Shown here: positions 1 through 64,000 of the stretch, one piece after another | How the letters are laid out: every line of letters begins with the position of its first letter | Position numbering within the stretch: the first letter of the stretch is position 1 | Assembly (NCBI GenBank): GCA_903825645.1 | Contig: CAIKBL010000025.1 | Span: forward strand, 89,417 to 153,416 | Direction of reading: 5' to 3' | Source: an uncultured Pseudomonadota bacterium | Lineage (GTDB): Bacteria; Pseudomonadota; Gammaproteobacteria; Ga0077536 | DNA length: 64,000 bases | Notes under the pieces: model-generated | What the model was told of the DNA's origin: nothing | The model's input: only the letters and a program-made list of their open reading frames with translations | Databases searched by the model: none | Made by a program: the position numbers and the translations under genes

Positions 1-1
1 C

Positions 2-466
2 ATCGCTATACCTGAGCACAAAATCGTTGCCAATATCCTCGTTGGTGCGCGCCCTCGCTCTGCAAGTTTCAGCGCCGACGGCAAAACTGCCTATGCGACC
101 TCAGAGATCAGCGGCGAAGTCAAAAAAATCAACGTCGCTTCCGGCAAAATAATCGGTCATATGCCGCTTGCCGATGACAAGGCGAAACCGAAGGACATTA
201 TCCCCAGCCGCGATGGTCAGAGACTCTTCGTGGCCGGAGGACGCGCCAACCGTGTATTTGTACTGGACGAAAAAACACTCGACATCATTCATCAGATCCC
301 CGTAGGAAAGCGCGTCTGGGGTCTTGCACTCTCTCGTGACGGCAAGCAGCTTTACACCACCGATGGCGCCAGTGATCAGGTCTCGGTCATAGACGTCAGC
401 GCCAGCAAGGTCACCGCAGTAATACCTGTCGGTAAAAGTCCTTGGGGAATTGCCATTTGCGATTAA
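2..466 (+). CDS. YVTN-type beta-propeller protein, C-terminal part (PQQ-dependent catabolism-associated propeller-like); 5' end outside window
   Basis: Frame 2 is open from base 2 to the TAA at 466; repeated blades such as 'PRSASFSADGKTAYATSE', 'DIIPSRDGQRLFVAGG', 'VWGLALSRDGKQLYTTDGASDQVSVID', 'VTAVIPVGKSPWGIAI'. Confidence 0.8.
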   Translation: MAIPEHKIVANILVGARPRSASFSADGKTAYATSEISGEVKKINVASGKIIGHMPLADDKAKPKDIIPSRDGQRLFVAGGRANRVFVLDEKTLDIIHQIPVGKRVWGLALSRDGKQLYTTDGASDQVSVIDVSASKVTAVIPVGKSPWGIAICD

Positions 467-497
467 ACGCCCATTAGCGAGATCGTTATCCCAAAGA

Positions 498-541
498 GGG
501 TGGGCGGGCCCTCGCTTGGAGGCCCCGCTCACCCGGTTTTT
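498..541 (+). terminator. Rho-independent terminator after the beta-propeller gene
   Basis: GGGTGGGCGGGCCCTC-gcttg-GAGGCCCCGCTCACCC near-complete inverted repeat followed by GGTTTTT. Confidence 0.7.
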
Positions 542-605
542 CTGGCCTGGTCAATGCGGAAATTGCCGAGCAGACCCTCGCTACACTACGAGCGGTCCGC
601 TGAGA

Positions 606-911
606 TCAGCGATTTTCTTCGGTCTGTCTCGCGTTAAAAGCCCCTTTTTGAGTATCAGAGGCTTCACGCTGAAATCTATCCCGCCATTCGGAGTAAGGCA
701 TTCCATACACACGCTCACGCGCTGCTTCATAATCCACGGGAGTGCCGCGCTGCTCCGCTTCTGCTTTGTACCATTTCGCCAAGCAGTTCCGGCAAAATCC
801 TGCCAGGTTCATCAGGTCAATGTTCTGGACCTCGGTATGTTCGCGCAAAAACTGAAGTAGTTTTCGAAAGGTTGCCGCGTCAAGTTCCAGTTCTTTTTGT
901 GTATCGTCCAT
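606..911 (-). CDS. DUF1244 family protein
   Basis: Internal start MDDTQKELELD; contains 'NIDLMNLAGFCRNCLAKWYKAEAE' and 'ERVYGMPYSEWRDRFQ', typical of DUF1244. Confidence 0.8.
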   Translation of the reverse strand: MDDTQKELELDAATFRKLLQFLREHTEVQNIDLMNLAGFCRNCLAKWYKAEAEQRGTPVDYEAARERVYGMPYSEWRDRFQREASDTQKGAFNARQTEENR

Positions 912-984
912 GGGGAGCCCCTCTCTAGGTGTCCGCTGATCATAACCAACTCGGCGGCATTTGCGCATGCGCCAAGCAGAATGA

Positions 985-2403
985 TTACAGTCCGTGCTGC
1001 TTCATACGATAGCGCATGGTCATACGGGTAATGCCCAACTGGCGGGCCGCCTCCGAAATGTTATTTCCGGTGCGTCGCAGGGCCTCTTCAAGCAGCAGCT
1101 TCTCGGCCTGTTCCAACGTCATACCGTAGAGACCGTCGAGATCCTTCCCTGCAGAAGTCGCTGCACCCACCGCCGGCAACAAAAGGGCGTCTGCGCTTAG
1201 CACGTCGCCATTGGCGAGAAGGAGCGCCCTTTCGATGACATGTCTAACTTCCCGCACATTGCCCGGCCACTCATAGTGGATTAATGCCGCCCGAGCAGAA
1301 ACGTCCAGCGCGAAGTTCGAAAGCCCATACCGCCGTGCAATCTGTTGGCCAAAGTATTCGGCGAGCAGCAAAACATCCTGTAGACGTTCTCGCAGCGGTG
1401 GCAATTTTAGCGTCAACACATTCAGTCGAAAATAAAGATCTGCCCGCAACGTACCCTCCGCGACCATCCGCTCGACATCTCGGTTGGTCGCGGCGATGAA
1501 CCAGGCCCGCACCGGGCGCTCTTGGCTACTTCCTACGCGACGCAGGGAGCGTCGCTCCAGAACAGCGAGCAACTTTGCTTGCAACTCCAACGGAAGCTCG
1601 CCCACTTCATCAAGGAACACCACGCCCGTTTCTGCGGCTTCGATTAAGCCCGTACGCTCGCCCACCGCGTTGGTGAAGGCGCCTTTGGTGTGCCCAAATA
1701 GTTCGGCCTCGATCAGATCTTTCGGGAGACTCGCGCAGTCAACATGGACGAACGGTTGCGCGGCCCGGAAAGAATGCTGATGAAGGAGGCGTGCGGCGAG
1801 ATCTTTACCCGTGCCTGTCTCCCCGACAATGAGCACTGTTGGGGGGGTGTTTTCCGCTCCGATTTTCGCAATACGCGAAATTTGTGTCCGTACCGTCTGG
1901 GCCCCGGGGGACGTTCCAAGCAGGGCCACTTCCTCACCGCCGCTGGCCTCGCGGGTGCGCGAGTAGACGAGCTGCTGATTGATTTTCTGATTTAGAAGAA
2001 CTTTATTGACATTAAGAAGGAGCTCGTCCAAATCAATCGGTTTTTTGAGGTAGTCAGCTGCGCCGAGTTTCATCGCCTGTACGGCGTCCTCTATTTCTCC
2101 ATAGGCGCTGAGCGCAATAACCGGAAACTCGAATCCGAGATCGCGACGTATTCGTTGCAAAAAATCGAGCCCAGAGCCGTCAGGCAGTCGCATATCCAAC
2201 AACATCAAATCTGGCTCTCTACGCTTTATTTCTACCTCCGCAGCGGATAACGTCGCCACATTGGGGGCGTCGAAACCTGCCTTTTCAAGACGCCGACTGA
2301 CGGCTCTGGCGAATAGTGCCTCGTCTTCGACAAGCAGAATTCGCGCCGTCACGACTTCCGGCCGCTCAGGGTCTGATTCAAAAGGAGGCACAGACATGAT
2401 CAA
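985..2403 (-). CDS. Sigma-54-dependent response regulator, NtrC family
   Basis: Receiver domain (LLVEDEALFARAVSRRL...DLMLLDMRLPDGSG), AAA+ 'GETGTGKDLAARLLH', 'GAFTNAVGERTGLIEAAETGVVFLDEVGELP', Fis-type HTH at C-terminus. Confidence 0.93.
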   Translation of the reverse strand: MIMSVPPFESDPERPEVVTARILLVEDEALFARAVSRRLEKAGFDAPNVATLSAAEVEIKRREPDLMLLDMRLPDGSGLDFLQRIRRDLGFEFPVIALSAYGEIEDAVQAMKLGAADYLKKPIDLDELLLNVNKVLLNQKINQQLVYSRTREASGGEEVALLGTSPGAQTVRTQISRIAKIGAENTPPTVLIVGETGTGKDLAARLLHQHSFRAAQPFVHVDCASLPKDLIEAELFGHTKGAFTNAVGERTGLIEAAETGVVFLDEVGELPLELQAKLLAVLERRSLRRVGSSQERPVRAWFIAATNRDVERMVAEGTLRADLYFRLNVLTLKLPPLRERLQDVLLLAEYFGQQIARRYGLSNFALDVSARAALIHYEWPGNVREVRHVIERALLLANGDVLSADALLLPAVGAATSAGKDLDGLYGMTLEQAEKLLLEEALRRTGNNISEAARQLGITRMTMRYRMKQHGL

Positions 2404-3854
2404 CTTGCTTCTAAAACCGGGGCGATTAAAGTAATCAAGGTACCGCCTTTATCAGTGATCTGAAATTCCAAGTCCCAACCATGAGCCTTACATACTTTGA
2501 ATGCCACCGGAATTCCGAGTCCGGTTCCGAAACGTTTAGTGGTCGGGCCGGGCGTCAGATCAGAGGGATTCGGAATGAACGGGATGCCGCCGGCGTGATC
2601 CTGAATGGTCAGCCGAACGTGATCGACCTCGAGGATAACCGCGAGTTCAAGCAAACCTCCCGGTGAAGACGCCTCAACCGCATTGAGCAACAATCCGTAA
2701 ATAGCCTGCTCCATCAAATCGCGATCCACCGCGACCCGGACGGTCTCCATCCAAGGGCTACAAAGGGTGCTCACCTCTTTCTCTTGTAATTTCGGCTTCA
2801 GGAGATCGAGGACGGTCGCGAATATCTCGGTCAATGTCCACGGAGCCATCCGCGGCCTAAGGGGATGTAGATATGAGACAAGCGCACTGACCCAGCGTTC
2901 CAGACGGTCGACAGCGTCAACAATATCGCCTGCCACGTCAGTCGCTTCCTCGAGGCTCTCTGCATATCCAACGAGTTGTGCATTAGCTCGAATGCTCGCG
3001 AGCGGATTTCGGATGTTGTGTGCCACAACCGGCACTAATGCGCCGAGTGCGGCCTGGCGTTCGGATTCGACCAGAGCTGCTCGACTGCCGGCCAGTTCCT
3101 GAGCCATGTGGTTGATACCATGGGCCAGATCTGCGAGTTCACTAACGCCATCTGCTGGCAACCGGATATCTATTTCGCCCGCCGCAATCTGCTGAGTCCC
3201 CAGCATGATACTTTTCATCGGCCGGACGAATCCCCGCGCGAGGCGTGCGCGCGAAAATCCGATCACGCACAGGGCAATAAACACAGGAAGAGGTACGATG
3301 ACCGGCGCGTAGTGGGTCCAGCTATCGATCCGAACCCGCTGATGGTTCAACCCTTGATCGATCAAGCCTTTGAGATCCTCAAAGGCGGCATCTAGTCCGC
3401 TCACAAAAATATTATGGGGATCTGATTCAACAACACCGCTGCCCCCCAATGAGCGAGAAGTCATCTTGCCGCCATGGGTATCGTTCAATGCCGTCTGCAA
3501 TTGACCATAGGCCTCCTGCATGCTTTGGATAGCAAAGTCTTCTGCACGCGAGGCCGAGTTCTGTCGAAGGAGATTAAATTTTTCCTGTATATCAAGATAA
3601 AAATTTGTTGGTGAGCCGCCAGGCAACGTCCTCAGCCTTGACAGAGCCGCCTCCTGCATTTGTCGGAACACCAGCGTTCTAATTTCCTGCGCAGCATCTT
3701 CGAGTGTCTTCAGACGGAGGGTCTCGGTTGAGGTCTGTTGCCAAAAATAGGCCCACGTCCCGCCAATCGCGCCAGTTACGATCACCAGCATGAGCAGGGC
3801 AAGTTCGTGCCCCAGCAATAGGCGTCGTAAAGACGACGTGGGGGTGATACTCAG
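2400..3854 (-). CDS. Membrane sensor histidine kinase (HAMP + HATPase); partner of the downstream regulator
   Basis: TM helix 'LALLMLVIVTGAIGGTWAYFW', H-box 'AALGALVPVVAHNIRNPLASIRANAQLV', ATPase 'GTGLGIPVAFKVCKAHGWDLEF'. The ORF extends to 4145 but the upstream part overlaps the b561 gene out of frame, so the true start is probably non-ATG near 3854. Stop overlaps regulator start (ATGA). Confidence 0.85.
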   Translation of the reverse strand: MSITPTSSLRRLLLGHELALLMLVIVTGAIGGTWAYFWQQTSTETLRLKTLEDAAQEIRTLVFRQMQEAALSRLRTLPGGSPTNFYLDIQEKFNLLRQNSASRAEDFAIQSMQEAYGQLQTALNDTHGGKMTSRSLGGSGVVESDPHNIFVSGLDAAFEDLKGLIDQGLNHQRVRIDSWTHYAPVIVPLPVFIALCVIGFSRARLARGFVRPMKSIMLGTQQIAAGEIDIRLPADGVSELADLAHGINHMAQELAGSRAALVESERQAALGALVPVVAHNIRNPLASIRANAQLVGYAESLEEATDVAGDIVDAVDRLERWVSALVSYLHPLRPRMAPWTLTEIFATVLDLLKPKLQEKEVSTLCSPWMETVRVAVDRDLMEQAIYGLLLNAVEASSPGGLLELAVILEVDHVRLTIQDHAGGIPFIPNPSDLTPGPTTKRFGTGLGIPVAFKVCKAHGWDLEFQITDKGGTLITLIAPVLEAS

Positions 3855-4384
3855 TTCCAGGGCAGCATGCGCCGAAGAAATCGATCCCGAGGATGGAAGG
3901 CATGACTGAGCACCCCTGCCAGATGTGTTGCCAGTAGACCCAGTAGCGCTAGCGAACCGATGACATGTAACCGCACGAAGAACTCGCTCAGCGGAAGATT
4001 CAGGGTTCCCCACAGCGGTAATGGCAGGCCGAAAAAACTGGTGCCGTGGCCATTGAACTCTGACGAGAGATATCCCGTCAGTGGTTGCGTGAGCAAGAGC
4101 AAATAGAAAAGCGCGTGCACCGCGCGAGCCAGCGCGGCCTGCCAAGCTGTCACGCTAAGCGGCAATAGCGGGGGGGAATGGCCCAATCTCCAGCCTAATC
4201 GCCATAAACTCAGTATCAAGACGCTCGCACCAAGCGACTTATGGAGCGCAAAATTTTGACCCCGCAACGGGCCTTTGGGCAGGTCTACCATGTACCAACC
4301 CAACAGAAAGAGGGTTATCAAAAGACTGGCCGTAACCCAATGCAGGAGCATGGCAGTTTTTGTATAAGCTTGCGGGTTGCCCAT
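3851..4384 (-). CDS. Cytochrome b561 family protein
   Basis: 'YTKTAMLLHWVTASLLITLFLLGWYMVDLP...LHKSLGASVLILSLWRLGWRL...LHVIGSLALLGLLATHLAG' with conserved heme-ligand histidines. Confidence 0.9.
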   Translation of the reverse strand: MGNPQAYTKTAMLLHWVTASLLITLFLLGWYMVDLPKGPLRGQNFALHKSLGASVLILSLWRLGWRLGHSPPLLPLSVTAWQAALARAVHALFYLLLLTQPLTGYLSSEFNGHGTSFFGLPLPLWGTLNLPLSEFFVRLHVIGSLALLGLLATHLAGVLSHAFHPRDRFLRRMLPWN

Positions 4385-4585
4385 GCGGGTTCTCTACGGT
4401 GAAAGTTTCGATGGCCAGATTAGCACGGCAACACCCGTTACTCCCATGCCCAACGTTGCCGGAAACGGCCTATAATGCAGGTGAGCAATGTCACTATCGC
4501 CTCTATAATGGTGCCGAGCGGGCCTCCGCGGGCGTCAACAAGCCACGCCGGGTTGGATAAAGATTAGTACCAATAACGGATCCTC

Positions 4586-5176
4586 ATGCGATTAATTGCC
4601 GCACTGGTTTTATGCCTTCTGGAAGCAGTTTGTCTCCCGGCCTACGCCGACAGCGCTGTGCTCCTTCGCACCGCAATTCTTGCGAACGGCTACACCATTG
4701 AAATTCTGAAATCCAAGCGCGAGCTGCTGCTACTACACGGCGAACGGATCGCCCGCCGCTTTACCGCGGCAACTGGCAATGGGGGCATTGGTGACAAGAA
4801 ATATCGTGGAGATCACAAAACCCCGGTAGGGGTTTACTACATTACGGGCTTCAACGAGCAGAGTGCTTTCGAAATTTTCATGCGTCTGAACTACCCCAGT
4901 CTTAAGGACGGTTTTTTTGGGTTGAAACGGTCGCTGATTACCCGGGAAGAGTTCAATCGTATCGCTGAAGCAGAGCGACAGGACGCTATGCCGCCCCAAA
5001 ACACGCCGCTCGGTGGTGCTATTGGTATCCATGGTATTGGGGCAGAAACGGCTGATCGTCTAAAAATCCATGCAAAGCTCGACTGGACGACTGGGTGCAT
5101 CGCGCTGACCAATCGCGAAATTCGTGAATTACGCCATTTCGTCGATGTCGGAACGAAGGTGGTAATTCGTGACTGA
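4586..5176 (+). CDS. L,D-transpeptidase (YkuD) family, signal peptide
   Basis: Signal peptide then 'GDKKYRGDHKTPVGVYYITGF' and 'IGIHGIG...DWTTGCIALTNREIREL' (HxG...SxGC-like active site). Confidence 0.88.
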   Translation: MRLIAALVLCLLEAVCLPAYADSAVLLRTAILANGYTIEILKSKRELLLLHGERIARRFTAATGNGGIGDKKYRGDHKTPVGVYYITGFNEQSAFEIFMRLNYPSLKDGFFGLKRSLITREEFNRIAEAERQDAMPPQNTPLGGAIGIHGIGAETADRLKIHAKLDWTTGCIALTNREIRELRHFVDVGTKVVIRD

Positions 5177-6276
5177 CTGCCAGCCCAGTCGCGGTTGCGC
5201 AGGCGCTGCGCGTCCTTTTCCCGCGCTCAGTAACGCGTGCAGCGCCGCTTCCTATCCGGGAACTTTTGGGGCTCGGCGCAGATCGCCTGTCTCAGACTGG
5301 ACTTCCCACGCTACCGCGCTCTCGAGCGGAGACCCGGTTTCCGATCGATGCTCGCCCGGGTTAGCACCTTCGCCGGTCGGCTACGACACCAAACTACTTC
5401 CTTGAGTAGTTCGAGCATCTAAACCGTCGTGCCTCGACAACCGTCTTACGATCCGAGGGACCGAGCGAAGCCCCCCACGCGGCCATCAAGAAAAATCCGG
5501 CCGCCGCCCCCGCGTAAAATTCGGCAAGTCAGCGTGTCCGTGCCCCTGCACGTCCCTAAGGATAGAACCGGCGCAAGCGCATGTTTTCGCCGGTTGCTCG
5601 ATGTCTCGTAAGGTAGCTGAAAATAGCGCCCGGCAGCAGACCTGATTAAAGCGCTGTCGTCGAAATCAACTGGGCCCTTGCCTACCAAATAAAAGACAGA
5701 CGCCTCGAGACCCAACGACACGACGCTCGCGTCACCCACATCGTCAAACTCGAAGTGCCGACGCACTTGATTTGCGCAAGCCGTTTCCTTCCCTAAGATG
5801 GACATTACCACCCGCCACCTATCACCCGCCAGGTAACGACGGGCGCTGCGAGCAACACCGAAGACGGGCCCCTGCAACTTCGGCGCCGTGTATGGGACAG
5901 GAGAACTCGAGCCGCCGGCATTGCGTCTCTCTAATTTTGCAGACAACCTCAGTAACCTTGCCAAGACTTTTCCCGCCGTCGCTTGCCGCAACTTTTGTGC
6001 GCCCGACAACCAACACCAGTTGGTGGACGCGCAGATCATCAGCCTGCCGGGCGTTTGATGGCGAGCTTTTGATGCAATTACCGCGGTTTCTGGCTGAAAG
6101 GAGATTCCGCCTCACTGATACCTGCGATCCAACGACTTTTTGTGCCATTTCGATATAGATCATTATCAGCGTTTGCCCTAAGGTTGCGGGCTTGCTGGGT
6201 TCCGAAGAGTGTGACGGGCCCGTTCAAACCAATCATGTAGCGAGGTCGACCCCAACGACCTATAGAGGGGGCATGC

Positions 6277-8211
6277 GTGTTCAGTGTTGATATTGATACG
6301 GGCGGTACCATGACGGACACAATGGTCAGCGGAGGTGGCGAACCTTTGCTCATCAAAATGGAGTCAACACCGCACGATATGACCGTATCATTTATGCAGA
6401 GCTTGGAAGCTGCTGCCTCCGCCTTGGACTTCAAGTCGCTCGGCGATTTTCTAGACGAAGTTCAGTTGATTCGATGGTCTTCGACCATCACCTCGAATGT
6501 GCTCGCCCAACGCAGCGGCCCGAAACTCGGGTTGGTCGTCAGCAGCGGGCATGAATCGGATCTGTACGCGAAGGAGGCGCATGAAGTGGCGACCGTCGTG
6601 CCCTCGCTGGTGCGCCCCGAACACATTGTGGGCCTGCCAGAAAACGCTGAGCGTGGCGAGATTATCGCCAAACTTAAGCAACTAATCGACCAAGGGATCC
6701 GCCGTATCAACGTGTCGCTTCGAGGCGCTTTCCCGGACGGTCAGCGCGAGCAGGAAATTCTCGGAATCATCGCCGAACAATTTCCCGATCATTTTCTAGG
6801 ATCGGTGCCGGCCGTTGCCGGCAGTGAAATGCTGCTGCGCCCAGATGATATGTCCCGCACGTTCTTCGCACTGATTAATTCCTATGTACACAATAGTCTC
6901 GCGAATTCATTGTTCAAGGCGGAAGATGTACTCAAGATTGAACATCGATGGAAAGGAGATATTCTTGTCGGACACTTGAGCGGCGGTGTCGCCCGTATCG
7001 GGAAAACAAAGGCAGTGGACACGATAGAGTCCGGGCCATTGTTCGGGACACACGCATCGGCTCATGTGGCGCAACAACGAGAATTACCGCACGTGCTAGC
7101 CATTGATATAGGCGGCACCACGGGCAAGGCGAGTGTGGTGCGAGATGGGCGTGTCACCATGCAATCCGAAGGCGCTTTCTTCGGTATCCCGGTACGCATG
7201 CCCATGGCGGTCCTGCGCTCAAATGCGCTGGGCGGGGGTAGCGTCGCGCGGGTAAAGGATGGCGTCATAACCCTGGGCCCTGACAGCATGGGCGCCGCCC
7301 CCGGTCCCGCCTGCTACGGACTAGGCGGGACACAAGCCACGTTAACCGACGCCTTGGTTGTGCTCGGTCTGGTGTCGCCAACAGCATTTCTTAATGGCCG
7401 TCGCGTGCTGAAGACGGAGATTGCCGAACACGCCATTCAACGCCATGTCGCCGCCGTACTCGGCGGCTCGCCCGCCGAGGCCGCGGCGGATATCTACGGG
7501 CGTGCGGTTGCCATGATGGCGGATCTGGCCCGGGAGACCTTAGGTGTCGCCGACAACCTCGAACAGAGCCCCCCCGTTCTATTCGCCTATGGTGGAAACG
7601 GCCCCCTCTTCGCCACCGCCATCGCAGATATTCTCGAAATAGCCGAAGTCAGATTCTTTGCGCTGGGCACTGTGTTTAGCGCGTATGGCTCGGCTATCGC
7701 TGATGTCCTCCACGTTTATGAACGTGCATTGGTAACTCCTCACAAGCAAGCCGAAATAGAGAGCGGAGGGATAGGGTTACGTGTTCAGGCCCAACGAGAT
7801 TTACGTGGAGAGGGTTTCCCGCCCGACGAGGCTAACTACTTGTGGGAAACGGAGGACGGCACCGGACGTCGACGCACCGTCCAGGGAGCACTTGATACCG
7901 CCGAGCTTGCTGCTGACTTCGATGCTCAGTTGCTGCGCCTCACGGCCCGTTATTCCATCTCGAAACAAAATATTCCAGCGCAGACGGCCGCAACCGGCGC
8001 ACTATCTCATGCGAATGCCCGTCCTTCTGTCTTGGGTAAAAACGGCCATTTGCCTGTATACGATCACGCCGCGCTCATCGGTCGTACGCTTGTGGGTCCA
8101 CTCGTCGTTGACGGAGGAACCTTTACCTGGTACGTCGGCAGCGGCTGGCAAATCGCAGTCGATTTATGGGGCGATGCCGCGCTCCACCGAACATCCGGGA
8201 AAGCGAAATAA
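6277..8211 (+). CDS. Hydantoinase/oxoprolinase N-domain (HyuA-like) subunit; ApcA-like subunit of acetophenone carboxylase-type enzyme
   Basis: 644 aa, GTG start; 'FSVDIDTGGTMTDTMV', 'AIDIGGTTGKASVV', 'LGGGSVARVKDG', 'GAAPGPACYGLGG'; first gene of apcABCDE-like order. Confidence 0.8.
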   Translation: MFSVDIDTGGTMTDTMVSGGGEPLLIKMESTPHDMTVSFMQSLEAAASALDFKSLGDFLDEVQLIRWSSTITSNVLAQRSGPKLGLVVSSGHESDLYAKEAHEVATVVPSLVRPEHIVGLPENAERGEIIAKLKQLIDQGIRRINVSLRGAFPDGQREQEILGIIAEQFPDHFLGSVPAVAGSEMLLRPDDMSRTFFALINSYVHNSLANSLFKAEDVLKIEHRWKGDILVGHLSGGVARIGKTKAVDTIESGPLFGTHASAHVAQQRELPHVLAIDIGGTTGKASVVRDGRVTMQSEGAFFGIPVRMPMAVLRSNALGGGSVARVKDGVITLGPDSMGAAPGPACYGLGGTQATLTDALVVLGLVSPTAFLNGRRVLKTEIAEHAIQRHVAAVLGGSPAEAAADIYGRAVAMMADLARETLGVADNLEQSPPVLFAYGGNGPLFATAIADILEIAEVRFFALGTVFSAYGSAIADVLHVYERALVTPHKQAEIESGGIGLRVQAQRDLRGEGFPPDEANYLWETEDGTGRRRTVQGALDTAELAADFDAQLLRLTARYSISKQNIPAQTAATGALSHANARPSVLGKNGHLPVYDHAALIGRTLVGPLVVDGGTFTWYVGSGWQIAVDLWGDAALHRTSGKAK

Positions 8212-8214
8212 GTC

Positions 8215-8610
8215 ATGTCCACACAAAATAAAATTGGGGTGCTCAACATCGCTGAGAACCTTCAACTCGATTTGGATACCGATACCTGGGTCTGCGGGCG
8301 CTGCAGCTGCGTCATCGGTAGCGCACACGAAAATGTCAAACATAGCCTCTTGGTGGGGGAGCGGGATCCAACTGAAGTTCATCCACCCTTGATCATGGGC
8401 CAACCGTACTCTTTCGCGCCGAATCCGGAATGGGTCCGCATTCTGGAATTTTATTGTCCGAGCTGCGGGGTCCAGATAGAAACTGAATATCTCCCCCCGG
8501 GACATCCGATCACCTACACCACGGAGATCGACCTGGCGGCCCTTAAAAACCGCCTAAACCAAGGCGAGATGGTCATCGAAAACGGACATCTGAAGGTGGT
8601 AACCACATGA
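8215..8610 (+). CDS. Acetone carboxylase gamma-like / ApcB-like small zinc-ribbon subunit
   Basis: 131 aa with C-x2-C pairs ('VCGRC', 'YCPSC') and 'GVQIETEYLPPGHP'; lies between two HyuA genes. Confidence 0.7.
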   Translation: MSTQNKIGVLNIAENLQLDLDTDTWVCGRCSCVIGSAHENVKHSLLVGERDPTEVHPPLIMGQPYSFAPNPEWVRILEFYCPSCGVQIETEYLPPGHPITYTTEIDLAALKNRLNQGEMVIENGHLKVVTT

Positions 8611-10745
8611 GAAGCGTCGATATCGATGTCGGCGGAACGTTCACCGATCTCGTCCTCACCTACGACGATCGGCGGGTCATCGCGAAAGCACCGACGACCC
8701 CCTATGATCTTTCCGTATGTTTCATGAACGTTCTGGAAGATGGCGCCGAGCAGCTTGGTTACAGCACAGAAGAGCTCCTGCCGGACATTGAGGTAGTTCG
8801 TTATTCGACCACCGTAGCAATGAACCGGCTCATTGAGCGCAAGGGTCCAAGACTCGGCCTCATGGCGACCGAAGGTCACGAAGATGCCATTCTGATTGGG
8901 CGAGGGGCCCAATGGGTCGACGGACTGAGAATTGGCGAGCGGCGCAATCTTGCCGCTCAACACAAGCCGACCCCGTTGATTTCCAGACGTATGATCGTAG
9001 GGCTTAAGGAGCGTGTGGATTCGACCGGCTGTATTCTGCGAGAACTCGTAGAGGACGATGTTCGGGAAAAACTTCGCTATCTTATTGACAACGGCGCACG
9101 TGCAATCGCGGTATCACTGTTATGGTCTTTCGCAAATCCTGCACACGAACGTCGGGTTCGGGAAATAATCCGTGAAGAATACAAGGGTTATCATGTCGGT
9201 TATCTCCCCGTCGTCCTCTCCCATGAGGTCGTTGGCAAAGTAGGGGAATACGAGAGAAGCATGACCGCAATCCTTGATGCCTATCTCCAACGCTCCATCA
9301 AACTCGAGATGGAGGCGACGTGGGACCAGCTGCGGGAACGCGGCTACACCGGCAGCTTTCTCCTCACGCACAACACCGGTGGTAGTGCGGAAATGTTTAA
9401 GACGACGGCGTCCCGAACTTATAACGGAGGACCTATCGCAGGTCTCATGGGCTCCTATCATATCGGCCGCACGCTCGGTTACAAAAATGTCATTGCGAGT
9501 GACGTCGGAGGCACCAGCTTTGACGTCGGAATGGTCGTTGATGCGGGCGTCCGGAGCTACGAATTTCGCCCCATCATTGACCGATGGATGGTCGGAATCA
9601 CCATGCTGCAAACCACCACCATGGGCGCGGGCGGTGGTTCAATTGCGCGTTACAACACGCTCCTGAACCGTCTGGAAGTCGGCCCACATAGTGCCGGGGC
9701 GATGCCCGGGCCCGCCTGTTACGACCTCGGCGGCACTGAGCCGACCGTCACGGATGCTGACGTAGTTCTGGGCTACATCTCGCCGGATACCTATTTCGGC
9801 GGACGCATGCCACTCAGCCGGGATAAAGCCTATGCGGCGATTCGCCAGAAAGTAGCTGAGCCGCTCGGCATTTCGGTCGACGAGGCGGCAGCGATGATTC
9901 GGAACATCGTTGAGGAAAACATGGCTTCGGCCATTAAACGCGAAGTTCATTTGCGGGGCTACTATCCAGAAGACTTCGTGCTCTTTGCCTTCGGCGGCGG
10001 TGGTCCGACGCACGTCGCCGGCTATCGGGCCGAAATTCCGGTCGCCGTCATTTTCCCTCAAGCGCCGGTCTTTTGTGCCCTAGGCAGTTCGGTCATGGAT
10101 ATCATGCATGTTTACGAAGTATCGCGACGCATGACGTTTATGGAGGCCATCACGGGAAAATTCTCTACTGACTACGAGAAATTTAACGGTGCGGTTCAGA
10201 ACTTGATCGAGCAGGCTAAAATAGACCTCGCGGCGGAAGGCCTTGCTGTCGACACTGCTATTTTCCAGGTCGAGCTGGACATGCTCTATGGTGGCCAAGT
10301 CCACGTAAAAAGAGTTTCTTCGCCTCACCTGCGCATCGAAAGCGAAGTTCAAATGCGAGAAATTTATGAGGCCTTCGAAAAAGAGTTCTCCGAAGCGTTC
10401 AGTCCACACGTCGTTAATAAACCGGGTGGCGTGCATCTCGAGAATATTATTCTAAAAGCGACGGTGCCAACCGAAAAACTGGAACTACCGATGAGACCAC
10501 TCGGATCAGCCGACGCCAGTAGTGCATTAACCGGCTTCCGCGAAGCATATTGGCCCGAACTGAAAGTCCGCCAGGACACCTCCGTCTATCGTTTTGAGGA
10601 TATGCAACCCGGGCATCACATCGTGGGCCCGGTCATCGTTGACGCGGAGTTCACCACGTTAATCGTACCGCCGGGTCAATTTTTTCATATTGATGCACGC
10701 GGCCTCGGCATTCTGGAGTATTCGAAGAAAGGATCGCGAAAGTGA
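8607..10745 (+). CDS. Hydantoinase/oxoprolinase HyuA-like subunit; ApcC-like
   Basis: 712 aa; 'RSVDIDVGGTFTDLVLTYDDRRVIAKAPTTPYDLS', 'IASDVGGTSFDVGMV', 'MGAGGGSIARY', 'GAMPGPACYDLGGTEPTVTDADVVLGY'; overlaps upstream stop (ATGA). Confidence 0.85.
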   Translation: MRSVDIDVGGTFTDLVLTYDDRRVIAKAPTTPYDLSVCFMNVLEDGAEQLGYSTEELLPDIEVVRYSTTVAMNRLIERKGPRLGLMATEGHEDAILIGRGAQWVDGLRIGERRNLAAQHKPTPLISRRMIVGLKERVDSTGCILRELVEDDVREKLRYLIDNGARAIAVSLLWSFANPAHERRVREIIREEYKGYHVGYLPVVLSHEVVGKVGEYERSMTAILDAYLQRSIKLEMEATWDQLRERGYTGSFLLTHNTGGSAEMFKTTASRTYNGGPIAGLMGSYHIGRTLGYKNVIASDVGGTSFDVGMVVDAGVRSYEFRPIIDRWMVGITMLQTTTMGAGGGSIARYNTLLNRLEVGPHSAGAMPGPACYDLGGTEPTVTDADVVLGYISPDTYFGGRMPLSRDKAYAAIRQKVAEPLGISVDEAAAMIRNIVEENMASAIKREVHLRGYYPEDFVLFAFGGGGPTHVAGYRAEIPVAVIFPQAPVFCALGSSVMDIMHVYEVSRRMTFMEAITGKFSTDYEKFNGAVQNLIEQAKIDLAAEGLAVDTAIFQVELDMLYGGQVHVKRVSSPHLRIESEVQMREIYEAFEKEFSEAFSPHVVNKPGGVHLENIILKATVPTEKLELPMRPLGSADASSALTGFREAYWPELKVRQDTSVYRFEDMQPGHHIVGPVIVDAEFTTLIVPPGQFFHIDARGLGILEYSKKGSRK

Positions 10746-12793
10746 GTTACCCCACCGTAGAAGAAAAACTTGCGTCGCTAAAAATCACACCGGCGACGCC
10801 GCACGAACTACGATGCATGGAAAAAGTATCGCGCGGTTCTTATGAAATTGCCGTTCAGCGTACGGCTGATATCCTAGACGAGGGCTACGAAATATTTATG
10901 CGCTCTTCGCGCAGTTCTATGGGCGTGGCTGGTGATTCTATAGTCGCCATGTTCAGTGCACACGGCGATCTCGTGAATGCGTCTGCCGGCACTTACCTTC
11001 ACGCCATCATCCCGCCTATTGTCATCAAGTATATTTTGAAAAAATACCGGGAAAATCCCGGTATAAACGATGGCGATATTTTCTACACGAATGATGCCCT
11101 TTACGGAGGAATCCATAACCCCGATCAAGTCGCGATCATGCCAGTTTTCCATGCTGGGGAGCTTGTCGCTTGGACCGCGGCCTTGTCCCACACGACCGAA
11201 ACGGGCGCTTGCGAGCCCGGCGGGATGCCGTTATCTGCTACTTCACGTTTTGAAGAAGGGATGAATCTTCCTCCGATGAAAATCGGTCAAAATTTCCGCA
11301 TCAATAATGACATTATCGAGTTATTTTCAGCGTTCGGGATTCGGGCGGAGGCGAATGTCACGGTTGATCTGAAAGCACGCTGTACAACGGCGGATCGGGT
11401 CCGTACTCGTTTGGTTGAGATGTGTGAGCGGGAGGGCGCTGATTTTGTGACGGGCTTGTTTCGACGGATGCTGATAGAAGCCGAAACAGGCGCACGTAAG
11501 CGTCTCATGACATGGCCGGACGGTGTTTATCGTTGTGTGACATTCAGTGATGCGGCGGGGCTAAAACGTGGCCTTATTCGCAACTGCTTTCTAACCATGA
11601 CTAAACGAGCCGATCACCTCACGATAGATTTCACGGGGACAAGTCCCGAAAACCTGTCCAGCTACAACGCACACCCACAAGCCGTGATTGGGCATCTGGC
11701 TAATTACATTTATGAGTATGTGTTCCATGACCTGCCAATTTCGAGTGCAACGTTTGCACCGCTTGACTTTATATTCCCAGAAGCAAGTTGCTTGTCCCCA
11801 ACGCCTCGCGCAGCTACCAGCAACGCGGTAATGATTTGCACGGGTGCTATGAGCGCCATTGCGAACTGCATTTCGCGGGCCCGTTTCCCGAGTGAAGATT
11901 GGCACCAAACCACCGCTTCCATGGGTAACGGCGGTAATGCGCCGGTCATAGCCGGCACTTCCCAATGGCAAATGCCGTTCGCCGACATGATCGCCTATAC
12001 GATCAATACTGAAGGCCAGGGTGCTCGTTGTACGCATGACGGGATGGATGCCTACGGATTCCCGTGGTGCGCTTTTGGTCGCGCGCCTGATGTTGAGAGT
12101 ATGGAGAACGAATTCCCGATGCTGGTGCCTTTTAGCCAGCACTGGCCGGACTCCGGCGGACACGGAAAATTTCGTGGCGGGTGCGGCACCACTCAGTTTT
12201 GGTCAGTCCATCATGTGCCCATGCTGTTTTTCCTCTCGATCGCTGACAACAGTTCATTGCAAACGCCGCAGCCGCTGTTCGGCGGCTACGCGCCACCGAC
12301 AGTTCCCGGTATCACGATAAAAGACACGAAGGTTACCGAGCTGCTTGCCCGACTTGACGACGGTACACTTGATTTTCATGCGCTTATCCGCGGTGACTTT
12401 GGCGAGGTGCAAACGGAGCCTAATGGGCGCTCTGCCAGACCGGTAGAAGCTGATAAGACAATCTCCGTCCTAATGTCTACTGGCGGCGCAGGCTATGGCG
12501 ATCCACTCGATCGAGATCCCGCTCTCGTCCAAAAAGATTTGCTAGCCGGTTTGTGCTCAGCATGGAGCGCAAGAGAGATCTATCAGGTTGTTTGGGATCC
12601 CGTTCGCGAACGGGTGGATGTGCCCGCGACTGAATCGGCGCGGGAGGCGACCCGGAAAAGAAGACTCGCCAGAGGCAAGCCTTATGTGGAGTTTGAGAAA
12701 GAATGGTCCAAGCGAAAACCGCCCGAAGAGATCATGAATCTCTATGGCTCTTGGCCCGATGCAAAACCACTTGCGCCAGTATTCCGACCCTAG
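10742..12793 (+). CDS. Hydantoinase B / oxoprolinase (HyuB-like) subunit; ApcD-like
   Basis: 683 aa; 'ADILDEGYEIFMRSSRSSMGVAGDSIVAMFSAHGDLV', 'GDIFYTNDALYGGIHNPDQVAIMPVFHAGELVAWTAALSH'; GTG start overlapping upstream TGA. Confidence 0.85.
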   Translation: MSYPTVEEKLASLKITPATPHELRCMEKVSRGSYEIAVQRTADILDEGYEIFMRSSRSSMGVAGDSIVAMFSAHGDLVNASAGTYLHAIIPPIVIKYILKKYRENPGINDGDIFYTNDALYGGIHNPDQVAIMPVFHAGELVAWTAALSHTTETGACEPGGMPLSATSRFEEGMNLPPMKIGQNFRINNDIIELFSAFGIRAEANVTVDLKARCTTADRVRTRLVEMCEREGADFVTGLFRRMLIEAETGARKRLMTWPDGVYRCVTFSDAAGLKRGLIRNCFLTMTKRADHLTIDFTGTSPENLSSYNAHPQAVIGHLANYIYEYVFHDLPISSATFAPLDFIFPEASCLSPTPRAATSNAVMICTGAMSAIANCISRARFPSEDWHQTTASMGNGGNAPVIAGTSQWQMPFADMIAYTINTEGQGARCTHDGMDAYGFPWCAFGRAPDVESMENEFPMLVPFSQHWPDSGGHGKFRGGCGTTQFWSVHHVPMLFFLSIADNSSLQTPQPLFGGYAPPTVPGITIKDTKVTELLARLDDGTLDFHALIRGDFGEVQTEPNGRSARPVEADKTISVLMSTGGAGYGDPLDRDPALVQKDLLAGLCSAWSAREIYQVVWDPVRERVDVPATESAREATRKRRLARGKPYVEFEKEWSKRKPPEEIMNLYGSWPDAKPLAPVFRP

Positions 12794-12812
12794 TGCTGAA
12801 TGGATCTGACAG

Positions 12813-13538
12813 ATGATTAATCGCCCACCCCGGCGGCGGCTCCAGGCCCTTGCGCAAGGACGAGGTGCACAGGAGCGCCTTGCCGCACTACTGGCCTTTG
12901 ATGCGGCCGCGCAGATTTCGGCGCGCCCTCTAGAGGAATTTCATCGAGATCCAACCCAGCTAGCAAATGGGCTCAGCGAATTGCAGCGCGCGCTAGGTAG
13001 CGACGTCATCTGCTGCGCTTTGGCTGATAACTTCGAAAAGGATTCGGTCGGGAGTTCAACTTTTTCCCTAGAGGCGATACTCGTACCAGGGACACGGGGC
13101 GCAGCGAGTCTCGAGGCCTGCCGACGCCTGAGAGCGACCGCAGGAGAATCATGCGTGTTACTGGCGGGTCTCACCGGACCGGCCACGCTAGCGGCGCAAT
13201 TCGCCACAGACCTTTCCACCGCCGGCGAGGTGTTCACCTCACTCGCGAAAGCGTTCTGTGCTGCCGGCGCCGATTTAATTCTCGTGTTCGATGCCGCGCT
13301 ACCGACGGATCTCGGTCAATGGGCTGACACGCTCAAAACTGCCGGTAATATTGCGCGTTTTCACCGCGCACTCGCCATGCAGTGGGACTCTGCGGCACCA
13401 CTGCCACAACCCGCAAAAATTCCTCTGTTTGCACCATCAAAAGGCCTAGCCGGGATCACCGTCACGACCGAAATCGCTGCTCCAGATGTCAGTCTCGAAC
13501 ATCTAAAAGCCTGGATAACCGCAGTAAGCGCCGAATAG
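12813..13538 (+). CDS. Small cluster protein in the ApcE position; no recognisable catalytic motif
   Basis: 241 aa ORF sandwiched tightly between the HyuB-like and CoA-ligase genes on the same strand. Confidence 0.6.
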   Translation: MINRPPRRRLQALAQGRGAQERLAALLAFDAAAQISARPLEEFHRDPTQLANGLSELQRALGSDVICCALADNFEKDSVGSSTFSLEAILVPGTRGAASLEACRRLRATAGESCVLLAGLTGPATLAAQFATDLSTAGEVFTSLAKAFCAAGADLILVFDAALPTDLGQWADTLKTAGNIARFHRALAMQWDSAAPLPQPAKIPLFAPSKGLAGITVTTEIAAPDVSLEHLKAWITAVSAE

Positions 13539-13575
13539 GTACTGTTTTTCCCGTACATTGGAGAGTGAGGCTTTC

Positions 13576-14898
13576 ATGACCGGTTCCTATTGGAATGCCG
13601 CTGCAGAAACTGCAACGCCTGAAGTTGTTCGCGAACTTCATTTTCGCAAGCTCAAAGCGCAGATTGCGTATCTCTGGAACTTCTCGCCCTTTTACCGCGA
13701 AAAGCTGGAACACGCGGATCTAGTGCCTAATAGGCTTCGCTCACTCGACGATCTTTCGCTTTTTCCGTTTACCGAAAAACATGAATTGCGCGAGTCACAG
13801 CTTGCCGAGCCCCCCTTGGGCAGACACCGCGCATGCCCCGCTGACGCCGTGCGGCGAATTTATTCCACCAGCGGTACAACCGGACGACCGACCTACATAG
13901 GCCTTACGGCACAGGATATTAACGGGTGGAAGGAAGCCGCCCTACGTGCTTTCTGGACGGCCGGACTCAGGCCTGGCGCCATTGTGCCGATAGTCGTGTC
14001 TCCGTTTGTCGTGGCCGCCTCCTATGCTGACGCATTTGAGACCATCGGCACCTGTATTCCCGTTGGGGTCAATATGACTGACCGACTAATCGATGCTTTT
14101 CGCTTTGCAAAAGCGGATAGTCTTTTGTGTACTTCTTCCTATCCACTCCATTTTGCAGCGGCCCTCATTCAACGCGGAATCGATCCCCGTACCCTTGGTC
14201 TGAAACGAATTTTCGCTGGCGGAGAGCCTGGCGCGTCAATCCCCTCGGTCCGTAAACAGATAGAAGATTGCTTTGATTGTCGGATCCTTGAGGTATCGGG
14301 CAATGGTGATTACAGCGGAATGGCTTGGGCAGAATGTGAGCATCGACGCGGAATGCACTTTGTGGCACAGGGATTAATCCATCCGGAACTAATCGATCCG
14401 GAAAGTGGCAACTCGATTGATATCGAAGCAGGCGCGCAAGGTGAACTGGTCTGTACCAGCCTTGACCGGGAATGTATTCCTTTACTGCGTTTTCGGACCC
14501 GCGATCATGTCATCGTGACACAGACCGACTGCGCTTGCGGCAGAACAGGATTTGGCATCCGGATCATCGGCAGAACGGACGACATGCTCATTATACGTGG
14601 CGTCAACGTCTATCCGTCCGCCGTACGGGATGTCATCGCGAGCTTTTCTCCAGAAACCAATGGCATGATGGAAATCCAGTTATCGGCCGCCCCGCCGCAA
14701 GGCTGGGAGCCTCCGCTACAAATCAAGGTGGAAACGACGGGACAAAACGACGTGGAAAATGTCCGGTTGAAGGCAGCCATTGAGACATCCCTCAGGGATA
14801 AATTGATTTTTCGTGCGGAAATAACTCTGGTACCGGTCGGCACGCTCCCACGATATGAGTACAAGGCAAAATTGGTGAAAAAGTGCTACGAGGAATAG
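13576..14898 (+). CDS. PaaK-type AMP-forming acyl/aryl-CoA ligase (possible beta-ketoacid-CoA ligase)
   Basis: 'IYSTSGTTGRPTYIGLT', 'FRTRDHVIVTQTDCACGRTGFGIRIIGRTDDMLIIRGVNVYPSAV' are phenylacetate-CoA ligase family signatures. Confidence 0.88.
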   Translation: MTGSYWNAAAETATPEVVRELHFRKLKAQIAYLWNFSPFYREKLEHADLVPNRLRSLDDLSLFPFTEKHELRESQLAEPPLGRHRACPADAVRRIYSTSGTTGRPTYIGLTAQDINGWKEAALRAFWTAGLRPGAIVPIVVSPFVVAASYADAFETIGTCIPVGVNMTDRLIDAFRFAKADSLLCTSSYPLHFAAALIQRGIDPRTLGLKRIFAGGEPGASIPSVRKQIEDCFDCRILEVSGNGDYSGMAWAECEHRRGMHFVAQGLIHPELIDPESGNSIDIEAGAQGELVCTSLDRECIPLLRFRTRDHVIVTQTDCACGRTGFGIRIIGRTDDMLIIRGVNVYPSAVRDVIASFSPETNGMMEIQLSAAPPQGWEPPLQIKVETTGQNDVENVRLKAAIETSLRDKLIFRAEITLVPVGTLPRYEYKAKLVKKCYEE

Positions 14899-15190
14899 AA
14901 AAGGCAAGCACGACTGCTTGATCGCGGCGTCAAATGGGGACCAATGACTATCCCGGAACGCCGAAAGTAACGAAAACTTGTCCTGCCGAACAGAACGAGA
15001 TCACCGGTTCGATAGGGCCACTGGAAAGGTCTTGCACGACCCCGGCAGGTCGACTGTTCGTCAAAACTGGTCGAGCATCCGGCCCAGACGCGTTAGTATG
15101 CGCTGCCACAACCTCGAGATGAGAGGATATGGGTACATCCTTCATCTGGAACTTTCGGTTCCCAATCCAACACTGGACATTCAGGCCGTC

Positions 15191-16378
15191 ATGAAAATTC
15201 ACCGCGTCATACTCAAAATTGGGCGCGAGAAAGCCCTGCTCCGCCGTCATCCCTGGATTTTTTCAGGCGCCATTGCCCGGATAGACGGCTCCCCACAACC
15301 TGGGCATACCGTCCGTGTCGAGGCTGGCGATGGGCGATTTCTCGGATGGGGGGCCTACAGCGCCACCTCCCAAATCTCGGTGCGAATATGGAGCTTCGAT
15401 GAGGCGAATACCCTAGATGCAACTCTAATCGCGAGCAAAGTTCAGCGTGCTGTCGCACGTCGGGCGCGGCTATCTCGAACCCATGACGCTGTCCGCCTTA
15501 TCAATGCAGAGGCAGATGGCTTGCCGGGCATTATCTGCGATCGCTACGGCAGCCATCTGGTGTTGCAACTCTCGAGTGCCGGGGCGGCGCATTGGAGGGG
15601 AGACATCGTTGACAACCTAGTGACGGCAACGGGCCTGACGCATGTGTTTGAGCGCTCTGATGCCGAAGTGATGGCGCTTGAGGGACTCACGGAACAAGTC
15701 GGACCATTACGGGGTGAAGCACCGGATTTCGCACTCCCCATCAACGAGGGTGATCTCCGCTACGTGGTAAGCGTAACCCATGGCCATAAAACCGGTTTCT
15801 ATCTCGATCAACGGGATAATCGGCGTCTCGTGAGGAGCGTCGCGGATGTAGAGGATGTTCTCGATTGTTTTTGTTACACCGGTGGTTTCACCTTAAACGC
15901 GCTCGCGGGGGGTGCCCGCCACGTTACAGCAGTGGACGGATCAGCTGACGCCTTAGGACTGGCACAGACCCATATTGGCTTAAACGGCCTTAACGCAGAG
16001 CGGGTCGACTTAATAGAAGATGATGTGTTCAAGCGGCTGCGGAAACTGCGCGATCAAGCGCGTACATTTGACCTGATTGTCCTCGACCCGCCAAAGTTTG
16101 CGCCGACCGCAGCGCTCGCCGCCCGAGCCGCTCGCGGATATAAGGACATCAATCTGCTTGCATTCAAACTATTGAAGCCCGGCGGGCTTTTGTTCACTTT
16201 CTCGTGCTCTGGTGGGGTTAGTCGAGATCTTTTTCAAAAAATCGTGGCAGGCGCCGCATTGGATGCCGGCGTTGACGCGCAACTTCTCCGTCATCTGGGT
16301 GCCGGCGATGACCATCCCGTCGCGTTGAATTTTCCAGAAGGGGACTACTTGAAAGGGTTGATGATTCAGGTCGCCTAA
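15191..16378 (+). CDS. rlmI: Class I SAM-dependent rRNA methyltransferase, RlmI-like (PUA + MTase)
   Basis: Internal start MKIHRVILKIGREKALLRRHPWIFSGAI; 'KTGFYLDQRDNRRLV', 'VLDCFCYTGGFTLNAL', 'LIVLDPPKFAP'. Confidence 0.85.
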   Translation: MKIHRVILKIGREKALLRRHPWIFSGAIARIDGSPQPGHTVRVEAGDGRFLGWGAYSATSQISVRIWSFDEANTLDATLIASKVQRAVARRARLSRTHDAVRLINAEADGLPGIICDRYGSHLVLQLSSAGAAHWRGDIVDNLVTATGLTHVFERSDAEVMALEGLTEQVGPLRGEAPDFALPINEGDLRYVVSVTHGHKTGFYLDQRDNRRLVRSVADVEDVLDCFCYTGGFTLNALAGGARHVTAVDGSADALGLAQTHIGLNGLNAERVDLIEDDVFKRLRKLRDQARTFDLIVLDPPKFAPTAALAARAARGYKDINLLAFKLLKPGGLLFTFSCSGGVSRDLFQKIVAGAALDAGVDAQLLRHLGAGDDHPVALNFPEGDYLKGLMIQVA

Positions 16379-16515
16379 TCGTGCGTAGTTCAGCCGCCGC
16401 GCCGAGGCAGTTTGCATACGCAACTGAGCGCGCGCTTCTTTCCCGGCCAGCGCGCGAAGCGTGTCACAAACCAGGTGTCGACGTAACCATACGGAGAAAA
16501 TGATCGGATGTTTCC

Positions 16516-17136
16516 ATGAGCACCCCTGACCGATCCCCGTTGGAGTTCTATTTCGATTTCCTGTCACCCTTCGGCTACTTTGCCAGCCTGCGTGTTGATG
16601 CGCTGGCAGCACGCCATCGTCGGGAAATCGTCTGGAAGCCTATGCTGCTGGGGATTTCAGTCCTGAAAGTTATGAAACTACAACCGATTCTCGACACGCC
16701 GTTGAAGGGCTCCTACATCAGACAAGAGGCCACGCGTTACATGCGTCGGCATCGCCTTACGCTGCGCCGAGAATTAAAGACCCCCACGATGAATCCGCTG
16801 CCTGTCGCCCGTCTATTCGCTTGGTTGTCCGTACATGCGCATCCTTATGCGAAACCCTTCGCTAAGGCCGCCTACCATGCCTATTGGCAGGAGGAAATGG
16901 ACATTTGTACGCCAGAAACATTAGCCCCGCTCGCCCGTACCATCGGTTTGCCCGAGAACGTTTTCGCTGAAGCAATCGCGGATCCACAGGCCAGCCAACT
17001 CCTGCGCCGGGCTATCGACGCAGGGCTTGAGCTCGGTGTATTTGGCTCTCCATTTTTTCGAATAGACGGCGAGCCCTTCTTCGGCTGCGACAAACTCGAA
17101 CTTATCGATGACTGGCTGACTCAGGACGGCTGGTAA
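16516..17136 (+). CDS. 2-hydroxychromene-2-carboxylate isomerase / DsbA-family protein
   Basis: 'LEFYFDFLSPFGYFASLRVDALAARHRREIVWKPMLLG', 'GVFGSPFFRIDGEPFFGCDKLELIDDWL'. Confidence 0.85.
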   Translation: MSTPDRSPLEFYFDFLSPFGYFASLRVDALAARHRREIVWKPMLLGISVLKVMKLQPILDTPLKGSYIRQEATRYMRRHRLTLRRELKTPTMNPLPVARLFAWLSVHAHPYAKPFAKAAYHAYWQEEMDICTPETLAPLARTIGLPENVFAEAIADPQASQLLRRAIDAGLELGVFGSPFFRIDGEPFFGCDKLELIDDWLTQDGW

Positions 17137-17152
17137 CAGGGAGACGACGAGC

Positions 17153-17368
17153 ATGCGTTGGTTCAGAAGGTTCTTGACCCTCCTTGCCGCCGCTGTTTTA
17201 TTCCTGCTGGCTTCCTTTCTGGGCGGCATGACAAACAGCGTCATTGATGGACTCCATCTTACCCAGCGTAACCTGTGGTGGGGTGGATCGGCGGGTCTGA
17301 TTTTGATTATTGTCGGAATCTTGAGGACGTGGCGCCGTCGCCCCTCCTCTCCCCCGCTGAACAAATGA
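17153..17368 (+). CDS. Small two-TM hypothetical membrane protein
   Basis: 71 aa, two hydrophobic segments; follows upstream gene by 16 nt. Confidence 0.5.
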   Translation: MRWFRRFLTLLAAAVLFLLASFLGGMTNSVIDGLHLTQRNLWWGGSAGLILIIVGILRTWRRRPSSPPLNK

Positions 17369-17473
17369 ATCAATGTCTTGGGCTTGACGCCCAACCCGCG
17401 CGCGCCTAACGTGGCCATCCCTGCAGTCCTCGAACTGCTCGTTCAATCACCTGTGCCCTAGGAGGTCGTTTTC

Positions 17474-18124
17474 ATGAAGTTGATAGATTCTTTTGGTCCG
17501 AATCCTCGTGTTGTCCGCATGTTCATCGCAGAAAAGGATATCACCCTCCCCAGCGAGCAGGTCGACATTCTGGCTGGCGATAACCGCAAAGAAGGCTATC
17601 TGAAGCGCAATCCGGGCGGGCAGATGCCCGCACTAGAGCTCGACGATGGCTCCTTCATCGCCGAAACTGCTGTTATTTGCGAGTATCTAGAAGAAAAATA
17701 TCCTGACCACACGCGTATTGGTAAAACTGCGGAAGAGCGTGCCCATGCACGGCTCTGGCAGCGTCGGGTAGAACTCAACATTACCGAGAATATGTATAAC
17801 GGTTTTCGCTATGCCGAAGGCTATGAAATGTTCAAAGACCGTTTGCATTGCATTCCGGCGGCAGCGGCAGACCTTAAAGCCGTTGCCCAAGAAAAGCTCA
17901 AGTGGCTTGATAGTCTGATGGGCAACCAGCCGTTTATCTGCGGCAACGAGCCACGCTTCGTCGACATCACCCTGTATTGCTGCCTGGATTTTATGCAGGG
18001 CGTAGGTCAGGCACTAAATCCTGATCTAAAAAATATCGGCGCCTGGTTTGCCCGGATGGCGGCCCGGCCTAGCGCCGCGGCGAGTCTCCATCCGGCGTCC
18101 GAGCAGGTCAAAATGCGCGGTTGA
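17474..18124 (+). CDS. Glutathione S-transferase family protein
   Basis: 'MKLIDSFGPNPRVVRMFIAEKDITLPSEQVDI...NPGGQMPALELDDGSFIAETAVICEYLEEKYPD'. Confidence 0.9.
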   Translation: MKLIDSFGPNPRVVRMFIAEKDITLPSEQVDILAGDNRKEGYLKRNPGGQMPALELDDGSFIAETAVICEYLEEKYPDHTRIGKTAEERAHARLWQRRVELNITENMYNGFRYAEGYEMFKDRLHCIPAAAADLKAVAQEKLKWLDSLMGNQPFICGNEPRFVDITLYCCLDFMQGVGQALNPDLKNIGAWFARMAARPSAAASLHPASEQVKMRG

Positions 18125-18146
18125 TTTAATCACGTCGCTTACTTCA

Positions 18147-18174
18147 AGCGGGGCCGACAAGGGCCTCGCTTTTT
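18147..18174 (+). terminator. Rho-independent terminator after the GST gene
   Basis: AGCGGGGCC-gacaag-GGCCTCGCT then T-run; one G-T wobble. Confidence 0.7.
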
Positions 18175-18210
18175 AGGACACGTCATCCACTCCGCTTTTC
18201 CTGTCGACCT

Positions 18211-19224
18211 TCATTTCACTGGCAGGATACGGGTCTCACCGTGTTCCCATACATCAAAGTCACTCAAACTAAGACCGCGGCGCTCAAGTGCGCGATACAA
18301 TCGCAAGGGTGGCTCGTCTAGCGGCTCATCCGTCAACACAAACGTTCCCCAATGCATGGCAACCGACCTTCGTGCGCCAAGGTCAAGATGCATTTGTACG
18401 GCCTCCTCCGGGTCGACATGGCTCGCAGCCATGAACCAACGGGGCGCGTAGGCACCGATCGGCAGGGCCGTCAAATCAACCGCACCGAGGCGAGCACGAA
18501 TTTCCAGAAAATCGCGCGAATAACCCGTATCACCCGCAAAGAAAAAACTGGAACCATTTTCGCCATCCAGCCGCCAACCGCCCCAAAGCGAGCGGTTACG
18601 GTCCCACAGCCCGCGCCCACTCCAATGTTGGGCTGGCGTAAAGGTCGCGGTAAGCGATTTGAATTTGAGCGCATTCCACCAGTCAAGCTCGTCGACACCA
18701 GAAATTCGCCTCGCGTTAAACCAACGCCTCAACCCGAGAGGTACGAGAAATTGCGGCGGGCCACCCGGTTGTTGTAGTAACTGCCGTACCGTGGCCTCGT
18801 CCAGGTGGTCATAATGATTGTGGGAAATCAGAACCAGATCGATATGAGGCAATTGAGAAGCCTGCAGCGGAGGCGCGACCCAGCGGCGTGGCCCCATGAA
18901 GCTGAATGGCGATGCCCTTGGACTTAAATGAGGATCCGTAAGCACATTTATCCCGGAGAGCTGCAACAAAAAAGTCGCATGTCCTAGCCAGGTGAGTGAT
19001 TGCTGAATCCGGTTAGCCGCGAGCCAGACTGCGTCGGGCTGTCGACAGGGGAATCGCCAACCGCCCGGGGGAGGCGGCATGACTCCTTTGGTCAGTCTCT
19101 CCCACTGCCAGCGCCAGACACTTTCTCGCTTCCAGCCGCTCGGATAATTGTTCCGGAATCCTCCGGCAATATGATGCCCCGCTTGCGCGGGCGGTGCCCC
19201 TACACTGCTTGAATGAAGATCCAC
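18211..19224 (-). CDS. MBL-fold metallo-hydrolase (UlaG / NAPE-PLD-like)
   Basis: 'TWLGHATFLLQLSGINVLTDPHLSPRASPF', 'LVLISHNHYDHLDEATV', 'FFAGDTGYSRDF', 'SVAMHWGTFVLTDEP'. Confidence 0.9.
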   Translation of the reverse strand: MDLHSSSVGAPPAQAGHHIAGGFRNNYPSGWKRESVWRWQWERLTKGVMPPPPGGWRFPCRQPDAVWLAANRIQQSLTWLGHATFLLQLSGINVLTDPHLSPRASPFSFMGPRRWVAPPLQASQLPHIDLVLISHNHYDHLDEATVRQLLQQPGGPPQFLVPLGLRRWFNARRISGVDELDWWNALKFKSLTATFTPAQHWSGRGLWDRNRSLWGGWRLDGENGSSFFFAGDTGYSRDFLEIRARLGAVDLTALPIGAYAPRWFMAASHVDPEEAVQMHLDLGARRSVAMHWGTFVLTDEPLDEPPLRLYRALERRGLSLSDFDVWEHGETRILPVK

Positions 19225-19255
19225 CGGATCCTTTCTTCCCTACATTGCCTACGAT

Positions 19256-20446
19256 TCAGCGAATAGTTCCTGCCGCGGCGAGTCTGGCTAGCGCCTCTTC
19301 CGTGTAGCCCAGATCTGAAAGGATTTCTCCGGTATGTGCTCCGATAGCCGCGACCCAAGGTTGGACGGCCGCGTGAGTCGCTGAAAAAAGGACGGGCGTA
19401 TTGGGGACTTTCAAGGGACCTGCCGCATCGACAACTTCCGTCAGCATGCCCCGATACTCAAGTTGAGGATCATCCAGAGAGGCACTGATATCGCGATAGG
19501 GCGTCGCCGGTACGCCCGCTTTTTCGAGCAGTTGTACGATTTCGGACGTCGTCTTATTCGATGCCCACCCCGAGACCAGATCAATAAGCTCATGGTAATG
19601 GTTAAATCGCTCGGTAGTCGTCGAAAATCGCACGTCTAATTTTAATTCCTGCTGACCCATGCAGTCGGCAATGCCCTCGAAATGCCGCTGTGAGATGAGC
19701 ATCATCAACACGAATCCGTCAGCTGTCGTCACGGGTCCATAGATCCGGTCCCTATCCTCAGGATTAACGGCTTGCTGAAAATCCTTATGCATCGTTGCGA
19801 GCAGCGCGTCGTACATTGAGACATCAATATACTGTCCCAGGCCGGTCCTTTCTCGATAGAAAAGCGCACTTGAAATAGCCCCGTGAGCCTGCAGGGCAGC
19901 GGTAGTATCCCCCACGGGGATCCCCATGTTGAGCGGTTTGGTCAAGCCGGGCTGATAACGCAATGTCACCATTTCATAGCCGCACCAGGCCTGCACGATA
20001 GGCCCGAACGCTGGTCTGTTAGCCGAAGGTCCCGACTGACCGTAACCCGAAATGGAACACATGATGAGATCTGGCTTCTCTTTTTTCAGGCGTTCGTAAT
20101 CGAGCCCCAAGCGCGCCATGACTCCGGGACTATAGTTCTCGACCACTACATCAATGTTTGGCAACAGAGAAAAAATGACATCACGCGCCGCCGCTTGCTT
20201 CAAATCAAGGGCGATGCAACGTTTGCCACTATTGAGTTGACTGAACAGTGCGCTGACACGACCCCTGAATGGCGGTCCATGTCGGAGTAATTCCCCTTCA
20301 AGTGGCTCCACTTTCAACACGTCAGCACCCAGATCAGCCATCAGTCGGGTGCAGTACGGTCCGGCAATCACCGCCGTAAAATCAAGGACACGAATCCCTT
20401 CCAGCACACGCGGCCCGTTTGGCCCTCGGTTTTTTTCGATGTTCAC
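19256..20446 (-). CDS. CaiB/BaiF family III CoA-transferase
   Basis: 'VLEGIRVLDFTAVIAGPYCTRLMADLGADVLKVEP', 'RCIALDLKQ', 'PDLIMCSISGYGQSGP'. Confidence 0.92.
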   Translation of the reverse strand: MNIEKNRGPNGPRVLEGIRVLDFTAVIAGPYCTRLMADLGADVLKVEPLEGELLRHGPPFRGRVSALFSQLNSGKRCIALDLKQAAARDVIFSLLPNIDVVVENYSPGVMARLGLDYERLKKEKPDLIMCSISGYGQSGPSANRPAFGPIVQAWCGYEMVTLRYQPGLTKPLNMGIPVGDTTAALQAHGAISSALFYRERTGLGQYIDVSMYDALLATMHKDFQQAVNPEDRDRIYGPVTTADGFVLMMLISQRHFEGIADCMGQQELKLDVRFSTTTERFNHYHELIDLVSGWASNKTTSEIVQLLEKAGVPATPYRDISASLDDPQLEYRGMLTEVVDAAGPLKVPNTPVLFSATHAAVQPWVAAIGAHTGEILSDLGYTEEALARLAAAGTIR

Positions 20447-20458
20447 GGAATACCTCGC

Positions 20459-22210
20459 TCAAATTTCACTGCTGACTAGTCGCGTACCAGCGGAGTCAGG
20501 GACAAGCTCAATACGATGAACATGGTACTGCGCCACTGATTGACGATGTGCAATACTCACCAATGTAGTGCCCGGCAGACGCTCCCGAAGTAAGCCGTAG
20601 AGATGCTGTTCCATAGCCGCATCCAACGCCGCGGTTGCTTCGTCCAGAAAAAGCCAGTCCGGTTTATTCAGCAAGGCGCGTGCGAACGCTACCCGTTGCT
20701 GCTCACCGACCGAAAGACGTTGTCCCCAATGTTCGGCCTCGTCGAGTCGCGCCACCAACTGGGGGAGCCCGCAATCGAGCAGTACCTCTGCGATCACCTC
20801 ATCGCGGAAACCTTGAGAGGCCGCCGGGTAAGCAACGGCATCACGCAACGTGCCGATAGGCAGATAAGGACGTTGCGGCAGAAACATCATCCGTGCGTGA
20901 GCCGGCACGTCTATCGTCCCTTCGCCAAAGGGCCAAATGCCGGAAAGCGCCCGGAAAAGGGTGCTCTTCCCTATTCCCGAAGGTCCTGTCACAAGCGTGT
21001 GTTGCCCGCGGCGAATCATGGTCTCGATAGGCCCAAGCAAAACCTGTCCATCCGGTAATCGAATCGTCATATCCCTGAGCGCAATTGCGGTAGCGTCGGA
21101 CGTCTGCGTTCGCTGAATGCCTTGATTGCTACTAGCTTCCAGCCGAGCGGCTTGTATCGCCTCGTGGAAACTGGCCAGACGAGCGAGGGTTGCACGCCAT
21201 TGTGCGATTTCGCTATAAGCGGTCACGAACCATGACAGTGCGCCCTGGACCTGTCCAAACGCCGAAGAAGTCTGGAAAATCACCCCAAACTCAATTTTTC
21301 CCGCGAAGTAGCGCGGCGCGACTACCATAATCGGAAAAATAATCGCGATTTGTCGGTAGCCGGTGACAAACCAAGTGAGTCGTTTGCTATACACCATGAG
21401 TTGCCGAAAATTCCGCCAAACATCTAAGAACCGTCCGGTCAGATTTCGCTTTTCATCGTTTTCGCCACCATACGAGGCGATACTCTCTGCATTCTCACGC
21501 ACCCGGACAAGATTGAATCGGAAGTTGGCCTCATATCGCTGCTGATTGAAGTTCAGCGTGGTCAATGCGGCGCCGACCTTGTGGGTAAGCCATGAGCCCA
21601 CCACCGCGTAAATCAGCGCCACCCACATCATGTAGCCTTGAATGACTACCCCCGTGCCAATCGGCAACGTGACCGGCCCGGAGAGCATCCACAAAATTCT
21701 TGAAAAGGTGATCAGGGTCACCACAGAACTTAGCAACTCGAGTCCCAGCGATAACGTCAGACTGGCGAACTCCTTGAGATCCTCCTGAATACGCTGATCA
21801 ACGTTGTCCGTCCCATATGACTTAAGTTCAAGCCGATAATGGACACGGTCGCGCAGCCAGCCGTCCAAGTACTTATCCGTGAGCCATCGACGCCAGCGTA
21901 ATTGCAGCGCCAAATTAAGGTAACGGTTATAACCTGCCACCGCAATATAGATAGCCGCCAACATCGAAAACCAACCAATCAGTCCCCAGAAATCTTCCAC
22001 CTCTTTTTTTTGCAGGGCATTGTAAAAATTGTTGTACCAGGAATTAATCTGCACATCGAGGAAGACCATGAAAAGCGCGAGTCCAATCACGGCACCGAGA
22101 AGGCCACGGGCTACCCACCGCTCCTCGGAAGACCAAAAGGGCTTCGACAACGCCCACGCTTTACCCAAGGTACTGCGGCCGGTCAATGAAATCAGTGATA
22201 GGTCGGACAT
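20459..22210 (-). CDS. ABC transporter fused permease/ATP-binding protein, SbmA/BacA (YddA)-like
   Basis: 'INSWYNNFYNALQKKEVEDFW', 'ENAESIASYGGE', Walker A 'VTGPSGIGKSTLFRALSGIWPFGEG', 'LSVGEQQRVAFARALLNKPDWLFLDEATAALD'. Confidence 0.92.
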   Translation of the reverse strand: MSDLSLISLTGRSTLGKAWALSKPFWSSEERWVARGLLGAVIGLALFMVFLDVQINSWYNNFYNALQKKEVEDFWGLIGWFSMLAAIYIAVAGYNRYLNLALQLRWRRWLTDKYLDGWLRDRVHYRLELKSYGTDNVDQRIQEDLKEFASLTLSLGLELLSSVVTLITFSRILWMLSGPVTLPIGTGVVIQGYMMWVALIYAVVGSWLTHKVGAALTTLNFNQQRYEANFRFNLVRVRENAESIASYGGENDEKRNLTGRFLDVWRNFRQLMVYSKRLTWFVTGYRQIAIIFPIMVVAPRYFAGKIEFGVIFQTSSAFGQVQGALSWFVTAYSEIAQWRATLARLASFHEAIQAARLEASSNQGIQRTQTSDATAIALRDMTIRLPDGQVLLGPIETMIRRGQHTLVTGPSGIGKSTLFRALSGIWPFGEGTIDVPAHARMMFLPQRPYLPIGTLRDAVAYPAASQGFRDEVIAEVLLDCGLPQLVARLDEAEHWGQRLSVGEQQRVAFARALLNKPDWLFLDEATAALDAAMEQHLYGLLRERLPGTTLVSIAHRQSVAQYHVHRIELVPDSAGTRLVSSEI

Positions 22211-22343
22211 GACAATCGTCCCGATGATGAAGAAGAATGACAAACAGCGTTGGCGATCATAGCCGAATCCCTTCCAGAGAGATGCGGTCGCCGCCCCAAA
22301 TCACACTACAACGCGCAAGCACGTCCAAAGAGCCCCGCGCTTT

Positions 22344-22739
22344 TCAGACCCTATCCTGTGTCTCCTGCTCGAGCACATCAAATACTTCACGCGCTTGTCT
22401 GAACGCGTCAACGCCAGCCGGCATTCCGCAATAGACCGAGGCATGCAAGAGAATTTCGCGAATTTCTAGTTTAGAAAGACCATTATTAAGCGCGCCGCGC
22501 AGATGAAGTTTAAGTTCGTGCGGCCTATTCAAGGCGATCAGCATCGCCACCGTAATCATGCTGCGTTCCCGAAGGCCGAGAATATCGCGCGTCCATACTG
22601 TACCCCAGGCGTTTTCGGTGACCATGTCTTGTAGCGGGCCACTAAAATCGTCAGCTTGCGCAAGCGCCCGTTCCACGTATTCAGCCCCGAGAACCCGCTT
22701 ACGCACCACGAGTCCTGCCTCAAATTTAGCCGTCGTCAT
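22344..22739 (-). CDS. Carboxymuconolactone decarboxylase family protein (PcaC-like)
   Basis: 'AWGTVWTRDILGLRERSMITVAMLIALNRPHELKLHLRGALNNGLSKLEIREILLHASVYCGMPAGVDAFR'. Confidence 0.9.
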   Translation of the reverse strand: MTTAKFEAGLVVRKRVLGAEYVERALAQADDFSGPLQDMVTENAWGTVWTRDILGLRERSMITVAMLIALNRPHELKLHLRGALNNGLSKLEIREILLHASVYCGMPAGVDAFRQAREVFDVLEQETQDRV

Positions 22740-23069
22740 CTGCTTCCTCTCCTTAATGTTATGTTGTAACTTTCAACCTTAAAGGCATTGGCTTCGAGAC
22801 GACCAACGATTTTTAAAAATTGGCCGCGCCACGAAAAAAGGGTCATGGTTCTCCGCACTCGTACGCAGAGACTCCGGAGCCGTCCACGGCCACCGCGACG
22901 GGATCGTTGCTTGTCCTGTCTGGTCGACTTGTCCGCATACAGGACGATGCCCTATGTCTGGCAAATCTGACGCATCCAAGCCAACCGCAACAGATTCTCT
23001 GCACCCGACGCGAGCCACTGTCGACTCCGACTCACTCAAGATCAAGACCATGCAGCCGTTACCGGTCCC

Positions 23070-24794
23070 ATGGTTACCCAATCACCCTTTCCATCGCGGC
23101 GTCTCGCCCTGAGTCTGGCTCTGTTCTTCTGCGTACTGGATATTACCTTCGCCCAAGCCGCCATGCCGGATGTCCGCATTCTGATCGATGTTTCCGGCAG
23201 TATGCGAAAAAATGACCCCCGTAACTTGCGTATTCCGGCATTGCGATTAGTTACCCAGCTACTGCCTGAAGGCGCTAAAGCCGGTGTATGGCTTTTTGAC
23301 GAGACGGCCAAGGCGATCGTGCCCTTGGGCTCAGTAAATGCGATGTGGAAAAAACAGGCCCGCGCTGAATCCACGAAAATCAACGCTAGGGGACAGTTTA
23401 CCGATATTGAGAACGGTCTCAACACAGCCAGTGTGGACTGGAAAACGCCCACCACACCCGATTCACCCCGACACATTATCTTGCTGACTGACGGGATGGT
23501 AGACGTCAGCGAAAACGCGGCCGAACGCGCGCAGTCTCGCGCCCGCCTGCTCTCGACCACGCTACCTCGCCTGCGCATGCTGGGCGCTCATATCCATGCG
23601 ATTGCACTTTCAGCAGAAGCCGATTCCGCCTTGCTAGACGCGATGGCGCACGGAACCGACGGCTGGTTCCAGTCGATCAATACAGCGAGTAGCCTGCAAC
23701 GAATTTTTTTGCACCTGTTTGAGCAGGCAGCAACCCCAGATAGTTTGCCGCTGCGCGACAACCACTTCACTATCGACCCCAGCGTTCGCGAACTTACTGT
23801 GCTGGTTTTCCATCATCCGGACGGGCCCCCGCTTGAGTTAGTCGCGCCCGATGGCGCACACCTTACGCGCGCGAGTACGAGCGATAGCCTCGTTTGGGAA
23901 TCGGAAGAAGGATATGACATGGTCACACTGACTCGGCCCCGAGCGGGCACATGGTCGCTTAATGCGCCGGTGGACCCAGACAACCGCGCATTGGTCGTTA
24001 CCGATCTTTCGCTAAAATTAGACGAACTACCCACGCACTTGATGCCTGATGAGCCGCTGCCGGTCATTGCACGATTGCTTGAACACGGGAAACCGGAGAT
24101 ACGCCAGGAATTTCTGAAGTTGGTCAAGGCAGATACCGCGACCTTAGGTGCTGCTGGCAAGGGAGACGTCGCCACCCTCACGCTCGATTCGCGTGAGAGT
24201 TATTTCAATGGCACCGGCGCCACCCTGAGGGACCCAGGCGATTACGAACTGATCGTCAGAGCCGAAGGCCCTACTTTTCAAAGGGAGCATCATCACCACT
24301 TTAAAATAGACGGTCCACCGTTCAAATTCCGCGCAACAGAGGCTAAAGACGACACGGGAGCCAGAGTCATTCACCTCTCGACCGTTGCAAATCCCGATCT
24401 AGTCTCGAACGGGTCATTTTCCGGACTATTGGAATTGCGAACACCGGGCGCACCACCCCAAGTCCTTGAAATACCGCCGCTGGAGGGAAATGAAATCACG
24501 CTTGAGCTGGCGGCCCCTAGCGCCGGTAAATACATCTTACAGCCCTGGATCTTTGCCGAAACACGTGCGGGTCGTAGCTTCCGGCTGAAGCCAGACCCCA
24601 TGATGATAACGTTCGCCGACGGCACAAAAACAGCTCAAACAAGCGCCCCGCTAACATCTCAAGCCTCAGCGTCAGACTGGGAACGGACTGTTCTTGTGAT
24701 CTTGGCCGGAAATTGCGCACTCGCCCTGCCAATCGCTTGCCTAGGTTGGTTGGCGCGCCGCAGAAACCGGTCTGAACCACGGTTATCCCTGTGA
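23070..24794 (+). CDS. VWA domain-containing protein with C-terminal TM (TIGR03503-like)
   Basis: Signal peptide; MIDAS motif 'ILIDVSGSMRKNDP'; C-terminal 'VLVILAGNCALALPIACLGWLARRR'. Confidence 0.75.
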   Translation: MVTQSPFPSRRLALSLALFFCVLDITFAQAAMPDVRILIDVSGSMRKNDPRNLRIPALRLVTQLLPEGAKAGVWLFDETAKAIVPLGSVNAMWKKQARAESTKINARGQFTDIENGLNTASVDWKTPTTPDSPRHIILLTDGMVDVSENAAERAQSRARLLSTTLPRLRMLGAHIHAIALSAEADSALLDAMAHGTDGWFQSINTASSLQRIFLHLFEQAATPDSLPLRDNHFTIDPSVRELTVLVFHHPDGPPLELVAPDGAHLTRASTSDSLVWESEEGYDMVTLTRPRAGTWSLNAPVDPDNRALVVTDLSLKLDELPTHLMPDEPLPVIARLLEHGKPEIRQEFLKLVKADTATLGAAGKGDVATLTLDSRESYFNGTGATLRDPGDYELIVRAEGPTFQREHHHHFKIDGPPFKFRATEAKDDTGARVIHLSTVANPDLVSNGSFSGLLELRTPGAPPQVLEIPPLEGNEITLELAAPSAGKYILQPWIFAETRAGRSFRLKPDPMMITFADGTKTAQTSAPLTSQASASDWERTVLVILAGNCALALPIACLGWLARRRNRSEPRLSL

Positions 24795-25588
24795 ATAACT
24801 TCAGCCCACTTGACTGGGGTCTTTTCGTTCTGGCGATTGAATTCGGGCTTGTGGCTTGTGGTATCGCATTCGTCGCTGGACGACGCACTCGCCAGATGAG
24901 TATTGTGCAGAACGCTGAAGTCAGCGCGCTCGTGGGAAAGGTAGATAGCGCCACCGGAACCCGACGAGAAGCACTGAGCGCCATCATATCGGAGACTTAT
25001 CGATTCGATAGCGCGGATACTGAGCGTGTAGTGACTGATTTCATAGAACGGGAACGCGCTTTTTATAACGCGATGATCGGGGTACACCTAGGTCGAAATA
25101 ACAAGACCCTCGCAGATGTACCCTCCGAACTAGCAAAAGTCGTGGCACCCTGGCTGCGTCTGACCCCTAAAAATTCGGCGAGTCCCGACACCGTGGTCGC
25201 GCTAGAAACAGAAAACGCGACACTCAATCGGGAACTAACTGACACTAAGCGTGTTCTCGAAGAGTTAATGGAGGAATACAACGCGCTGTATCACCAAGAG
25301 CAGCAGGCTAGAGCCCGATTGGTGGCACCGTCATCAAGCTTATTAAACCCGATGAATTCAGACAGTACGCTGCCACTGAAGTCTGACAATGGAAAGCGCC
25401 CAATTGAAATCGACCCCATCGAGACGCAGGCTGACCCAGAACAACCTGGTGAAATTATCGCATTAGATCTCGACGGAGAAGAACTCGCGCCGGTACTCGA
25501 TCCGCACATTAGAATGGAACTCGACGATGAGTTGGCGTTCGCCGATTCCCCTGCCACCGGACTACATGCGATGCGCCCAGATCGGTAA
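24791..25588 (+). CDS. Hypothetical membrane-anchored coiled-coil protein, coupled to the VWA gene
   Basis: N-terminal TM, central coiled-coil-like 'LETENATLNRELTDTKRVLEELMEEYNALYHQEQQARARL'; 4-nt overlap with upstream gene. Confidence 0.65.
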   Translation: MNNFSPLDWGLFVLAIEFGLVACGIAFVAGRRTRQMSIVQNAEVSALVGKVDSATGTRREALSAIISETYRFDSADTERVVTDFIERERAFYNAMIGVHLGRNNKTLADVPSELAKVVAPWLRLTPKNSASPDTVVALETENATLNRELTDTKRVLEELMEEYNALYHQEQQARARLVAPSSSLLNPMNSDSTLPLKSDNGKRPIEIDPIETQADPEQPGEIIALDLDGEELAPVLDPHIRMELDDELAFADSPATGLHAMRPDR

Positions 25589-25601
25589 CTCGGCCCCCAG
25601 C

Positions 25602-26405
25602 TCAATCAAACCTGAACATATCCATGCGGAGTATGCGATAGCTCACACTGGTGTGAAGACGTTGTGCGCGCCAACCCTGGCCAGCGGCGCCCATCGCCAC
25701 AAACATCGGCAATAGATGTTCAGCCGTCGGATGGTTGTGCTGCGCAAATGGGGCTTTTTCCCGATATTCCAGCAAAGTGGTTTCGTCGCCCTCCTGTATT
25801 TTTTCGCCCATCCAATCCGCAAATGCATCAACCCAGTCCGGCGCGGCTGTATTCCCCGCAGGAGGAGCCACCTGACCCAGGTTATGCGTAAACGCACCTG
25901 ATCCAATCACGAGTACACGGCGACCACGAAAGGCGGTCAGCGCGCGCCCTAGTTCAAGATGATACCGAGGATCGGCTCGCCCATCGATGCTGAGGGCGAT
26001 AACCGGCACATCTGCCTGGGGATACATCAACATCAAAGGAACCCAGGTCCCGTGATCGAATCCCCACTGATCATCGAGTTGAGCAGGGAGCCCGACATTA
26101 GAGAGGGCGCGCACCAACTTGTCCGCCAGATCGGGCGCCCCTGGGGCCGGGTAACTCATCTGATGGAGACTCGGATCGAAGCCGTTAAAGTCATGAATGG
26201 TTCTGGGATTTGGCGCCGAGGTAACACGCGCGACAGGCCCTTCGTCGTAGTGTGCAGAAGCTACTACGATGGCGTGTGGACGAGATAAGCTCGCACCCAG
26301 ATCGAGCAAACACTGCCGCGCGGGCAAAGGCGTCAGCACTAAATTCGGGGCGCCATGCGATAAGAACAAAGTAGGGAAGTTTCCCGAAAATTCCATAATG
26401 TTCAC
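25602..26405 (-). CDS. LigB/DODA-type extradiol dioxygenase (4,5-DOPA dioxygenase family, YgiD-like)
   Basis: 'LFLSHGAPNLVL', 'AIVVASAHYDEGP', 'WGFDHGTWVPLMLMYPQADVPVIALSID', 'VLVIGSGAFTHNL'. Confidence 0.9.
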   Translation of the reverse strand: MNIMEFSGNFPTLFLSHGAPNLVLTPLPARQCLLDLGASLSRPHAIVVASAHYDEGPVARVTSAPNPRTIHDFNGFDPSLHQMSYPAPGAPDLADKLVRALSNVGLPAQLDDQWGFDHGTWVPLMLMYPQADVPVIALSIDGRADPRYHLELGRALTAFRGRRVLVIGSGAFTHNLGQVAPPAGNTAAPDWVDAFADWMGEKIQEGDETTLLEYREKAPFAQHNHPTAEHLLPMFVAMGAAGQGWRAQRLHTSVSYRILRMDMFRFD

Positions 26406-26583
26406 TCAGCTCTCGTGCGTTTTCTGTTTGAAATTGAGGTTACAGCAACAGCTCGATCGTCGTGTTTCTCAAAGTATTCGGTGGCGAAAGTAGCCTTTAA
26501 AACGGTCCAGAAATCTCTCTGTCTCTTCCGCACCTATTCCATCAGGCTCCTAAAGATTCATCACCCGCAGGAGTCGTCGCCCT

Positions 26584-27750
26584 CTAAGCCGGGTACATCT
26601 TGATGAGATTTTTAGCGATGACAATACGCTGAATTTCGTTGGTCCCCTCTCCTATACACATCAGGGGTGCGTCTCGATAATAACGCTCGATGTCAAATTC
26701 GGCTGAATAGCCGTACCCGCCATGGATGCGCATAGCTTCTTGCGAGCAATACAGTGCAGTTTCAGAAGCAAATAATTTTGCCATGCCGGCCTCCAGATCA
26801 CAGCGCTCTCCGCGTACGTATTTTTCCGCTGCGCTGTTTGTCAGCAGCCTTGCGGCCTCCACGCGCGTCGCCATCTCACCCAATTTCAGCGCGATCGCTT
26901 GATGTTCACAGATGGGTTTTCCGAAGGTTTTCCGTTGTTGTGAATATCGAATCGAATCTTTCAATGCGGCATTGGCAAGCCCCACGCCACGAGCAGCCAC
27001 GTTGATGCGTCCAAGCTCTAGTCCGCCCACCGCGTGCTGGAAACCCTGACCTTCAACGCCCCCCAAAATACGTTCCGCGGGAATACGGAAATCGTTAAAA
27101 CTGAGACCAACGCTCTCCACTGAACGGTAGCCTAGCTTCTTGAGTTTGCGATCTACGGTGAATCCATCTCCCCTTTCGGCGAGGAACATGGTCATTCCTT
27201 TGTGTGCAGGTTTTGCCGACAGATCGGTCTTCGTAAGCACCGCATAAAGACTCCCGTACATTCCATTGGTGATCCACATCTTGGAGCCGTTCAACACGTA
27301 GCCATCCCCGTCTCTTCGCGCATGCGTCTTGATGCCTTGCAGATCAGTGCCGGCATCCGGCTCCGTCAAACACAGTGCACCTCGGAGTTCACCCATGGCT
27401 AGCTTGGGTAAAAAATATTCCTTTTGCGCCAACGTGCCAAAGCGAAAAATCAAGGTACCAAGCATGAGGTGAGAATTCACAATACCGCCAATACTCATGA
27501 ACACCTCGGCGATGGCCGTCACGATCTTGACGTACGTGGTCGCGGGCAGTCCCATTCCGCCATATTCTGCCGGAATAGTCAGTCCAAAGAGCCCCAACTC
27601 TTTCATCTGCTCGACAAGGTCAAAAGGATATTCGTCTGCTTGTTCGTATTTCTTCGTCACCGGCCGGACTTCTTTTTCCAGCCAAGCAGTCACCGAATCC
27701 AAGATCTGTTTTTCGTCTTCCTGGCTGAAAGAAGCGTCTGCTATTGTCAT
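26584..27750 (-). CDS. Acyl-CoA dehydrogenase
   Basis: 'LCLTEPDAGTDLQGIKTHARRDGDGYVLNGSKMWITNG', 'MRIHGGYGYSAEFDIERYYRDAPLMCIGEGTNEIQRIVIAKNL'. Confidence 0.93.
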   Translation of the reverse strand: MTIADASFSQEDEKQILDSVTAWLEKEVRPVTKKYEQADEYPFDLVEQMKELGLFGLTIPAEYGGMGLPATTYVKIVTAIAEVFMSIGGIVNSHLMLGTLIFRFGTLAQKEYFLPKLAMGELRGALCLTEPDAGTDLQGIKTHARRDGDGYVLNGSKMWITNGMYGSLYAVLTKTDLSAKPAHKGMTMFLAERGDGFTVDRKLKKLGYRSVESVGLSFNDFRIPAERILGGVEGQGFQHAVGGLELGRINVAARGVGLANAALKDSIRYSQQRKTFGKPICEHQAIALKLGEMATRVEAARLLTNSAAEKYVRGERCDLEAGMAKLFASETALYCSQEAMRIHGGYGYSAEFDIERYYRDAPLMCIGEGTNEIQRIVIAKNLIKMYPA

Positions 27751-27773
27751 GTCTATTTCCCTTTCTTTGAGAA

Positions 27774-28538
27774 TCAAATTGCCGTAAGTCCACCGTCGAC
27801 GGGAATGACCGTGCCCGTCATATACGAGGCTTCTTCCGAGGCCAGAAACACAGCCACATTGACGATTTCTATCGGCTCAGCCAACCTGTTCAGCAGATGC
27901 ATAGCAGCCATTTGTCGAAGCGCCGCTTCTTTGTCATCGACATCGCGCAAATAACGTCTGGGCATTTCCGTATTGACGACTCCTGGGCAGATTGCATTGA
28001 CGCGGATCCCCATCCCCGCGAGATCAGTCGCCATAGAACGGGCCAACTGAGCCAAACCACCCTTCGAGGCACCATAAGCTGCCATTGTCGGAAACCCAAC
28101 AATTCCGCCGACTGACGAATTGTGGACAATGGAGCCTCCCCCACGTTTCACCATCTCTCGGGCTGCCAACTGACTCAGCAGAAAAGGGGCTCTGAGGTTC
28201 ACTGCGAGCAGGCTATCAAGCTCTTCAACTGTCGTATCAAGGAACGGCTTACCAACCATTAAGCCGTGATTATTAAAGAGAATATCAAGTCCGCCAAACT
28301 GCTTAACCGTTTGTTTTACGAGTTTTTTTAGCAGGTTATCGCTGCACATGTCACCACCGACATATCCTAGCCTGTCGGGATGTGTAACACGCAGCTTTGC
28401 CACTGCCCCATGAGGTCGGCTAGCAAGGTCGCTGGCCATGACGCACGCCCCTTCTTCCAGAAACCGTCTGACCGCAACCTGCCCCTGCCCGCCTAAAGCA
28501 CCCGTGATGATCGCAATTTTATTTTTTAACCGTCGCAC
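27774..28538 (-). CDS. SDR-family oxidoreductase
   Basis: 'IAIITGALGGQGQVAVRRF', 'NNHG', 'YGASKGGLAQLARSMATDLAGMGIRVNAICPGVVNTEM', 'TGTVIPVDGGLTAI'. Confidence 0.9.
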   Translation of the reverse strand: MRRLKNKIAIITGALGGQGQVAVRRFLEEGACVMASDLASRPHGAVAKLRVTHPDRLGYVGGDMCSDNLLKKLVKQTVKQFGGLDILFNNHGLMVGKPFLDTTVEELDSLLAVNLRAPFLLSQLAAREMVKRGGGSIVHNSSVGGIVGFPTMAAYGASKGGLAQLARSMATDLAGMGIRVNAICPGVVNTEMPRRYLRDVDDKEAALRQMAAMHLLNRLAEPIEIVNVAVFLASEEASYMTGTVIPVDGGLTAI

Positions 28539-28557
28539 TTCCGCTCTCCTTTAATTT

Positions 28558-29697
28558 TCAGATCCGCAAGCCCGCCTGTTTCATTAGCGGAAGGACGCGT
28601 TCACCAAAATACTTAAGTTCTTCGTAGTAATCGAGCCAGGACAGAATAAATCCTTCGATACCCAAGTCCGCCAATTGAAGCATCATTTCGACAACCTGTT
28701 CAGGTGTCCCCACGAGCGGGAAACCACCCCAGCCGGCGATAAAGCGCTCACCAAATTGCTTGATCTGCTCATTAAACGAATTACTCTCAATCCCGAGTAA
28801 GTTCATGATGTTGTGGGTAGCCTCCCAATCACCCTCGTCGATTATGCGACGATAGAGGGCCCAAGCTTCAGCTTCGGTGTCCCGACAGCACACCAATCCA
28901 TAACTCATCACTCCCACGCGTCTACCGTATTTGGCCGCTCGCTGATGGATGTCGGAGACCAATCCACTCGCTTGCTCTTGGGTTGCAATCGTGACGAAAT
29001 TGAAATCAACATGCCGGGCCGAAAATTCACGTCCTTCTTCTGAATTTCCTGCATTGATAACAACCGGATGCGGACGTTGGAGAGGTTTTGGCAGGAGGAA
29101 TCCGCCCCGGATCTGGAAATACTCGCCCGCGAAATCAAAATCCTGCTTGGTCCACGCTAGCTTGATACAGTTCAGCCACTCTGCTGCCATGTCGTAACGA
29201 CGTTCATGCGGTAACTGTTGTATCCCAAACATTTCAATTTCTGGTCGGAACCATCCGCACACTACGTTGAGCCCAAATCGACCGTTTGAAATATGATCAA
29301 TTGTGGCGCCTTGTTTCGCGGCAAAGAGCGGATGAACTGTCGGCACATGTGAAGTCGCGTAGACCATTATTTTTTGTGTATTACACGCTAAGGCAGTCGC
29401 CCAGGTATATACCTCCATGTTGTTGGCATTAAATTGAGTCGTGCCACCGAAATGCTTCCATCGGCCGACCGGGACGAGTAATTCAAAGCCCAGATCATCA
29501 GCCAGTTTCGCGATTTTTACATTATGTTGATACGTTGGTTCGAACGTCGTCTCAGCGTGGGTAATGGTGCAGCCGTTACTGCAATTCATGCCAAATATGC
29601 CCAGCTTGAGTCGATTTCGATTAAACACCGGGACGTGTTCAGCACGCCATGCGTGGACATCATCAGCGTGTTGGAAGAAGTCGGGTTGAACATCCAT
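28558..29697 (-). CDS. LLM-class flavin-dependent monooxygenase
   Basis: 'LKLGIFGMNCSNGCTITHAE', 'AKLADDLGFELLVPVGRWKHFGG', 'HISNGRFGLNVVCGW', 'LVGTPEQVVEMMLQLADLGIEGFILSWLDY'. Confidence 0.9.
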   Translation of the reverse strand: MDVQPDFFQHADDVHAWRAEHVPVFNRNRLKLGIFGMNCSNGCTITHAETTFEPTYQHNVKIAKLADDLGFELLVPVGRWKHFGGTTQFNANNMEVYTWATALACNTQKIMVYATSHVPTVHPLFAAKQGATIDHISNGRFGLNVVCGWFRPEIEMFGIQQLPHERRYDMAAEWLNCIKLAWTKQDFDFAGEYFQIRGGFLLPKPLQRPHPVVINAGNSEEGREFSARHVDFNFVTIATQEQASGLVSDIHQRAAKYGRRVGVMSYGLVCCRDTEAEAWALYRRIIDEGDWEATHNIMNLLGIESNSFNEQIKQFGERFIAGWGGFPLVGTPEQVVEMMLQLADLGIEGFILSWLDYYEELKYFGERVLPLMKQAGLRI

Positions 29698-30353
29698 TTT
29701 GAATCTGCCCCTAGACCGATCAAGGCCGAGAATCGAGGTTTTTCTCACTGATTTTTTTGGCAGTCCATTCCTCGTCTGGAGAGGCTGAGATGCCCGAAAA
29801 GGTCACCTCCTTGTTATGACGGTGCAGAACGACTAGCCGGAGAGAAAATAGTCTAAAGGCGCTCTTCATAGGTTTGACCCCATTACATAGGGGAACATGT
29901 GGATATCAAAGAAAAAGCGCGTGAGCAAGGTGATAGGACCTTATTGATAGTACTAGCCGCTTATGACTATACCCCGCCGCATAAGCGCATTTCATTCCAC
30001 TCGCGCTGAGATCCACTGACCGGCACCGGCGACTTATTCCCTATGGCGCCAGTTATGGAAGAGGTCCTCATGACTTGCTGTTGAAAACTCTTCGAGCTGC
30101 ACCCCCAAGGCTATACGCGCGATCAGGCAGAACGCCCGCGAGGTGAGACGGTGGGGATCCACCGAGTCTTCTACGGGATCTTTTTATAAGACGAGCCATC
30201 TCTCCCGGTGAGGGCTCGTCAGGCACCACTGACACGAAATATCCATGCCAGTTCTATTTCGAACACTAGGGGAGCCATGCTACCGACGGCTATGGACCAT
30301 CCCCACATCTCGTTTCGACACGGCATCCCCACACCCGTGTTCGACGGCTGAGA

Positions 30354-31541
30354 TCAGCAAGCTTCGAACAATCCGGCAGCGCCCATACCCTTTCCGATAC
30401 ACATCGACACAATTCCGAACTTTTTACGTCTCCGTCTTAACTCGCGGATCACGACGCCGGTCATGCGAGATCCCGTCATCCCGAAGGGATGGCCAATGGC
30501 GATCGAGCCACCGTTAACATTATAAATCTCGTTATCGATCCCGAGCTCGTCACGGCAATATAGACATTGCGAAGCAAACGCCTCATTCAACTCAATGAGA
30601 TCGATATCGGAAAGCGACAACCCTTTATATTTTAGAAGTTTAGGGATCGCAAACACCGGACCAATGCCCATTTCGTCCGGCTCACATCCCGCCACCACAA
30701 ACCCTCGGAAATAGGCGAGCGGCGTCAAGCCGAGTTGTTGCGCGCGACGTTCAGACATCAACAAGGTCATTGACGCGCCGTCAGACAACTGGGAAGCATT
30801 ACCCGCCGTCACACTCCCACCCTCTTCGAACGCAGGGGCTAGCATAGATAAGCCTTCGAAAGTCGTGTCTATCCGGTTGCACTCGTCTCTATCCACCGTA
30901 CCCTCAACGATCGCGGTTTCCTTCGTGTCCTTATTCACCACTTTTCGCCAATTGACAGTCATTGGCGCGATTTCTTCTCCAATGTAGCCCGCTGCGCAGG
31001 CTGCCGCATAGCGCTGCTGACTCTGCAGCGCGTAACGATCTTGTGCCTCGCGTGAGACCTTGTAACGACGTGCAACTACTTCAGCTGTATTTCCCATAGC
31101 CATAAACATAGCTGGCTTATCTTTCAATAAGCGGGCGTTCTCGTCGAATTTCGCGGGCGTACCTCTTTCGAGGCCAGTAATGGACTCCACGCCGCCGGCA
31201 ATCGCGACTTCCGCGCAACCGCTTGCAATCTGTGTCGCCGCAATCGCAATAGCATTCAACCCGGAAGAGCAGGCACGGCTGATGGTTGCAGCGGCGACAC
31301 TAATCGGGAGTCTGGAAAGCGCCACGCCGTAACGCGCGACATTTGCCGCCTGCTCCCCTACCTGACGGGCCGCGCCGACTATCACATCATCGACCTCGGC
31401 AGGGTCCAAGGCCGGGGAACGGTCGAGCAAAGAATTGATGCAGTGCGCAATGAGATCATCTGCGCGCGTGAGGTTAAAAGTGCCCCGATGGGATTTAGCC
31501 AACCCTGTGCGAAGACTGTCGACGATAACAACCTGACTCAT
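30354..31541 (-). CDS. Thiolase (acetyl-CoA C-acyltransferase)
   Basis: 'SRACSSGLNAIAIAATQIASGCAEVAIAGGVES', 'LNEAFASQCLYC', 'NVNGGSIAIGHPFGMTGSRM', 'GIVSMCIGKGMGAAGLFE'. Confidence 0.93.
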   Translation of the reverse strand: MSQVVIVDSLRTGLAKSHRGTFNLTRADDLIAHCINSLLDRSPALDPAEVDDVIVGAARQVGEQAANVARYGVALSRLPISVAAATISRACSSGLNAIAIAATQIASGCAEVAIAGGVESITGLERGTPAKFDENARLLKDKPAMFMAMGNTAEVVARRYKVSREAQDRYALQSQQRYAAACAAGYIGEEIAPMTVNWRKVVNKDTKETAIVEGTVDRDECNRIDTTFEGLSMLAPAFEEGGSVTAGNASQLSDGASMTLLMSERRAQQLGLTPLAYFRGFVVAGCEPDEMGIGPVFAIPKLLKYKGLSLSDIDLIELNEAFASQCLYCRDELGIDNEIYNVNGGSIAIGHPFGMTGSRMTGVVIRELRRRRKKFGIVSMCIGKGMGAAGLFEAC

Positions 31542-31847
31542 AGTACTTCCTTAAGCTATCAGTGGAGATTTAAGCGCGGGGCATATTCTGGCACGTCTTT
31601 GCAGGCGCCGCCCCCACGCGCGGCAACCTAAAACTTCCGCCGTTCAGCTGGAACAGGGATTCGGAAGCTGACCCGGTCCTTCCACAACGATCAAAGGTTA
31701 TCCAGCCGGACTGGTAGGCGTTTCCGGCCTCATTTGCTACGATTCACGCCTATCCTGCGTGGACCCTCCCAATGGGAACGTTCCGCGCCATATATCAATC
31801 CTTTGCCGGTATACGCTAGGTCCGGTACAACCTGTTGATGAAAGATT

Positions 31848-33008
31848 ATGACTGATCATTCCGAGACGATTGCTCAACTCCGTGATACCGTCAAACGTGT
31901 CTGCGACGACTTCCCCGGCGAATATTGGCGCGCCAAAGATCGCGAGCGCGAATACCCGACTGAATTTGTCCAAGCGCTCACGGATCTGGGACTGCTGGCC
32001 GCGCTCATTCCGGAAGAATATGGCGGTAGTGGACTACCCCTGTCTTTGGGTGCAGAAATCCTCAAGGCCATTCACGAATTCGGCGGTAACGCCGGAGCAT
32101 GTCACGCGCAGATGTACACGATGGGAACGGTACTTCGCCATGGGAGCGCTGAGCAAAAAGCCCAATACCTACCCGGAATTGCTCGGGGCGAACTCCGTCT
32201 ACAAGCCTTCGGCGTGACCGAACCGACCGCAGGGACGGATACGACGAGTATCTCTACCTTTGCTGCCCGCAAAGGCGATCGATATGTGGTCAACGGACAA
32301 AAAGTGTGGACATCGCGCGCGCTTCAATCTGATTTGATGGTTTTATTAGCTCGCACCACGCCTAAAGATCAAGTCAAAAAGCGCTCGGAGGGACTTTCTG
32401 TCTTCCTCGTCGATATGCGTGAAACTGTCGGGAAAGGCATGACGATCAAACCAATCCGTACCATGATCAATCACTCTACTAATGAAGTGTTTTTTGACAA
32501 TATGGAAATCCCCGCCAGCAGCCTTATTGGAGAGGAAGGCCAAGGGATGCGCTACATCCTATCGGGGATGAACGCCGAGCGGATCCTCGTCGCATCGGAG
32601 TGCATCGGGGATGGCCGATGGTTTACCAAAAAAGCACGGGACTATGCATGTGAGCGCAAGGTATTCGGGCGCCCAATTGGTCAGAATCAAGGCATCCAAT
32701 TTCCGATCGCGCGCGCGTACGCGGAGGTGGAAGCGGCGAATCTGATGGTTGACCACGCCGCGGCGTTATATGAAGCGGGCAAACCATGTGGCACCCAAGC
32801 CAACATGGCAAAAATGTTGGGCTCAGAGGCTGCATGGAATGCAGCCAATGCATGCATGCAGACCCACGGGGGCTTCGGGGTTGCGGAGGAGTACGACATA
32901 GAACGAAAGTTCCGCGAAATCAGGCTTTACCAGATAGCACCGATCTCAACAAATCTTATCCTGTCCTATGTTGCCGAGCATGAACTCGGCATGCCGCGCT
33001 CCTACTGA
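31848..33008 (+). CDS. Acyl-CoA dehydrogenase
   Basis: 'LIPEEYGGSGLPL', 'LQAFGVTEPTAGTDTTSISTFAARKGDRYVVNGQKVWTSRA', 'CMQTHGGFGVAEEYDIERKFREIRLYQIAPISTNLILSYVAEH'. Confidence 0.93.
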   Translation: MTDHSETIAQLRDTVKRVCDDFPGEYWRAKDREREYPTEFVQALTDLGLLAALIPEEYGGSGLPLSLGAEILKAIHEFGGNAGACHAQMYTMGTVLRHGSAEQKAQYLPGIARGELRLQAFGVTEPTAGTDTTSISTFAARKGDRYVVNGQKVWTSRALQSDLMVLLARTTPKDQVKKRSEGLSVFLVDMRETVGKGMTIKPIRTMINHSTNEVFFDNMEIPASSLIGEEGQGMRYILSGMNAERILVASECIGDGRWFTKKARDYACERKVFGRPIGQNQGIQFPIARAYAEVEAANLMVDHAAALYEAGKPCGTQANMAKMLGSEAAWNAANACMQTHGGFGVAEEYDIERKFREIRLYQIAPISTNLILSYVAEHELGMPRSY

Positions 33009-33025
33009 TCAGGCAGGATGTTCCA

Positions 33026-34519
33026 ATGGCATCCGCCCTTCCTCATTTTGATGCGTATATCAACGGCGAGTCGGTGGGTCCCTCCACCGGAGACTATTTC
33101 CCCACGGTCAATCCATACACGGGCAAGGAGTGGGCTCGAGTCGCACGATGTGATGGGCGGGATGCGGACCGTGCCGTCGAAGCCGCCTGGGTGGCCTTTA
33201 CGAAAGGGCCATGGGGGACGATAAATCCCAGCCAGCGTGGTGCCATAATCCACCGGTTCGGCGATTTAATTCGAGATAACGCGAAGGAATTAGCTGAATT
33301 CGAAGTGAGGGACAACGGCAAGCTGATAAATGAGATGCTTGCGCAGTGCAATTACCTGCCGAATTGGTATTGGTACTACGGTGGGCTCGCCGACAAAATT
33401 GAGGGCTCGGTGATACCTATCGACAAACCGGAAGTCTTCAACTACACGCGACACGAACCACTTGGAGTCGTCGTCTGTATTACGCCGTGGAACTCTCCAC
33501 TTCTGCTCCTATCGTTTAAGCTGGCCGCTGCGTTAGCTGCCGGAAATACGATCGTCATCAAGCCATCGGAATTTACGTCAACCTCAACCCTAAAGCTAAT
33601 GGAGCTGGTCGCACGTGCGGGCTTCCCGCCGGGCGTGATCAATGTCGTAACCGGCTTTGGGAACGAAGTTGGTACGGCATTGGTTGAACACCCGAAAGTC
33701 GCGAAAATATGTTTTACCGGTGGCACTGAAAGCGGCGCTTTGGTCTATCAGGCCGCTGCCAAAGGACTCAAAGGGTGTACGCTTGAACTCGGAGGCAAGT
33801 CCCCCAATATCGTCTTTGATGATGCCCGAATAGATGATGCTGTCAAAGGCGCCATCTCCGGTATTTTTGCCGCCACAGGACAAACTTGTATCGCGGGTTC
33901 TCGCTTACTGGTTCAAGACACCATCTACGATACTTTTGTTGACCGTCTCGTGACGCTTGCGAAATCAGCTCGCATGGGCGATCCGATGAGCCCAGAAACC
34001 CAGGTGGGGCCGGTTACTACGGTGCCTCAATATGAAAAAATTCTGCGTTATATCGCCGTAGCAAAACATGAGGGCGCTCAATGCGTCCTCGGTGGTGCGC
34101 CGGCTAATGGCCCTGAATGCGGCGAGTCACCCTGGTTTGTACAGCCGACGATTTTCACGGAGGTTACAAACCAGATGCGCATAGCCCAAGAAGAGGTTTT
34201 CGGACCGGTACTGTCGATAATTCGGTTCAAGACCGAAGAAGAAGCCATAGAAATCGCCAATGACATTGTGTTTGGTCTCGCTGCCGGCGTGTGGACGGAA
34301 TCGATCAGACGCGCGATTAAAGCCGCTAACGCCATTCGCGCCGGGACCATTTGGGTGAATACTTATCGTGCGGTCAGCTATATGTCTCCTTTCGGCGGCT
34401 ACAAAAAATCCGGCCTCGGACGAGAAAACGGAATCGAAGGCATACGGGAATTCTTGCAAACCAAAAGCGTATGGATTTCGACCGCCTCTGATGTCCCCAA
34501 CCCCTTTGTGATGCGCTAA
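33026..34519 (+). CDS. NAD(P)-dependent aldehyde dehydrogenase
   Basis: 'PLGVVVCITPWNSPLLLLSFKLAAALAAGNTIVIKPSE', 'LELGGKSPNIVFDDA', 'ATGQTCIAGSRLLVQ', 'MSPFGGYKKSGLGRENG'. Confidence 0.95.
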   Translation: MASALPHFDAYINGESVGPSTGDYFPTVNPYTGKEWARVARCDGRDADRAVEAAWVAFTKGPWGTINPSQRGAIIHRFGDLIRDNAKELAEFEVRDNGKLINEMLAQCNYLPNWYWYYGGLADKIEGSVIPIDKPEVFNYTRHEPLGVVVCITPWNSPLLLLSFKLAAALAAGNTIVIKPSEFTSTSTLKLMELVARAGFPPGVINVVTGFGNEVGTALVEHPKVAKICFTGGTESGALVYQAAAKGLKGCTLELGGKSPNIVFDDARIDDAVKGAISGIFAATGQTCIAGSRLLVQDTIYDTFVDRLVTLAKSARMGDPMSPETQVGPVTTVPQYEKILRYIAVAKHEGAQCVLGGAPANGPECGESPWFVQPTIFTEVTNQMRIAQEEVFGPVLSIIRFKTEEEAIEIANDIVFGLAAGVWTESIRRAIKAANAIRAGTIWVNTYRAVSYMSPFGGYKKSGLGRENGIEGIREFLQTKSVWISTASDVPNPFVMR

Positions 34520-34521
34520 AT

Positions 34522-35631
34522 ATGAATGCACTTTCAGACACGCTGGTCGTTTCTCTAGAACAGGCAGTTGCCGCCCCTTATGCAACACGACTCTTAGCCG
34601 AAGCGGGTGCAAGGGTTATAAAAGTAGAACGCGAAGAAGGCGATTTTGCGCGAGCCTACGACACTATCGTCAACGGAGAATCGACGTTTTTTGTCTGGTT
34701 AAACGCAGGCAAAGAATCGCTGGTGCTGGATGTAAAAAATGCCGCGGACCAGGCGCTATTGAGAGCGATACTTAGCAAGACTGATGTGTTTATCCAGAAT
34801 CTGCGGCCCGGTTCGCTAGACCGCATCGGGTTCAGCTATGAGGCGGTGTCAAAACTTAACCCGCGCCTGATAATGTGCAGTATTTCAGGCTACGGCAATG
34901 AAGGTCCGCTCGCAGAAATGAAAGCTTATGACTTTTTGGTCCAGGCCGAGTCCGGACTATGCTCGGTGACAGGCACGCCTGCTGAGCCGACTCGCGCGGG
35001 GATCTCTATATGTGATATCTCGACAGGCTTGACGGCCTATGGAGAAATCCTGCGCGCGTTGCTTGAGCGAGCAAAAACGGGTCGCGGCCAATTTCTTGAC
35101 ATTTCATTATTCGAAACGTTGGGCGAGTGGATGAGCGTTCCACTCGCTCTCTATAAATACGGTGGGAAAATGCCTACGGGGACGGGGCTTGATCATCCGC
35201 AAATTGCACCCTATGGGGCCTATGCGACTAAGGATGGTCTTATCATCATCGCGGTGCAAAATCACCGAGAATGGTTGAGTTTATGTGCAACGCTCGAGTG
35301 CCCAAAATTGGCGGATGACCCGCGATTCGAAACGATCCCGCTGCGCGTAGAAAACCGTGCGGTCCTCAAGATCGAGCTCGAGGCGATCTTCCTACGACAT
35401 ACACGTGCGGAACTCGCCAAGATTCTGGACAACGGTAATATTGCCTACGGCAGAATCAACGACATGCGAGATGTCTGGGCGCATCCTGCGTTAAGAACCA
35501 AAGACGTCGTTTCTCAGGGCAAGGTTGCGACTTTCGTCCGTCGAGTCTGCGATAAGTCAGTTGATCCGCGTATTGTGCCCGGACTTGGTGAGCATACAGC
35601 GAATATCAGACGCGAGTTTGTTGATCAGTAG
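34522..35631 (+). CDS. CaiB/BaiF family III CoA-transferase
   Basis: 'LEQAVAAPYATRLLAEAGARVIKVEREEGDFARAYDTIVNGESTFFVWLNAGKESLVLDVK', 'RLIMCSISGYGNEGP'. Confidence 0.92.
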   Translation: MNALSDTLVVSLEQAVAAPYATRLLAEAGARVIKVEREEGDFARAYDTIVNGESTFFVWLNAGKESLVLDVKNAADQALLRAILSKTDVFIQNLRPGSLDRIGFSYEAVSKLNPRLIMCSISGYGNEGPLAEMKAYDFLVQAESGLCSVTGTPAEPTRAGISICDISTGLTAYGEILRALLERAKTGRGQFLDISLFETLGEWMSVPLALYKYGGKMPTGTGLDHPQIAPYGAYATKDGLIIIAVQNHREWLSLCATLECPKLADDPRFETIPLRVENRAVLKIELEAIFLRHTRAELAKILDNGNIAYGRINDMRDVWAHPALRTKDVVSQGKVATFVRRVCDKSVDPRIVPGLGEHTANIRREFVDQ

Positions 35632-35707
35632 CGCATTTCGAGGGCGCGACGAGTGCACAATTTTTTAACTCGCACCAATCACTTGCATTTAGAAACGAGA
35701 AAATCCA

Positions 35708-36727
35708 GTGACAACGACTCTTGTTGATGGTCCTTACTTTGAAGAATTCAAACTTGGTCAGGTTTTTGTCGCGCCGTCTCTGACGGTCACAGATGGGCAT
35801 GCCGCTGTCTACGCTGCCTTATTCGGCGACCGGATGAGATTACCGCTTGATCGACACCTCTCCCATAAAGTAACTGGAGATCCGCGCGCCCTCTGCCACC
35901 CCTACCTTGCCATGCATCTAGCGGCAGGTCAGACAACTTACGCGTCGCAACACGTCAAAGGAAATCTCTTTTACCGGAGCGTTTTGCTACGGCGGCCGGT
36001 TTTCGTCGGCGATTCCCTTTATACAACTACCAAAGTTGTCGGACTGAAACAAAACAAGGCAAAACCTGGTCGTGCGGCAACAGGGATGGTCGCGCTCGAG
36101 ATGACCACCGTAAACCAGGACCATGAAGTAGTTCTTCATTTTTGGCGTTGCCCAATGATTGCCTGTAAAGACCCCAATGCCGACACTGGCCACAACGATA
36201 GCTTTGACTGGATCAAGAATTCCTTCAGTTCCGAAGAGTTGATGGGAACATTGCCTCAGAACTGGAATTTGACGCCACTACATTGTGACATAACGGGGCT
36301 CCGTTCACCCTTGGTAGCCAAAGGTGACGTTTTCGATATCGGGCCGAAGGATACGGTGACCTGCGCGACCGAGCTCGTCCGGATGTCCCTTAACATCGCC
36401 TATACGCACACTGACGAAACGCGCAGTTATCTTGGGCAACGCCTTGTCTACGGAGGGCACACCATTTCGCTCGCGCTTTCACAGATCGGACGCGCCTTTC
36501 CTAATCTCCTGCACATGGTCGCATGGCGACATTGTGATCATCTCGGTCCCGTACTCGAGGGTGACTTAATCAGTACGCGCTTCACGGTGGTGGACTGCGA
36601 AACAACTAAAAAGGGAGGGATCCTTTACGATCTGGCAGTAGAAGCTTCCGCACATCGGAAGGACAAAGACGGTTTAATGAAAGCCGAAAAGGTTCTCGAT
36701 TGGGGGCTAGTAGTCTGGGGCGTATAG
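35708..36727 (+). CDS. Tandem-hotdog MaoC-family dehydratase (mesaconyl/beta-methylmalyl-CoA hydratase-like architecture)
   Basis: 339 aa; 'GPYFEEFKLGQVFVAPSLTVTDGHAAVYAALFGDRM', 'LRRPVFVGDSLYTTTKVVGLKQNKAKPGRAATGMVALEMTTVNQDHEVVLHFWRCPMI'. Confidence 0.7.
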   Translation: MTTTLVDGPYFEEFKLGQVFVAPSLTVTDGHAAVYAALFGDRMRLPLDRHLSHKVTGDPRALCHPYLAMHLAAGQTTYASQHVKGNLFYRSVLLRRPVFVGDSLYTTTKVVGLKQNKAKPGRAATGMVALEMTTVNQDHEVVLHFWRCPMIACKDPNADTGHNDSFDWIKNSFSSEELMGTLPQNWNLTPLHCDITGLRSPLVAKGDVFDIGPKDTVTCATELVRMSLNIAYTHTDETRSYLGQRLVYGGHTISLALSQIGRAFPNLLHMVAWRHCDHLGPVLEGDLISTRFTVVDCETTKKGGILYDLAVEASAHRKDKDGLMKAEKVLDWGLVVWGV

Positions 36728-36736
36728 ACGTTCCTT

Positions 36737-38078
36737 GAGGGTGTCAGAAATTTTGCGTAAACAGCAATTAAGGGTCATTGGTGAGGAACCCGATCCTCGA
36801 ACTCGATGCTAAACCGGTTTAAGGCCGCTTTCCAATCTCCAATCGGCATAGACTACTTCTGACTGATATTTCGCAAGGCCAAATAGAGCAACTTCGTCAA
36901 AGATTCGTCGTTCGGGAATGATCCGTGGTTTTTGATAATCTTACGCAGACTCATATTGACGGATTCGATGGCGTTGGTTATGTAGACGACTTTGCGGATT
37001 TCGGTCGGGTAATCAAAGAACGGAATGATTCGCTGCCAATTCCGCCGCCAGATTTTTCCGATGGACGGATAGTCCTTACCCCATGCGAGCTCGAACTCAT
37101 CCAAGGCTGTTCTGGCTGCTCAAGGGTGACTAAGGAATAGATACACGCTTGAGGGTCAGTCCCGACCGTCTTACGAGTCTTCCACGACACGTCATTGATG
37201 AGGCTGTGCCGCAGGGCATGAGGCACAGTTGCTTGGCATCTTGGCATGAAGGCAGACCGCTTCAATCGCCTCAGGAAAGCCCTTGAGCCCGTCGACGCAG
37301 GCAATAAAATATCCTGCAGTCCACGGTTCTCGAGTTCGGTCACCCCCTGCAGCCAGAATTTAGCGCCTCCAGATTGAGCAATCCAAAGACCTAAAACCTC
37401 CTTGTGCCCGCTGATGTCGATGCCAATAGCCAGGTAAACGGCTTTCGCTCTTACGGCACCGGAATCGCGCACCTTGACGTAAATACAGTCAAGATAAACG
37501 ATGGGGTACACCGCATCCAGTGGGCGCGTCTGCCATACCTTGACCTCTTCAATAACAGCATCGGTGACTGAAGAAATCAGCGTGGGCAAGACCTCCGTCC
37601 TGTACATCTCTTCCAGATGGTTTTGAATCTCGCGTACGGTCGTCCCGCGGGCATAGCGCGATAAAATCTTGTCGTCAAAGCCGGTCCATCGCGTTTGATG
37701 CTTCGGAATCAGCTGTGGCCCAAAACTGCCCTGACGATCGCGGGGGATCTCAATGGGCAACTCGCCAAACTCGCCCTTCAGCGTCTTCTTGCGCTTCCCG
37801 TTGCGGGCGCTACCTAACGGATTGGTCACGGGCTGGTGCTTGCCATGATCAAGATGGTCCGACATCTCAGCCTCCAGCGCGCGTTCCACCAATAACTTAG
37901 TCAGTTGCTTTTAAAAGCCCATTCTCGCCAATCAGCTCCTCTGGCTTCTTGTAATCAGCCAGTAGGCCATCAAGGAATTCCTTCGGTATCGACCTCTTTG
38001 TCTCTACGGTCATTTCTACTCCTGGGAAGCAGGCGGTTACCCCCATTAAACCGATTACACAAACTTCAGTACACCCTC
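36737..38078 (-). mobile_element. IS256-family insertion sequence, decayed, ends and target-site duplication intact
   Basis: Terminal IRs GAGGGTGTCAGAAATTTTGCGTAA / GAGGGTGTACTGAAGTTTGTGTAA (18/24 identical); direct repeat CGTTCCTT at 36729-36736 and 38079-38086; length 1342 bp. Confidence 0.92.
36775..38013 (-). pseudogene. IS256-family transposase pseudogene
   Basis: Reconstructed in several frames: MTVETKRSIPKEFLDGLLADYKKPEELIGENGLLK / LTKLLVERALEAEMSDHLDHGKHQ.../ ACVDGLKGFPEAIEAV / HALRHSLINDVSWKTRK / MDEFELAWGKDYPSIGKIWRRNWQRIIPFFDYPTEIRKVVYITNAIESVNMSLRK; amber TAG between SQK and SMPIGDWKAALNRFSIEFED. Confidence 0.92.
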
Positions 38079-38393
38079 CGTTCCTTTGTCCCCACTAACA
38101 CGCTAACACGCCAAAGGAAGAGCGAACAACCTAGCACCGTCGAGAGACCTCATGTTGCTAGACTCCGATTTGATCAAACAATTTCCAGCCGATCGAGCCC
38201 CTGAGAGGCGTCGCTATTTACGCTACAACCTTGGGTACGTTGGTGGTAACGCGTTATGGTCTCGTTGCAAAAAATGGACTGACTGAGCCCGATCATGGGC
38301 AAGCAGACCTGTAGCCGACTTGCCCGTAGCAACAAACTGCCCGCCTATCGGGCGGCCACGTTCGCCATAAAATCTTCGACGCCCATAGCCAAA

Positions 38394-39173
38394 CTACAAG
38401 CCGGCGGTGTGACCGCCATCAACCGTCATGAGATTGCCGTTCATATAGCGCGACGCGTCAGAGGCCAAATAAATCAACGCACCATCCAGTTCAGATGGGT
38501 CGCCGAAGCGCTTGGCCGGAATTCGATTACGAAGGCGATCTCCTGCAGGTGTCTGAAGCCATTCATCATTCATTTCCGTAATGAAGTATCCCGGTGCGAG
38601 GGCATTCACGCGGATCCCACTAGTGGCCAAATCCACGCACAAATCTCTGCCCATATTGATTAGTCCGGCCTTGGCTGCCGAATAAGGTGCAAGGTGACCT
38701 ATGGCGCGGATCCCAAGGACCGATGCAATATTGATTATGCTTGCACCACGCTTATCCACTAGCCGGCGCTTAATGATTTCTTGGGCTAATACCCACGGTC
38801 CCCGAAGATTAGTTTCGTAGACCGTATCCCATTCGTCATCCGTCAATTTCTGCGGTGCCTTCGGAATAGCGATCCCCGCATTATTTACGAGCACGTCGAC
38901 CGGCGAAATTTCTTCTACCAGAGAAACACAGCTCCGAATACTTTCACGATCACGCACATCCAAACTGTAAACATCGCAACGTCCTCCCTCCGCTCGCAAT
39001 TCCGCCGCGAGCGCCTCCATTTTTCCGGTTCCCCTGGAGCACAACGCCACACGCGCACCGGCGCGGGTTAGCGTTCTCGCAAAATGTCGACCAAGACCGC
39101 TGGATGCACCCGTCACTAACACGTGCTTTTTCGTCAAATCGAAAACGGTGCTTAAAAATGCTTTTGGATCCAT
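38394..39173 (-). CDS. SDR-family oxidoreductase
   Basis: 'VLVTGASSGLGRHFARTLTRAG', 'VNNAGIAIP', 'YSAAKAGLINMGRDLCVDLATSGIRVNALAPGYFITEMN', 'VDGGHTAGL'. Confidence 0.92.
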   Translation of the reverse strand: MDPKAFLSTVFDLTKKHVLVTGASSGLGRHFARTLTRAGARVALCSRGTGKMEALAAELRAEGGRCDVYSLDVRDRESIRSCVSLVEEISPVDVLVNNAGIAIPKAPQKLTDDEWDTVYETNLRGPWVLAQEIIKRRLVDKRGASIINIASVLGIRAIGHLAPYSAAKAGLINMGRDLCVDLATSGIRVNALAPGYFITEMNDEWLQTPAGDRLRNRIPAKRFGDPSELDGALIYLASDASRYMNGNLMTVDGGHTAGL

Positions 39174-39516
39174 AAAAAAATCTCGTCAAAATTTAAAATT
39201 CGCCATCAAGAAAATCGCGCGCACCCTGCGAAGAGGTCCCCAGATAAAACCGAGAACCTCAGGATATCCGTCAGATTGGCGTTTCCCCATGAAACGCGCT
39301 CAGACCGACTATTCCGAGGTTCCAGCAAGGCACAAACCGCCGACTACATGTCCGTTCGACCGATAGGGTTGTGCACCTCACTACGCTTTTTGTCAACTTT
39401 TCGTTCGCAATTCGTCTTGCCTGCAATGAGCCAACCTGATAATTATTCGGGAAGAATTCTCCAAACAATAGACGAAGCAACTATGCGCATAATCGGAAAT
39501 GGAGAAATTGATGTGT

Positions 39517-39532
39517 GACCGACTATTCGGTC
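39517..39532. promoter_or_regulatory. Operator-like palindrome GACCGACTATTCGGTC (TetR-type operator candidate)
   Basis: Inverted repeat GACCGA..TCGGTC; 12 nt of it (GACCGACTATTC) recur at 39303-39314 in the same divergent intergenic region. Confidence 0.4.
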
Positions 39533-39881
39533 GCACTCGTCATTGTGATTCACGCAGATACCGGTGGGACTGCGTCTCCCCCAAAGGTTATGTTCCCAAA
39601 TGCGCTAGCACATTAGATTTAAATTGCATCTTAAATGCATTAGGCTCTGACGAGAGTCACCGCCAAATTTGCGACAAAGGAGACATGTCGCCGAACACCT
39701 TCGCGGACTTTCAGTAACCGACTCGAGCCACAAACTTCAGGATCTCGCGCAGTGCGTTTTCATGCTGTCGGGACGGTAGTAGCTTAACCTGTGGATCCAT
39801 TGCCCGCTTGAATCTGGCCAGAACACTAGTCACGTGGCTTTTCACCACTCACAATACAGGCTTGTATAACCGCCCAGAGAG

Positions 39882-40379
39882 ATGAACGTCATGAGTGAAT
39901 TGACGCCTGAAAACTTCCGGAAAGCCTGTGGTTACTGGGCCACTGGTGTATCCATTGTAACCACCTGTGACGTAGACCAAACCCCCTTCGGGTTGACGAT
40001 GAACGCAGTAACTTCGCTATCGCTGGACCCGCCACTTTTTATTATCTGTGTTGATAACAAATCGGACACATTGGAGCCCATGAAGCGCAGCGGCGTCTTC
40101 TGCGTGAACATGCTGAGCTCAACCCAAGAAGCGTTATCCAACGCTTTTTCGAAGAAAGGCCTCAATAAATTCGAAGGTGTCGGCTTCACGCGCGGCGCTA
40201 CGGGCTCACCTATGCTGGACGGTCGTCTGTTGGCTGTAGACTGTCAGGTCTCCGCCGTATACCCGGGAGGAGATCACCACATATTCGTGGGCGAAGTTCG
40301 CGAAATTAGCTTTCCAGAGTCAGACGCAATAAAGCCGCTGCTCTATTATCGCGGGCGTTACGCTGGGATTGGCGTCTGA
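39882..40379 (+). CDS. Flavin reductase domain protein (HpaC/NADH:FMN oxidoreductase-like)
   Basis: 'ENFRKACGYWATGVSIVTTCDVDQTPFGLTMNAVTSLSLDPPLFIICVDNKSDTLEPMKRSGVFCVNMLSSTQEALSNAF'. Confidence 0.92.
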   Translation: MNVMSELTPENFRKACGYWATGVSIVTTCDVDQTPFGLTMNAVTSLSLDPPLFIICVDNKSDTLEPMKRSGVFCVNMLSSTQEALSNAFSKKGLNKFEGVGFTRGATGSPMLDGRLLAVDCQVSAVYPGGDHHIFVGEVREISFPESDAIKPLLYYRGRYAGIGV

Positions 40380-40490
40380 TACCAAACGTCTCAACTTGGA
40401 GCTCAGTGGGCTGTCAAGACGATAACCCACTGGTTTGGCCTGCTGTAACTGACCATTTCAAACGGGATCGAATCCGCTGCAGGAAGGTAA

Positions 40491-41093
40491 TCAGGGTGAC
40501 CAACTTTCGTTTGTTGTCCTAATTTCGGCTTTCCGAAAGCAACCGATAACATGGTCGTCGACCATTCCTGTCGCCTGCATGAACGCGTACACCACCGTGG
40601 AGCCGAGAAACTTAAAACCTCTTCGCTTCAGGTCTTTGGCGAGCGCATCCGATTCCGGGGAAGTGATCCGGACATCCGCATGGATTTCCGGCCGATTGAT
40701 CTGTGGCTTTCCGTCGCTAAAACCCCAGAGGTAATGGGCAAAACTGCCGCATGCGATCTGGACTTCGAGGAAACACCTGGCGTTCGAAACCGCTGCCATA
40801 ATCTTTGCTCGATTACGAATAATTGCAGCATTTTCCATCAATTGCTCGATTTTAGCCGCGTCAAAAAGGCTGACCTCACTGGGGTCAAATGCTGCGAACG
40901 CTGTTCGGTACCCATCTCGCTTACGCAATACCGTCAACCAACTCAATCCCGCTTGGGCTGCCTCCAGCGTCAAAAACTCAAAAAACGTACGATCGTCGTA
41001 GACGGGTACACCCCATTCGCTATCGTGATAGCGAATCATCTCGGTGCTGTCGCCGACCCATGGGCATCTAAGCTTATGCACAGAACTACTCAT
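40491..41093 (-). CDS. tag: DNA-3-methyladenine glycosylase I
   Basis: 'RCPWVGDSTEMIRYHDSEWGVPVYDDRTFFEFLTLEAAQAGLSWLTVLRKRDGYRTAFAAFDP', 'GFKFLGSTVVYAFMQATGMVDDHVIGCFR'. Confidence 0.94.
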   Translation of the reverse strand: MSSSVHKLRCPWVGDSTEMIRYHDSEWGVPVYDDRTFFEFLTLEAAQAGLSWLTVLRKRDGYRTAFAAFDPSEVSLFDAAKIEQLMENAAIIRNRAKIMAAVSNARCFLEVQIACGSFAHYLWGFSDGKPQINRPEIHADVRITSPESDALAKDLKRRGFKFLGSTVVYAFMQATGMVDDHVIGCFRKAEIRTTNESWSP

Positions 41094-41131
41094 GTCACCG
41101 TATCACTCCCAATGCACTCACCCCACCACCA

Positions 41132-41902
41132 TCAACGAGGCGGGAGCCGACTCGCACCATCGAGCCGAATGCATTCGCCGTTCAAATAGGCGTTTTCGAT
41201 AATGTGCATTGCTAAGCCCGCATACTCACTAGGCATTCCAAATCGTTTCGGGTACTCAAGTTGCGCAATAATCCCCGTGCGGATTTTTTCCGGTAAGCTC
41301 ATTGCCATTGGAGTCTCAAACAAACCCGGCGCGATTGTCATGCACCGAATACCGTCTCGAGCGAGATCACGCGCGATCGGCAACGTCATACTGACCACGC
41401 CGCCCTTGCTGGCAGCATAGGCCGCTTGACCTGTTTGACCGTCATAGGCCGCAGCAGAAGCTGTGTTAATAATAACGCCGCGTTCCCCACTCACTCCCTC
41501 TGGTGAGTTTTTGGTCATTTCGACCGCAGCGAGTCGGAGCACATTAAAAGTTCCGATAAGATTAATGTTGATGATCCGAACATAGTGCTCCAGCGAGTGG
41601 GGCTCGCCGCGACTCACCGTCTTGGCGGCAGTACCGATACCTGCGCAATTCACGCAGACATGCAAACTACCAAACCGCGCCATCACCGCACCGATTGCGT
41701 TTTTAACATCGGCTTCGCTGGTTACATCAACCCGGCAATACATGCCATTTCCACCGAGCGTATTCGCCACCGCCTCCCCAAGCTGATCGTTCAGATCAAA
41801 TAACGCGACATTAGCCCCCGCCTTAGCCAACGCTTCCGCGGTTGCCTGTCCCAGTCCGGATGCACCACCGGTGACAATCGCGACTTTTCCATCAATCTGC
41901 AT
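41132..41902 (-). CDS. SDR, 3-hydroxyacyl-CoA dehydrogenase type II-like
   Basis: 'KVAIVTGGASGLGQATAEALAKAGANVALFDLND', 'GERGVIINTASAAAYDGQTGQAAYAASKGGVVSMTLPIARDLARDGIRCMTIAPGLFETPM'. Confidence 0.92.
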   Translation of the reverse strand: MQIDGKVAIVTGGASGLGQATAEALAKAGANVALFDLNDQLGEAVANTLGGNGMYCRVDVTSEADVKNAIGAVMARFGSLHVCVNCAGIGTAAKTVSRGEPHSLEHYVRIININLIGTFNVLRLAAVEMTKNSPEGVSGERGVIINTASAAAYDGQTGQAAYAASKGGVVSMTLPIARDLARDGIRCMTIAPGLFETPMAMSLPEKIRTGIIAQLEYPKRFGMPSEYAGLAMHIIENAYLNGECIRLDGASRLPPR

Positions 41903-42666
41903 GATCTATGCTCCATGGAGAAAAAAAAATACCGAGAAATAAGCCTTGCTTTGCTTGGATCATCCGGATATGTGCCGACGCAGTTGAAGAAATCGTCGTT
42001 TTAGCCATCTCGCGGAAGGGAGGATTCGACCAAGTCTATCTGCCGGAAAACTGACCGACACATGCGTCGACGTGCGCCGATTTAACCTGCTAGCGAAACA
42101 CCCCACGAGCAGACAAGGCGAAATTACGTGCTTGTGCCTGATGTCCTATCATTGGGGCATTTTCGATCTAATGTAGCAGCTCTGCAAGACTGACAGAGAC
42201 AGTCGGTCATACCGCCATAGCCAGCCTTGATTCCGGTCAAAATTTCGGCCTTTCCTAAGCAAATAACATCATCAAGCTATGACCGTCATTCCAAAAAAAT
42301 GGAGGATGACTTGATGGCCATCAGGAAATGCGACGCATGTCCAAGAAGGACAAGAAAGCAGGAAAAAATTCAGAAAGTTCGGTACGTCGGCTGAAGCTGG
42401 TGGTTACTGCCACCGCTAATATTAGGTGTTTCCGGAATCAGAGATATCCACCAGAAATCTCTTTAAACACACAGCGAAGCAAAGTTAGCGGCGGGAGATC
42501 TGCGCGCCCCTTGAAGACTTACTGTCACTCCTCAGTGCGCGCTATTTGCAACAAAGACAATTCGAAGGCAGCACCAACACATCGAGTAGGCCAACGCGAC
42601 GGTCCTCTATTGCCCGTCCATAAAGAAATACATCAACTCCTTTGAAGCGCCACTCACACCGTCGCC

Positions 42667-42707
42667 GCTGTAATCCACGAGGAATTTTGATGCTCATGGA
42701 TTACAGC
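42667..42707. repeat. 11-bp perfect inverted repeat (GCTGTAATCCA / TGGATTACAGC, 19-nt loop)
   Basis: Direct reading; 27 nt beyond the stop of the minus-strand thiolase; no adjacent T-run. Confidence 0.6.
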
Positions 42708-42733
42708 CGGCAGCGGGGAAAAGTATCGCCGAC

Positions 42734-43915
42734 TTAAAGTAGTTCGATCCCCACGGCGGTGGCTTCACCGCCACCAATGCAAAGACTAGCGACGCCACGG
42801 CGCTTACCCATGTCACGCAGCGCATGGATCAAGGTTACGATAATTCGCGCACCAGAGGCGCCCACCGGGTGCCCGAGTGCACAAGCGCCACCACGCACAT
42901 TGACCTTGTCATGCGAAAGCTTGAGGTCGTGCATAGCTGCCATGGCGACCACCGCAAAAGCCTCATTGATCTCATAGAGATCAACGTCAGCATCGGTCCA
43001 GCCGAGCCGCTTCATTAGCTTTTGGATTGCGAACACCGGTGCCGTCGTGAACCAACCGGGTTCCTGTGCATGGGTGGCGTGACCCAAAATACGCGCAAGG
43101 GGTTTCTGTCCCGTCTTAATGGCATGACTTTGCGAAGTCAAGATTAACGCCGCGGCACCGTCAGAGATTGAACTCGAATTGGCCGCCGTCACCGTGCCAT
43201 CCTTCGCGAACGCTGGGCGAAGTTGTGGGATTTTGTCCATTCGCGCTTTGCCAGGCTGCTCGTCGATTTCAACTCTTTTACTGTCGCGGCCATTAGTAAC
43301 GTCGACGGCGGTAATTTCGGCTGCGAAGGCACCTGACGTAATCGCGTGCTGGGCACGCGTCAATGACGCAATCGCATACTCGTCTTGCGCTTCTCGTGTA
43401 AAGCCATATTTGGTCGCGCAGTCTTCGGCAAAGGTCCCCATCAGACGGCCGCGTTGATAGACGTCCTCAAGACCATCAAAAAACATATGATCGAGGACCT
43501 CCCCATGGCCGAGTCGCATGCCGACCCGCACCTTGGGTAGCAGGTAAGGTGCGTTGGACATGCTTTCCATGCCGCCGGCCACAACGACGTTTGAATTACC
43601 CGCCAGGATGGCGTCGAAACCAAACATCACCGCTTTCATCCCGGATCCGCACATCTTATTGATCGTCGTCGCACCGACGCTCATCGGGATCCCAGCGCCA
43701 ATCGAGGCCTGACGTGCAGGAGCCTGTCCTAGGCCCGCTGGCAACACACATCCCATGATCGTTTCGTCAACCGTTGATGGGTCTATGTTCGCGCGTTCGA
43801 GCGCGGCTTTGATGGCAACGGAACCCAATACAGGGGCGGCCACCGAGGCAAGTTCGCCTTGCATGCCGCCCATAGGCGTGCGCGCGGCGCCGGTAATGAC
43901 GACAGCATCTTGCAT
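42734..43915 (-). CDS. Acetyl-CoA C-acetyltransferase (thiolase)
   Basis: '[22 protein letters not shown]', '[42 protein letters not shown]', '[21 protein letters not shown]', '[18 protein letters not shown]'. Confidence 0.95.
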
Positions 43916-44113
43916 GTGAAAATTCTCCAGGGTTTTACAAGGGTGGACGGAGTTTACTCCGACTCCCGAACGCGGCATAGGATGCATGAGCGTTGGCGTG
44001 AGGAGCTCGATAACGAATGTGCTCCCTTAGGCCCTAAGCGGAAGATTATTCCTACACCCCCCAAAAAAATGAAATAAAGTTGCCGTTTCTGGAACACAGC
44101 CGCTAGCACTGAT

Positions 44114-45307
44114 CTAGTCAAGCACACGTCGTACAATTTCATCCGCAATTGGGAGCGCGGCCGTGGCGGCGGGTGAAGGCGCATTACAGACATAAATGCC
44201 TCGAGCCGTCTGCTGGATCAAAAAATCATGAATAAGTCGACCGTCGCGAGCCACAGCCTGAGCCCTCACTCCGCTCGGGTGAGGCTCCAGATCAGCTTGC
44301 GTGACCTGTGGACAATATTTTTGGACCTGCTTCAGGTAGTAGGAACGACTCGCTGCACAACGCAACTCCGCGAATCCCGCGCGCCCGTGGCGGGCTAACA
44401 CACGCCAGAACCCCGGGAACCGGAGCATTTCGTTAATATCCTGCACGCAGACATCCCGACTACGATAGCCCTCGCGCGAAAACGCAACCATCGCGCTTGG
44501 TCCAACAGAAATTCCGCCGCCAATCAGACGTGTGAGATGTATCCCCAGAAACGGAAGCGCCGGATCGGGAACCGGATAAATATGGTGCCCTGCCAAGGTA
44601 TCGAAGCGCTTTGCAAGACGGAAGTAATCGCCACGAAATGGCACGATCGCAAAATCAGGAACAATCCCGCCGAGAACTGCCAGGCGGTCACTGTATAACC
44701 CCGCGCAAACCACTAGACGCGCGCCGACAAAACTCCGTGCAGGGGTATCCACTTCGATTCGGTCTTGAAATTCATGTATCGCGGTGACTTCCGTGTTCAA
44801 AGCCAACTCCACGCCAGCTTGTTCGAGTAGTTCACCCAGGCGTGCAGTCACTATCCGATAATCGACCATTCCGGTTTCTGGCACCTTGAGGGCCGCTGCG
44901 CCCGTAACATTTGGTTCGCAGACTTTCAATTCTGCGGCATCCATCCACTCAACCTCGACGCCATTGCTCACCGCGCGGGTCTGAAGCGTCCTCAACCGCT
45001 CCAACTCTATCTGATTGGTCGCCACGATCAGTTTTCCACATTGTGCATAGGGCACTTCGTGTTGACGACAAAATGCGAGGGTCGCCTTTAGCCCCGCACG
45101 ACAGAATCGCGCTTTCTGGCTCCCAGGCTCGTAATACACCCCTGCGTGGATCACGCCACTGTTTCGACCGCTCTGGTGGTGGCCGATACAAGCCTCTTTT
45201 TCAATAAGCACGATGCGCGCGCTTGGTCGGGCCCGAACCAGCGCATACGCACTCGCGAGACCAACGATTCCGCCGCCTATGACAATGAAATCGGCATTTT
45301 CGGCCAT
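44114..45307 (-). CDS. lhgO: L-2-hydroxyglutarate oxidase-like FAD-dependent oxidoreductase
   Basis: 'DFIVIGGGIVGLASAYALVRARPSARIVLIEKEACIGHHQSGRNSGVIHAGVYYEPGSQKARFCRAG', 'GHHIYPVPDPALPFLGIHLTRLIGG'. Confidence 0.92.
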   Translation of the reverse strand: MAENADFIVIGGGIVGLASAYALVRARPSARIVLIEKEACIGHHQSGRNSGVIHAGVYYEPGSQKARFCRAGLKATLAFCRQHEVPYAQCGKLIVATNQIELERLRTLQTRAVSNGVEVEWMDAAELKVCEPNVTGAAALKVPETGMVDYRIVTARLGELLEQAGVELALNTEVTAIHEFQDRIEVDTPARSFVGARLVVCAGLYSDRLAVLGGIVPDFAIVPFRGDYFRLAKRFDTLAGHHIYPVPDPALPFLGIHLTRLIGGGISVGPSAMVAFSREGYRSRDVCVQDINEMLRFPGFWRVLARHGRAGFAELRCAASRSYYLKQVQKYCPQVTQADLEPHPSGVRAQAVARDGRLIHDFLIQQTARGIYVCNAPSPAATAALPIADEIVRRVLD

Positions 45308-45764
45308 AACTCACTCTATCGGGAATTCTTACTTCGCAAACAGAACGAAACTCGTTGGTACCGAATTGCCAATGCGTAGCCCGTTATAGAATCTTCTCAG
45401 AGTTGATTAATTTTTAAGCTAGAGCATCTTTCTTAGCCGTGTAATTAGGCAAACGCCCTCACGTCGTTTTTATTTGCTTAGCACGAGTCGCGTGTTTAGG
45501 CCAACCACCCTATGCTTCGAAGGGATGTCGCCGACGCTGCCTTCGACTCGTATCCAGTCCTGCGGTATTTACCACAAGTTTTACCGAACCGAAAATAAAA
45601 CGACACGCAGATGTCGAATGAGTTACGCCCATGCGCCGCTCAGCATCGGTTCAAACTTGAGGGTCCGGCGTGTGCGCCGAACCTATTCATCCGGAGGAGG
45701 ACTCAAGAAGTTGGCGGCAAAGCAGCAGAGATGCTGACTTCGCGGGACCCGCGTTATCAGCTAC

Positions 45765-46706
45765 CTAGATGGCACGGATGGCAGCACGAAATTCGGCGCA
45801 TCGCTCCACGAAATTGCGCGCTGTTTTGGGCATAGGCACACGGGCAAAAGCGACCCACTCTATGATTTTTTTACCTTCCCGGATGAGTTCAAGACCATGT
45901 GTCACTTGAGAGTCCTCCATATCGCTCCCCGTCGTTGTCACACTGAAATGGTATAGTTCATCGCCGGTGGCAACAAATTCAGGCCAAACGTCAAAAATCG
46001 CCCGATCCGTTTTCATTGTCTCGCTCTCGAGCTTAGCCGCTTTTGCGTATCCGACGACGCGCGCGGCGACTCCATCAAACGGCCGCAGATCGGAAAATGT
46101 CTCGATCAATTTCCCTGCAATTTGATCAATAGCAGACATCGAAAGGGCCACTTTGATGTAACGAGAGACATAAAAATCCGCAATTGGCATGTAAAACGCC
46201 TTCAGCGGTTCCCCCCACAGCTCGTCGAGCCCTTCCTCCCCACTGTAATGCCGAACCTGCTTACCCAACTCGAAGGCTTCCAGAAAGCACGCCTCACATT
46301 CCCGCAACAATTCATTGTCGTAAGCGATTTCGATGCCCCGTTGTTTAAGCTCAAAAATGATGTTGAAGATGTCCGAGCCGCGGTTAAGCAATGCGCCGGC
46401 CAACATCGCAGCATTTACTCGACGCCGGTGAGGTTCTTTTTGAAGATCATAGGCCGTACGTGCATCTCTAAGCTTGTAGCCTGGCGTATTGATGCCGGAC
46501 TCCGTGTGATGAAAAACACGTTTTGTGAGCTGCTCGATGAGTTCCCTGCGCGCTGATTCTTCATTGGTCGGGACATCGTAGTGTCTGATCCAATATCCAT
46601 CGAAGAAGATAACGCGTTTTCCATCCACCTCACTGATGGAACCATTTATGGGTGCCTGCGGAGGTTCCTCCGTCCTAGTGGTTCTGGAAAGCGAATCTAG
46701 TGTCAT
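45765..46706 (-). CDS. Hypothetical protein, unknown family (about 313 aa)
   Basis: Long uninterrupted ORF with coherent composition; ATG at 46706 preceded by GAGAG; no recognised motif. Confidence 0.65.
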   Translation of the reverse strand: MTLDSLSRTTRTEEPPQAPINGSISEVDGKRVIFFDGYWIRHYDVPTNEESARRELIEQLTKRVFHHTESGINTPGYKLRDARTAYDLQKEPHRRRVNAAMLAGALLNRGSDIFNIIFELKQRGIEIAYDNELLRECEACFLEAFELGKQVRHYSGEEGLDELWGEPLKAFYMPIADFYVSRYIKVALSMSAIDQIAGKLIETFSDLRPFDGVAARVVGYAKAAKLESETMKTDRAIFDVWPEFVATGDELYHFSVTTTGSDMEDSQVTHGLELIREGKKIIEWVAFARVPMPKTARNFVERCAEFRAAIRAI

Positions 46707-46951
46707 ACCTTGGCTCTCTAGTTGCACTTATTCAATGTGCAAAAAACGTTCATCCGCGGATTGCGGCGGGCCACCACCAGGATGCCGGGTCCATAACCCG
46801 CCCATCCAAAACGGGACCTATGATACAAATAACGGGGACCTGATCGATATCAGTTCGGATGGGCAACCGCGTCTCCCAGTTAGCGCGGAATGATCTTCCA
46901 CTTCCTTAGTGATAATTGTGTTATAAGCGCCTACCCAGACAGGGAATCACT

Positions 46952-47422
46952 ATGGCTAATCAGATGCCAGACAAATCTTCTCGCCGTAATGATTACCTGC
47001 ATTTTCTGTCCCTACAGACGAGATGGAATGACCTCGACAGCTATGGCCATCTGAATAATGCCCGATATTACGCGTTCCTCGACTCGGCCATCATGGACTA
47101 TCTTCAGGTCCTCGGTGGATTTGACCTCGTCCACGGTCCCGTACTCCCGTTTACGATAGAAAACGGTTGTCGGTTTTTTCAATCTTTTACATTCCCGGAC
47201 ACGATAGAAGTGGGTCTGAGAGTCACAAAAATTGGAAGAAGTAGTATTCGATACGAAATGGGTCTCTTTAAGCAGGGCCATACTGAAATCCGCGCCGCCG
47301 CCTATTTCGTTGACGTCTTTGTCGATGCAACTAGTCAGACACCAATCCAAATCCCCACGGCATTACGTAAGCACCTCCAACACATTCTGTGGCCACAGCA
47401 ACCAATGGCCGCTGACGACTAA
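46952..47422 (+). CDS. Acyl-CoA thioesterase, 4HBT hotdog family
   Basis: 'FLSLQTRWNDLDSYGHLNNARYYAFLDSAIMDYL', 'GCRFFQSFTFPDTIEVGLRVTKIGRSSIRYEMGLF'. Confidence 0.9.
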   Translation: MANQMPDKSSRRNDYLHFLSLQTRWNDLDSYGHLNNARYYAFLDSAIMDYLQVLGGFDLVHGPVLPFTIENGCRFFQSFTFPDTIEVGLRVTKIGRSSIRYEMGLFKQGHTEIRAAAYFVDVFVDATSQTPIQIPTALRKHLQHILWPQQPMAADD

Positions 47423-47477
47423 CCGGCACCGGGAAACAAACCGTGTTGAAGTCACACGCCAATCACTAAAAGGAAGA

Positions 47478-48641
47478 ATGATTATGGGACCTTTGCAGGG
47501 CATAAAAATCGTTGAATTTGCCGGGATTGGACCCGGCCCGCTTTGCGGCATGATGCTTGCCGACATGGGCGCGGAAGTTCTGCGGATTGACCGAAAAAAT
47601 CCGGTGACCCACTATACGGGCCAGAAATTTGATTCTTATAATCCGGGCCGTTACGGGGTATTAAATCGCGGAAAGCGCTCTGTCGCGCTCCATCTGAAGT
47701 TACCAAGCGGCGTTGATGCCGCGAGACGCCTGGTTGCGCAGGCCGATGCACTGATAGATCCATTCAGACCCGGCGTAATGGAGAAACTTGGCCTAGGACC
47801 TGAGCCAAGCCTCGCGGCTAATCCACGGCTTGTTTATGGGCGGATGACTGGCTTCGGACAAGACGGTCCGTTAGCTCACGCTGCGGGTCACGACCTGAAT
47901 TACATCGGGATCTCCGGCGCTTTGCACATTATCGGTCGCCCCGACGAAAAACCCGTCCCCCCGATAAATTATGTGGGCGATTACGGCGGTGGCGCGTGTA
48001 TGCTTGCTTTCGGCATTGCCTGCGCCCTCGTCGAGGCCAAAGCCTCTGGTCGTGGACAAATCATAGACACGGCAATGACTGAAGGTTCCGCCATCCTGGC
48101 CTCTATGATGTACGGCATGTTCGCCCAAGGCGCCTGGCAACCGAAAGGCCAGAACCGGATTGATGGGGGGGCGCACTTTTATGATGTATACGAATGCAGC
48201 GATGGCAAATATCTGACGGTAGCTTGCGCAGAGCCCCAGTTCTACGAGCTTCTACTTGATTTAATGCAACTGGATGATCCAGAACTTCGAAAGGATCGAA
48301 TGGATCCTGAGCGCTGGCCTGCGCTTAAAGGAAAACTGACCACCGCTTTCAAATCTAAAACCCGTTCGGAATGGTGCAGCGTTCTCGAAGGAACAGATGC
48401 CTGCGTCACGCCCATGCTCGATTTCGAAGAAGCCCCTAAACATCCTCATAACGTGGCACGTAAAGCCTTCATCACCCTTGACGGCGTCACGCAACCTGCT
48501 CCCGCACCGCGCTTTAGTCGAACGGTCCCTGAGGTCACCCGCAGACCGCCAACCGCTGGAGAAAACAACCACGACGCATTAACCGATTGGGGCTTCAATC
48601 CGGATGAAATTAGTGCGCTGGAAAGTTCAGGAGCACTCTAG
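47478..48641 (+). CDS. CaiB/BaiF CoA-transferase (alpha-methylacyl-CoA racemase-like)
   Basis: 'MGPLQGIKIVEFAGIGPGPLCGMMLADMGAEVLRIDRK', 'GRYGVLNRGKRSVALHLK', 'RLVYGRMTGFGQDGPLAHAAGHDLNYIGISGAL'. Confidence 0.92.
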   Translation: MIMGPLQGIKIVEFAGIGPGPLCGMMLADMGAEVLRIDRKNPVTHYTGQKFDSYNPGRYGVLNRGKRSVALHLKLPSGVDAARRLVAQADALIDPFRPGVMEKLGLGPEPSLAANPRLVYGRMTGFGQDGPLAHAAGHDLNYIGISGALHIIGRPDEKPVPPINYVGDYGGGACMLAFGIACALVEAKASGRGQIIDTAMTEGSAILASMMYGMFAQGAWQPKGQNRIDGGAHFYDVYECSDGKYLTVACAEPQFYELLLDLMQLDDPELRKDRMDPERWPALKGKLTTAFKSKTRSEWCSVLEGTDACVTPMLDFEEAPKHPHNVARKAFITLDGVTQPAPAPRFSRTVPEVTRRPPTAGENNHDALTDWGFNPDEISALESSGAL

Positions 48642-48651
48642 CCCAGCATCC

Positions 48652-48688
48652 GCGGGCGGGGTACGCGCGTACCCCCCCCGCTTTTTTT
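48652..48688 (+). terminator. Strong Rho-independent terminator
   Basis: GCGGG-C-GGGGTACGC/GCGTACCCC-C-CCCGC (one C-C mismatch) followed by T7. Confidence 0.85.
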
Positions 48689-48691
48689 CGA

Positions 48692-50332
48692 TCAAGTTCC
48701 TGGAAAACGATAATCAACAAGTTGTTTCCGGAGCTCCAGCTTGCTGAGTTTGCCCGTCGCCGTGTGCGGCAGACTGCTGACGAAGACGACGTCTTCAGGG
48801 ATCCACCACTTTGCAACTTTGCCCTCGAACCAACGCAACAGGTCCAGTACCCGGATCTCGGCTCCCGGTTTTCGAACGACTACAAGCAACGGTCGCTCTT
48901 GCCATTTGGGGTGCGTCACGCCAATGACCGCAGCTTCTTCGATATCCGGATGTCCCATGGCGGTATTTTCGAGATCGATGGAGCTAATCCACTCTCCACC
49001 CGATTTAATCACGTCTTTGGCGCGATCTGTGATCCGGATGAAACCGTGGGGATCAATACTCGCCACATCCCCCGTGACGAACCATCCATCAGCCTCATGG
49101 GCACCGCCCGCTCCTTCTAATCTGAAGTAATCCCGACAGACCCACCAGCCGCGGACCTTGAGGGCTCCACTCGCTTTGCCATCCCAGGGTAATTCAACGT
49201 TATCGTCGTCAGTGATCTTGATTTCCACACCCGGAATTGGGCGTCCTTGGCTGCACAAATGCTCAGCATGAGCAACTCCTTCGAGGGTGCGCGTTTGTGC
49301 TGTTGGGGCATTCACGGTTCCGAGCGGACTCATTTCGGTCATGCCCCACGCGTGGATAACGCGTACCTGGTGACGGTCACGAAACGCTTCCATCATTGAC
49401 AATGGACAGGCGGATCCTCCGATCACGATGCGATTTAGGGGTGCCAGGCTCTGTTGGGTTTTCTGTACATGGGCAAGAAGCGGTAAACAGACCGTCGGAA
49501 CGCCGGCGGAAACGGTGACTCCCTCAACTGTAATTAATTCCGTGAGGGTGGCGGGATCACTGAGTGCGGGCCCAGGGAATACCAGTTTGGCGCCAACCAT
49601 AATCGCCGAGAAGGGTAGTCCCCAGGCATTTACGTGAAACATGGGCACAATCGGTAAAACGCCATCTGTCGCTGACAGACCACATGAATCGGGTAAGGCG
49701 CTACCAAACGCCATCAGAACGGTAGACCGATGGTCGTACAGCACCCCCTTCGGATTACCGGTCGTCCCCGACGTATAACAGAGCCCACTTGCGCGCCGCT
49801 CGTCAAGTGCTGGCCAACCGTAATCGTCGCTCTCCGCTTTGAGCAACGTCTCGTAGCAATAGGCATTAGGTAGCGAAGTCGAGGGCATATTGACTGCGTC
49901 GGAAAGTATCACGTAGCCTTTTACCGCCGGACTTTCTTTGGCAATTTGTTCAAGCCGCGGAACGAACGCAGGATCTACAAAAACCCACTCATCCTCGGCA
50001 TGATTAAGGATATACGTTATCTGGGCTTCGAAAAGACGAGGATTCACAGTGTGGCAAATTCGACCACTACACGAGATGGCATAGTAGAGTTCGAGATGAC
50101 GGTAGTCATTCCATGCCAATGTCGCGACGCGCGCGTTCTCGCTCGCCCCTAATCGGTCAAGGACGCGCGCCAACCGGCGCGCTCGCGAAAAACATTCGCG
50201 ATAGGTATAGCGATGTCTTGGATTATCATGCGTAACGGACACAATTTCCTGAAGTCCGTGATTGCGTTCGCCATGCCGCATAAACGTCGTAAGTGTCAGC
50301 GGCAAATCCATCATCAATCCGAACATGTGCAA
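48692..50332 (-). CDS. AMP-forming acyl-CoA synthetase (medium/long-chain)
   Basis: '[22 protein letters not shown]', '[16 protein letters not shown]', '[41 protein letters not shown]', '[15 protein letters not shown]'. Confidence 0.95.
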
Positions 50333-50456
50333 TCCTCTCCAGACAATCTTGATTTTCTGATATAAAACATTTTTTACCTACTAGAATCGGTCACGGGCGA
50401 CTTTGGCTGGCCGTTCCGGGGTCCCGCAGCAGAGGGTGTCATGATACATTCAAAAA

Positions 50457-51506
50457 ATGGCCGTTGAGACGCTCACCATCACACGCCCCGACGACTGGCA
50501 TCTTCATCTGAGAGATGATGCAATGCTGGCGGCCGTCCTCCCCGCTACAGCGGAGATATTCGGGCGCGCCATGGTGATGCCTAATCTGAAAGTCCCGGTA
50601 ACGACGGCCAGGGCCGCCGCAGACTACCGCGCACGAATCCACAAGGCCACGCCACCCGGATCAAACTTTAAGCCACTGATGACGTGCTATCTGACCGAGA
50701 GTCTCGATCCGGCAGATCTGGCCGCCGGGTATCGGGATGGCCTATTTTCGGCAGCGAAATACTATCCCGCAGGTGCGACGACCAACTCCGCGGCGGGCGT
50801 GACCGGGATGCGCCGTATTTATCGGTTATTGGATTTATTGCAATCAATTGGCATGCCCATCCTTATTCACGGCGAGGTCGTGGACAAGGACGTCGATGTT
50901 TTCGATCGAGAAGCTGTTTTCATAGAACGGGTTCTCGGGCCACTGCGGCTCGATCTGCCCGCCCTCAAAATCGTCTTTGAACACGTGACCACCGCGGAAG
51001 GCGTCGATTTTGTCGAATCGGCGTCCGGCCCCACCGCGGCGACCATTACCCCGCATCACCTCATGATAAATCGTAATGCGATGTTTGACGGAGGTCTCAG
51101 GCCTCATGCCTATTGCCTTCCGGTTCTAAAACGCGAACGTCATCGCCGTGCCCTGCGCGCGGCGGCTACGTCCGGGAATCCACGTTTTTTTATCGGAACT
51201 GATTCCGCTCCACATCTGCGAAACCTCAAGGAGCATGATTGCGGATGTGCGGGGATTTTTAACGCGCCTACCGCATTGGGCTGCTACGCTCAGGTTTTCG
51301 ACGAGGAGAACCGATTGGAAAATTTGGAGGGCTTTACGTCGCACCACGGCCCGGCTTTTTATAGTTTACCGGTCAACGAATCACGCGTGGTACTGACGAG
51401 AGCAGTAGACGTCCAATGTCCCCAAGAACTGTCGACTTCAATGGGTACGGTGCGGGTATTTTTGCCACCTGGAGGCATGTCCTGGCGCGCCCGCTTGCTG
51501 ATTTAA
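50457..51506 (+). CDS. pyrC: Dihydroorotase
   Basis: 'ITRPDDWHLHLRDDAMLAAVLPATAEIFGRAMVMPNLKVPVTT', 'AAKYYPAGATTNSAAGV', 'IFEHVTT-like VFEHVTTAEGVDFV', 'FFIGTDSAPHLRNLKE'. Confidence 0.96.
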   Translation: MAVETLTITRPDDWHLHLRDDAMLAAVLPATAEIFGRAMVMPNLKVPVTTARAAADYRARIHKATPPGSNFKPLMTCYLTESLDPADLAAGYRDGLFSAAKYYPAGATTNSAAGVTGMRRIYRLLDLLQSIGMPILIHGEVVDKDVDVFDREAVFIERVLGPLRLDLPALKIVFEHVTTAEGVDFVESASGPTAATITPHHLMINRNAMFDGGLRPHAYCLPVLKRERHRRALRAAATSGNPRFFIGTDSAPHLRNLKEHDCGCAGIFNAPTALGCYAQVFDEENRLENLEGFTSHHGPAFYSLPVNESRVVLTRAVDVQCPQELSTSMGTVRVFLPPGGMSWRARLLI

Positions 51507-51509
51507 GCG

Positions 51510-52817
51510 ATGAACTCAATTGCCCCATCAAATCTGGTGAGCGCTTCGCTGGTGGCTCGCGACCGCAATCATCTCTGGCATCCCTACAGCGCGGTAGGTG
51601 CACCAACGCCCCTTTTCCCCGTTGTCGCGGCATCTGGGGTACGTCTGGAACTGGCGGACGGTCGTAGCCTAATCGATGGCATGTCCTCGTGGTGGAGCGC
51701 TATTCATGGCTACAACGTTCCGCAATTAAATGCGGCGGTCACGGCCCAGCTATCCAGAATGTCTCACGTGATGTTCGGTGGACTCACCCACGAACCTGCC
51801 ATCGCGCTCGCGGAGCGGTTGGTCGAGATCACTCCGGAGGGTCTAGAGACGGTTTTTCTTGCCGACAGCGGTTCAGTCGCCGTAGAAGTCGCGATCAAAA
51901 TGGCTATCCAATACTGGGCCGCGCAAGGAAATACCACTCGGAGACGTCTGATGACAATACGGGGGGGATATCATGGTGACACTTTCGGTGCCATGTCCGT
52001 ATGCGATCCGATCATGGGCATGCATACGCTCTTCGCGGGAAATCTTACTCAGCAGGTCTTTGCACCCCGCCCCGCCTGCCGCCCGCACAACATTTGGAAC
52101 CCGTCTGATTTTACGGAATTCGCCGGCTTAATGGGTCGACATGCGGATAGTCTTGCGGCGGTGATCTTAGAGCCCATCGCGCAGGGAGCCGGCGGAATGT
52201 GGTTCTATCATCCGCAGTACCTCCGCGAGGTCCGGAAAATTTGCAATGAGTCTGGCGTGCTGCTGATAATCGACGAAATTGCGACGGGTTTTGGTCGGAC
52301 AGGAAAACTATTCGCCTGCGAACACGCGGACGTGGCGCCAGATATTCTATGTCTCGGCAAAGCGTTGACAGGTGGTTACATGACGCTTGCCGCCACACTG
52401 ACGACCCAGACAATCGCTGAAACGATCGCGCACAAGCCGCCCGGCGTATTCATGCATGGTCCGACGTTCATGGGAAACCCCCTCGCCTGCCACCTCGCAC
52501 TAGCCAGCATCGATCTGCTGCTCAATACGCCTTGGCGAAACCGCATCGACGACATTGCAATGTTGCTTCGAAATGGTCTATCCCGCTGCCGAGCCCTACC
52601 AAATGTCGCCGACGTTCGGGTGTTCGGCGGCATCGGCGTGGTAGAAATGAAAGAGCCTGTAGACATGGTGGCGTTACCGAACGCCTTCGTTGCACAAGGA
52701 GTTTGGATCCGCCCCTTTGGTCGATTAGTTTATGTGATGCCCCCATACGTCATCTCGAAAGATGATTTGGAACGCCTGACGGATGCCATCTATGCGGTGC
52801 TATCTGCTGTGCTATGA
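51510..52817 (+). CDS. bioA: Adenosylmethionine-8-amino-7-oxononanoate aminotransferase
   Basis: 'HLWHPYSAVGAPTPLFPVVAASGVRLELADGRSLIDGMSSWWSAIHGYNVPQLN', 'GGYHGDTFGAMSVCDP', 'LLIIDEIATGFGRTGKLFACEHADVAPDILCLGKALTGGYMTLAATL'. Confidence 0.96.
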   Translation: MNSIAPSNLVSASLVARDRNHLWHPYSAVGAPTPLFPVVAASGVRLELADGRSLIDGMSSWWSAIHGYNVPQLNAAVTAQLSRMSHVMFGGLTHEPAIALAERLVEITPEGLETVFLADSGSVAVEVAIKMAIQYWAAQGNTTRRRLMTIRGGYHGDTFGAMSVCDPIMGMHTLFAGNLTQQVFAPRPACRPHNIWNPSDFTEFAGLMGRHADSLAAVILEPIAQGAGGMWFYHPQYLREVRKICNESGVLLIIDEIATGFGRTGKLFACEHADVAPDILCLGKALTGGYMTLAATLTTQTIAETIAHKPPGVFMHGPTFMGNPLACHLALASIDLLLNTPWRNRIDDIAMLLRNGLSRCRALPNVADVRVFGGIGVVEMKEPVDMVALPNAFVAQGVWIRPFGRLVYVMPPYVISKDDLERLTDAIYAVLSAVL

Positions 52818-52992
52818 AAGAGTCTGGTCGATGTCACGGGGGACGCCCCTTATTGGCATGCCCAGGCATGGGACTCATCGTATATTTCATCGCTCTGTAA
52901 ATGTTGCCGGCATCGTCATGTACCGCTTCGCGTCTTGTCCATGCTAGCGACACAGTGACGCGGAGCCCTTAAATAAAAAGATCTAAAAACAC

Positions 52993-53601
52993 ATGCCAAC
53001 GCACAGTGATGAAGCCTCGCTAGTGTCTAGAGCGTTACTTAAGTGGCCGAACGTGCCCGCAAACTACGGCTGGCTCCGTCTTGATGGTAGGGGACGTTGG
53101 CGAATTCAGGACGAGATCATCCAACATCGGGGTATCGTCTCTTTTTTAGCACGCCAATACAGCTCTGACGCTAGCGGTCGATGGTATGTACAAAACGGAC
53201 CTCAACGCGCGTATGTGCAACTCGACCTTGCACCCTGGATCCTCTCCTTGGCGTCTGAAACACGACTGGAATTTCACACGGGACAGCCCGTACTAACAAT
53301 TGAGTCTCTCATGGTGACGGAAGACGGGCAGCTTTTTCTGGCCACCGAGCGCGGCCTAGGGGCTCTGTCGGACCGCGATTTAGACTCCTTCCTATCCAAC
53401 CTGCGCCGCGTCGAATACACGAGTCCAGATCCAACGCTGCCGGAATATCTCCTCATGCTCTGCGACAAGCCAGAAACCAAAAATGAACTTATTTGGTGCG
53501 GATTTCAATTCTCCTGCCGATATCTGCGGTCAGACAGTTTGGAATCGGCATATGGGTTCATCCGCCACCCAATTGCGACAACGGAAACGCGGATGGAGTA
53601 A
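52993..53601 (+). CDS. Conserved hypothetical protein (DUF2946-like, family name uncertain)
   Basis: 202 aa; 'VPANYGWLRLDGRGRWRIQDEIIQHRGIVSFLARQY...GRWYVQNGPQRAYVQLDLAPWILSL' looks like a conserved proteobacterial hypothetical. Confidence 0.6.
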   Translation: MPTHSDEASLVSRALLKWPNVPANYGWLRLDGRGRWRIQDEIIQHRGIVSFLARQYSSDASGRWYVQNGPQRAYVQLDLAPWILSLASETRLEFHTGQPVLTIESLMVTEDGQLFLATERGLGALSDRDLDSFLSNLRRVEYTSPDPTLPEYLLMLCDKPETKNELIWCGFQFSCRYLRSDSLESAYGFIRHPIATTETRME

Positions 53602-53606
53602 ATACA

Positions 53607-55238
53607 ATGTCAGTCTCTACAAGAGTCAATGAGGTTTGGTCCTTGGAAGCAGATAACATTAAGAGTGAAGGCCTTCACACGAAACAGCTAGAGGCGACGT
53701 TTGACCAAAGTCCGACCGAGACCGGTTTCGGGATTGTGGCGGTAGCGACGGCGATGGTTGCGACAGGGTCCGTTTTACCTTCTCCGATCGCAGCCGGCTG
53801 GGCCTTGCTGACAACGCTTGTCTACGGCAGTCGTTATATGCTGGTTGAGCGACGCCGACGCGACAACCTCACTGACGCAAATGTGCGGTCTCAGACGCAT
53901 CTTTTCATGCTAACCGTCGCGATCACCGGTATTTGCTGGGGCAGTTTCATCGTCTACTGCCTGAGCCAAACTCAACTGGTGGCCTCTCTCGGTTTGTTAC
54001 TAATTGGCAGCGCAGTCTGTGCCGTTTCAATTGCGTCTCACGTTGCGCTTAAAAACGCAGGAGAACTCAGCACGCTCACGATATTGTCACCGACCATCCT
54101 TTTACTGATTCTTCGCCGAGCACCGCAAGACGTTGTGACCGCTATTGGCCTCGCGCTACTAGGTGTAGCCGGCATTTTGACCACGCGGATAGTCCGCCCG
54201 CAGCTACTAGAAAAGGTAGCCCTGCAGGAACGTGCTTACGAACTGAATAATCAGGTCGACGAACAGAATCGGCATCTCGAAAAAGCCGACGGAGACTTGA
54301 AGAAATCCCAAACGGAAAATGCAGCGGCGACCGCAAAATTACGGCGAATTTCAGCGGATCTAGGACTTGCCCAGAGCAAATCGAAGGTGCTTTCCGACGC
54401 CCTAGAGCGGGTATCCTCATTTTGTCAGGTGACCGGTCTACCAAACCGGCGTTACTTCGAACAGCTTCTGGATAACGAATGGCGCCGCGCAATCCGCGAA
54501 AAGAAAACCATCTCGATGTTCCTTCTCGGCATAGATGGTTTTGAAGAATACATCGACGCTTATGGTTCTCAAGCGGCCGATACCTTAATTAAGCGACTCG
54601 CGACGACATTCAAGGGATTTGGACTTAGAGCGGGCGACTCTCCTGGTCGCTATGCAGACCAGCAGCTCGCTCTACTTCTACCCGGTTGCAGCGCGGCAAA
54701 CGCTGCGCGGATGGCAGAGGCCATACGTAAGCGAGTCGAAGCATTGGCTATCCCTAATAGCCACGGCAATGTCAACCGAGTCATCACCGTACATATCGGC
54801 GTTGCAATGGCAAGGCCTGGGAAAAACCTGAAGATCGACGCGCTGGCGGAACGCATCGAGGCAGCGTACTACGAATCCGGTTTCAATGGCGGCAATCGAG
54901 TAGTGACTTATCAACCGTTAAATAGACTCCGTCTCGAACGCTGGAACGTTCAGCGTGATGGCCGGTTGTCTGAACAAACCATGATGCAGAAGCTGCTCGT
55001 TTGGGGGTACGACACCGCGGCCAAGTCTCTGCCACCCGGGACCGTGCTAGAACCCGAATGGATCGAAGAGGAAAAAGTTTTGGCGGTGACCCGCGGAGAA
55101 CTGGAAATAGAGATCGAAGATCACACGATGAGTCTGAAAGTTGGCGATTGCGTCTTCATCCCGCCGGGCATTGAACTATCTCTAAAGGTAGTGGGCGACG
55201 AAATCGTCAGCAGTTACACCGCCAAGAAAAATTATTAG
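53607..55238 (+). CDS. Membrane protein with degenerate GGDEF domain and C-terminal cupin domain
   Basis: Multi-TM N-terminus, coiled coil, 'VTGLPNRRYFEQLLDNEWRRAIREKKTISMFLLGIDGFEEYIDAYG', 'GRYADQQLALLLPG' in place of RYGGDEFALLLP, then 'VLAVTRGELEIEIEDHTMSLKVGDCVFIPPGIELSLKVV' (cupin). Confidence 0.85.
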   Translation: MSVSTRVNEVWSLEADNIKSEGLHTKQLEATFDQSPTETGFGIVAVATAMVATGSVLPSPIAAGWALLTTLVYGSRYMLVERRRRDNLTDANVRSQTHLFMLTVAITGICWGSFIVYCLSQTQLVASLGLLLIGSAVCAVSIASHVALKNAGELSTLTILSPTILLLILRRAPQDVVTAIGLALLGVAGILTTRIVRPQLLEKVALQERAYELNNQVDEQNRHLEKADGDLKKSQTENAAATAKLRRISADLGLAQSKSKVLSDALERVSSFCQVTGLPNRRYFEQLLDNEWRRAIREKKTISMFLLGIDGFEEYIDAYGSQAADTLIKRLATTFKGFGLRAGDSPGRYADQQLALLLPGCSAANAARMAEAIRKRVEALAIPNSHGNVNRVITVHIGVAMARPGKNLKIDALAERIEAAYYESGFNGGNRVVTYQPLNRLRLERWNVQRDGRLSEQTMMQKLLVWGYDTAAKSLPPGTVLEPEWIEEEKVLAVTRGELEIEIEDHTMSLKVGDCVFIPPGIELSLKVVGDEIVSSYTAKKNY

Positions 55239-55353
55239 CCGCCTTCAGCACCAGCGCTTATTCCCTACCTTACTCGCTTTCGTTTCAGTCTCAATGAGGT
55301 CGCGAGCGTGTATCATGCTGCCGCTTTTATCCATAAAAGGATTTATTTCACTC

Positions 55354-56037
55354 ATGAACAGCAAAAATCTAATAGGCTTCGCCCTGTGTGGCTTCCTTAC
55401 GCCGGTCTTCGCCGGAGACAACGGCGTACATCTCGAGACTAGCCAACAAAAATTAAGTTACGCCATCGGAATGAACGTAGCCCAGAGCATTTCCCGCCAA
55501 GGCGTCGATCTAGATATCAGCACCTTTACACTAGGCGTAAGTGATGCCCTGGCGGCTAAAACTCCGCGACTTAGTCAGGAAGAAATTCGTGCCGCGCTGA
55601 CAGGGGCGACCACTGCGGTCAATGACAAACTGAAGGCACGTGCCAAAACGAATTTGGATGCCGGTCAGGCCTTCCTGAAGAAGCACAAGATCGAAGCAGG
55701 CGTCGTCGAACTTAAAGACGGCCTCCAATACAAGGTATTAGAAAAAGGTACCGGGGTCCAACCGAAACCCGAAGACAAAGTCGTGGTCCACTATGAGGGT
55801 CGCCTCATCAACGGAGAGGTATTCGATAGTTCACGAGCCCGAGGGACCCCCGTGACGTTCCCCATTAATGGGGTCATCAAGGGTTGGCAAGAGGTCCTGC
55901 CGCTGATGGCCACCGGCGCACGCTGGAAAGTGGTGATCCCACCCGACTTAGCCTACGGCGCCCAAGGAGCAGGTGCCAGCATCGGACCTAATGAAACCCT
56001 TGTTTTCGATATCGAGTTGCTCGAAATAAAGAAATGA
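55354..56037 (+). CDS. FKBP-type peptidyl-prolyl cis-trans isomerase (Mip/FkpA-like)
   Basis: 'QKLSYAIGMNVAQSISRQGVDLD', 'VVHYEGRLINGEVFDSSRARGTPVTFPINGVIKGWQEVLPLMATGARWKVVIPPDLAYGAQGAG'. Confidence 0.95.
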   Translation: MNSKNLIGFALCGFLTPVFAGDNGVHLETSQQKLSYAIGMNVAQSISRQGVDLDISTFTLGVSDALAAKTPRLSQEEIRAALTGATTAVNDKLKARAKTNLDAGQAFLKKHKIEAGVVELKDGLQYKVLEKGTGVQPKPEDKVVVHYEGRLINGEVFDSSRARGTPVTFPINGVIKGWQEVLPLMATGARWKVVIPPDLAYGAQGAGASIGPNETLVFDIELLEIKK

Positions 56038-56056
56038 ACCCGTGCCGGGTGCAGCG

Positions 56057-57196
56057 TTAGCGCCGCCCGGTTCCTCTAGAAAGCTGGCGGCGATCTTCAA
56101 GCGGAAGCGCATCGGCTTGAGAAGCCAGCTGGTCACCAATCAGCGCTGCGCGCCAACCACAGCGCAGCCGGCCCGGCGGCTCACCCAACAAAAGACCTTC
56201 GAGATCCTTCCTGCTGGCTAGAATCCCGGGGGCGACCTGTGCGGCCGCCGCCGCCTGCTTGACCTTATCCTGAAACTCCCCAAGTAGCCGCGTGCCCTCG
56301 GGACTCAACCGCCAGTTGAGTGGCGAGCAACCGGTGCGACGCTCCACCGAAGGTGTCTCCATCAAGTGAATGATTTCTTCACCATAACGGCGAATCGTGG
56401 AGGGCGATAACCCCGTTACGCCATTCAGAGCGGACAAACTTAGGGCATCAAGACCCGCGATGGCGAAAAGATGCTCATCCTTAAGCAACCATCCGCGTGG
56501 GATATCAAGCTTCTGAGCCACCCGCTCCCGCCAGATAGCAAGTTCGCACCCCCTACTCCAGGACTCTGGCTCGAGACTATTCAGGCCCCGAAGGCGTCGC
56601 CAAGCCTCTTCGGGCTTTTCCATATTCACCATCGCTTCACTGAGACTCGCTGCTTCTTCCCATAGCCAAGCCAGTTTATTGCTCGCATCCAGCGCTTCCC
56701 GGAGGTTTTCATAAAGTGTTCCGAGATACCTGACATCGTCCAGCGCATAAGACAGCTGCGCAGCAGATAACGGGCGCTGCGTCCAATCCGTCCGGGTCTG
56801 CGACTTGTCGAGTGTCAGCCCAAAATAGTGCTCAACCAGCCACGCGTATGAAACCTGGTCGGGGTGGCCAAGCAACGATGCGGCCGTCTGCGTATCAAAT
56901 AAATCGGTGAGAGTAGTCACCCCTGCTCGTTGGAGGGCTTCCAAATCTTGTCTGGCAGCGTGGACAATTTTGACCTTCCGGTCTCGTTCCAGCATTTCGC
57001 CGAGCCTGCTAAGGTCGGGAAGCGCAATCGCGTCTATCACGAAATCCGCATTTCCAGTTGCAATCTGAACAAGACAGAGTTTTGGATAATAGGTCCTCTC
57101 GCGGAGGAACTCGGTATCTATGCCCCACCATGGAGAACCCTGAAGGGTAGCAATCGCGGCATCCAGCGCATCGGGGGTATCAATCAGCTTCGGCAT
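56057..57196 (-). CDS. rnd: Ribonuclease D
   Basis: 'WWGIDTEFLRERTYYPKLCLVQIATG', 'LFDTQTAASLLGHPDQVSYAWLVEHYFGLTLDKSQTRTDWTQRPLSAAQLSYALDDVRYL'; HRDC region. Confidence 0.95.
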   Translation of the reverse strand: MPKLIDTPDALDAAIATLQGSPWWGIDTEFLRERTYYPKLCLVQIATGNADFVIDAIALPDLSRLGEMLERDRKVKIVHAARQDLEALQRAGVTTLTDLFDTQTAASLLGHPDQVSYAWLVEHYFGLTLDKSQTRTDWTQRPLSAAQLSYALDDVRYLGTLYENLREALDASNKLAWLWEEAASLSEAMVNMEKPEEAWRRLRGLNSLEPESWSRGCELAIWRERVAQKLDIPRGWLLKDEHLFAIAGLDALSLSALNGVTGLSPSTIRRYGEEIIHLMETPSVERRTGCSPLNWRLSPEGTRLLGEFQDKVKQAAAAAQVAPGILASRKDLEGLLLGEPPGRLRCGWRAALIGDQLASQADALPLEDRRQLSRGTGRR

Positions 57197-57403
57197 AATC
57201 TTCCATCTTTCGAAGAGTGAGGCCTCCCTCGAGGACGGCCGACGTGAGCTGCGGCAGAAACGCCGCTGAAATATGATACTTTTTCTCAAATTGCGGAGCG
57301 CCGACAGAGGGGGAATACGCTACACTACCGCCGAAGGATCACAGACAACCACGTTCCGCATATGCGTCGGCCAAAGCCCCGGCACAAGAACCCAGCGAGA
57401 TTT

Positions 57404-59578
57404 ATGAGCAAGCTCACTTACGGCGCCTTACTGCTGATCGCCTGTTTTTTCACAAACGCCGCCGATGCACTGGCCCCCTCGGTGCCTATCGACCAACTGG
57501 CCCCGCAACCAGAGCATCGTAGAGCCACGCGGCTCATAACGCACTTTATCGCTAACTATCATTATAAGAAAGTGCAGCTCGACGACTCACTATCCGAAGT
57601 GATCTTCAAGAACTATTTAGACACGTTGGATGTCACCAAGAGCTACTTTCTCCAGACGGACGTAGACGAATTCAGTGCGTACTCACGCGAACTTGGAGAC
57701 GATCTGCGGAACGCGGATCTTCGTGTGGTCTACGAGATCTTTGTTCGATACCGTAAACGAGTCGAGGACCGCATTGCATACGCAATAAAGCTGATCCAGA
57801 CACCGTTCGATTTTGCGATTGACGAGTCTTTCGATTTCGATCGAAAAAAAGCTGCCTGGCCTAAAAACGCGACAGAGCTGGATGAGCTTTGGCGCAAGCG
57901 AATCAAAAACGACTGGCTGTCTCTGCGTCTCTCGGGCAAACCGACCAAATCGATTGCCGATACGCTAAAAAAACGTTACGAAGGACTGGCGCGGCAAACC
58001 GCTCAAATCAACAGCGAAGACGTATTCCAGACTTTTATGAATGCGTACACGACGGCGATTGATCCACATACGGCCTATTTCTCGCCTCGAACTTCTGAAA
58101 ATTTCAAAATCCGGATGAGCCTTTCGCTAGAAGGAATCGGCGCTGTGCTACAAAGCGACAACGAGTACACAGTCGTTCACGAAGTCGTCCCTGGAGGCCC
58201 CGCAGGCCTGAGCGGAAAGCTTCATTCCAACGATAGAATCGTTGGAATCCGACAAGGAGAAAAGGGCGAAATCGTCGACGTGATAGGCTGGCGCCTAGAT
58301 GACGTTGTTGATCTGATTCGTGGCCCCAAGGGATCCGAAGTCACTCTCCAGATCCTGCCGAAAGCCGCGGCACCCGGCGCGCCGACCAAGCTTATTAAGT
58401 TACAGCGTAATACTATCCAGCTTGACGAGCAGGCCGCTCAAGAGAAAGTACTGGATGTACCCTTGGATAAGGCGCAAATTGAGATCGGCGTCATTACCAT
58501 TCCGACGTTCTACATGGACTTCGAAGCCCGCATGCGCGGCGATGAAAATTACCGCAGCACCACACGTGATGTGCGCAAGCTGATCGGCGAGCTTCGTGCG
58601 AAAAAAGTCGCCGCCATAGTGATTGATCTCCGTTCAAACGGCGGTGGCTCTCTCTCCGAGGCGACAGAATTGACAGGCTTATTCATCGACAAGGGGCCTG
58701 TCGTCCAAGTCCGAAATTCTCAGGGGCGAGTGCAGCTTGAACAAGATACCGACGCCGGCGTGGCCTATGACGGACCATTGGCAGTGCTCGTAGACCGAAA
58801 CAGCGCTTCGGCTTCTGAAATTTTCGCCGCCGCCATCCAAGACTATCAGCGCGGTCTTATTTTAGGCGAGACAACTTTTGGTAAGGGAACTGTTCAGAAT
58901 CTCGTAGATCTCAATCGCTTCGATGAGGATGCCAACGGGAAACTGGGTGAACTCAAAGCGACGATAGCGCAGTTCTTCAGGATAAAAGGTGATAGCACAC
59001 AGCACCGGGGAGTAGTGCCCGACATCGTATTTCCGAGTGGCTTCGGAACTAAAGACCAAGGAGAACGTGCGCTTGAGCACGCGTTACCTTTTGCGCATAT
59101 AGCCGCCGTCCCTTTCACGCCGGCACCAACCCCCGTACCACTCAGTGAAGTAGAAAAGCTGCGCGATCTTCATGCCAAGCGCATAGCTTCCGATCGCGGC
59201 TATCAGGCAGTTCTTGCGCAAGAGCGCGCGTTACAAGTTGCGGCAGATACTTCGGTGGTTTCTTTGTTGGAAAGCAAACGCAAAGCTGAGCACGAGAAAG
59301 CGCGCCGAGAGCAAAATGAACGTGAAAACCAAATTCGTAGTGCGCACGGTAAACAACCTATAGCCCTAAAACCGGATGGAGAAACGGGAGAAGACGCGGA
59401 CGCACTTGATGAGGATGAGGGAAAAACAAAAACCAAGGACAAATTCGATGTTCTACTTGAGGAAGCCGCCAACATCATGCGGGACTTGGTTGGGTCTAAC
59501 CAGGGTGTTGCGTCCCAATTCGTGACGTCCGACTCCCCATCCGTCAAGGCCAACAAACCAGCGCCGCGGTCGCCCTAA
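57404..59578 (+). CDS. prc: Carboxy-terminal (tail-specific) processing protease, Prc-like with DUF3340
   Basis: PDZ 'VHEVVPGGPAGLSGKLHSNDRIVGI', catalytic 'LVDRNSASASEIFAAAIQDYQRGLILGETTFGKGTVQ'. Confidence 0.95.
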   Translation: MSKLTYGALLLIACFFTNAADALAPSVPIDQLAPQPEHRRATRLITHFIANYHYKKVQLDDSLSEVIFKNYLDTLDVTKSYFLQTDVDEFSAYSRELGDDLRNADLRVVYEIFVRYRKRVEDRIAYAIKLIQTPFDFAIDESFDFDRKKAAWPKNATELDELWRKRIKNDWLSLRLSGKPTKSIADTLKKRYEGLARQTAQINSEDVFQTFMNAYTTAIDPHTAYFSPRTSENFKIRMSLSLEGIGAVLQSDNEYTVVHEVVPGGPAGLSGKLHSNDRIVGIRQGEKGEIVDVIGWRLDDVVDLIRGPKGSEVTLQILPKAAAPGAPTKLIKLQRNTIQLDEQAAQEKVLDVPLDKAQIEIGVITIPTFYMDFEARMRGDENYRSTTRDVRKLIGELRAKKVAAIVIDLRSNGGGSLSEATELTGLFIDKGPVVQVRNSQGRVQLEQDTDAGVAYDGPLAVLVDRNSASASEIFAAAIQDYQRGLILGETTFGKGTVQNLVDLNRFDEDANGKLGELKATIAQFFRIKGDSTQHRGVVPDIVFPSGFGTKDQGERALEHALPFAHIAAVPFTPAPTPVPLSEVEKLRDLHAKRIASDRGYQAVLAQERALQVAADTSVVSLLESKRKAEHEKARREQNERENQIRSAHGKQPIALKPDGETGEDADALDEDEGKTKTKDKFDVLLEEAANIMRDLVGSNQGVASQFVTSDSPSVKANKPAPRSP

Positions 59579-59582
59579 AGGC

Positions 59583-60560
59583 ATGCTGAGGCCTGCGGAC
59601 GTCCTCGCGTGCCGAACCCTTCTATGCGCTGACCAGCGCTTCCGCGCACATCAAACCGGCGCCGGACACCCGGAGTGCCCGGCGAGACTCAGTGCAATAG
59701 AGAAAATGCTAGGGCGCTGCTCGTGGGCCTCCGAACTTAAGCGCACCGCACCGCAACCCGCCCAACTAGAGTGGGTGGAGGAACTCCACAGCTACGACTA
59801 TATCCGTCGGGCAAAGAAAGCCTGCGGGCTCGGCGAGACATTTTTGGACACCCGCGACGTATCTATCGGCAGCGAATCCTTCGACGTCGCTCTACTGGCG
59901 GTAGGTGCAGGATTAGCGATAGCAGACGAAGTCATGAGCGGCGCATTCGATAACGCTTTTGCGATGATCCGCCCACCCGGCCATCACGCTGAAAGGAATC
60001 AGGCGCTAGGGTTTTGTCTGTTCAACAACGTAGGCATCGTTGCACGATATCTACAGAAGTTTCATCACCTGGACAAAATCGCTATCCTTGATTGGGATGT
60101 GCACCACGGCAATGGGACCCAGCACGCTTTCGAAGAGGATCCCTCCGTCTTTTATATTAGCACGCACCAATATCCCTACTATCCAGGAACCGGTCATCAC
60201 TCGGAGACGGGTTTCGGTCGTGGCGCTGGTGCTACGTTAAACTGTCCATTGGCAGCCGGTTCGGGAGATTTGGACTACGAACGCGTTTTTGTCGAGAAAG
60301 TGCTACCTGCGCTAAACCGCTTCAAGCCAGAGGCGATCATCGTCTCCGCTGGTTTTGATGCGCATCAGGATGATCCGCTCGCCGATATGATGGTGACCAC
60401 CGCTTGTTTTCGATGGATGACATCACGCGTGATGGAATGCGCAGATAGGCACTCAAGTGGTCGAATTTTATCTCTCTTAGAAGGCGGCTATAACCTAGAA
60501 AAATTAGCGGAGTGCGTCGTGGCACACCTTGCGGTGTTAAGTGGGCAGATAGAAGCCTAG
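59583..60560 (+). CDS. Histone deacetylase / acetoin utilization family protein
   Basis: 'AGHPECPARL', 'FAMIRPPGHHAERNQALGFCLFNNVGIVARYL', 'AILDWDVHHGNGTQHAFEEDPSVFYISTHQYPYYPGTG', 'VSAGFDAHQDDPLA'. Confidence 0.95.
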   Translation: MLRPADVLACRTLLCADQRFRAHQTGAGHPECPARLSAIEKMLGRCSWASELKRTAPQPAQLEWVEELHSYDYIRRAKKACGLGETFLDTRDVSIGSESFDVALLAVGAGLAIADEVMSGAFDNAFAMIRPPGHHAERNQALGFCLFNNVGIVARYLQKFHHLDKIAILDWDVHHGNGTQHAFEEDPSVFYISTHQYPYYPGTGHHSETGFGRGAGATLNCPLAAGSGDLDYERVFVEKVLPALNRFKPEAIIVSAGFDAHQDDPLADMMVTTACFRWMTSRVMECADRHSSGRILSLLEGGYNLEKLAECVVAHLAVLSGQIEA

Positions 60561-60653
60561 TTGATAGCGTCTGCACCAGTAGAAAAACCGATGGATTCAA
60601 ATCGTACACCGTTTCCCCTAGTATCAAGCTAACAGAATCTTGGATGAACGACC

Positions 60654-61427
60654 ATGACACAGAACCTTTTTGATCTTACTGGCAAGGTCGCTTTGATTAC
60701 AGGCGGCAGTCGCGGACTCGGCCGAGAAATGGCGCTTGCCTTCGCGGATCAGGGGGCTCATGTTGCCGTGGCAAGTCGCAAAATAGAACAATGTGAAAAA
60801 ACAGCGGCCGAAATCGCCGAGCGCGGTGTGCAATCCTTCGCGCACGCCTGTCACGTCGCAAAATGGGCCGAAATTGAGACATTGGTCGAGGCTACCTACG
60901 CGCGATTCGGACGGGTAGACATTCTCGTCAACAACGCCGGTCTTTCTCCTCTCTATACTTCTCTCGATGAAATCTCGGAAGAATTATTCGATAAAGTGAT
61001 TGGCATAAATCTGAAGGGGCCATTTCGGCTGAGCGCACTCATTGCTAAGCGCATGATGGCGGCAGGTGGGGGATCGATCATCAACATTTCCAGTACGGCC
61101 GCAGTCACTCCTAGCCCGGCATCCGAGCCTTATTGCTCCGCGAAAGCTGGTATCAACGCACTGACGCGGTCGATGGCTTCTGCGTACGGGCCTACCGTTC
61201 GTGTCAACTGCATAATGCCAGGCCCGTTTTTGACTGATATTTCTAAAGCGTGGGATATGGACGCTTTCCAGGCCGGCGCGAAAACAGGCATTCCCCTCCA
61301 GCGAGGTGGGCAACCGAGAGAAATCGTCGGCGCCGCGTTGTATCTCGCAAGCGACGCCTCCAGCTTCACGACGGGTGCTCTTATCGCAGTCGACGGTGGC
61401 TCTCAGGGTAATCCACGAATTCTTTAA
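60654..61427 (+). CDS. SDR-family oxidoreductase
   Basis: 'VALITGGSRGLGREMALAFADQGAHVAVASR', 'VNNAGLSPLY', 'YCSAKAGINALTRSMASAYGPTVRVNCIMPGPFLTDI'. Confidence 0.92.
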   Translation: MTQNLFDLTGKVALITGGSRGLGREMALAFADQGAHVAVASRKIEQCEKTAAEIAERGVQSFAHACHVAKWAEIETLVEATYARFGRVDILVNNAGLSPLYTSLDEISEELFDKVIGINLKGPFRLSALIAKRMMAAGGGSIINISSTAAVTPSPASEPYCSAKAGINALTRSMASAYGPTVRVNCIMPGPFLTDISKAWDMDAFQAGAKTGIPLQRGGQPREIVGAALYLASDASSFTTGALIAVDGGSQGNPRIL

Positions 61428-61472
61428 GTCGTGTCCCTCTAAGCGGCGCGTCCGCCCCCCCTGCGACGTTTG

Positions 61473-62411
61473 TCAGGGGTTGGGTTCCTGGATAACGTAA
61501 TTCAGAGCCGTAAAAAAACTCGTGCCGGATGCGAAATTTTGCTCGTCGGCAGCTAGCGCTGCATAACAAGATCCGCTCAGAAAATCTTCAACGTCATTCA
61601 TATTAGCAAACGACATCACACCTATACCGTCGATGCGATCACCGACTTCATCATAAAGTCGATCCCCTGCCTCACTAATATTGACCAGCTGGGCATAACG
61701 ACGAATCAGCGTTTTACTGCTAGGCAGTCGATTCAACATATCGGCGTGCTGTGTCATCCAGTAACCGCGAAACCGCTCCCGGGAATAATCCGCATTGCGG
61801 ACATGCGCCCTGATCAAGATGATTGGATCGCGACGCCGATCGCCTCGGTTAAAAACCACGTGTTCTTCTGCGACATGGAACCCAAATCCTCTGATAAACA
61901 CGGCCTCGTCCGGCACGATTTTATCGCCGTACTTACCTTCATCGACGTTAAAAAAAGCCTCAAGATCCCTTTTCGAGCTATACCCGAGCTGCGCAATGCC
62001 GTCCCACGCAGGCCGCTGATAAGATTCACAATCAGCAGCCGGGGATGTGGGAAGTACTCCGGCAGCGGTAAGCTTCGGTGCGTAAGGCGGCGCCCGCTGC
62101 GACGTTGGCCCAGCGGGTATCCGGTGTTGCTGCAGATAGTAAGTTAACAACTCGGTTTGTCGATCGCTTGGCCCGTCCCGGTGCAGAATCTTCGGCCCGT
62201 GCACCTTGCGCCAATATTCATCAAAAGCTTCCCACTCGAGTTGCGGTTTTTCCGTCAGTGCGAGCCGCCGGTCTAGTGTTCCGGATTCCTCGACGCCCTC
62301 TCCCGCCTTGTTGACGTTATAGCCCGGTCTAGCGCGACGAACCTCTTCAGGCGCTTGACTGTCGGCACGAATAACTAGAGCGTTCAACACAATTAATGGT
62401 GACTGACTCAT
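61473..62411 (-). CDS. EthD-domain protein, apparently two EthD-like modules
   Basis: Two EthD-like motifs: 'FDEYWRKVHGPKILHRD' and 'FRGYWMTQHADMLNRLPSS', plus repeat 'DEAVFIRG... / DVEDFLSG'. Confidence 0.75.
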   Translation of the reverse strand: MSQSPLIVLNALVIRADSQAPEEVRRARPGYNVNKAGEGVEESGTLDRRLALTEKPQLEWEAFDEYWRKVHGPKILHRDGPSDRQTELLTYYLQQHRIPAGPTSQRAPPYAPKLTAAGVLPTSPAADCESYQRPAWDGIAQLGYSSKRDLEAFFNVDEGKYGDKIVPDEAVFIRGFGFHVAEEHVVFNRGDRRRDPIILIRAHVRNADYSRERFRGYWMTQHADMLNRLPSSKTLIRRYAQLVNISEAGDRLYDEVGDRIDGIGVMSFANMNDVEDFLSGSCYAALAADEQNFASGTSFFTALNYVIQEPNP

Positions 62412-62632
62412 TTTGTGCGCGTCTCCTATATGACGTACATATTAGCCGATTAGCGGCTCCGCCTAGACTAGGCCCTCAGCATCCAAGTCCAGACAAGTTA
62501 ATCTGTCAGGGCAAAACGTCGGTTACGGCAAAATGCCAGACTAAACTAGTCGACTACGTGGCCATACCACACATTCTATCGCTCACGTTCTGGTTACATG
62601 GTGACACGACAAAACCCTCGACAAACTAACTC

Positions 62633-63304
62633 CTAAGCGTTTTCACCTACCTCTAGCTTGGCCAGTTTGAAGGGAACTCCACAACCCCCAATGCCGCAAT
62701 ATCCGTTCGGATTCTTAGAGAGGTACTGTTGGTGATAATCCTCAGCGTAATAAAAATTCGACGCTTGTTCGATTTCGGTTGTAATGATTCCGTATCGAGC
62801 GTCCGAAAGATTCCGCTGAAAAATTCGTTTCGAATCCTTCGCCGCTGCCAGCTGCAACCCGTCAGAAAAGTAAATGCCTGATCTGTACTGAGTACCAACA
62901 TCATTTCCCTGGCGCATCCCCTGGGTTGGATCATGAGATTCCCAGAACACTTTTAAAAGTTCCTGATAACTCACCTTGGTCTCATCAAATACAACCCGGA
63001 CCACTTCATTATGCCCGGTTAATCCGGAACACACTTCCTCGTAGGTAGGATTCGGCGTATAGCCCCCGACGTAACCAACGGACGTCGAATGCACCCCCGG
63101 GATCGTCCAAAATTTTCGCTCTGCGCCCCAGAAACATCCGAGTCCGAATAAGGCAAGACCGAGATCGGCTGGAAATGGTGGCAGGAGCTTGGTCTTCAAC
63201 ACGTGATGGAGATCCGTAATCCGCATCACCACACTGCGCCCGGCCAATGCGGCGGACGGCTCTGGCATGCTCTGCTTCATAGTCAACTTAGACATTCGAT
63301 GCAC
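62633..63304 (-). CDS. msrA: Peptide-methionine (S)-S-oxide reductase MsrA
   Basis: '[57 protein letters not shown]', 'RSGIYF', '[23 protein letters not shown]'. Confidence 0.96.
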
Positions 63305-63369
63305 TCCTGGATTTGCATAGTAGTTTTGACTCTGGCTGCCGGATCATGCATTCGAAAGTGAGGTTTCGC

Positions 63370-63640
63370 TAGCGGGTAGCCCTGCCTGTCTCTGTTCGCC
63401 TTCGTCGATGAGGGCCGGTAGCCAAGTCATGACCGCGACCTCCGTGCCTACGGAGAGCAACCAAGCAGATGACTGACGTCCTACCCGTGGCACTCTACAG
63501 CGACCGCTACAGTATCTTTTTAAAATATGACGCCGAGGACCTTATCCCCATCAGTCCTAGCGCGCGTTGGAACACTTGGGCATCGGGACTGTCTATGCGC
63601 TAAGTCACTGAATACCCGAAGATACCTTGTGACGGCAATG
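63370..63640 (+). pseudogene. Decayed integrase-core transposase fragment (ISNCY-family-like)
   Basis: Frame-broken fragments in collinear order: 'PCLSLFAFVDEGR', 'VMTATSVPTESNQADD', 'LPVALYSDRYSIFLKYDAEDLIPI', 'RALEHLGIGTVYALSH', matching remembered ISNCY pattern LLVFVDDATGRL..FVPAEST..PVALYSDKHGIFRV..RAL..LGI. Confidence 0.6.
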
Positions 63641-64000
63641 CGACCCCGAGTGCCAGTCCGCCCCGTAACACCGCTTGAAACCACTCCCTAATGCCCCACC
63701 CGAAGCGGTTTTTTATTTTCCCTTGACGGAAGCCCAATAATTGCGGGACCGACGAGCGTCACTTTCCCGTCAGAAGCGAAGCAAGCACCGGGATAAAATC
63801 TAAGTGCAGGCGCTATCCTGATCCGCCCCCTCCTGAACTCCTCTATCAGAATGACCATCGCGACCGGGGGTACGGTGTTAGGGCAGGAGCAGACACGACA
63901 AGCGACGTCGAAAACCAATGAAAAAATGGCGATTTGCGGCAGGGCTCACATCCACTTCGGGAACGTACGAATTTTTTCGACACGCTGTAAGCGTATAATG

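Follow-up and report, generated by a model that had tools for sequence, protein, structure and literature searches.

A complete acetophenone carboxylase-type operon of a sister clade, with an adjoining CoA ligase gene, in a gammaproteobacterial genome

The closest described system is ApcABCDE-Bal of Aromatoleum aromaticum (core, PDB 5L9W; ApcE, PDB 9fou), in which five subunits are encoded in the same order as in the locus described here and are likewise followed by a CoA-ligase gene. As of 2017, characterisation had been limited to a single enzyme of the Apc branch, and the authors of that work caution against functional assignments for distant members (PMC5214803). The same structural paper names gene order, clade, subunit lengths and motifs as the tests for membership in the family (PMC5214803).

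Two related groups have to be kept apart from it. The acetone carboxylases AcxABC (5M45, 5SVB) share the alpha/beta/gamma core and are also biotin-independent, but they have only three subunits in a different gene order. The oxoprolinases, hydantoinases and caprolactamases (6YRA, 7HK5, CapAB) share the HyuA/HyuB-type alpha and beta subunits, but they consist of these two subunits and hydrolyse amides.

Operon structure and subunit identity

The window, i.e., the whole stretch of 64,000 nucleotides that was analysed (G000:C25:89417-153416), belongs to a genome of 4.1 Mb in 90 contigs with a completeness of 99.5%. An earlier note on this DNA had described six collinear genes with ATGA- and GTGA-type overlaps and a likeness to the Apc layout. 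The six ORFs at 6277-14898 were indeed found to be intact and collinear on the plus strand, with overlaps at 8607-8610 (ATGA) and 10742-10745 (GTGA) and remaining intergenic gaps of 3, 19, and 19 nt. The first five genes have ApcA, ApcB, ApcC, ApcD, and ApcE, in gene order, as their best NCBIfam matches. Every protein of the operon has a strong Pfam family match except ApcE, which is strong in NCBIfam, and since each protein thus matches a family, the operon is not a chance arrangement. Comparison with relatives indicates purifying selection (dN/dS 0.04-0.15 where it could be measured and, in cases of saturated dS, pN/pS 0.10-0.45), and the order apcABCDE was also found in loci of several phyla.

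The apcA-like gene (6277..8211, +) starts with GTG and encodes the alpha-prime subunit of 644 amino acids, a presumed bicarbonate kinase (NCBIfam ApcA 1.5e-200; 564 bits to the alpha chain of 5L9W). It is followed by the apcB-like gene (8215..8610, +) for the 131-aa gamma subunit, which the earlier note had called a zinc ribbon and which is the small subunit of acetone/acetophenone carboxylases (PF08882, 1.8e-29; ApcB 6e-46; 5L9W chain C 3e-37). All four cysteines of the gamma zinc site are kept in it, with Cys27, Cys30, Cys81, and Cys84 standing for Cys22, Cys25, Cys75, and Cys78. The apcC-like gene (8607..10745, +) encodes the alpha subunit of 712 amino acids, a presumed ketone kinase, which aligns with the A. 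aromaticum subunit (5L9W) without gaps over 703 residues (1073 bits). The beta subunit of 683 amino acids is encoded by the apcD-like gene (10742..12793, +), which starts with GTG, and scores 950 bits to 5L9W against 168 to acetone carboxylase and 122 to oxoprolinase. The next gene (12813..13538, +) codes for a protein of 241 amino acids which had been left unnamed before and which is the epsilon subunit ApcE (ApcE model 5.6e-29), so that the suspected likeness to Apc is borne out as far as sequence can tell by a complete ApcABCDE set. The sixth gene (13558..14898, +), starting with TTG, encodes a PaaK-type acyl-CoA ligase of 446 amino acids with a TSGTTGRP motif, presumably a beta-keto acid:CoA ligase.

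None of the five subunits reaches the respective NCBIfam equivalog cut-off (668 of 1250 bits for ApcA, 155 of 250 for ApcB, 1166 of 1500 for ApcC, 1040 of 1500 for ApcD and 101 of 450 for ApcE), so that neither strict orthology nor the name acetophenone carboxylase proper is assigned. It is extremely improbable that a three-subunit acetone carboxylase has been misread as Apc, even though the gamma domain of acetone carboxylases is present in the gamma subunit: ApcA and ApcE are additional to such an enzyme, the gene order is that of apc and not of acx, the subunit lengths are those of Apc, and ApcC scores only about 348 bits to acetone carboxylase as compared to its match to Apc.

Phylogeny and active sites of the kinase subunits

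The features of the Apc family that can be read from the sequence were all found, namely the order apcABCDE, the lengths of 644/131/712/683 residues and the motifs. The ATP motifs DxGGTxTD, DVGGT/DIGGT, and GxxPGP, shared with A. aromaticum Apc, are present in both kinase subunits ApcA and ApcC, whereas the ER[IV]DSxG fingerprint (KERVDSTG), likewise shared, is present in ApcC and absent from ApcA.

A tree of 52 alpha-type subunits was calculated, for which the reference sequences were taken from PDB alignments. In this tree the ApcA-type and ApcC-type rows are split with a support of 100/99, and the ApcA and ApcC of the window cluster with the ApcA and ApcC of 5L9W, respectively, again at 100/99. 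The two subunits take mirror-image places in the two halves, together with those of other Gammaproteobacteria and beside Actinobacteria, and in each half, with a support of 100/99, this group is sister to one formed by 5L9W and two further genomes. The acetone carboxylase 5M45, the oxoprolinase 6YRA and the N-methylhydantoinase 7HK5 lie outside the Apc clades, although on long branches. The phylogenetic check that had been proposed for both HyuA-like subunits thus places them with Apc and not with oxoprolinase or N-methylhydantoinase. This tree excludes an ATP-dependent amidohydrolase (hydantoinase, oxoprolinase or lactamase) with acquired extra subunits, a reading to which the HyuA/HyuB-type domains and additional matches to caprolactamase models would point. 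As ApcC also scores 1073 bits to Apc compared to 339 to oxoprolinase, and as hydantoinases are devoid of gamma, alpha-prime, and epsilon subunits (PMC5214803), this reading is rated as highly improbable.

In A. aromaticum, the polar residues E248, D274, and K281 of ApcA have been assigned to bicarbonate, and the ketone pocket of ApcC is formed by L81, F281, N282, P285, I333, Q344, and T345 (PMC5214803). The window and all ApcA sequences of the clade that contains 5L9W keep the E-D-K residues, but these were not found in the paralogues, the reference hydantoinases or acetone carboxylase. The ApcC pocket of the window reads M, Y, N, P, I, Q, T, with the two conservative changes L81M and F281Y (MYNPIQT versus LFNPIQT), while acetone carboxylase has LIVPMAM. 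The closest A. aromaticum-type relatives, G013 and G147, have pockets identical to that of A. aromaticum. With the E-D-K residues kept and the pocket nearly identical, the layout of two kinases is kept and the ketone pocket is slightly changed. To read F281Y as a sign of a hydroxylated ring is speculative.

Taken from its sequence, the operon very likely codes for an Apc-type ketone carboxylase that is ATP-dependent and needs no biotin, together with a ligase that activates the product, and by analogy the substrate is probably an aryl methyl ketone. Following the A. aromaticum enzyme, ApcC would phosphorylate the enol of the aryl methyl ketone, probably a substituted, acetophenone-like one, ApcA would turn bicarbonate into carboxyphosphate by phosphorylation, and ApcB and ApcD would complete the core, onto which ApcE may dock and help to bring both activated substrates together. 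It is possible, but rather doubtful, that an Apc-type carboxylase of this kind acts on an aliphatic, cyclic or terpenoid ketone instead and yields a branched or alicyclic beta-keto acid. The pocket changes L81M and F281Y, a ligase that is about as near to 2-hydroxyisobutyryl-CoA synthetase as to PaaK, and a general acyl-CoA catabolic region that is also present in the window are in favor of such a substrate, whereas the other five pocket residues (N282, P285, I333, Q344, T345) are the same as in A. aromaticum ApcC, and the paralogous clusters with their other pockets seem to be better candidates for other ketones.

CoA ligase, downstream pathway, and regulation

The ligase shares the fold family and motifs of PaaK (4R1L, 2Y4O), but reaches only 213 of the 646 bits of the PaaK equivalog cut-off, about a third (PaaK models 3e-69). 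Its PDB matches comprise phenylacetate-CoA ligase (4R1L, 2.6e-56) and 2-hydroxyisobutyryl-CoA synthetase (6HDW, 1.5e-53), and its comparison with Bal is one of gene position. The other PaaK-like ligase of the genome is only 32-35% identical to it. The gene is located after apcE in Gammaproteobacteria. Several Actinobacteria, Acidobacteria, and Paradesulfitobacterium carry the gene for a related ligase upstream of apcA, and in other loci an AMP-binding ligase (PF00501) lies near the apc cluster. Within the host's family, the ligase is present in 10 of 10 genomes with an apcC of the window clade and in 1 of 14 without, counts which are not independent due to the relatedness of the genomes. The ligase tree resolves no single clade linked to apc, and the ligases of loci L028 and L044 are placed elsewhere, which is why the ligase seems to be exchangeable.

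In the proposed pathway, the PaaK-type ligase would convert the beta-keto acid to its CoA thioester, and cleavage by a thiolase from another locus of the genome would then give acetyl-CoA and an aroyl-CoA. The earlier note had also proposed thiolysis as the last step. This step is supported by relatives, in which thiolase genes were found beside the apc cluster in eight loci (L020, L021, L026, L031, L032, L044, L072, and L097), whereas in the window neither a thiolase gene nor a ketone-forming gene adjoins the operon; ethylbenzene-oxidation genes, a difference to A. aromaticum, were not seen adjoining it either. A homologue with 53% identity to the cluster-linked thiolase is encoded on contig C17 of the genome. 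The aroyl-CoA may enter the aerobic Box pathway: the genome contains BoxB twice and lacks benzoyl-CoA reductase C, which would allow aerobic degradation of such a product. The Box pathway was also considered as evidence for the substrate and was found to be uninformative, since BoxB occurs in 30 of 36 genomes of the family, with or without apc, and therefore says little about the substrate.

Elsewhere in the window, a catabolic region at 25602-35631 encodes a LigB dioxygenase, two acyl-CoA dehydrogenases, a luciferase-like monooxygenase, a thiolase, an aldehyde dehydrogenase and a family III CoA-transferase. A Mutator-type transposase gene (36978-37892, -) encodes 304 amino acids and is perhaps truncated, as the ends of the Pfam profile are missing.

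For the apc genes of A. aromaticum, control by a two-component system was predicted (PMC4729919). In the window, genes for a sensor kinase and a sigma-54 response regulator are located at 985-4145 (-), on the opposite strand and two genes away from the operon, and this system may or may not control it. A sigma-54 promoter was searched for upstream of apcA and none was found; in the window as a whole, the pattern is not commoner than expected by chance (25 found, 31 expected). In several relatives a divergent PucR/GAF regulator gene adjoins apcA. Some relatives carry a PQQ alcohol dehydrogenase in the apc area, by which a secondary alcohol could be converted to the ketone.

The epsilon subunit and related clusters

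In 2017, ApcE was called 'elusive', with close relatives only in Nevskia and Rubrobacter (PMC5214803). An alignment of 43 genes following apcD was built, and its profile matches the ApcE structure 9fou (released 2025-12-24) at 1e-45, followed by a methylcobalamin:CoM methyltransferase at 3e-11. Pfam URO-D is matched by 30 of the 43 members (best 3e-22). The structure predicted for the ApcE of the window (AF2; pLDDT 95.9, pTM 0.93) has a TM-score of 0.83 to 9fou, and MtaA- and URO-D-type barrels come next, mostly at 0.55-0.68. Judged by the profile match and this model, the 241-aa protein is a true ApcE with a predicted URO-D-type fold. None of the papers in the library searched links Apc with URO-D; the fold is not claimed as new here, as it will have been evident to the depositors of 9fou.

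In all 49 loci on contigs that extend beyond apcD, the next gene encodes ApcE, while the other 11 loci end before this point. No ApcE above the equivalog cut-off was found among 387 searched genomes of the class. The length of the protein is about 203-356 aa: most Proteobacteria and Actinobacteria have forms of 203-252 aa, and the forms of Acidobacteria and others reach about 295-356 aa; A. aromaticum ApcE has about 293 aa compared to 241 aa in the window. A role as a working decarboxylase was considered and rejected. The Asp of CYFDPFLE, which we take to be the URO-D catalytic residue, is apparently found only in the long acidobacterial forms, while the window has CCALADNFE at this position, in an alignment read by eye.

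Two more apcABCD clusters are located on contigs C9 and C3 of the window's genome, with ApcC 38-40% identical. The genes after apcD in these divergent clusters (L009:7084-7923 and L010:6799-7674, both on the minus strand; 279 and 291 aa) matched nothing in Pfam or NCBIfam, and a sequence comparison of their family (A2) with the PDB gave no match. In profile-profile comparison with the ApcE family, 269 columns were aligned with 97% probability (E 1.2e-10), compared to at most 0.44% (E 0.14) for the reversed and 40 column-shuffled controls. These genes are therefore read as putative remote epsilon subunits. A further cluster on C44 (L011:7-4954, +) has the acx-like order alpha-beta-gamma, and its alpha subunit best matches the caprolactamase and ApcC models. 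G013 and G147 contain a further cluster type with an extra gene between apcB and apcC; that of G147 matches ApcE and URO-D, and G013 has an ApcE match at the same place.

A gene for a CobW-type metal chaperone follows apcE in the clusters of the A. aromaticum type in G013 and G147 (L093:4872-8183 and L094:7446-9632, both on the minus strand), accompanied in G013 by a thiolase gene. Two members of the family, G013 and G020, show an unusual expansion of this enzyme superfamily, with about 30 HyuA-type matches per genome. In G005 (C9:40602-46736), apcC and the ligase gene occur in a copy with stops and frame breaks, due to decay or to an assembly error.

A broader reading is put forward tentatively and may well prove wrong: an epsilon subunit with the URO-D fold would be obligatory in every ketone carboxylase with ApcA, including very divergent clusters which the models do not recognise, and would form the chamber in which activated CO2 meets the enol phosphate, and the clade of the window and the C9 and C3 clusters would be carboxylases for different ketones.

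The operon of the window is a complete Apc system of a sister clade, which widens a known enzyme type and does not constitute a new kind. Of the new findings, the broad distribution of the epsilon subunit, which extends to remote homologues, is the most useful. As ApcE was present in all usable loci across several phyla, its role and key residues are open to comparative testing, and cultured hosts of apc genes (Pseudonocardia, Microbacterium, Modestobacter, and Paradesulfitobacterium) are available for experiments on CO2-fixing ketone chemistry.
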